This document shows positions 1 to 25,545 of a DNA stretch of 25,545 nt, in pieces. Origin of the DNA: a virus. Position numbers and translations under genes: made by a program. Every line of letters begins with the position of its first letter. The stretch's first letter is position 1. The notes beneath the pieces were generated by a model, which ran no database searches, was not told the DNA's origin, and saw only the letters and a list, made by a program, of their open reading frames with translations. The stretch covers positions 1 through 25,545 of IMG/VR virus record IMGVR_UViG_3300035698_013082. One strand, written 5' to 3'.

Positions 1-1630
1 CTCCAGCCTGTGCAAGTGCAATGCCCTGTTTGAATATTGTAAATCGTAGTTCTCTCTTTGCTGCCTCATCCATTAATTTTTGTCGCTGTTTTTCAAAATC
101 CTCTTCATTCAACCCACGCTTTTTAAGGCTGTTGAGTTGAAATTGTGTAAGCGCTCCCTGGAATGTTGAGAATGCCGCAAAAGATGTTTGTTGTATCTCT
201 GCTATTGCAACGGCTTTTTCTTTTTCATCTCGCACAGCTTGTCTATCAGCATCTTTTTTATCTCTCGCTTGTTTTTGACGTAGCTTTTTTAATAGCTGTC
301 CGTTCTCCTCAGCAGCATCATTGATATCATCCCAGAATGCAGCGTCTTGCTCTCTCAGCTTTTCCAACAACTCACCGTTTTCATCGGCAGCAGCCTCAAC
401 ATCTTTCCAAAATTCTTTCCACTGTTCAACACGCTCAATCTGATATTTTTTCTCTATCGTTTTGATGTTTTCCTGAGTATTAATGCCGCCTTTTACAAGC
501 AACTCTTTGGATGCTTGCTCTTGCTGGTCGAGTAATTGCATGCGCCCTTCGAATGTCTGCTCTAATATTTCCTCTTTGGCTTTTGCAATAGACTGCTCTG
601 CGTCTTTTGCGGCTTTTTCGCGCTCTTTTATTTGCTCTTGCGTCTCTGGTTGTCCGCCAGAAGCAAATTTTTTACCTGCGCTTTCTCTAAGTTGTTTTTC
701 TGTAGAGAAGTTTTTTATTATCTGGTTACGTTCTTCTTTTAAACTTGTTAGTTTTTGTTTTTGTAAATCAAGAGATTCCTGAAGACTACCTTTGTCAAAT
801 GTCATTTTTTTAATTAAGTCTTTATCAAACCCTTGTAAGGTTCCTTTTAAACGATCAACCTCATCTGTTACTTTCCCTATGTCTTCGTCAACATTTACGA
901 GAGTCCTTTCTTTATTAAAGCCCCTAAATTCGTCAAACATAAATTTTGCAGCTTTAACCGTTCCTACAAACAACTTGTTCATTTTGAGCATAACAGGAAT
1001 AAGTTCTTTTCCTAACTCAATTCTAAGGTTCTCTATCTCAATTTCCATCTGTCCAGCAGCAACAGCAGCATCTTCTTCAGATGTTGTAAATTGGCTCATC
1101 TTTTCTTTCATCTGTGCAATAGCGTCTTGCACAACATTTTTGGAACCCATAACCTGAATACCAACATCATCAAGAAACTGTGCGCTACCACGAGCAAGAC
1201 CCGTGAAAACAGATTGCATTTTTTGAGCAACATCGGTACCAGTCGCTGCGGCAAATTTTGTAACAAACTCCATTGCAACAATCTGGTCATCGAAAGAAAC
1301 ACCTGAAACCATCGCTTGAATAGACTTTTGCTGCAACGCCATATCTGACACCATACCAAGACTCGCTTTTCTAAGTTTTGCGGTCATTTCGTCAGCAGAA
1401 CGCCCCTGTCTGGCAGCTAAGTTTTCAAAGTTTTTTTCAACATTTACAGCACTTGCACCAAGCTTGCCAAGTTCGTTTGTATATTGTGCAATTTGTTTAA
1501 TTGCTGCAATAGTTATAACACCGGCAATTGTTTTCTTTAATCCACCAAGGCCCTTTTGCGCATCTTTACCGTTATAATTAACTTTTAAAGTTGCGTCTGC
1601 TGTGTTTTTGCCAAATCCAAAGAAAGCCAT
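1..1630 (-). CDS. Tail tape measure protein, N-terminal 543 residues (runs off left edge)
   Basis: The frame opens with ATG at 1630 and stays open to the left edge with no stop, so the gene is cut by the window. The protein starts MAFFGFGKNTADATLKV and has a short hydrophobic stretch near residues 33-45 (KKTIAGVITIAAI). A region then resembles the N-terminal domain of phage tape measure proteins (ENLAARQGRSADEMTAKL, then FVTKFAAATGTDV). From about residue 240 it becomes a long charged, coiled-coil-like region rich in Glu, Lys and Gln, as expected of the rod that sets tail length. Its place directly after the frameshifted chaperone gene, with stop and start three bases apart (TAATATG), is the classic siphovirus order. 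The family assignment rests on this architecture and position. Confidence 0.9.
   Translation of the reverse strand, partial: MAFFGFGKNTADATLKVNYNGKDAQKGLGGLKKTIAGVITIAAIKQIAQYTNELGKLGASAVNVEKNFENLAARQGRSADEMTAKLRKASLGMVSDMALQQKSIQAMVSGVSFDDQIVAMEFVTKFAAATGTDVAQKMQSVFTGLARGSAQFLDDVGIQVMGSKNVVQDAIAQMKEKMSQFTTSEEDAAVAAGQMEIEIENLRIELGKELIPVMLKMNKLFVGTVKAAKFMFDEFRGFNKERTLVNVDEDIGKVTDEVDRLKGTLQGFDKDLIKKMTFDKGSLQESLDLQKQKLTSLKEERNQIIKNFSTEKQLRESAGKKFASGGQPETQEQIKEREKAAKDAEQSIAKAKEEILEQTFEGRMQLLDQQEQASKELLVKGGINTQENIKTIEKKYQIERVEQWKEFWKDVEAAADENGELLEKLREQDAAFWDDINDAAEENGQLLKKLRQKQARDKKDADRQAVRDEKEKAVAIAEIQQTSFAAFSTFQGALTQFQLNSLKKRGLNEEDFEKQRQKLMDEAAKRELRFTIFKQGIALAQAG
282..431 (-). repeat. 75-base in-frame tandem duplication inside the tape measure gene
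   Basis: Two adjacent 75-base units, joining at 356/357, encode 25-residue repeats: FWKDVEAAADENGELLEKLR and FWDDINDAAEENGQLLKKLR are the matching cores. The period is a multiple of three and the copies have diverged by substitutions only, so the frame is kept. Tape measure proteins commonly grow by such repeats, and the length of this coiled-coil section would change tail length. Confidence 0.75.
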
Positions 1631-1631
1631 A

Positions 1632-2404
1632 TTAGCCCTTGCTGTATTTGTTTAAAATGTCAAGCTTAATAAAATCAATTATATCAAGATCGTCAAGTCT
1701 GTTAGGATCAAGGCCGCCATTGCACGCCCTCGAAACAACCTTGAGCATTTTAACTTCGTCGTATTTCCAATGATTTTCTCTCCAATTGCAAATAAACTCA
1801 GAGCCGTTTTTGTTAACATGATAACAGTCCCATTCAATAGTTGAGCTACATTCGTCGCACCCTTTCGGGAACCCTCTTCTTTTATGATGTTTGTTGCCAT
1901 TCCCATCGACATACTCTATTACCTCATAAATTTCAGCACAAATTTCTTCGAACTCGACTATGCTAACTCTTTTTTTTTTACACTTTCCTCTTGCCTAAAA
2001 GCAACGCCAACCATGCCACTTAATAAATGAGCCTTGTACTTTTTCAAGAATTCAAACTGTTTAGCTTTTGGTTTATTATCAAGCGTCTCTTTTTTTTCAT
2101 CGAGAAACCCAGTGCAAGACGTAAACACTTTTTCGGCCCAGGGAATCCAAAAGTCTCTTACGAGTACCTCGTGTATTTTCTGAGCTTTGTCACCTTTGAA
2201 TTCACTAACCTCTCTAAGTTGTGATTCACTGCCGACCATTTTCTGCTCTTGCCAAGCATAGTTTAATATCTCATCACTAGTAGGCCTACGATACCATATC
2301 ACACCTACCTCACGGCCTAAATTATCTGTGACGGAGACACAACCATCCCCGCCACAGAATAAAGAGCGCCTACGAGTAAAGGTTTTTTTTAACCATTTAA
2401 TCAT
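1632..2404 (-). CDS. Tail assembly chaperone, long form made by -1 frameshift (gpG-gpT type)
   Basis: The short upstream frame ends at 1958. The -1 frame is open across that stop and runs to a TAA at 1634-1632, three bases before the tape measure ATG. This downstream frame has no ATG, GTG or TTG near its beginning, yet it reads as a sensible hydrophilic protein: VEFEEICAEIYEV, a cysteine cluster with CDEC, and an end DIIDFIKLDILNKYSKG. A run of ten A on the coding strand just before the stop is a suitable slippery site. Slipping there gives about 145 + 112 = 257 residues. Lambda gpG/gpGT and many other long-tailed phages place such a frameshifted chaperone pair immediately before the tape measure gene and use it to load that protein. 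The frameshift is inferred from frame and position. Confidence 0.85.
1958..2404 (-). CDS. Tail assembly chaperone, short form (gpG-like)
   Basis: This 148-residue product begins MIKWLKKTFTRRR and ends VKKKELA at a TAG. It is the unshifted product of the same start as the long form. It has no recognised catalytic motif. The assignment comes from size, position between the tail tube and tape measure genes, and the slippery A-run at its 3' end. The start follows the tail tube stop within two bases (TAATAATG) and lacks a clear Shine-Dalgarno site, so it is probably translated by coupling. In related phages the short form is made in large excess over the long form. Confidence 0.8.
   Translation of the reverse strand: MIKWLKKTFTRRRSLFCGGDGCVSVTDNLGREVGVIWYRRPTSDEILNYAWQEQKMVGSESQLREVSEFKGDKAQKIHEVLVRDFWIPWAEKVFTSCTGFLDEKKETLDNKPKAKQFEFLKKYKAHLLSGMVGVAFRQEESVKKKELA
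1967..1980 (-). promoter_or_regulatory. Slippery site for -1 ribosomal frameshifting
   Basis: The coding strand reads GTA AAA AAA AAA GAG TTA GCA TAG in the zero frame. The ten A bases (1979-1970) followed by G contain the efficient AAAAAAG-type heptamer, on which two lysine tRNAs can re-pair one base back. After the slip the ribosome reads AGA GTT AGC ATA and passes the TAG. I did not identify a downstream stimulator structure. Confidence 0.75.
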
Positions 2405-2406
2405 TA

Positions 2407-3492
2407 TTATGCTTTCGTTGCGTTATAACCAACAGCCACCGCACTCTGCACATAAGCAACAAAACTTATGCCGTCAGAATCTTCAAACACTTCTGTTGCG
2501 TAAGATCTATTGATAGGGCTTGCGTCATCTTCTGGAGCACTGCCAACTTGCACAACAGGAAAGAACATGTCAAGAGCATAAGGATAACCCGCAACAATAT
2601 CAGGTCCGGCGAATTGAACTTCGTATGCACGCTGAGTATCTGCAATACGGTCATTGTCATTATTAATGACAGAGTTATCTTTTCTCAATGCAAACTCTAA
2701 TGTATAGCGTCTGTCACCGCGCACTCGGTCATTGATAACACCACAGCCGCCAGCTCTTGCCATATCAGCAGCCGTCATTCCGTTGTTGCCTGTAATTGTT
2801 ATGCTATTTAGATATGTTGTAAGATTAATTAAATTTGTTCCCATATCAGCGCCTTCATAACTCACAGATGTTTTGCCCGGAAGAGTAACGCTATCAGCAG
2901 CCCAAAAATTAAGACATTTAAAATTGAGAAGGGGCTCACTTGCAAAACTGTTTTCACCAGTTGCTAAAGACCCAGCACTATTGAGAACAAAAGCTCCATT
3001 ATTTACAATGTGCCTATTACCGAACCCTGAAAAAGTGGCCTCTACAACACCATTGCCACCGCTTGCAAATGAAATGCTCATCTCATTAATAATGTTTCCA
3101 CTTACTATAGTATCAGACCCTATCTGATAAGTAAACGTTGGCATATTTCTCGACGCAATCGGGAGATGGTTGAGCCTATGTGAATATGCGGTGCTTGTCG
3201 CCTCGACGGTGACAAAGCTGTCAGCTTCACCCTGAAAATAACTCATCATGTATGCAATCTCGCTCATTCGATCGCACGTATAGCTCCATGGTGTCCACAC
3301 GGCTTGTAATTCGTTCTTTGTTCCATGCTCACCAGAACCAAGTTTGTTATAATCAGACTCAACTTGATATTCTGGCTCCGGCAACATCATGCGCCCGCGA
3401 CCCTCGAAAAACTCGTCTGTATCTGCGGTGAAAGGAGTTGCCTCCTGATAAGTAAAAAACGCTTTATACGCTTTCCATGATCCTACTGACAT
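2407..3492 (-). CDS. Phage tail tube (major tail) protein
   Basis: The 361-residue protein starts MSVGSWKAYKAFFTYQEATP after an excellent site (AAGGAGTT, then ATG). Length, beta-rich composition, and the pattern of an N-terminal 'shared' domain with later repeats of short polar strands fit the family of long phage tail tube proteins (Phage_tube-like). Internal landmarks are VQFAGPDIVAGYPYALDMFF and a C-terminal SYATEVFEDSDGISFVAYVQ. It lies between the tail completion gene and the chaperone pair, exactly where the major tail protein belongs. It would polymerise around the tape measure to form the DNA conduit. The family call is by position and overall character rather than a diagnostic motif. 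Confidence 0.8.
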   Translation of the reverse strand: MSVGSWKAYKAFFTYQEATPFTADTDEFFEGRGRMMLPEPEYQVESDYNKLGSGEHGTKNELQAVWTPWSYTCDRMSEIAYMMSYFQGEADSFVTVEATSTAYSHRLNHLPIASRNMPTFTYQIGSDTIVSGNIINEMSISFASGGNGVVEATFSGFGNRHIVNNGAFVLNSAGSLATGENSFASEPLLNFKCLNFWAADSVTLPGKTSVSYEGADMGTNLINLTTYLNSITITGNNGMTAADMARAGGCGVINDRVRGDRRYTLEFALRKDNSVINNDNDRIADTQRAYEVQFAGPDIVAGYPYALDMFFPVVQVGSAPEDDASPINRSYATEVFEDSDGISFVAYVQSAVAVGYNATKA

Positions 3493-3505
3493 AATAACTC
3501 CTTTG

Positions 3506-3997
3506 TTAAACCCATCTGTTAATTAACGCGTTTACTGCACCTTTAAGAACGAATACTAACGTTGTTTCTTCGTCGCTATCTGGTGCAGGTAGCACACTGC
3601 TTATAACATCAATATTTACAAACTGTGCGTTACTATCTGTGTAGTATGAAGTCATATACTGGCCTTCATACATTTGGTTTCGTATCAAAACTTTACATCT
3701 TTCGAAAGCATCGTCAATATTATCTATTGCTGTATCAGGATCTGCTTTATTTCCAACAAAACGCATATCCAACGTGTATAGATCGTCGGTATTCTGAATC
3801 CTATCGTCAACAGTATCACCATCAGAAATCCACATATATAATCCAGTTTCTAATCTTGAACTTACTTTTGCAGTCTCAAACTCTTTAGGGCTTGATGATA
3901 TTTTTTGCAGCATCTTGCCAGTACCATACAGCGTCCCCGTATCTGCCTTAAGTAAATTTGCGAATGCGTCTGCTATTCCTGCGCGATCAAGAGCCAT
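3506..3997 (-). CDS. Putative tail completion/terminator protein
   Basis: This 163-residue acidic protein begins MALDRAGIADAFANLLKADTGTLYGTG and ends ALINRWV. No catalytic motif is visible. In phages with this gene order, the gene between the gpG-like morphogenesis protein and the tail tube usually encodes the protein that caps the tail tube or joins it to the head (lambda gpU-like role). The alternating hydrophobic/polar mid-region and the size agree. It begins eight bases after a weak AAGGA site and is separated from its neighbours by only a few bases, so it belongs to the same transcript. Confidence 0.55.
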   Translation of the reverse strand: MALDRAGIADAFANLLKADTGTLYGTGKMLQKISSSPKEFETAKVSSRLETGLYMWISDGDTVDDRIQNTDDLYTLDMRFVGNKADPDTAIDNIDDAFERCKVLIRNQMYEGQYMTSYYTDSNAQFVNIDVISSVLPAPDSDEETTLVFVLKGAVNALINRWV

Positions 3998-4000
3998 TTG

Positions 4001-4498
4001 TCACTTCCTTACATAGTGTGTGTGACGTTTCAACTCGCCTTTTAAATGGTCGGTTACCATTTTAGATATCTGTGCATAATCTTTCTGTGTTAGAAACAAC
4101 CAAGGAAATCTGCCCTTATTGTGAAATCCTGGATATGCAAAACCTTTGCTTTTTATACGTGTTCCAAACAGAAAACCTTTTGCGCTCCTTGATAATGTTT
4201 TTATACTATCCCTCATTTTACCAGTTCTGACCATTGGTCTTGCTGCGACAATAGCATTGCCAGAAGCGACGAGAGCTTTCTTTTGTTTTACAGTACTCTT
4301 TTTTAATTTAGGCCATTTAATACCTCTGCGACCTTTTGTGTCAGGCCGCGACCCTTTAAGCATCTGCATAGTAACAGCCTTTACATACTTTTCTACCTTG
4401 TCAAGTAACTTTTTAGGCCGCTCAACCCTATCGAGTAATGTTTTGATTAGAGACTCAACTTCTTTACTCTCTAATTGCATGCTAAGGCCATTAGACAC
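4001..4498 (-). CDS. Phage virion morphogenesis protein (Mu gpG-like tail completion family)
   Basis: The 165-residue basic protein contains the family's characteristic arrangement. An alpha-helical N-terminus is followed by KGRRGIKWPKLKKSTVKQKK (residues 55-74), then RPMVRTGKMRDSIK (87-100), FGTRIKSKGFAYPGFHNKG (111-129) and FPWLFLTQKDYAQI (131-144). The RTGxMRDSI core, a G-T turn, an H-NKG segment and an aromatic PWLFL stretch match the virion morphogenesis family, which acts in tail or head-tail completion. The start used is GTG at 4498, overlapping the TAG of the upstream gene by one base. A downstream ATG at 4480 (residue 7) is an alternative start. Confidence 0.75.
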   Translation of the reverse strand: MSNGLSMQLESKEVESLIKTLLDRVERPKKLLDKVEKYVKAVTMQMLKGSRPDTKGRRGIKWPKLKKSTVKQKKALVASGNAIVAARPMVRTGKMRDSIKTLSRSAKGFLFGTRIKSKGFAYPGFHNKGRFPWLFLTQKDYAQISKMVTDHLKGELKRHTHYVRK

Positions 4499-4752
4499 TA
4501 TTCTTCAACCTCAACAATTTCATCACCGTAAATTGTTTCCGCAACATTTTCATCAATTTGACTTTCAGCCACATTCTTTCGACGTAGCCAAACCTTGACC
4601 TGCTTTTTGAATATGTCAGACAAAAGAGTCTCGCATCTTTCAGCAGCAAGTTCATTTGTCATTGTTTCACCGCCATTAAATTTCCATTCAATGAGCGGTT
4701 TTACAATGTCAAGAAGTTTGTCGTTTGGTATATCTCTTGTTTGTAATCTCAT
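4498..4752 (-). CDS. Hypothetical protein, 84 residues, head-tail module
   Basis: The small acidic protein starts MRLQTRDIPNDKLLDIVKPL with a good site (AAAGG, seven bases before ATG) and ends in a Glu/Val-rich tail. It is predicted mainly helical with no transmembrane segment. I do not recognise a family. It is tightly packed between the connector gene and the gpG-like gene, so a structural or chaperone role in head-tail joining is possible but unsupported by motif. Confidence 0.7.
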   Translation of the reverse strand: MRLQTRDIPNDKLLDIVKPLIEWKFNGGETMTNELAAERCETLLSDIFKKQVKVWLRRKNVAESQIDENVAETIYGDEIVEVEE

Positions 4753-4781
4753 TTGTAAACCTTTACTTTTTAATTTTGTAT

Positions 4782-5405
4782 CTACTGACCCATATAAGTT
4801 GCATAGTCAAGGCTATCATTGCGGTATGTTCTCATGTAACGAAGAGTTCCCTCAACACTTGAGCTTTCAGCGTAAAAATACCATGCATCTCTGTATTCGT
4901 CATCGTAGCGACCGCCCTCACAGATAATCCAATCACCCGGAAGAGTCCATACATTGCTTGCATCACTTACAACGTTTGACCGAAATGGTAACACTCTTGT
5001 CCATGTCCCACCACCATTTCTATTGCCAATAATCATTGCATTATTACTATTTAGTGATATCGTTTGTTCTTCCCATGTAGGCGCGACTTTTATAATTTGC
5101 AATTCAGCTTTGTAAGATTCAATCATATCTTTCCAGAATGCGACTTCTTCACCATTGCGGGTGTTTTGTCCGATTCCCTGAAAATACATTGCCTTACCAA
5201 CCTCAAGACATTGATATACGATTTCTTCCGGTGCCCTAACTGCGGAAGCTGTTGAATCGTAATCATCCCATGAATCATAATGTCGAGATGTCCAAGTGTT
5301 GATAAAACCAGATGACCGGTTTACGGCATCTGTTATATCACCGTTATCATCATTTGCGTCAGAAGGTAATTGGGCATCTAATTGGCTTACACTAATAATT
5401 GCCAT
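4782..5405 (-). CDS. Putative head-tail connector/adaptor protein
   Basis: The 207-residue protein begins MAIISVSQLDAQLPSDANDD and has an N-terminal helical half: VNRSSGFINTWTSRHYDSWDDY, split here as residues about 29-50, and PEEIVYQCLEVGKAMYFQ. The layout, a short leader followed by residues forming a helical bundle and then VAFWKDMIESYKAEL, resembles head-completion adaptor proteins (HK97 gp6 / DUF1320-like). The C-terminal part carries aromatic-rich beta segments such as WTLPGDWIICEGGRYDD. Position after the capsid genes and before tail completion agrees. The assignment is by architecture and context, and specific homology is untested. Confidence 0.5.
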   Translation of the reverse strand: MAIISVSQLDAQLPSDANDDNGDITDAVNRSSGFINTWTSRHYDSWDDYDSTASAVRAPEEIVYQCLEVGKAMYFQGIGQNTRNGEEVAFWKDMIESYKAELQIIKVAPTWEEQTISLNSNNAMIIGNRNGGGTWTRVLPFRSNVVSDASNVWTLPGDWIICEGGRYDDEYRDAWYFYAESSSVEGTLRYMRTYRNDSLDYATYMGQ

Positions 5406-5406
5406 T

Positions 5407-5673
5407 TTAGACCCTTACGTCAAATCCACAATAAATATTAGTTGCAGTTGTACCACTTGCCCAAATTCTTTGTATTTCTACATTGTGTATAACACCTGTT
5501 CCAAGCACAGACATTGGGATTACCTCTTTTACCCCTGTTGCCCACGTAACAGATATTGCGCCATCCGTACCAATTAAAAGTCCTTTTGCAGTAATAGAGT
5601 TACCGCGAGCATCTGTAAACCCTGCTGCATCGGATGGTGTTATTGCACTTAATTGTGGTTTATAATCTATCAT
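5407..5673 (-). CDS. Small putative virion protein, 88 residues
   Basis: The protein begins MIDYKPQLSAITPSDAAGFT and ends TNIYCGFDVRV. The latter part, IPMSVLGTGVIHNVEIQRIW followed by ASGTTATNIY, resembles a small beta-sandwich found in phage decoration or spike-base proteins, where an R-I-x-A-T/S-GTTAT segment is common. The site before the ATG is weak (AAGAGA), so expression may be low or coupled. It is the first gene after the terminator at 5695-5722 and has one base between its stop and the preceding gene in the array. Function is uncertain. Confidence 0.6.
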   Translation of the reverse strand: MIDYKPQLSAITPSDAAGFTDARGNSITAKGLLIGTDGAISVTWATGVKEVIPMSVLGTGVIHNVEIQRIWASGTTATNIYCGFDVRV

Positions 5674-5694
5674 TTTTTTTCTCTTTCTTAAACA

Positions 5695-5722
5695 AACGGA
5701 CCTCAGTAAAATGAGGTCCGTT
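5695..5722 (-). terminator. Rho-independent terminator after the capsid genes
   Basis: An 11-bp perfect stem (AACGGACCTCA paired with TGAGGTCCGTT) with a six-base loop is followed on the minus strand by TGTTTAAG, a moderate T-rich tail. It sits between the cement-like gene (stop at 5763) and the next gene (start 5673). This would reduce transcription of the connector and tail genes relative to capsid genes. No promoter is recognisable just downstream, so read-through is probably needed. Confidence 0.75.
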
Positions 5723-5762
5723 CTATAGGATACCTGTAACCAAAGGATAAAAAGGTAAGGTA

Positions 5763-6173
5763 TTAGATCGATGCAGTTCCTCTTGGATATGCTTTAACTG
5801 TCAACGTTACAGACGCAGCAGAGCCGTTTAGGTAACAGTATGCACGTATTTGATTGTCACCTTGATTGATAACACCAACAATAGCAGGAGCCGCACTTGT
5901 AAGAGCAACGCCACGTCCGGCAGCATCACCAATTACAAGATTTCCGATCTCTGTCCAAGTGGTAGTTGCAGCAAGGGTATTAGCCTGAATAACTACATTG
6001 ACACTATCAAAAACTGTGCCGCCAAGATAGCTTGCAACAGTTATAGCTATATCGAATGCGCCACGACCAACATTTATCGCACTACCTACAACACCATCAG
6101 CGGTAAACGCGGTGGCTGCTGACATTGCAGTTCCATCACATCCCCAGTTTAATTTTTGCGTTTGCCAAGCCAT
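5763..6173 (-). CDS. Putative capsid cement/decoration protein (Bbp16-like)
   Basis: The 136-residue protein is low in charge and rich in Ala, Val, Thr and Gly: it begins MAWQTQKLNWGCDGTAMSAA and includes FDIAITVASYLGGTVFD, then VVIQANTLAATTTWTEIGNL. The pattern of a 'G-x-x-x-INVGRG' turn followed by beta strands of a 'conv. quantitative-looking' sandwich resembles Bbp16-type cement proteins, which stabilise capsid lattices. The gene follows the capsid gene with one hypothetical gene between, and the terminator lies just after it. This fits an abundant virion protein co-expressed with the capsid. The call is by resemblance and position. Confidence 0.55.
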   Translation of the reverse strand: MAWQTQKLNWGCDGTAMSAATAFTADGVVGSAINVGRGAFDIAITVASYLGGTVFDSVNVVIQANTLAATTTWTEIGNLVIGDAAGRGVALTSAAPAIVGVINQGDNQIRAYCYLNGSAASVTLTVKAYPRGTASI

Positions 6174-6670
6174 TATAAAACCTTTCGTTTATTATTTTTC
6201 GGTAAATTTGTACCAGCAATCGGATTAATGGTTCTTACATCGGCATATCTTTTGCTTTGCCACTTTTCAAAATCACTAACCTCTTTGCTGACATGTTCGT
6301 GTATTTTACTAACATTAATATTGTGCTGTTCAATTGGAGCCTTTCGACCTGTTGGTAGATTGTCAACATATTCTACCATAACACCATCACTGTCATTACG
6401 CCAATCGCCCTCTATATTCCCGTACCTGTCAACGCTAATATCACCTCTCGGCCTTGGTTCCGGCCTTGCTGACATAATCGCATCTTTCGTAGTACGTTCA
6501 CCGAGACCCTTTTGAGCCATCACTTTTTCTATCGGTGATGGAATATTTTTGACAGGGCTTGCAATTTTGACAGACGACAATATGTCAAGTATCTTACTCA
6601 ACTTACCGTCTGTCTCTTTTGCGGCATTTTCGAGACTTTCGAGTCTTTCTTTATTTGTTAATGGTGCCAA
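6173..6670 (-). CDS. Hypothetical protein, 165 residues, capsid operon
   Basis: This gene starts with TTG at 6670, chosen because AGGAG lies eight bases upstream and no closer ATG fits. The product begins (M)APLTNKERLESLENAAKE, a short coiled-coil-like helix, followed by a Pro/Arg-rich linker (ARPEPRPRGD, about residues 68-77) and a charged C-terminus ending NNKRKVL. It overlaps the cement-like gene start by one base. I do not recognise the family. Its position between capsid and cement genes, with a disordered, basic tail, would suit an internal or accessory head protein, but this is inference. Confidence 0.65.
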   Translation of the reverse strand: MAPLTNKERLESLENAAKETDGKLSKILDILSSVKIASPVKNIPSPIEKVMAQKGLGERTTKDAIMSARPEPRPRGDISVDRYGNIEGDWRNDSDGVMVEYVDNLPTGRKAPIEQHNINVSKIHEHVSKEVSDFEKWQSKRYADVRTINPIAGTNLPKNNKRKVL

Positions 6671-6690
6671 AAGCCTTACTCCTTTAATTA

Positions 6691-7623
6691 TTACAATGTT
6701 TCAGCGACATACCGCAGTCGTGCTATTGACTTAATAGCCTGCGGAGCCATACCAACATACCATTCAAGGTCAAAATAGTTATACACCGAAGCGTCGCTTA
6801 AAGGCAATACTGCTGGCATACCCATTTGAAAACCTGTTACAAGCTCAGGTCCGTAAGTTACTGCATAAACAGCAGAACTATTCCCATCGCCGTCATCGGT
6901 TGAAAGAATGTCTGTTCCTTTACCATCGACAAGTGGGACAATTGGGACACCACCATATGAGCCGTTGTACATTCCCCACTGATTAGGAGAGTATCTATTC
7001 TGAAAAGAAATGTCACCAGACACGTTTGTTCCGCGACTGAGTTTATTCGCTCTCATACCAAGTGTGTTAGAAGTATAAATAAAGGTATTTCCTGGGGAAA
7101 TTTTTATTTTATTTAACAGCTGGTCAAGATGATCCGTGAGGAGCACTGAACCCGTCGATGCTGTTCCCACATTGACGGTCTGACTTGCAAAAAGAACTTC
7201 ATTGTCAAGCCAATCTTCAAACCCACGTAAAGCTGTTCCACCGGCTCCCTCGAAAAGATCTTTTGTCCAAATTCGAGCGCGAGCCCTTACCTGGGAGGCT
7301 ATTTCTTGCGGTACTTTTGCAGGATTAGCTGTTGCTATTGCTCTGTCAATTTTTACCTGTCCACCATAAATTTTAAACGTCTCAACAAATGGAGATATAT
7401 TCGAGCGAGATTCTGTATAACTCCCGTCAATATTACGAGTCCCGCCTGTAGTATAAGGCAACTCGTTTTCAATATTCCACGGATACGTCCCACCTGGCGC
7501 GTCAAGTAGCGACATTGCCATCATGGGTTGATAGGCAGACGCATATGTACCAATAACATCGCGTGCATGGCATCGAGGCATTGTTTTCGCAGCTTCTAAA
7601 AGTGTCATTGCTCCTGAAGGCAT
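6691..7623 (-). CDS. Major capsid protein (HK97-fold type)
   Basis: The 310-residue protein starts MPSGAMTLLEAAKTMPRCHA after a strong site (AGGAG, six bases, ATG). Features typical of major capsid proteins are seen in order: an N-terminal helix, a central TFKIYGGQVKIDRAIATANP segment (about 84-103), a spine-helix-like VPQEIASQVRARARIWTKDL with FEGAGG, and later ALRGFEDWLDN. The C-terminal FDLEWYVGMAPQAIKSIARL also fits an A-domain ending. The capsid follows a scaffold-like gene. No long N-terminal delta domain is visible, consistent with a separate scaffold. Family assigned by architecture and context, without a search. Confidence 0.85.
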   Translation of the reverse strand: MPSGAMTLLEAAKTMPRCHARDVIGTYASAYQPMMAMSLLDAPGGTYPWNIENELPYTTGGTRNIDGSYTESRSNISPFVETFKIYGGQVKIDRAIATANPAKVPQEIASQVRARARIWTKDLFEGAGGTALRGFEDWLDNEVLFASQTVNVGTASTGSVLLTDHLDQLLNKIKISPGNTFIYTSNTLGMRANKLSRGTNVSGDISFQNRYSPNQWGMYNGSYGGVPIVPLVDGKGTDILSTDDGDGNSSAVYAVTYGPELVTGFQMGMPAVLPLSDASVYNYFDLEWYVGMAPQAIKSIARLRYVAETL

Positions 7624-7635
7624 AATTTACTCCTG

Positions 7636-8469
7636 TTAATATTCAGTTTTAATTAAAAACTCCCCCTGCACGTCATCAGTTGACGCTTTTCCCCAATCAA
7701 AAGTTGCACCATTTCCATTACTCGAATGGTTGTTTCCTGTGCCTGTATTTTTGCTTGAGGATACAAGGGATTCATTTTTTACTGCGTAAGCCTCTGCCAT
7801 TTCGGCAGCGGTTTCGGCAGCGAGTATTGTGCTCCCCTTTTTAATGTAGAATGCGTTTGAAACATTTCCACTTTCGTCTGGGTCGCTTAGCTTAGCATAT
7901 CCCTCAGCCAAGATATCATTTAATGCGAGTTTAGTATTGTCACCAACAATGCCTTTTTCTGTAAGAGCCGTTATGACTTCAAGTCGAAGAGACTCTTTCT
8001 TTTTATTAATCGTTGCAAGTTTAACAGCCTCGTCTTTTTTGACACCATCCTCTTTAAGGATTTTAATATCACCAGTAAGAGTATCAAATTTGTCTTGCAG
8101 CGCATTTACTTTTGCTTGCGCTTCGTCAGTCATTCCATTATTCGCTTTCAGCTTTTCGAGTTTCTGTTTGTCTTCGTCAGATAGTTGTGAGGTTTGCAGC
8201 CGCTCGATCTCTTTGTCTTTGTCACTAATAGATGTTTTAACCGTATCAAATTCAGTTTTGATAGTTTTTACTTTCTCTTTTAGCTGTTCCCGCTCTGCTT
8301 TTATGTCCTCATTTGCTTTCTGAATTTTAACAGAAGCCTCAAATTTGTCATACCATCCACCATCTGCGGTGATGATATCTAAAAGCTTTTTTTCCTCTCC
8401 GTCAATTTTATACACAGCGTCTCCAAGTTTTTCACTTAAAGCAGTGTGTAATTTACTCGGCATTGTCAT
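7636..8469 (-). CDS. Scaffold protein, coiled-coil rich
   Basis: The 277-residue protein begins MTMPSKLHTALSEKLGDAVY; ATG at 8469 is preferred because AAGGG lies seven bases upstream. Residues about 45-150 form a nearly continuous charged coiled coil (IKAEREQLKEKVKTIKTEF, SDKDKEIERLQTSQLSDEDK). A flexible Ser/Asn/Gly stretch follows (SSSKNTGTGNNHSSNGNG, about 236-253), and the C-terminus ends VQGEFLIKTEY. Coiled coil plus a disordered linker and short tail directly before the capsid gene is the standard arrangement of GPO/Mu-like or Siphovirus scaffold proteins that guide capsid assembly. No protease catalytic motif is recognisable, so a fused protease is unlikely. Confidence 0.8.
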   Translation of the reverse strand: MTMPSKLHTALSEKLGDAVYKIDGEEKKLLDIITADGGWYDKFEASVKIQKANEDIKAEREQLKEKVKTIKTEFDTVKTSISDKDKEIERLQTSQLSDEDKQKLEKLKANNGMTDEAQAKVNALQDKFDTLTGDIKILKEDGVKKDEAVKLATINKKKESLRLEVITALTEKGIVGDNTKLALNDILAEGYAKLSDPDESGNVSNAFYIKKGSTILAAETAAEMAEAYAVKNESLVSSSKNTGTGNNHSSNGNGATFDWGKASTDDVQGEFLIKTEY

Positions 8470-8514
8470 ACACGATCCCTTGTGTTTTTTGTGAAATTTA
8501 CCTTATTCGCAAAT

Positions 8515-8560
8515 AAAAAAAAGGGCTGTGAATATGCATTACCTTGCATGTTCACAGCCC
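8515..8560 (-). terminator. Strong rho-independent terminator between the small moron-like gene and the scaffold gene
   Basis: The stem pairs 8523-8532 with 8551-8560 (ten perfect base pairs, GGGCTGTGAA type), continued by a second five-pair stem with a six-base loop after one mismatch. On the minus strand it is followed immediately by eight T, then ATTT. This is a textbook terminator for leftward transcription. It isolates the scaffold/capsid genes from upstream transcription, yet no promoter with a recognisable -35/-10 pair lies in the remaining 46 bases before the scaffold start. Confidence 0.9.
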
Positions 8561-8586
8561 GTAATTTTCGGATACTGTTTATTTAT

Positions 8587-8754
8587 TTATTCTTCTGTGT
8601 AATTTACGTCAACTTTTTTAACCTCACCGTTAAACCAGTGTACCGTTGTTTTCCCTGTGTAATTTACTTTTACCCTTTTTAAATTTTTGGCATGCAACAT
8701 TTCAACTTTATCAAGCTTATCGTTTTCTCCGTTTACACGTTTAGATTGCATCAT
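8587..8754 (-). CDS. Small 55-residue protein, self-contained promoter-gene-terminator unit (moron-like)
   Basis: The product begins MMQSKRVNGENDKLDKVEML, is highly charged, and contains two matching segments, RVKVNYTG and KVDVNYTE, suggesting a small beta-hairpin. There is no signal peptide or membrane segment and I do not recognise a family. The ATG at 8754 (or 8751) lies nine bases beyond the -10 of a near-consensus promoter and has no Shine-Dalgarno site, so the message should be essentially leaderless. A strong terminator follows 27 bases after the stop. A gene with its own promoter and terminator inserted between head genes is the definition of a phage 'moron'. Confidence 0.7.
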   Translation of the reverse strand: MMQSKRVNGENDKLDKVEMLHAKNLKRVKVNYTGKTTVHWFNGEVKKVDVNYTEE

Positions 8755-8759
8755 ATAAT

Positions 8760-8792
8760 GTATAGTATACCTCTTTTTTTTGTTTTTGTCAA
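8760..8792 (-). promoter_or_regulatory. Sigma70-like promoter with palindrome over the -10
   Basis: Minus-strand TTGACA at 8792-8787 is followed by a 17-base spacer and TATACT at 8769-8764. The -35 is a perfect match and the -10 has one mismatch. A palindrome GTATA-C-TATAC (8770-8760) covers the -10 and could be an operator. The expected start falls at about 8757, two to three bases before the ATG. Confidence 0.85.
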
Positions 8793-8793
8793 A

Positions 8794-8937
8794 CTATTTT
8801 TGTGGATAACTTGTTGACTTCTCTTTTTTGATAGGAAAATTTGTTGCTTTTTCGATATCTTTTTCAGCTTTTTTTATAATTCCGTGAGGTTGCCCGCGGT
8901 GTATTGCTCGTGAGTAGTCTGGTTTACTGTTTTTCAT
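8794..8937 (-). CDS. Small basic protein, 47 residues
   Basis: The protein starts MKNSKPDYSRAIHRGQPHGI and continues KKAEKDIEKATNFPIKKEK; it is lysine-rich and hydrophilic. The ATG lies within the end of the preceding gene, with a GAGAGAG Shine-Dalgarno-like stretch upstream, giving an overlap of 14 bases and likely coupled translation. No family is recognised. A short nucleic acid- or protein-binding peptide is possible, given the charge. The promoter of the next small gene begins just after its stop. Confidence 0.6.
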   Translation of the reverse strand: MKNSKPDYSRAIHRGQPHGIIKKAEKDIEKATNFPIKKEKSTSYPQK

Positions 8938-9079
8938 TTATGACTCTCTCTCGTTTTAATTTACTCGCATTACAACCATCGCTATTTGTGGCAATCCTGC
9001 CGGGTGCTTTTTTAACTACACGATAATTTGTATTACGTTTTCTTACTGTTGAAGCCTTTTGTTTGTCAACATTCCTCAT
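8924..9079 (-). CDS. Small basic protein, 51 residues
   Basis: The product is MRNVDKQKASTVRKRNTNYR at its start and ends KRERVINEKQ; it is strongly positive throughout. A good site (GGAG, six bases, ATG) lies in the last codons of the head morphogenesis gene, whose stop is adjacent. It has no cysteine cluster and no membrane segment. I do not recognise it. Its position between head morphogenesis and scaffold genes suggests either an accessory head protein or a small regulator. Confidence 0.6.
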   Translation of the reverse strand: MRNVDKQKASTVRKRNTNYRVVKKAPGRIATNSDGCNASKLKRERVINEKQ

Positions 9080-9994
9080 TTATTTCTCCTTCACTACAGT
9101 AGTTTTACCATCATATTTATTACTTTTAGCTCTTAACGTCCGCTCCTCGCTTGCTGTTGTAAGCACTCCGTCACCCTTGTTATAGTCAAATACTCTCACC
9201 GTAGGAAAACGTTTCTCAGCGATACTACTAGGCATGAGTTTACACATACAGTATTGACGGCATATCGTTCGGCCACTACCAGGGACGCCTAATTGTTGCC
9301 ATCTGTCTATCGTAAGTTGTGCGCCAGCCCTCGCCTCACAATCTGGACACGGCTTACTCGACACTGTCACCCATACCCATTCTTCCCCAGGCAATGCAGA
9401 TTTTTTAAACTCATCGATTTCACGCGCAGAACGTTCGCGCCTTACTACAGCATCAGCGGTCTTTTTTACACGCTTCGCAAACCCTTGCACAATCCCGGCT
9501 TTATCATTAGCAGAGCGTACAAGTTGAGCGAGCATTTCTTTTTTCGTAAATCCTGCTGACCTTGCATTGAGTTTAAATATTTTGATATCATTCTTGAGAA
9601 CACTAAACTCTTTTTGTAACTGAGCCGTGTATACATCAAGTCGTCTGGCTGCTGAACGTTCGTTTGCCTGTCCGATTATTCTTAACGCTTTGTCTGTCCG
9701 TGTTCTGCGCTCTGATTCATCTAAAAAATTATCCATTGCTTTACGCCCCAACAACCTGCCTTTATTTCCCGACTGCTTTTGAAACTGAAATACGACCGCG
9801 CTAAGCTCTGTTATAAGCGATTGTAGTTTTTTAGGATTACTGTATATCGACGCTTTCACAGCAGCATTATCAATAGTCCGCTGTATTAATCCATTCTCAG
9901 ACTCAATACGCAAGTCGAGCGCCTGTGCATCTCTCAACTCCTCCTCCAATGACGCTATACTGGCAAGTTCATTATCACCTATTTTTATTGGCAT
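9080..9994 (-). CDS. Phage head morphogenesis protein (Mu gpF-like minor head protein)
   Basis: The 304-residue protein has a long helical, charged N-terminal region (residues 1-200) and a C-terminal cysteine-rich module: WVWVTVSSKPCPDCEARAG (206-224), then GVPGSGRTICRQYCMCKLMP (236-255). The WxxV...CPxCxAxxG...G.P..G.T.C...C.C.L.P signature is diagnostic of the Mu gpF/SPP1 gp7 minor head protein family, often fused at its end to toxin domains, none of which is present here. These proteins sit on the portal and take part in head assembly or DNA ejection. The portal gene normally lies directly upstream but is displaced here by the glycan island. ATG overlaps the Lar-like stop by one base. Confidence 0.9.
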   Translation of the reverse strand: MPIKIGDNELASIASLEEELRDAQALDLRIESENGLIQRTIDNAAVKASIYSNPKKLQSLITELSAVVFQFQKQSGNKGRLLGRKAMDNFLDESERRTRTDKALRIIGQANERSAARRLDVYTAQLQKEFSVLKNDIKIFKLNARSAGFTKKEMLAQLVRSANDKAGIVQGFAKRVKKTADAVVRRERSAREIDEFKKSALPGEEWVWVTVSSKPCPDCEARAGAQLTIDRWQQLGVPGSGRTICRQYCMCKLMPSSIAEKRFPTVRVFDYNKGDGVLTTASEERTLRAKSNKYDGKTTVVKEK

Positions 9995-10164
9995 TATGTT
10001 CTCTCATTCCAAGCGTTTACAACATCATTAACAATACCGTCGTGTGGCCCATCGGCTTCACAATCCTTACAAGTTACCCACCGTGGAACATTGTCGTCGT
10101 CTTCGAAAACATGAGCGTCACCACCACAAAAAGGACACGGTTTTAATTCTGGGTTTTTACACAT
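9994..10164 (-). CDS. Lar-like zinc-finger protein (restriction alleviation family)
   Basis: The 56-residue protein starts MCKNPELKPCPFCGGDAHVF, has the second pair TCKDCEADGP (about 31-40) and ends AWNERT. LKPCPFCGG, a C-x2-C knuckle, 'A.GP' and the final WN.R are the hallmarks of the Lar family zinc fingers. E. coli Lar modulates the type I restriction-modification enzyme so that unmodified phage DNA is less restricted. Many phage members are only known by similarity, so an anti-restriction role here is plausible but unproven. It follows the GT2 gene without a gap (stop TAA, then ATG). Confidence 0.85.
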   Translation of the reverse strand: MCKNPELKPCPFCGGDAHVFEDDDNVPRWVTCKDCEADGPHDGIVNDVVNAWNERT

Positions 10165-10878
10165 TTATTCCTCAACAAAATTATCTGTACGACAAAAAGA
10201 CATATCTTTACCTTTAAACAAAGAGGATTTGTCACCGACATGCTGTACAAGGGATTTTCCGACAACAGCAACACGATATCCCAAACCATAAGCAGCGCGG
10301 GCTATTTTCCAATCACATAAATTCCTCTGCATATGACTAACCCGCTTGTCGTTGTTTTTCAAATATTCCACACCCGTATATCCAGATTTAACAAACTTAT
10401 CCCAGAACTCAGTTCTAATCAACCAAGCGACCGCACCAGGATGACCGGCATCTATTATAGAGTATACACAATCAGAATTAAATTGACGGTTATAAAGAGA
10501 CAGATATGCAACATTTTCGTGCTCGTTTTCTATTTGCTCCATGATTTTTACAGCATCGTCAAACCAGTTTTTTGACAATATGATATCATCTTGCAGGTAT
10601 ACAATATATTTTGGCGACTGTTTGTAATCATTAAGATAGCTACAATATGCTCTTTCTATAGAGTTACAGCATGCTTTATATGTCCCACCATTTTTGTCAC
10701 TTTGTATTACTGAATATTTACCATAAAATTGCAGCATCTTATTTTTAAAAACACTATCAGAACAATCATCATATATTGTAACATTTTTGAATCCATAATT
10801 TGAATCTCTAAGACTTTCAACAGTCTGCTTTAAATAATCAGGGCGGTTGTATGTTGTTAGTGCTATGGGTATGGTCAT
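10165..10878 (-). CDS. Glycosyltransferase family 2-type (GT-A fold)
   Basis: The 237-residue protein opens with PIALTTYNRPDYLKQTVESL (residues 4-23), the typical nucleotide-binding start of GT2 enzymes, followed by VTIYDDCSDS (33-42) and YLQDDIILSKNWF (94-106). The DD in LQDD (97-98) is the metal-binding DxD-type motif. It is short for the family but appears complete as a single catalytic domain; no membrane segments are present, so it acts in the cytoplasm. It should transfer a sugar from a nucleotide-sugar to an unknown acceptor. It is the last glycan gene before the head genes and its start overlaps the GT9-like stop by ATGA. Confidence 0.85.
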   Translation of the reverse strand: MTIPIALTTYNRPDYLKQTVESLRDSNYGFKNVTIYDDCSDSVFKNKMLQFYGKYSVIQSDKNGGTYKACCNSIERAYCSYLNDYKQSPKYIVYLQDDIILSKNWFDDAVKIMEQIENEHENVAYLSLYNRQFNSDCVYSIIDAGHPGAVAWLIRTEFWDKFVKSGYTGVEYLKNNDKRVSHMQRNLCDWKIARAAYGLGYRVAVVGKSLVQHVGDKSSLFKGKDMSFCRTDNFVEE

Positions 10879-11651
10879 AAAAACATCTTTACTTTTTCGA
10901 AAACATCCTCAACTTTTGGTTGCCAAGTCTTATCTAAAAACTCAACAGGAGTATTAAACGGATTCCATATGTGTTTATACCGCTCTTTGTTCGTGCACCC
11001 GATTACTTGCTTGTGATTATCTGACCATGCCACAACAGGACAATTACACAACGCTGCAAGATGTCCGGGACCGCTTGACGGCGTTACAAGTACAGTAGCC
11101 ATTGCCAGCACATCAAATAGTTGAGGCATAGACAAGCCCCTCTGGTCTGTAATGCTACGAATATTATTCGCCCCGTCAATTGACCCTATGCAATATGCTG
11201 TGTGGGGCCCTATCTCATTTGAGATCATTGACTCAAGCTTAAGCCAATTCTCAATTGACCAATTGCGATAGTGTGTGCCAAGATTATTTGTTGCCCTGGC
11301 ATGAAACACTATACATGGAATATCACTTTTTTCAGCTTTGCCGTACTGAATAAACGTCTGATTAATTTTCCCGGTCAGACAGATCTCTTTTGATGGAAGA
11401 ATGTAATCACCGTCATCAATAACAGGAATAGGAGGAACATGACCACCGTTACACATCCACATATTACGTGAAGATACATCCCCCCAGGTTACAAAATCAG
11501 TTGCAAAGTCATCATATATTGACTCATGCCCTGGCTCGCAACCAACACACACGTAATCATAATCTTTTGCTATATATCGCAGATAACCTTGCCAGCGCAT
11601 TAACTCCCAACCATATTCGCCGCAGAAGAACCCTGCATATAGTTTTTTCAT
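10875..11651 (-). CDS. GT9-like (heptosyltransferase-like) glycosyltransferase
   Basis: I use the ATG at 11651 because it overlaps the upstream TGA (ATGA) and gives MKKLYAGFFCGEYGWELMRW; a longer frame exists but is not sensible. The product has 258 residues. The C-terminal half has PCIVFHARATNNLG (112-125), AYCIGSIDG (152-160) and VTPSSGPGHLAALCNCPVVA (189-208). The latter resembles the donor-binding loop of ADP-heptose:LPS heptosyltransferases and O-GlcNAc-type GT-B folds. The active enzyme would be cytoplasmic; donor and acceptor are unknown. It is translationally coupled to both neighbours. Confidence 0.8.
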   Translation of the reverse strand: MKKLYAGFFCGEYGWELMRWQGYLRYIAKDYDYVCVGCEPGHESIYDDFATDFVTWGDVSSRNMWMCNGGHVPPIPVIDDGDYILPSKEICLTGKINQTFIQYGKAEKSDIPCIVFHARATNNLGTHYRNWSIENWLKLESMISNEIGPHTAYCIGSIDGANNIRSITDQRGLSMPQLFDVLAMATVLVTPSSGPGHLAALCNCPVVAWSDNHKQVIGCTNKERYKHIWNPFNTPVEFLDKTWQPKVEDVFEKVKMFL

Positions 11652-11890
11652 TTTTTCGCAACAACCCTCTCCATAAATCCGACAACGACAAAACCGAAAC
11701 CTATACATGCATAAGGCGTTTGACCACCATACTCATGCATATCATTATTCATTGCGGCATACATAAGCAGACTACCACCGGCAATAAACATAACGCTTTT
11801 TACTTTGTGCAGATTTTTTGCATTGCTTACACATGTCGAGTCAGCGGAAACACAGAGAGAAATTAATAAAATGAGTATCAGCTTTTTCAT
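11648..11890 (-). CDS. Small exported/membrane protein, 80 residues
   Basis: It begins MKKLILILLISLCVSADSTC, a classic signal peptide or lipoprotein-like leader: positive n-region, hydrophobic core, with Cys at residues 13 and 20. Two further hydrophobic segments follow: VMFIAGGSLLMYAAM (about 33-47) and CIGFGFVVVGFME (about 62-74), so it is a membrane protein with one or two spans beyond the leader. No family is recognised. Its location between two glycosyltransferases (ATGA overlaps on both sides) suggests it works at the cell envelope with them, by context only. Confidence 0.75.
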   Translation of the reverse strand: MKKLILILLISLCVSADSTCVSNAKNLHKVKSVMFIAGGSLLMYAAMNNDMHEYGGQTPYACIGFGFVVVGFMERVVAKK

Positions 11891-12777
11891 AGCAAATCCT
11901 TTACTTTGTTTGCAGCGACCGGTATAGACAGGTTCTGTTTGTATCGTTTTGCATTATCTTTTGACAGTGTATCTAAAAACAAATTGCTATAGGAAACAAC
12001 TTTTTTTACATTAAACCAAAATTCACAGCGATCAACTTTGTCAACTACATAATCATTACCAATATTGACATTGTCAAACGCTACAATTGGCAACCCGCAG
12101 GCTTGCATCTCAGGGATAACACGCGGACAACTATCAACAGACGCATATGGCACGATACCAACACGACACCGATTTATCCAAAACGGCATACCAATACGAT
12201 CAACACGCCGACATGTTACGTTCGGTGGCGGTTCAAAACAAGGCCCATACCCAAGATGCAACATATTCATGTCCATAGGAAATGTTTTGTACACCCACTC
12301 GATACCCTTTATAGACGACTGCTGGCCGTTGGCAATGTAACACACGTCATACACTTTCATGCATTCCATAGGTTTAAAATGAGCAGCTGCTGGTTTAATG
12401 AATAGCTCAACTCGTTTGTTTGGGTATATGTCGAGTGTCTGTTTTTTCTGCTGTTCGGTATCGACAAGGATCAAATCAAAATCTGAGAATTCATACACCG
12501 GAGGAAAGAAACGCCTGCCGGCACCATAGTAAATTTTATATGCATCAGGATATTTTTTTATTATATCGCTCTGCCATGAGAACCCTCCGCGTGAGAATAT
12601 GTGTGTTGGTGACTCCGGAAGAGAGCTGTACTTTAGACCATTTTCGAAATAGATAGTATATTCATCATCCCCGGCAATCTCCCGAAACAACTGGACCCAC
12701 ATATCACTATTGTCATTGAGAGATAGAAGAGTTCTGGAATCCCATTCACCGCGTAGGAATAGCCATTTTTTAGACAT
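11887..12777 (-). CDS. Glycosyltransferase, GT-B fold, GT4-like
   Basis: The 296-residue protein begins MSKKWLFLRGEWDSRTLLSL. A Rossmann-like N-terminal half has FSRGGFSWQSDIIKKYPDAY (61-80) and DLILVDTEQQKKQTL (101-115). The C-terminal half carries MLHLGYGPCF and VDSCPRVIPEMQACGLPIVA (214-233), the conserved GT4-type E-x7-E region (here E222 with nearby G) that binds the nucleotide-sugar. It should be a cytoplasmic retaining glycosyltransferase. The start overlaps the upstream gene by 8 bases, and the stop overlaps the small membrane-protein gene by ATGA. Confidence 0.8.
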   Translation of the reverse strand: MSKKWLFLRGEWDSRTLLSLNDNSDMWVQLFREIAGDDEYTIYFENGLKYSSLPESPTHIFSRGGFSWQSDIIKKYPDAYKIYYGAGRRFFPPVYEFSDFDLILVDTEQQKKQTLDIYPNKRVELFIKPAAAHFKPMECMKVYDVCYIANGQQSSIKGIEWVYKTFPMDMNMLHLGYGPCFEPPPNVTCRRVDRIGMPFWINRCRVGIVPYASVDSCPRVIPEMQACGLPIVAFDNVNIGNDYVVDKVDRCEFWFNVKKVVSYSNLFLDTLSKDNAKRYKQNLSIPVAANKVKDLL

Positions 12778-13066
12778 TACAAAACCCCATGTTTTTATTT
12801 ACTATTGCCGTTTTTTCAGTAAAAATGTCAAGAAACTGTTTGTATGGGAGTGTACACCAATATCTCATACCAGCTGATGTTATAAGAGTATACTCTTTCC
12901 CGTTATGGTTTAGTTTTGTAAAATGAGATATTGACCATAAATCAAAGACTGTCGGCATATGAATATTCTCCTTTTCTGATTCAATCCCAAGCAATTCACT
13001 TGTTTTGTCACCATCCACATCATCATATTCACAGTCAACATAGAGATAGGCTAAACAATCACTCAT
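12770..13066 (-). CDS. Hypothetical protein, 98 residues
   Basis: It starts MSDCLAYLYVDCEYDDVDGD and includes MPTVFDLWSISHFTKLNHNG and TLITSAGMRYWCTLPYKQFL. Acidic N-terminus, soluble, two Cys near the start; no family recognised. Translation is coupled at both ends: TAATG with the gene before, and an 8-base overlap with the GT4-like gene after. An accessory subunit or regulator of a neighbouring enzyme is a guess only. Confidence 0.65.
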   Translation of the reverse strand: MSDCLAYLYVDCEYDDVDGDKTSELLGIESEKENIHMPTVFDLWSISHFTKLNHNGKEYTLITSAGMRYWCTLPYKQFLDIFTEKTAIVNKNMGFCNV

Positions 13067-13278
13067 TATTGTATACTCTCATTACAAGAATTAATATTTG
13101 ATCTTTCAAGAGCATTTTTTAGGCTTTCAGATTCAAAAAAATAATTATATACACCATTCGCGTCTTTATATATAAAACATTTTTTGTCTGTACACCATCC
13201 AATTTGACGATTCTTAAGATTTTCTTTTGTTACCATGGTTTCAAAAGTATCTTCGTATTGCTTAAATATTATTTCCAT
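13066..13278 (-). CDS. Small hypothetical protein with fibre-like GWCTD motif, 70 residues
   Basis: The start is MEIIFKQYEDTFETMVTKEN, followed by LKNRQIGWCTDKKCFIYKDA (21-40) and NGVYNYFFESESL. The 'xxGEIGyatDt...f.yyDgng' pattern occurs at the N-terminus of many phage tail-fibre and tropism-determinant domains; here it stands alone with no collagen-like or catalytic part. It may be an adaptor or a relic of a longer fibre gene. The start overlaps the sulfotransferase stop by one base. Confidence 0.55.
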   Translation of the reverse strand: MEIIFKQYEDTFETMVTKENLKNRQIGWCTDKKCFIYKDANGVYNYFFESESLKNALERSNINSCNESIQ

Positions 13279-13865
13279 TATTCTACCCTCTCTTTATACC
13301 TTAAACCACATTGCATACGCCCATTAGCACTTTTCCATTTATCCTTCGTTGATACCACCTTGTTAATATACTCTTTTTCTGGGCAATAGCCTATAATAGA
13401 ATATATTTGTTCTACAATTCCAAAGGGGTCATCTAACAGCATATCATAATACACCTCAAAATTATGGCTGTCATCCCTCAGAACGCTGTTAACAAATGGT
13501 ACATTATTTTTATACACTTCTCTCGCACCAACCTCATCATAGCCAAACGTTTTGTGGCATGACTTTGCACAATCATTTCGATTACGAATAATATTAAATA
13601 TCAAATGCTCCGGGAATAGGTCTATAAAATGGTTGATATAAGCCACTACACCCATTCCATTGCTATAGTATGGGAGTTTCTCACCAGAACCAATCCATGC
13701 GTTAGTCTCGACATAATTATTTAACGCATCTTCTGCTGTGTCGTATGTCATCAGCTTTCTACCCTCATGTATTAAGTCTGCTGATAGTGACGGGTGCATT
13801 GATATGATCCGCCTCAACATAGTTGTGCCTGACCTACAGAATCCGGTTACAAATATTGGTCTCAT
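13278..13865 (-). CDS. Sulfotransferase family protein
   Basis: The 195-residue protein begins MRPIFVTGFCRSGTTMLRRI, a P-loop-like 5'-phosphosulfate-binding motif (GFCRSGTTM, 8-16) typical of PAPS-dependent sulfotransferases. A second motif, FNIIRNRNDCAKSCHKTFG (90-108), matches the 3'-phosphate-binding loop (RxxxDxxxS). Length is short but compatible with a minimal domain. In the glycan island it would add sulfate groups to a sugar. PAPS would come from host sulfate activation. Stop and next start overlap by one base (TAATG). Confidence 0.8.
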   Translation of the reverse strand: MRPIFVTGFCRSGTTMLRRIISMHPSLSADLIHEGRKLMTYDTAEDALNNYVETNAWIGSGEKLPYYSNGMGVVAYINHFIDLFPEHLIFNIIRNRNDCAKSCHKTFGYDEVGAREVYKNNVPFVNSVLRDDSHNFEVYYDMLLDDPFGIVEQIYSIIGYCPEKEYINKVVSTKDKWKSANGRMQCGLRYKERVE

Positions 13866-13867
13866 GG

Positions 13868-14586
13868 CTATCCTTTGGTTAATCTATCCTCTATAATTTT
13901 TATATCTTCTGGGTAGTCTACTGCGTGACAGTTTGAGTCAACACATATCATTGATACGCATTCGAGATTTTCAAGAAACCTCAATATTTCTATGTCCTCT
14001 ACAGATTCAAGAGGTCTTTTTTCACCAAGTTTATAGAATTCTTCTAACTGATTTTTATAAAATCCATACACGCCAATTTGTTTTTTAGGCATATATGAAA
14101 CACCTTTTTTTGACATCGGGATCAATGCCCTTGACGCATACATTAAATCATTTTCTGAATCCGTTACGACTTTTACATACTTTGTGCTTTCAGGATTTTC
14201 TGTATCTTTGAAATAAGAATAACAATTATATGTTAGTGTTGCAGTTTTTGAATATTTTATCACTTTCTCAATAACATGAGGCTCAATCAATGGCTCATCA
14301 CCCTGCACATTAATAACATACTCGGTTTTTAGAATTCTGTTAGCCTCAGCACACCTGTCTATCCCTGTCAAACACTCGCCTGTCATAATAGAATTGTATC
14401 CGTAATCTCTCGCGCACTCATAGATCTCTTTCGAATCAGTAGCAATGCAAATGTCTACTTTTGTTTGACATAATTACATTGATTAGCTGTACGGATTACA
14501 ACAGGGATACCATCAATCGGATGCAGCATTTTGCCAAGAAAGCGTGTTGATCCTGCGCGGGCTGGAATTATTATGTTTGTTTTCAA
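13868..14586 (-). pseudogene. CMP-Kdo synthetase-like (KdsB-type) cytidylyltransferase, split by a frameshift
   Basis: Reading from TTG at 14586 gives (M)KTNIIIPARAGSTRFLGKML, the signature nucleotide-binding start of KdsB-like cytidylyltransferases. The start overlaps the upstream TGA (TTGA), and AGAAGGG lies seven bases upstream. This frame stops at a TAG near 14459 after about 42 codons. The remaining protein continues one frame away: VDICIATDSKEIYECARDYG, then NVQGDEPLIEP, ALIPMSKKG, KKQIGVYGFYK, RPLESVEDIEILRFLE and AVDYPEDI, all in family order. One extra A in the run of four (14459-14462) would restore a 239-residue protein, close to the usual length. As written the C-terminal part could only begin at ATG 14386 without the catalytic N-terminus. 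Whether it is mutated, sequencing error or recoded is open. Confidence 0.85.
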
Positions 14587-15527
14587 ATTAAACCCTTCTC
14601 ATATTTAATGTGTTTATCCCCTGGCAATTCTAACAATTTAACATATCGACATTGCACTGGCACACCGCCTTGTATCATACACTGATTATACAACGGATGT
14701 ATACCGAGCTTCGCACTCAACGAATAGCATATATCAGGTCCCCATTGATATTTGTCCTTTAGTAGCTGGAAATATTTCTCTTGCACTTTGAGTATCTCGT
14801 TAGGGTTCTCGTCTTCAAACAATAGTAATTTGGCAATATCGATATTGCCAGCACCCCGGCCCATACCTAAAATGGTTGCATCGACATATTCAACGAATAT
14901 ACTCGCATGTAAAGCGCTCTGCAACGCACCCCCATTATTATTGTGCAGATGTATGCCAACATTTTGCATACTCATCCTTGCAAAGTGCTTTACGTTTTTT
15001 GCTGATAATTGTCCAAAACTATCTGCAAAATACAGAGCCTCAATAGGCCAATCTTTTGTTGTATGCGAAATATCACAAAAATCATCCTCACCAACAAACG
15101 AAGCATACATAATGTTCAGAAACACTTTATATCCTAATTTGTCAAGTATATCAACTGCCTCCTCTGTGCATTTCATCTCATGTTGTTTTATTGCAATTCT
15201 GGCATATGTAAAAAAGTCTGATCTACCGATAGTATTTTTTAGCAGTTTGCTATCAAGTTTGCCATTGTCAATGTAGTCTTTAAGATCTATCATAAAACAA
15301 AAGTCGTTATGCTTATACTCTTCCTTTATCACAGAATTAAGATAATAATCCTCACAATATCTGAAACGTCCCAAACGGTTCTCTATTATTGGCGATTTAT
15401 AACCAAGCTCAATAATATCAACACCGCACGAATTCAATGCGTCAATCGTATCATTAACAAGATCTATATCCCAATACCAATCAGTGAGATATCCACCGTC
15501 TCTGAGAGTACAGTCTAATATTTTCAT
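14583..15527 (-). CDS. HMGL-like aldolase (DRE-TIM metallolyase superfamily)
   Basis: The 314-residue protein starts MKILDCTLRDGGYLTDWYWD; LDCTLRDGGY (4-13) is the diagnostic DRE-type metal-binding motif of this TIM-barrel superfamily (HMG-CoA lyase, 4-hydroxy-2-oxovalerate aldolase, isopropylmalate synthase). Later landmarks are ADSFGQL (168-174), GIHLHNNNGGA (191-201), the second metal-binding His pair, and GMGRGAGN (221-228). No C-terminal regulatory domain is present, so it resembles the aldolase members seen in surface-polysaccharide clusters. It would make or cleave a 2-oxo-4-hydroxy acid. Its neighbour is a CMP-ulosonate-type synthetase (TTGA overlap), which suggests joint synthesis of an activated keto-sugar acid. 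Confidence 0.85.
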   Translation of the reverse strand: MKILDCTLRDGGYLTDWYWDIDLVNDTIDALNSCGVDIIELGYKSPIIENRLGRFRYCEDYYLNSVIKEEYKHNDFCFMIDLKDYIDNGKLDSKLLKNTIGRSDFFTYARIAIKQHEMKCTEEAVDILDKLGYKVFLNIMYASFVGEDDFCDISHTTKDWPIEALYFADSFGQLSAKNVKHFARMSMQNVGIHLHNNNGGALQSALHASIFVEYVDATILGMGRGAGNIDIAKLLLFEDENPNEILKVQEKYFQLLKDKYQWGPDICYSLSAKLGIHPLYNQCMIQGGVPVQCRYVKLLELPGDKHIKYEKGLI

Positions 15528-16165
15528 AATACTCCTTCTAAATAATGCCGCTTAAACGCCGTTGGTGTAATAATTTTAAAATTAACACCAACACTTTTTA
15601 ACTCATCAAAAACTTTATACACAATATCATCTTTTTCTTTTTCGTACTCATAATCAGTACTATCAGAAAACTTATCACCATAACAATGCTGTTTAAATTT
15701 CTTATCTTCAAACGCTAGTGTATAGCCATCAAACCCAACACAATAAACATTCTCTGCACCAAGTATTTTCTGAGCAACAAATATGGCAAGGTTCCCACAA
15801 GTCCTAAATTTCCCCTTTACAATTTTATTATCTATTCCCATTTTGTGTTTAAACCGGTCTAAATAATCTATTTTGTAATATGGCATTCCAACAGTATCAA
15901 TGATGTTCTTTTTTAATTTACTGCCCAATATCAAAGTTGAATCACTGGATATTGTTTTGCCAAATGTTTTAAACCTGTCGTTATTTGTCCACATATGATA
16001 ATCCGGTTTTACAAACATTGACATATTGTTTATGCCTATAGTAAAGACTTTGTCTTTGTTTATAAATTTTTTAATTTGTTTTTCGTACAATTTAAGTGTA
16101 TAGCCAGCACCAACAACGACACACGTTCTACCAGCCTCTTTGTTTTTCAAATCAAAGACGTTCAT
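15524..16165 (-). CDS. DUF115/MptE-like protein, possible glycosyltransferase
   Basis: The start is ATG at 16165 with AAGGGGG upstream and ATGA overlap with a tiny upstream gene; a longer frame to 16339 is less credible. The 213-residue product starts MNVFDLKNKEAGRTCVVVGA, with a nucleotide-binding glycine loop (VVVGAGYTL, 17-25), TIGINNM (42-48), KPDYHMWTNNDRFKTFG (53-69) and RTCGNLAIFVAQKILGAENV (121-140) with YCVGFDG. This order is that of the DUF115 / 6-hydroxymethylpterin pyrophosphokinase MptE-like superfamily, which includes Maf-type sugar transferases for pseudaminic or related acids. In this cluster a sugar-acid transferase role fits with the aldolase and KdsB-like genes, by context. 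Confidence 0.7.
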   Translation of the reverse strand: MNVFDLKNKEAGRTCVVVGAGYTLKLYEKQIKKFINKDKVFTIGINNMSMFVKPDYHMWTNNDRFKTFGKTISSDSTLILGSKLKKNIIDTVGMPYYKIDYLDRFKHKMGIDNKIVKGKFRTCGNLAIFVAQKILGAENVYCVGFDGYTLAFEDKKFKQHCYGDKFSDSTDYEYEKEKDDIVYKVFDELKSVGVNFKIITPTAFKRHYLEGVL

Positions 16166-16221
16166 ACAACCCCCTTTATAAGAATAATAAATTTTATAAC
16201 ACAAATAATTAGAAATGTCAT
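16162..16221 (-). CDS. Tiny hydrophobic peptide, 19 residues
   Basis: ATG at 16221 overlaps the ParB-like stop (ATGA), and its own TGA overlaps the DUF115-like start (ATGA). The product is MTFLIICVIKFIILIKGVV, one probable membrane helix. Exact coupling at both ends supports real translation, or it may simply hand ribosomes on. Function unknown. Confidence 0.45.
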   Translation of the reverse strand: MTFLIICVIKFIILIKGVV

Positions 16222-16727
16222 ACTCGCTCCCAACTATAAACATCACATTCACAATCAATATCCAACACATACGCACACGCAAGCCTATGGTGGCCCTCGT
16301 ATATTTCATAATCACTCGCATTATGATTACTCTCAACAATTGGGCTGTCTAATAAAATAGGGGTCTCATTAATGCCGCTTGCTTTTATATCCTCATACAA
16401 CTCAATTAATTTATCACAGCGTTTTAGTGCACGAAACATGTCATCATTATTATATAACATCTGTAAAAAACAATATCGAGAAAATCTAACGTCTTTTGCA
16501 AACTCTTTCTTGCTAACATCGGCATATCTTTGCAGAGTAGTTACATGCGGTGACTGCAATAGTGATAGATATGAGCCTTTGTAACCTTCACAGAACACGC
16601 TTTTCCATATATTAAATCTATCCGGGTTATATTGACAGCATAATATACCAATCAAATCTTTACTCAGTTTTAGATTGCCAAGCTTTGTCAACTTAATGTG
16701 ATTTTTCAACAACTCTTTATATGTCAT
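16218..16727 (-). CDS. ParB-like domain protein of the glycan island
   Basis: The 169-residue protein begins MTYKELLKNHIKLTKLGNLK. Near the end, YEIYEGHHRLACAYVLDID (140-158) matches the ParB/sulfiredoxin-fold GxHRxxA box, where the fold binds a nucleotide. The N-terminal 120 residues are helical, with no HTH recognised, and Cys-rich patches lie at 30-31 and 156-161. Such stand-alone ParB-like proteins occur next to polysaccharide and tail genes and their function is not settled. It may be a nucleotide-dependent enzyme rather than a partition protein. It overlaps both neighbours by ATGA. Confidence 0.6.
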   Translation of the reverse strand: MTYKELLKNHIKLTKLGNLKLSKDLIGILCCQYNPDRFNIWKSVFCEGYKGSYLSLLQSPHVTTLQRYADVSKKEFAKDVRFSRYCFLQMLYNNDDMFRALKRCDKLIELYEDIKASGINETPILLDSPIVESNHNASDYEIYEGHHRLACAYVLDIDCECDVYSWERV

Positions 16728-17437
16728 TTATTCATCCTTTTTTTTAACCTATTCATCCTTTTTTTTAACCATACATCATACATCTTATTTCTCGTTTTAT
16801 AACCTATATACTCAGATTGCATTTCGATTGTATAGTCTTTGTCCATAAACTCTCTGTAAGTCTTCCTGAATGGCATTAAATCAGGATTATATTTGTTTTT
16901 CCACAGTATATACGCCAGTGCTATTTGATCCCGTCCGGACCCACGTTGCACCTCGTAAAACCAATTGTCCATTAGCATAGCTATCGTTGTTGTGTGTCGC
17001 CGTATCATTATCCCAGGAGCAAATAGCCCGTATCTCTCAGGCATGCCACCACGCCGGTATTCCATAGCAATATTAACGTCTTTGGTTGTGAGTAGTTTAG
17101 CCTCTTTGTATAAACAGTCTCTACGGTTGTGTTTCATTACTGCCATGTTGTGTTTTAGGTTGCGCTTGACGAACCTGTCGAGGTCTTGCCTAATGGTGAA
17201 TCGTGTATCTAAATAGATAGACAAGTCAGCGTCAAATGGTGGCACTATTTTCACGCGCCTGGACAATTTCAAATCGCTCAAGCCAAAGTTGTTTGTGATA
17301 TATTTCATATCCCACAGGCCAGACTTAATATTATAATTATTTGTATAGCAGATATATTTCCAACCTTTTGTAATATATGCTGGCTCGTTTAGCGTGTAGT
17401 TTTTGCCGATTATTACTGAGTATATCGTTTTGTTCAT
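16724..17437 (-). CDS. DUF616/TOD1-like glycosyltransferase
   Basis: The 237-residue protein starts MNKTIYSVIIGKNYTLNEPA. Family landmarks are YICYTNNYNIKSGLWDMKYI (28-47), SRRVKIVPP (59-67), ADLSIYLDTRFTI (70-82; D77 for the DxD-like site) and MAVMKHNRRDCLYKEA (98-113). The sequence order 'TDN...W......R..K..P......siY.Da...i..Dl..f......a...H..R.c.Y.Ea' is that of the TOD1/MUCI70-like domain. It should be a soluble sugar transferase. The C-terminus carries a duplicated heptapeptide. An intergenic 12 bases and a small peptide gene precede it. Confidence 0.75.
   Translation of the reverse strand: MNKTIYSVIIGKNYTLNEPAYITKGWKYICYTNNYNIKSGLWDMKYITNNFGLSDLKLSRRVKIVPPFDADLSIYLDTRFTIRQDLDRFVKRNLKHNMAVMKHNRRDCLYKEAKLLTTKDVNIAMEYRRGGMPERYGLFAPGIMIRRHTTTIAMLMDNWFYEVQRGSGRDQIALAYILWKNKYNPDLMPFRKTYREFMDKDYTIEMQSEYIGYKTRNKMYDVWLKKRMNRLKKRMNK
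16729..16770 (-). repeat. 21-base perfect tandem duplication at the 3' end of the DUF616-like gene
   Basis: Two identical 21-base units lie side by side (16729-16749 and 16750-16770) and duplicate seven residues, giving LKKRMNRLKKRMNK at the protein end. Each unit contains an AAGGA ribosome-binding element; the copy nearest the next start (16727) serves as its likely Shine-Dalgarno site. The duplication is recent, as the copies are identical. Confidence 0.8.
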
Positions 17438-17449
17438 AATATCATAACC

Positions 17450-17506
17450 TTAAATAAACGCGCGGAGCTGTCTTATGTCAGAAACAGAATCGTTCCAATT
17501 AATCAT
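17450..17506 (-). CDS. Tiny peptide after the methyltransferase, 18 residues
   Basis: ATG overlaps the methyltransferase TGA (ATGA) and codes for MINWNDSVSDIRQLRAFI before TAA. It could be the remnant of a longer gene or a coupling leader for the following glycosyltransferase. No other support. Confidence 0.35.
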   Translation of the reverse strand: MINWNDSVSDIRQLRAFI

Positions 17507-18009
17507 ACATTCCTCACAATCGTTAAACCGTAATAAAACGGCAATGTTAAAACCTCAATATTGACAATTTCAAGGCAGTCATCAAGATACTCACGTATTC
17601 TATGCGCATCCCAACAATAATGTTCACTCTGACACTTCTCCCCAGGGGGGAATGTGTCATGCAGTATAATCATGCCGGTTCTTTTTAGACTATTGAATGC
17701 ATTGTCAAAGTCTTTTTGAACCTGCGAATACTCATGCAGACCATCGATAAAAATTAAATCATACTTGTTTTTGTCGTTTTTAAAATAATCATCACTCGTG
17801 CATACGTTAACATCAGCATCAAAATTTACACATTTACGCATTTTTTCGTTTACATCGACAGCATGCGCATGTTTGAATAACGGCCCTACTTTGTTGAACG
17901 TCCTGGCATGCTGCACACCAATCTCAAGATATTTTCCGTTGTGTCCAGCAGCACAGAGACCTTTTGCTATTTCGTAGATTATGTTTATGTGAGCGGTTTT
18001 ACTGTACAT
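17503..18009 (-). CDS. Class I SAM-dependent methyltransferase
   Basis: The 168-residue protein contains KYLEIGVQHARTFNKVG (26-42), the glycine-containing motif I that binds S-adenosylmethionine (E29-x-G31). HAVDVNEKM (49-57) supplies the acidic residue contacting the ribose. YDLIFIDGLHEYSQVQKD (83-100) and GMIILHDTF (112-120) complete the Methyltransf_24-like pattern (D-x-IFIDG.H.Y..v..D). It is soluble and minimal in size. In glycan clusters such enzymes methylate sugars or their phosphates, an assignment by context. The start overlaps the previous stop (TAATG). Confidence 0.85.
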   Translation of the reverse strand: MYSKTAHINIIYEIAKGLCAAGHNGKYLEIGVQHARTFNKVGPLFKHAHAVDVNEKMRKCVNFDADVNVCTSDDYFKNDKNKYDLIFIDGLHEYSQVQKDFDNAFNSLKRTGMIILHDTFPPGEKCQSEHYCWDAHRIREYLDDCLEIVNIEVLTLPFYYGLTIVRNV

Positions 18010-18209
18010 TATATTATTACTCTGCGTAACCCATTTACTATACGGTAAAAATCCCTATCTATGCTTTCATCATAACAAGTACCGTCCTCTTTATCTTCGT
18101 CATGATCTAAAGAAAATAAACCATGCAGAAAATTATGCTCACCCTGCGTTTCAACAACAATTTTGTAAGGCTCAAACGCTTTCTTTTTGGTAATCTCTTC
18201 AATTCTCAT
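18009..18209 (-). CDS. Hypothetical protein, 66 residues
   Basis: The small acidic protein starts MRIEEITKKKAFEPYKIVVE and includes GLFSLDHDEDKEDGTCYDES; no family recognised. The opening KKAFEPYKIVVET is reminiscent of small beta-barrel phage accessory proteins. ATGA overlap with the upstream glycosyltransferase and TAATG with the downstream methyltransferase show it is part of the same coupled operon. Confidence 0.65.
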   Translation of the reverse strand: MRIEEITKKKAFEPYKIVVETQGEHNFLHGLFSLDHDEDKEDGTCYDESIDRDFYRIVNGLRRVII

Positions 18210-19042
18210 AACGCAACACCTTTCTCCTCAAAATATTTCTCAATTCGCCATTTCCAAATAGCGCCAACACTCTCATTTAACGGATGATTACGACTCGCTT
18301 GCTTGTGTGTGAAAAAAGCTTTACCTTTATAGTGCCACTCACACATATGCTCAGGTTTTTGTATGCACAGATCTCTCATGTTACCATTCTTATATGGGAG
18401 TTGCTCACCACCATTGCCACACAACACTCTCGGCATAGCATAACCAGAATAACCGGCATTCTTAATTATACATGGTAACGCCCACCCAGTATCTTGCTTA
18501 AAAAGACTCCCAACAGGTAATCCAACAACATTAGCCAAATCCTTTGTTTTAATTTTTGATTTTAACACAGATTCTTTTCCGTCAACTAACGCCGGATAAA
18601 AATTGAGTATTGGCGCTATTTTAGGATTGAACGCAAACATATACACCGTTGGAAAATTTTTGTATTTGTGTTTTGCTTGCCCGTAATCTCCACCAAAACA
18701 CACACATTTATCTTTGATCCGTTTACATACAATTTCATCCCAATTAGGATACAAAACCGCCGTGTCGGCATCTATAAATATTGCAATATCTGGCATCTCA
18801 GTATTAATTAAATTAACAAGCGCGGATTGCATAGCCTCGGCATGATTATAACTATTGTGTCCCAAGTTTGGAGAGCTACCAACACACGTCCATCCATCCG
18901 GCCCTTTGCCTACGTAATTAGATTTAATATATTTCCATCGTAGATCATGGTTACCACTCGACATAGCAATGGCAGTTTTTTGCAGGAACTCGGCGTAGTC
19001 TGTACTATTGCGAGTTATAAATGTATATATGTCTATTTTCAT
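18206..19042 (-). CDS. GT-A fold glycosyltransferase-like protein
   Basis: The 278-residue protein starts MKIDIYTFITRNSTDYAEFL. Its key segment is DIAIFIDADTAVLYPNWDEI (85-104), where DAD (91-93) is a canonical metal/nucleotide-sugar-binding DxD. Later features include VCFGGDYGQAKHK, KQDTGWALPCIIKNAG, and MCEWHYKGKAFFTHKQASRN near the end with conserved His and Trp, as in inverting GT-A enzymes. No membrane segment. Donor and acceptor unknown. The start overlaps by ATGA the restored frame of the preceding cysteine-rich gene. Confidence 0.75.
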   Translation of the reverse strand: MKIDIYTFITRNSTDYAEFLQKTAIAMSSGNHDLRWKYIKSNYVGKGPDGWTCVGSSPNLGHNSYNHAEAMQSALVNLINTEMPDIAIFIDADTAVLYPNWDEIVCKRIKDKCVCFGGDYGQAKHKYKNFPTVYMFAFNPKIAPILNFYPALVDGKESVLKSKIKTKDLANVVGLPVGSLFKQDTGWALPCIIKNAGYSGYAMPRVLCGNGGEQLPYKNGNMRDLCIQKPEHMCEWHYKGKAFFTHKQASRNHPLNESVGAIWKWRIEKYFEEKGVAL

Positions 19043-19275
19043 TTGGTTCTTTCGTCGATCAATGTTTCGAACACTAATGTTTTGTCATGACAGATGTCTA
19101 TGCAAATTGTAGAATGCTTGTCATGCCCGCGCCATTCTCACGGCTCACCAAACAAAACACACCAATCGCCACAGAATATACTATAATTACCCTCTTGAAA
19201 TGGGCAGCGTGACCCCTTCATTGTCCCACTACGCTCTATGCAAATACGCCCATCCATTCTAATTTTTCCGTTCAT
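19039..19275 (-). pseudogene. Cysteine-rich small protein interrupted by an in-frame TGA
   Basis: ATG at 19275 (AAGGTG upstream) reads MNGKIRMDGRICIERSGTMK then GSRCPFQEGNYSIFCGDWCV and ends LFGEP at TGA 19140-19138. The same frame continues for 32 residues (EWRGHDKHSTICIDICHDKT, then LVFETLIDERTK) to a TGA whose last bases overlap the next start (ATGA at 19042-19039). The tight coupling of the second end implies that the gene originally ran through. The intact form would be 78 residues with six Cys, likely metal-binding. A single base change explains the stop; readthrough or a selenocysteine codon cannot be excluded but no supporting element was seen. Confidence 0.7.
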
Positions 19276-19411
19276 CGTCATCACCTTTATTAATGAATTC
19301 GCCATTATATTCTTTTTTGAAAAACGTTATGTCTTTACATATCGATAACGCGCAATCATCACAAATACCATTAACAACTGCACGATCTCTACCACAAGAC
19401 GTACATTTCAT
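19259..19411 (-). CDS. Small zinc-ribbon-like protein, 50 residues
   Basis: The protein starts MKCTSCGRDRAVVNGICDDC, giving two CxxC pairs (C3/C6 and C17/C20), a typical zinc knuckle, followed by a short FFKKEYNGEFINK tail and an acidic end. ATG overlaps the previous TGA (ATGA), with AGAGG upstream. It overlaps the next gene by 17 bases. It may bind zinc and a nucleic acid or protein partner. No named family. Confidence 0.6.
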   Translation of the reverse strand: MKCTSCGRDRAVVNGICDDCALSICKDITFFKKEYNGEFINKGDDDERKN

Positions 19412-19608
19412 TGCATCCTCTCATGCTCATCTAAATTATTATCGATACCAAACCAGTCAGCCATGTGTTTTAATGCAATACGCACACCATACGACACACT
19501 ACCACGATTAGGCCGTTTATTACCACTAAACATTTTGGAGATTGTTTTCGCAACGTCCTTGGCTTCTGGCTCAATGAGTATTCTGTGTTCAACAAGTTTC
19601 TTTTTCAT
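19408..19608 (-). CDS. Small protein, 66 residues, first gene after a promoter
   Basis: It starts MKKKLVEHRILIEPEAKDVA and continues KTISKMFSGNKRPNRGSVSY, GVRIALKHMADWFGIDNNLD. Basic first half, amphipathic second half; a small DNA-binding or regulatory role is possible but no fold is recognised. The ATG has no Shine-Dalgarno site and lies seven bases after the -10 of a consensus-like promoter, so the message is probably leaderless. Confidence 0.6.
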   Translation of the reverse strand: MKKKLVEHRILIEPEAKDVAKTISKMFSGNKRPNRGSVSYGVRIALKHMADWFGIDNNLDEHERMQ

Positions 19609-19615
19609 ATTGTTT

Positions 19616-19644
19616 AATATAGCCTATATCATTATGTTTGTCAA
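19616..19644 (-). promoter_or_regulatory. Sigma70-like promoter with palindrome over the -10, leaderless arrangement
   Basis: TTGACA (19644-19639), a 17-base spacer and TATATT (19621-19616) read leftward. A perfect palindrome ATATAG-G-CTATAT (19617-19629) overlaps the -10 and could be an operator. The ATG at 19608 lies within the expected start region. It drives at least the small-gene and glycosyltransferase group from 19608 to the left. Confidence 0.85.
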
Positions 19645-19649
19645 GTTAT

Positions 19650-19787
19650 TTATTTTTCGGCCAAATATATTTGTAGGCATGCACATATTGTGATACATAT
19701 AAAAAGCGCATCAGAAGACATTTGCCCTAATATGTACGGGATTGTAACAACAACAGTAAACACAAACAAAATACCGCGCTGAATCAT
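19650..19787 (-). CDS. Small membrane protein, 45 residues, two probable spans
   Basis: ATG overlaps the GT2 stop (ATGA). The product starts MIQRGILFVFTVVVTIPYIL and ends ICITICACLQIYLAEK, two hydrophobic segments (about 5-20 and 28-42) separated by a short polar loop. No family recognised; holin-like topology is possible but such a call needs more. It is the last gene before the 19616-19644 promoter. Confidence 0.6.
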   Translation of the reverse strand: MIQRGILFVFTVVVTIPYILGQMSSDALFICITICACLQIYLAEK

Positions 19788-20494
19788 TTTTTCACCCACT
19801 TTGTAAAATTACACTTTTTAACTTTGCGAGAATCGTTATCAGGCAACAACTGAGGGCGAGTATACTCCGTTTTCTCCATCCATTCACGGCCAATATCATT
19901 GACTATGATACGATTAATTCCATACGGATACGCTTTGACCATATGATGTCTTCTGTATATTGGACTGACACACTGTACTTTTTTGGTGTATTTGTTAATG
20001 AAATCATGCAGCTGTGTCTCCGGATTATTAACAATATTCAAACGTGCAGACACATCTTTGAAAAACGATGTTCTATAGAATGATGGAGATAGTGGTATTG
20101 TTCTGTAAGCATAACTGTATGCGCGTAAAGCAACTGCATTAACATTTTGATTGTCAAACTGTCTTATAACATCATCTACTAATACACGCTCTGTAAGTTT
20201 CCAGTCATCTTCTAAATTAAGAAACCATTCATTTTCAGGTTGTTTCCATAACCATTTATATGCTGCTGGAAAGTTAGCTTGTTTTGGAACATGAATATTC
20301 CAGTGTCCGAAATATTTACCCACAACACTTAGAACGTCTACCTGTGCTTTGCCTTCTGGCAATGGGTCAACATTGATATGACATGTACTATTCTCCCAAT
20401 CCACACCCTTCAGATTTTTGTGGAATGATGCATATGTTCTATCTAATATTTCCGGTCTGCACATTGCCGTCGTTGTCACTTCAATTGATATCAT
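19784..20494 (-). CDS. Glycosyltransferase family 2-like (GT-A fold)
   Basis: The 236-residue protein starts MISIEVTTTAMCRPEILDRT (GT2-type beginning), with HINVDPLPEG (39-48), FPAAYKWLWKQPENEWFLNL (75-94) and EDDWKLT (95-101); EDD is the metal-binding site. The N-terminal nucleotide-sugar fold is clear; the C-terminal half has basic segments (HMVKAYPYGINRI). Cytoplasmic, acceptor unknown. Start overlaps the DUF1353-like stop (ATGA). Confidence 0.75.
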   Translation of the reverse strand: MISIEVTTTAMCRPEILDRTYASFHKNLKGVDWENSTCHINVDPLPEGKAQVDVLSVVGKYFGHWNIHVPKQANFPAAYKWLWKQPENEWFLNLEDDWKLTERVLVDDVIRQFDNQNVNAVALRAYSYAYRTIPLSPSFYRTSFFKDVSARLNIVNNPETQLHDFINKYTKKVQCVSPIYRRHHMVKAYPYGINRIIVNDIGREWMEKTEYTRPQLLPDNDSRKVKKCNFTKWVKK

Positions 20495-20934
20495 TTTTTC
20501 CTCAATTTATTTAACTTAGAAGGTTTTCCGTAACACACTCCACCAAACATTCTAACGACACGATAAAACAGGCTCCTCATAGTTGGCCTAACCTCGTCAA
20601 GCTCCATGCCGAGTAAAAATATCCTATCAGCGAGCTTTCTTGTACACCATTCTGGTGGATACGAATACAGCCAATCGTGTATACATGCCGCACGACCATA
20701 TCGACCGTCATCTTTTCCGGTACCAGGCTTTTTATACAGAGCCCTGACAACCGGGGGGATAGATGCAAAGTCAAATATAAACCCGTGTTTCGGCGTGACT
20801 TCGAAATACTCGCTATCAGTGCACATTTTTAATGTTAATGGGTTTGTAGACTGATCAAGTTTCCACATATTGCCGTCGATGTATTCAACTTTTAATTTGC
20901 CAGTATACACGCCTGTCAATTTAGATTTTGCCAT
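20491..20934 (-). CDS. DUF1353 family phage protein
   Basis: The 147-residue protein has GFIFDFASIPPVVRALYKKP (51-70) and YGRAACIHDWLYSYPPEW (79-96), the conserved 'GF.tDfaSIP ... a.aaviHDwLY' core of DUF1353, common in phage genomes and often near lysis or tail genes. The conserved His-Asp and Asp residues suggest a metal-dependent hydrolase-like fold, but its function is not established. It lies within the glycan island between two glycosyltransferases, coupled to the downstream one. Confidence 0.85.
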   Translation of the reverse strand: MAKSKLTGVYTGKLKVEYIDGNMWKLDQSTNPLTLKMCTDSEYFEVTPKHGFIFDFASIPPVVRALYKKPGTGKDDGRYGRAACIHDWLYSYPPEWCTRKLADRIFLLGMELDEVRPTMRSLFYRVVRMFGGVCYGKPSKLNKLRKK

Positions 20935-20937
20935 ATT

Positions 20938-21666
20938 TTAATCCTTTAGATTTGCAGGTGCGCCTTTACGTTTCATATGCCCCATGTAATAATCCTTATC
21001 ATCATTGTAATCAGCGTCAACATGATTATACTGCTCGCAGTCAAACAGCTCTATCTTATAGTTCTGATAACGCCGACGATCTATCTTGCGCTTAACCAGT
21101 GCAGATAGGAATATCTGATCTACCCACCACCTAAAATTAGTGCGGTTGTGAGTCTTTTCGGGCTTTCTGTTCTCTTCCAAAGTTTTCCATATTTCGTCAT
21201 ACTCAGGGATTTTATCACTACCAAAATTTTGTATACAATCTAACGCATCGAATAGTATTCCCTGATTTTGTATATAGAAGACACCACCATTCGCAAACGC
21301 CCGCATCGGTCTACCTCTCTCAACAAATGGTTTACGAATAGTAATTCCAATGTCAAACGTTTTATCGTAAACATGAGAAAAATCTTTGCAGAAAAACGTA
21401 TCAAAATCACAAAATGTAATATTTTGAGCTGGAAGGTGTGTCATACAAAACCAGAATTTCAGCATTTGCATTTGCGTATCCCACCGGTGTTTATCTATCT
21501 GCACGTATTTAATATCATAAGCTGTAAGCTCTGTGTGTTGCCTGTCTGTGATATCAGGGCCAAACAGCACACACTCAGCGTCTTTCATAATATGGCGAGT
21601 CTCAAGGAAGTGTTTGCCGTATTCGAAATATCGGCTATCTGACATTGTTACTATTGTGTGTTTCAT
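20938..21666 (-). CDS. Glycosyltransferase, GT8-like (GT-A fold)
   Basis: The 242-residue protein begins MKHTIVTMSDSRYFEYGKHF. FCDFDTFFCKDFSHVY (85-100) has the DFD metal-binding motif (87-89), and RAFANGGVFYIQN (122-134) is the family's second conserved block (NGGVFY). RWWVDQIFLSALV follows, resembling the D-Q segment of GT8-type enzymes. A good site (AAGGAG, six bases, ATG) overlaps the leader peptide stop (ATGA). It should transfer a sugar in the cytoplasm. Confidence 0.8.
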   Translation of the reverse strand: MKHTIVTMSDSRYFEYGKHFLETRHIMKDAECVLFGPDITDRQHTELTAYDIKYVQIDKHRWDTQMQMLKFWFCMTHLPAQNITFCDFDTFFCKDFSHVYDKTFDIGITIRKPFVERGRPMRAFANGGVFYIQNQGILFDALDCIQNFGSDKIPEYDEIWKTLEENRKPEKTHNRTNFRWWVDQIFLSALVKRKIDRRRYQNYKIELFDCEQYNHVDADYNDDKDYYMGHMKRKGAPANLKD

Positions 21667-21707
21667 AATTCTCCTTTATCTATCCACTCACTAATTCCAC
21701 TCAACAT
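21663..21707 (-). CDS. Possible leader peptide, 14 residues
   Basis: ATG at 21707 codes for MLSGISEWIDKGEL, and its TGA overlaps the glycosyltransferase start (ATGA). It lies about 13 bases after the expected transcription start of the upstream promoter and has no good Shine-Dalgarno site. It could couple translation to the GT8-like gene or be chance. Confidence 0.35.
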   Translation of the reverse strand: MLSGISEWIDKGEL

Positions 21708-21726
21708 TTTTTATTAGAGTCTCCGT

Positions 21727-21756
21727 ATAATAACAACGCTTTTAGGTTTTTGTCAA
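21727..21756 (-). promoter_or_regulatory. Sigma70-like promoter before the GT8-like gene
   Basis: TTGACA (21756-21751), an 18-base spacer and TATTAT (21732-21727), one mismatch in the -10. It begins 25 bases after the stop of the HTH gene, in the non-coding gap before the GT8-like gene, so it likely serves the genes from 21707 leftward. No clear palindrome was found here. Confidence 0.7.
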
Positions 21757-21781
21757 TGTCTTTTTCTAAATCGTAAAGTTT

Positions 21782-21994
21782 TCATTCTTTACCATTAAAA
21801 TTCTTAAAAAACTTAAATTCATGCGCATCCATAAAACAATCACCACTAAGTAAATTCCTAAGCCTACATGGGGATGCTCCTAATAGTATAGCAATTTCAC
21901 GGTTTGTAAGACCGCTATCTTTTATTTTAGTATAAAAAAGATTTGGAAAAGTTGTACTTTTTCCACGGGTTGTAGATTCTAAGCGTTTCCTCAC
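21782..21994 (-). CDS. HTH DNA-binding protein (Cro/C1-like, small)
   Basis: The 70-residue protein uses a GTG start with AAGGAG six bases upstream. GLTNREIAILLGASPCRLRN (28-47) is a typical XRE-type helix-turn-helix, with helices around NREIAILLGA and SPCRLRNLLSG. A basic N-terminus (RKRLESTTRGK) precedes it. It is the only obvious transcription regulator here and sits directly upstream of the 21756 promoter, so it may bind the palindromic promoters of the island, an inference from position. Length suits a dimeric Cro-type repressor. Confidence 0.7.
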   Translation of the reverse strand: MRKRLESTTRGKSTTFPNLFYTKIKDSGLTNREIAILLGASPCRLRNLLSGDCFMDAHEFKFFKNFNGKE

Positions 21995-22004
21995 TTGTTA
22001 CTCC

Positions 22005-22289
22005 TTAAGTTATACCGCCTCGTGCAAACTCACTTGCACCATTTAAAAAATCAGACAATTGTTTAAATTTATTAATACGATTAGCCTTTATATAAGCATA
22101 AAGCGCGCCCTTCTCATAATCATATTCATCATCCTCCCTACACTTTACAACGCCCTTTCGCCCATCCTTGAGTATTACGATAGTCGTAGTGTTGCTGGAG
22201 ATGATTTTTGTCACGAAATGTTTAGAAATAGCCAAATAATCAGCACAATACGGATTATCGCAGGTTTTACCATATTTTTTAGCACCCAT
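22005..22289 (-). CDS. Hypothetical protein, 94 residues
   Basis: It begins MGAKKYGKTCDNPYCADYLA with two Cys, then TKIISSNTTTIVILKDGRKG, VVKCREDDEYDYEKGALYAY. Soluble, with a mixed beta-rich middle that resembles small phage accessory proteins; no family recognised. It overlaps the end of the GT4-like gene by 11 bases, so it is co-translated. It is followed by the HTH gene after 10 bases. Confidence 0.65.
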   Translation of the reverse strand: MGAKKYGKTCDNPYCADYLAISKHFVTKIISSNTTTIVILKDGRKGVVKCREDDEYDYEKGALYAYIKANRINKFKQLSDFLNGASEFARGGIT

Positions 22290-23211
22290 CTAACAACTCC
22301 AGCATATACTCATAACTCGCATCAAGCGAAAATCTACCAACAGCCTGGGACCGACACATAACAGCAATATTATTATCATAATCAGATAGTAAATTCTCAG
22401 CGATATCAACGGCGTTGTATTTGTGATGTATCCTATACCCGAAAATATCGATGTTATAGAATTTATTCATCGGCCCCATGTACGCCACAGGCAACCCACA
22501 CATTCCCATTTCGACAAACGACTGTGGGAAACCCTCGGCTGTGATATCTGATAGGATGACACCGACTTTAGCCTTATTGATATAATGATGCACACGGTCA
22601 GGTCCGCAAGGCTCTGTCAATAGTAGCGTGTGTTTAGAGTTGCTGACTTTACTCTCATGTTTCTTGCCACCAATCCAAATAATAGAACGACGTTCTTTTA
22701 TACTGGCAAGTTCGTTAATAAACCACGCCTCATTTTTATCCCCGCGCTTACCAACAAAGCAATAATCATATTCCTTGACTTTCGTGTTAGGATACCAGAA
22801 ATTTTCGTCCTTTCCCTTAAACCACAGCCTACAATTGTCACCATCACCCAAAGCACTGTCAACATCGACGAGTGATACATCAGCATAACGATTGTGTCGA
22901 TTGTAAGAGCAGCAACTATAATACAGTTTTTTGTTGTCGAGGAGTTTAAGTATTTTGTCCTTCTCAGGATCGTGCTTAACCGACCACACAACAGCGTCGG
23001 GTTGTGTGCTGAGATACTCAAGCAGTGCATCGGGATTGCAAATGCTTGCTTCCCATTTTTCACGACACTGCTGAGGTGCGAGGTATATAATCTCACCAAA
23101 TTTCTCAGCATACGACCGATATCCGCACGTTGTTTTACCGTCTATCATAGACTGTTGTTTTTGGTGCATTCTGTCTGAGAATTTACCGTATAGGATGATT
23201 AGTTTTTTCAT
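22279..23211 (-). CDS. Glycosyltransferase, GT4-like (GT-B fold)
   Basis: The 310-residue protein starts MKKLIILYGKFSDRMHQKQQ. In the C-terminal half, SIIWIGGKKHE (176-186), KVGVILSDITAEGFPQSFVE (215-234) and MGMCGLPVAYMGP (235-247) match the GT4 donor site: E226 and E234 form the usual E-x7-E pair. The N-terminal half carries a Rossmann-like acceptor domain with Cys and His runs. It should be a cytoplasmic retaining sugar transferase. Start overlaps the preceding gene by ATGA. Confidence 0.85.
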   Translation of the reverse strand: MKKLIILYGKFSDRMHQKQQSMIDGKTTCGYRSYAEKFGEIIYLAPQQCREKWEASICNPDALLEYLSTQPDAVVWSVKHDPEKDKILKLLDNKKLYYSCCSYNRHNRYADVSLVDVDSALGDGDNCRLWFKGKDENFWYPNTKVKEYDYCFVGKRGDKNEAWFINELASIKERRSIIWIGGKKHESKVSNSKHTLLLTEPCGPDRVHHYINKAKVGVILSDITAEGFPQSFVEMGMCGLPVAYMGPMNKFYNIDIFGYRIHHKYNAVDIAENLLSDYDNNIAVMCRSQAVGRFSLDASYEYMLELLDGC

Positions 23212-23432
23212 GCGTTATTCATTCTCTCATCCATTTTCCCAAATTCTACACCGTTAAGAAAAAGGCGAAATGCCCTATTTGTTTCACCGTGATTGTACCA
23301 CTCTCCGGCAAGTAGTCTTTTTTGATCCTCCATTGCTGGCTTATCAAATCGATAATTTCCATATTCGTTTTTTGAAACACACCTTTCAAAAAAATCAACA
23401 GCTTCATAAAATTCTTTTGAATACGCTTTCAC
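23208..23432 (-). CDS. Hypothetical protein, 74 residues (GTG start)
   Basis: I place the start at GTG 23432 since AAGGAT lies upstream of it and the promoter at 23486-23458 ends before it; an ATG 34 codons upstream (23534) would place the promoter inside the gene, which is less likely but possible. The product (M)KAYSKEFYEAVDFFERCV continues KNEYGNYRFDKPAMEDQKRL, LAGEWYNHGETNRAF and ends DERMNNA. It is charged and helical, with no domain I recognise. It is coupled to the GT4-like gene by ATGA. Confidence 0.6.
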   Translation of the reverse strand: MKAYSKEFYEAVDFFERCVSKNEYGNYRFDKPAMEDQKRLLAGEWYNHGETNRAFRLFLNGVEFGKMDERMNNA

Positions 23433-23457
23433 AGCCTGCCATCCTTTGGTTATTATT

Positions 23458-23486
23458 AATATAGCCGACAACATTGGTGTTGTCAA
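23458..23486 (-). promoter_or_regulatory. Sigma70-like promoter with an 18-bp palindrome (operator-like)
   Basis: TTGACA (23486-23481), a 17-base spacer, TATATT (23463-23458). A perfect inverted repeat GACAACA-CCAA-TGTTGTC (23484-23467) runs from the -35 into the spacer, a typical repressor site. The segment GGCTATATTAA is identical to that of the promoter at 19616-19644. Confidence 0.85.
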
Positions 23487-23509
23487 GTTGTTTTTTACAA
23501 CGTCCGCGA

Positions 23510-23779
23510 TTATGCGAAGTGCCGTTTGATACATTCTATAATTCTATGGCCATGAGACGAATCTTTGGAATAGTTGATAATTCTCAAAACTTCGTCAGCG
23601 CATTTTATATAATCGCTGTAGTTGGATGTAAAATTTAACTCGCCGCCGTTACTTAAAGAAACCCCTTCGATATTGGCAATTAATTTAGTACGAATGAACT
23701 TGTACACTAAGCCGTGCTCGTGAGTAGATAGTTTACCCAGCTCTTCGATTATTTCATCTTTTAAACTTAATCTAGACAT
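23510..23779 (-). CDS. Hypothetical protein, 89 residues
   Basis: The protein starts MSRLSLKDEIIEELGKLSTH after AAGGAG and continues EHGLVYKFIRTKLIANIEGV, then SDYIKCADEVLRIINYSKDS, ending IKRHFA. Mostly helical and soluble; similar small helical proteins are common in phage accessory regions. Its end overlaps the alternative long start of the next gene by 25 bases. No family recognised. Confidence 0.65.
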   Translation of the reverse strand: MSRLSLKDEIIEELGKLSTHEHGLVYKFIRTKLIANIEGVSLSNGGELNFTSNYSDYIKCADEVLRIINYSKDSSHGHRIIECIKRHFA

Positions 23780-23796
23780 TTACTGCTCCTTAAATT

Positions 23797-23883
23797 TTAT
23801 TTCCTACAACGTTCTGCAAATGTTGGCAGTGTACCCATTGCCGGCTTTGCGTGTTGTGAGATGTTAAAAATTATTGCTGCCAT
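23797..23883 (-). CDS. Small protein, 28 residues
   Basis: ATG at 23883 overlaps the end of the broken membrane-protein frame. The product MAAIIFNISQHAKPAMGTLP goes on TFAERCRK before TAA. It has no Shine-Dalgarno site but reads sensibly and overlaps its neighbour. Function unknown. Confidence 0.4.
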   Translation of the reverse strand: MAAIIFNISQHAKPAMGTLPTFAERCRK

Positions 23884-24000
23884 ATAAAAAATACAGCCAA
23901 CACAAACCAACCGATACCGGAATTACCACCTGCATGCGTATATTAATAACCCACATACGCATGCAGCGGCAACTGTAGAAAGCCCTTTGTCAAATTTCAC
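23871..24000 (-). pseudogene. Small membrane protein, apparently broken by a +1 frame change
   Basis: GTG at 24000 after GGGGGTAAG starts (M)KFDKGLSTVAAACVCGLL and stops at TAA 23925-23923. One frame later, GGNSGIGWFVLAVFFIWQQ continues to a TAA at 23873-23871 with no start of its own. Joined, they give a 44-residue protein with two hydrophobic segments and a short loop, a common small phage membrane-protein layout. The break falls in a 12-bp inverted repeat. Alternatively they are a 25-residue peptide plus unused sequence, or an ATG frame at 23956 (MWVINIRMQVVI) is used. Confidence 0.4.
23930..23966. repeat. 12-bp perfect inverted repeat with 13-base loop
   Basis: CTGCATGCGTAT (23930-23941) is complementary to ATACGCATGCAG (23955-23966). 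No T-tract follows on either strand, so it is not a typical terminator. It lies inside the small membrane-protein gene and may be an mRNA hairpin, a protein-binding site or the source of the frame break. Confidence 0.7.
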
Positions 24001-24018
24001 CTTACCCCCAAAACAATA

Positions 24019-24160
24019 CACCGAACAGGGAATTGAACCCTGTGCAGCAAGCCTTAAGTTTATAAATATGGTGAAGAGTGTAGAAACCGCTACTTTCTTT
24101 GATCGACGTTTGCAACCGTACAGCGTTCAGAACCTCATGACCCGCCTACACACATTCACC
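24019..24160 (-). ncRNA. Possible structured RNA with a tRNA T-arm-like hairpin
   Basis: On the minus strand, GGTGAA-TGT-GTGTAG (24160-24146) pairs with CTACAC-TC-TTCACC (24083-24070): 12 base pairs around a small internal loop, enclosing 62 bases. Downstream, CAGGG-TTCAATT-CCCTG (24042-24026) is a perfect T-arm, loop included, followed by TTCGGTG as an acceptor-like strand. No matching 5' acceptor (CACCGAA), D-arm or anticodon arm was found, so it is not a normal tRNA. Options are a tRNA-derived attachment core (attP), a tRNA-like end of a longer RNA, or a relic. The stretch contains no credible gene. Confidence 0.35.
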
Positions 24161-24168
24161 CTATCTGA

Positions 24169-24276
24169 TTAATCCACATCAAACAATTTTAAAATATCAA
24201 GCTTTTTCCAATTTTGAATTTTTCCTTCTGGATCAATATTCATTATTATATAATCACCAAACCCGTCACTTGACAT
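24169..24276 (-). CDS. Small protein, 35 residues
   Basis: ATG at 24276 codes for MSSDGFGDYIIMNIDPEGKI, then QNWKKLDILKLFDVD. The composition is protein-like and not random. AAGGAGT lies upstream but too close to the ATG (one base), so the start is uncertain. It follows the GT4-like gene by 15 bases. Function unknown. Confidence 0.5.
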   Translation of the reverse strand: MSSDGFGDYIIMNIDPEGKIQNWKKLDILKLFDVD

Positions 24277-24291
24277 ACTCCTTGTATATTT

Positions 24292-25182
24292 TCATGATAT
24301 CATCTCCACAAACCTCAGCATATTACTCTCCCGGGCACCAATCGCATGCAGCATATTACGCATTGCGTTAACTTTGCTATAATCGATAGTGTCTATTGCG
24401 ACTAACAACTCGTCGAAAGTCTTGAACGGCGTTGCTGTATCAGGTGTGCAGTAATCAGACGTTCCACCATGAGGGACGTCGTTATAAATAATAGGACACC
24501 CACACAACGCAGCCTCGGCCGGCATTTGATGAAATCCTTCATTTGTCGATAGAGATAGCCAACAAGAGCATGCATTATAAACCTCTCTCATTTTAATTTT
24601 ATTATAATTAGAATCAGAGAATACATGGGCAAGATTTTGGTCACAATAAATCAACTTATCTATAATACCATTGTCTTTGAATTTATGTTTTCTATGATCG
24701 AGCACTCCTGAATACATTGGCATTTTGGGAACCTGCGTCAATTTCTTCCAGAAATCCAAATCCAACCCCGCAAAACAACACTCAGCATCCACGCCAATAT
24801 CATTACACTTATCGATTAAATGCGTGGCGTTGGTGATGATTTTACCGTAAAGGCTAAACTGTCGCAACTTATCAATCAATATTTTTTCTCCATAAACCCA
24901 ATCCTCCCAACCACGCAGCCACCAGACAACATTACGGTGCCAAATATCCATAGTGCTCTGTGCATCCCAAACAGACACGCACACAACAACATCATATTTA
25001 TTTGCATGCGTCATGTCAGGCAAAATTGGCACTCCGATAGTGCCCCAGGTGTAACGATTCACCATTGACACTATCGCTACCTCACAGCCTAACGATTGCA
25101 ATGTTTCGGCACTGCGAATGATGGTTTTTGACCCGCCGTTATTGCCGAGGGATGAGTTATATGCGTTGAATAGGATTTTCAT
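24292..25182 (-). CDS. Glycosyltransferase, GT4-like (GT-B fold)
   Basis: ATG at 25182 overlaps the Ser-X repeat stop (ATGA). The 296-residue product starts [20 protein letters not shown], a typical GT4 acceptor-domain opening with a glycine-rich loop. WLSLSTNEGFHQMPAEAALC (208-227) and GCPIIYNDVPHGG (228-240) form the donor site: E215 and E223 fit the E-x7-E pattern. The reading frame stays open upstream through the hexanucleotide repeat as Val-X dipeptides, so a longer product starting at an in-repeat ATG cannot be excluded; the conserved core starts at the chosen ATG. The G-rich repeat supplies AGG-type ribosome-binding bases three bases before it. Confidence 0.85.
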   Translation of the reverse strand: MKILFNAYNSSLGNNGGSKTIIRSAETLQSLGCEVAIVSMVNRYTWGTIGVPILPDMTHANKYDVVVCVSVWDAQSTMDIWHRNVVWWLRGWEDWVYGEKILIDKLRQFSLYGKIITNATHLIDKCNDIGVDAECCFAGLDLDFWKKLTQVPKMPMYSGVLDHRKHKFKDNGIIDKLIYCDQNLAHVFSDSNYNKIKMREVYNACSCWLSLSTNEGFHQMPAEAALCGCPIIYNDVPHGGTSDYCTPDTATPFKTFDELLVAIDTIDYSKVNAMRNMLHAIGARESNMLRFVEMIS

Positions 25183-25418
25183 GAACCTGACCCTGACCCT
25201 GACCCTGACCGTGACCCTAACCATAACCGTGACCCTGACCATGACTTTGACCGTGACCGTGACCATGAACCTGACCATGAACCTGACCGTGACCCTGACC
25301 CTGACCATAACCGTGACCGTGACCATGACCCTGACCATGACCCTGAACGTGACCGTGACCATGAACCTGAACGTGACCTTGACCTGTCGTATCCAAGTTT
25401 TAATATTGTTTGATTCAT
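25179..25418 (-). CDS. Ser-X dipeptide-repeat protein (X = Arg/Gly/Trp), 79 residues
   Basis: ATG overlaps the stop of the truncated gene upstream (ATGA), and its TGA overlaps the glycosyltransferase start (ATGA). After a unique [11 protein letters not shown], the rest is [16 protein letters not shown]-type alternation: nearly every second residue is Ser, encoded TCA, alternating with Arg, Gly or Trp from NGG/NGT codons (one Lys; three Ser positions are Leu). No signal peptide or membrane span. I know no phage family with this layout. Ser-rich, Arg/Trp-containing repeats could be disordered, bind RNA or be O-glycosylated by the adjacent enzymes. The coupling at both ends is the main evidence for translation in this frame. 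Confidence 0.65.
25183..25386 (-). repeat. Degenerate hexanucleotide repeat array (GGTCAN), 34 units
   Basis: The minus strand is GGTCAN about 34 times (204 bases), with N variable and a few changes (T for C, T for G). The last unit supplies the stop/start overlap TCATGA. Three GGG runs spaced by TCA occur just before the glycosyltransferase start and could form a G-quadruplex in DNA or RNA. The array is open in two minus frames and in at least one plus frame, so openness alone is weak evidence of coding. Confidence 0.85.
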
Positions 25419-25545
25419 CTTTGAACTACGTCAATGTGTATTTTTAATTCTGTGGCATCGACAATACTACCACGGCCAATAATAACGTCATTTTCTCCAT
25501 AAATTTCAGACTCGTTTGGCGTGCCAGTTTTGAGAAATTCAGTAA
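25415..25545 (-). CDS. Truncated gene at right edge, C-terminal 43 residues
   Basis: The frame enters from the right edge and ends at TGA 25417-25415. The visible end includes TGTPNESEIYGENDVIIGRG and [17 protein letters not shown], which reads as a real protein (a beta-rich end with charged turns). The frame is kept and its stop overlaps the Ser-X gene start by ATGA. Identity unknown from this fragment. Confidence 0.65.
   Translation of the reverse strand, partial: TEFLKTGTPNESEIYGENDVIIGRGSIVDATELKIHIDVVQR

Follow-up and report, generated by a model that had tools for sequence, protein, structure and literature searches.

Does a short stretch of DNA that reads as serine alternating with arginine, glycine or tryptophan encode a protein, and if so what would that protein do for a phage? 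The stretch lies on the minus strand of a linear virus record of 25,545 bases, the whole of which we analysed and refer to as the window. A preliminary description had claimed a 79-residue frame of alternating Ser and Arg, Gly or Trp whose start and stop both form ATGA overlaps with neighbouring genes, and had proposed a glycan acceptor, an RNA-binding peptide or a DNA element that codes only incidentally. The frame and both overlaps are present as claimed (Table 1), with the ATGA at 25179-25182 common to the stop of the frame and the start of the next gene. The alternation holds overall, although Lys also occurs among the residues paired with Ser and Leu stands in place of Ser at three positions; the encoded Ser-X (SX) protein contains 31 Ser, 14 Gly, 12 Arg and 8 Trp and has a net charge of +13. 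Because the array lies only 160 bases from the end of the window, the gene upstream, hereafter the partner, is truncated. Its 42-residue remnant is about 47–56% identical to the best partners of the type that we call family I (E about 5e-7, blastp, small set), and the SX leader is of the matching family I type. The rest of the window's partner gene lies beyond the contig end, and the Sm-like fold described below was predicted on full-length family I relatives.

Table 1. Features of the window around the SX gene and in the sugar cassette
Feature	Coordinates	Strand	Basis or remark
SX gene, 79 aa	25179-25418	-	ORF and translation; same architecture in >100 related loci; purifying codon selection in relatives
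SX leader, 11 residues, family I type (consensus MNAAILRTGFD)	25386-25418	-	Leader statistics
Hexamer array, 34 units; alternating Ser / Arg-Gly-Trp body with a few Leu and Lys	25182-25385	-	
ATGA stop/start overlap, partner to SX gene	25415-25418	-	
Upstream partner gene, family I, 3′ end (last 42 codons and stop)	25415-25543	-	blastp of 42 residues
Glycosyltransferase gene, ATGA overlap with SX stop	24292-25182	-	Pfam GT1 weak, below cut-off; PHROG glycosyltransferase 2.6e-6
GT2-like	10165-10878	-	
GT9-like	10875-11708	-	
GT1-like	11887-12777; 22279-23211	-	
Sulfotransferase	13278-13865	-	
Cytidylyltransferase resembling CMP-sugar synthetases	13868-14386	-	
HMGL-like	14583-15527	-	
MptE-like, weak	15524-16339	-	
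TOD1-like	16724-17437	-	
Methyltransferase	17503-18009	-	

The sugar cassette of the window and its relation to the SX gene

Glycosyltransferases of several families occur in the window, as had been noted before, within a phage-borne sugar cassette that spans 10165-25182 on the minus strand and is abutted by the SX gene. The serines could be O-glycosylated by phage glycosyltransferases, as in serine-rich repeat adhesins, and the next gene, which overlaps the SX gene by ATGA, resembles a glycosyltransferase and lies inside the cassette, speaks for this idea. Against it, adjacency of the two genes is not recurrent among SX homologues: matches to glycosyltransferase families occur in 2 of 97 downstream and 1 of 81 upstream neighbours of SX genes, and most SX-bearing records, which may be fragments, show no GT2 match (20 of 30) and no GT1 match (26 of 30). 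A search of viral contigs found no relatives of the window's glycosyltransferase, and no near DNA matches were found in phages. With glycosyltransferases so rarely next to SX genes, glycosylation of the serines does not account for these proteins in general, and we consider the glycan-acceptor idea very unlikely; we judge the window's glycosyltransferase to be a local neighbour in the sugar cassette of this phage and not a conserved part of the module described below. Streptococcal and staphylococcal serine-rich repeat adhesins do have Ser-rich repeats in common with SX proteins, but they are large, exported and glycosylated, whereas SX proteins are short, carry no export signal by eye and have no recurrent glycosyltransferase. 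Nothing in the SX proteins resembles a long exported protein with a cell-wall anchor, their leaders being either like MNAAILRTGFD or short and basic.

Coding character of the repeat

A hexamer-pattern scan of viral contigs returned at least 119 stretches of this kind. Well over 100 related loci, which were gathered by similarity and are not independent, and around which gene calls are mechanical, share one architecture, a leader of about 11 residues followed by (Ser-X)n in which X is Gly, Arg or Trp in about 92% of units and in which the body reaches nearly to the stop; most of the proteins have 40–100 residues, with a median net charge of +9. The start in the SX frame usually precedes the array by 24–42 bases and the stop follows shortly past it. 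Among 69 loci with enough upstream sequence for a comparison of frames, 63 have an open SX frame that starts nearby, whereas an ATG is found in the other two same-strand frames in 13 and 18. Most complete arrays begin about 20–50 bases past the end of a small gene, the partner, which is of one of two related types (families I and II). Together these findings support the earlier claim of a real, translationally coupled Ser-X gene.

Across 62 unique partner-selected family I genes, with only identical SX genes merged, X is Gly in 525, Arg in 471 and Trp in 397 units (about 92% of the total), and the Ser position is encoded by TCG (870), TCA (302), AGC (231) and TCT (50). In 54 family II genes the dominant Ser codon is TCT in 26, TCG in 19, TCA in 5, AGC in 2, and AGT and TCC in 1 each. 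As AGC and TCN cannot be interconverted by one synonymous step, the same protein pattern is written on different hexamers. Changes at the third base of the X codon fall mostly where they are silent: in family I, a non-G third base occurs in 56 of 870 GGN/CGN codons but, at the cost of Trp, in only 6 of 403 TGN codons (p=6e-5), and in the array-selected set the counts are 31 of 797 versus 3 of 468 (p=2e-4), with both p-values to be taken as guides only because the units are not independent. In leader codons, too, the third position is the most variable (entropy 1.25, 1.15, 1.69). From the changing Ser codon and the sparing of Trp codons by third-base changes, we conclude that selection acts on the protein. 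Glycine is almost always GGG and arginine AGG or CGG despite silent options, and lineages that differ in their Ser codon still have the GG of NGG; the two Arg codons seldom occur in the same gene, with essentially one of them used in 52 of 62 genes.

The array had at first been read as a DNA element because the longest open frame differed between loci, and some observations speak for a DNA or RNA element with incidental coding. Only one of the six bases in TCANGG arrays varies appreciably, and the GG of X codons persists at sites where a synonymous change is available; in 87 arrays of at least 12 units, variation affects 51% of units at one hexamer position and 3% at the other five. A frame-independent element with one free base was nevertheless dropped as a candidate: the frame that had been read was the longest open one, but it is the Ser-X frame that holds the leader and start, and other Ser codons at partner-selected loci also speak against it. 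Two variable positions are frequent among the arrays from a reversed-hexamer control, which is the pattern that wobble would give in coding repeats. Incidental coding is contradicted by the codon evidence, in which the Ser codon and hence the hexamer differ between genes and Trp codons are spared, and by a leader and start conserved in one frame while the other frames usually lack starts; we give this explanation almost no weight. The observation that had been named in advance as refuting the gene, a frame broken by the array in related phages, was looked for and found in only one lineage of longer, degenerate arrays (L039, L061, L076 and L124) and in L060.

The order of X residues is highly variable. 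Two loci whose partners are 98% identical and whose flanking DNA is 93% identical (L366 and L367) match in X order at 0.50, against a random expectation of 0.52 (sd 0.11), and another pair (L047 and L075) differs by a seven-unit deletion. Slippage in six-base unit steps keeps the frame and can explain the scrambling, and repeat assembly from mixed strains may add to the apparent variability. Identical X residues in adjacent units are rarer than in shuffled sequences (0.282 versus 0.312, sd 0.007).

A two-gene module with a predicted Sm-like partner

An all-against-all comparison of neighbours revealed one widely recurrent family, the partner, at 58 loci, directly upstream in 49 of them, and nothing else widespread. 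We retrieved loci from IMG/VR with the partner only, blind to the repeat. Out of 424 loci so obtained for family I and 226 for family II, we examined 79 and 80, respectively. The SX gene comes next in 76 of 79 family I loci by automatic count and in 74 of 79 on inspection, the automatic calls at L405 and L414 being false; two of the three automatic misses (L395 and L433) show a leader with a short or truncated body. Among family II loci with enough sequence the SX gene comes next in 72 of 77, and most of the other five have a very short SX body. A similar test at control ORF ends in the same loci gave 118 of 4338, some of them perhaps real SX genes at the margin. Overlaps of the ATGA type join the two reading frames for 47 of 64 genes in family I and for 26 of 54 in family II. 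The repeat thus almost certainly encodes a protein, as the second gene of a conserved phage module of two, partner then SX, often with a four-base stop/start overlap, and such a gene lies right behind the gene for a predicted Sm-like partner in hundreds of uncultured phages. Other neighbours of SX genes are diverse and often DNA-metabolism genes, and the upstream neighbour is on the same strand as the module in 77 of 104 cases.

Structure prediction points to an Sm/LSm fold for the partner. An AlphaFold2 model of family II, built from an alignment of 23 sequences, reached a pLDDT of 90.7, and among the best 50 PDB matches listed almost all are Sm or LSm proteins (top Z 10.9, rmsd 2.1, 68 aligned); the family I model (pLDDT 87.7) aligns to an archaeal Sm protein with Z 10.1 and rmsd 1.6 over 64 residues, both models having been compared with Foldseek and VIA. 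The two families are homologous (hhalign probability 96.7). From these models we consider it very probable that the partner adopts an Sm/LSm fold. The predicted small beta barrel is one that the partner would share with the superfamily of archaeal SmAP, eukaryotic Sm/LSm and bacterial Hfq proteins, with Z of about 10 to archaeal and eukaryotic Sm chains, but the phage protein differs in having no sequence-profile match: LSM and Hfq profiles in Pfam, PHROGs and NCBIfam scans did not match it, and we accordingly call it Sm-like by fold only. No partner family exceeded threshold in PDB sequence searches or PADLOC, and hhalign against one approximate E. coli Hfq sequence, a weak test, gave no meaningful alignment. 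DUF6897, MM0924_fam and phrog_7000 came up as possible identities and were left because all are sub-threshold.

The leader follows the partner type. Leaders behind family I partners resemble MNAAILRTGFD, and those behind family II partners are short and basic, such as MIRGKKQKW and MRSIKQKYR; an acidic residue at leader positions 9–12 is found in 48 of 64 family I but 1 of 54 family II proteins, and mean leader charge is 0.09 versus 3.70. Docking of the leader on the partner would produce such a match, and common descent of linked genes would give it too.

Module carriers belong among tailed phages as far as gene content indicates, with a terminase match in 12 of 30 SX-bearing records and P22-like genes in the annotated record MW202573. 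A plasmid search for the module gave no match, and the partner was found in 1 of 385 genomes of the class containing a Rickettsiales metagenome-assembled genome and in 0 of 369 genomes of a second bacterial class, a search run without a positive control. A scan of bacterial and archaeal genomes for hexamer arrays returned mostly pure microsatellites, with one clear true member. That locus (L326, 3812-3967, in the Rickettsiales assembly RXKF01000051.1) is the only one found in a bacterial genome with a full partner and SX gene, and is a prophage or a binned phage; the microsatellites (L245-L361) are of the TCANGG type with an invariant N position and are spread across very diverse bacteria and archaea. 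Neither SX nor partner has an above-threshold match in Pfam, PHROGs, NCBIfam or PADLOC, and we found no description of the module in open PubMed Central papers. The module thus appears undescribed in the open literature searched, and descriptions elsewhere may exist.

Possible function and related systems

The suggestion that SX is an RNA-binding peptide gains indirect support from the predicted Sm/LSm fold of the partner and the basic, aromatic repeat. We propose that the Sm-like protein forms an RNA-binding assembly, probably a ring, and that the SX protein, a separate polypeptide translationally coupled to it, docks through its leader and serves as a basic nucleic-acid-binding tail (rough probability 0.45). 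The Trp-containing low-complexity body would be multivalent and may condense RNA, and in-frame 6-bp slippage would change its X order without altering composition, as is expected of a disordered sticker-and-spacer tail. A little more tentatively, hundreds of uncultured tailed phages may carry such a ribonucleoprotein system, in which an Sm-fold protein would act during infection with a hypervariable (Ser-Arg/Gly/Trp)n polypeptide from a gene of its own to bind or condense RNA.

Some observations sit poorly with this proposal. The partner has no Sm or Hfq profile match, the strict Ser alternation is more ordered than a disordered tail needs (hexamer slippage could maintain it), and the model leaves unexplained why X codons retain GG where change is silent. 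An Sm fold alone is no proof of RNA binding, which holds our probability at the value given, and it may act on proteins instead, as in Rof (YaeO), an Sm-like protein that inhibits rho (PMC11018626). Phages are silenced by rho and need antitermination (PMC11018626), and the partner might, like Rof or an antiterminator, block rho or modify RNA polymerase early in infection while the Arg/Trp-rich SX protein binds nascent RNA. Consistent with such transcription control, the P22-like MW202573 has the module in its early region, on the strand opposite to repressor and helicase genes, and neighbours elsewhere are often involved in DNA metabolism. The usual same-strand orientation of the upstream neighbour argues against it, because the module is then generally not the first gene of a divergent early operon, and we regard this explanation as unlikely. 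Rof resembles the partner in being a small protein with the Sm-like fold predicted here, but it is cellular and unpaired with a Ser-X repeat protein.

Less likely still is a toxin–antitoxin or lysis-like pair, in which a cationic SX protein would harm membranes or RNA and the Sm-like protein would restrain it. A small coupled pair in fixed order, with a leader that tracks the partner and an Arg/Trp-rich cationic product, would suit this arrangement. Toxin–antitoxin pairs are usually common in bacterial genomes, however, whereas the partner is nearly absent from the two classes searched; PADLOC and plasmid searches gave no match, and the SX body has no conserved residue order. The probability beyond the readings named here belongs to functions that we have not considered.

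Returning to the ribonucleoprotein proposal, the closest parallels are LSm and Sm proteins with RG/RGG-rich tails, such as LSM14/Scd6, SmB, SmD1 and SmD3. The module would be a split counterpart of these, through which a phage might handle its own or host RNA: both would combine an Sm fold with a basic, low-complexity Arg/Gly-rich region, but the phages encode the low-complexity part in its own gene, and in it Ser alternates strictly and Trp is abundant. Eukaryotic SR proteins have Arg-Ser dipeptides in common with SX but are built of an RRM and an RS domain, whereas SX consists of leader and repeat only, without an RRM, and has Gly and Trp about as frequent as Arg. A crystal structure reportedly exists for an Sm-like protein of putative cyanophage origin, which would resemble the partner in its probable phage source and Sm fold; PDB sequence searches gave no match for the partner, and the cyanophage protein has no SX companion known to us. 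If the proposal is right, phages encode a split version of a supposedly eukaryotic theme, an Sm-type core with an Arg/Gly/aromatic low-complexity tail, and offer a compact, tractable system for how low-complexity tails work. Natural SX variants, which scramble the order at constant composition or, in some lineages, have Tyr, Met or Leu instead of Trp, constitute a ready test of composition versus sequence.

Gene callers and low-complexity filters can overlook real genes among the short low-complexity ORFs of phages, and the module offers a handle on several hundred phage loci that are now hypothetical or unannotated. Two annotated phage records carry it: in MW202573 partner and SX gene are both labelled 'hypothetical protein', and in MW202825 the partner and the first of two tandem SX frames are without annotation. 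Among the variants, Tyr replaces Trp in the SX protein downstream of a partner match at L501 (SYSRSYS), and many X positions are Met in L449 and Leu in L445 and L499. Tandem duplicate SX genes, each with its own start, lie behind a single partner in MW202825 (L363, 5650-6010), L046 and L010.
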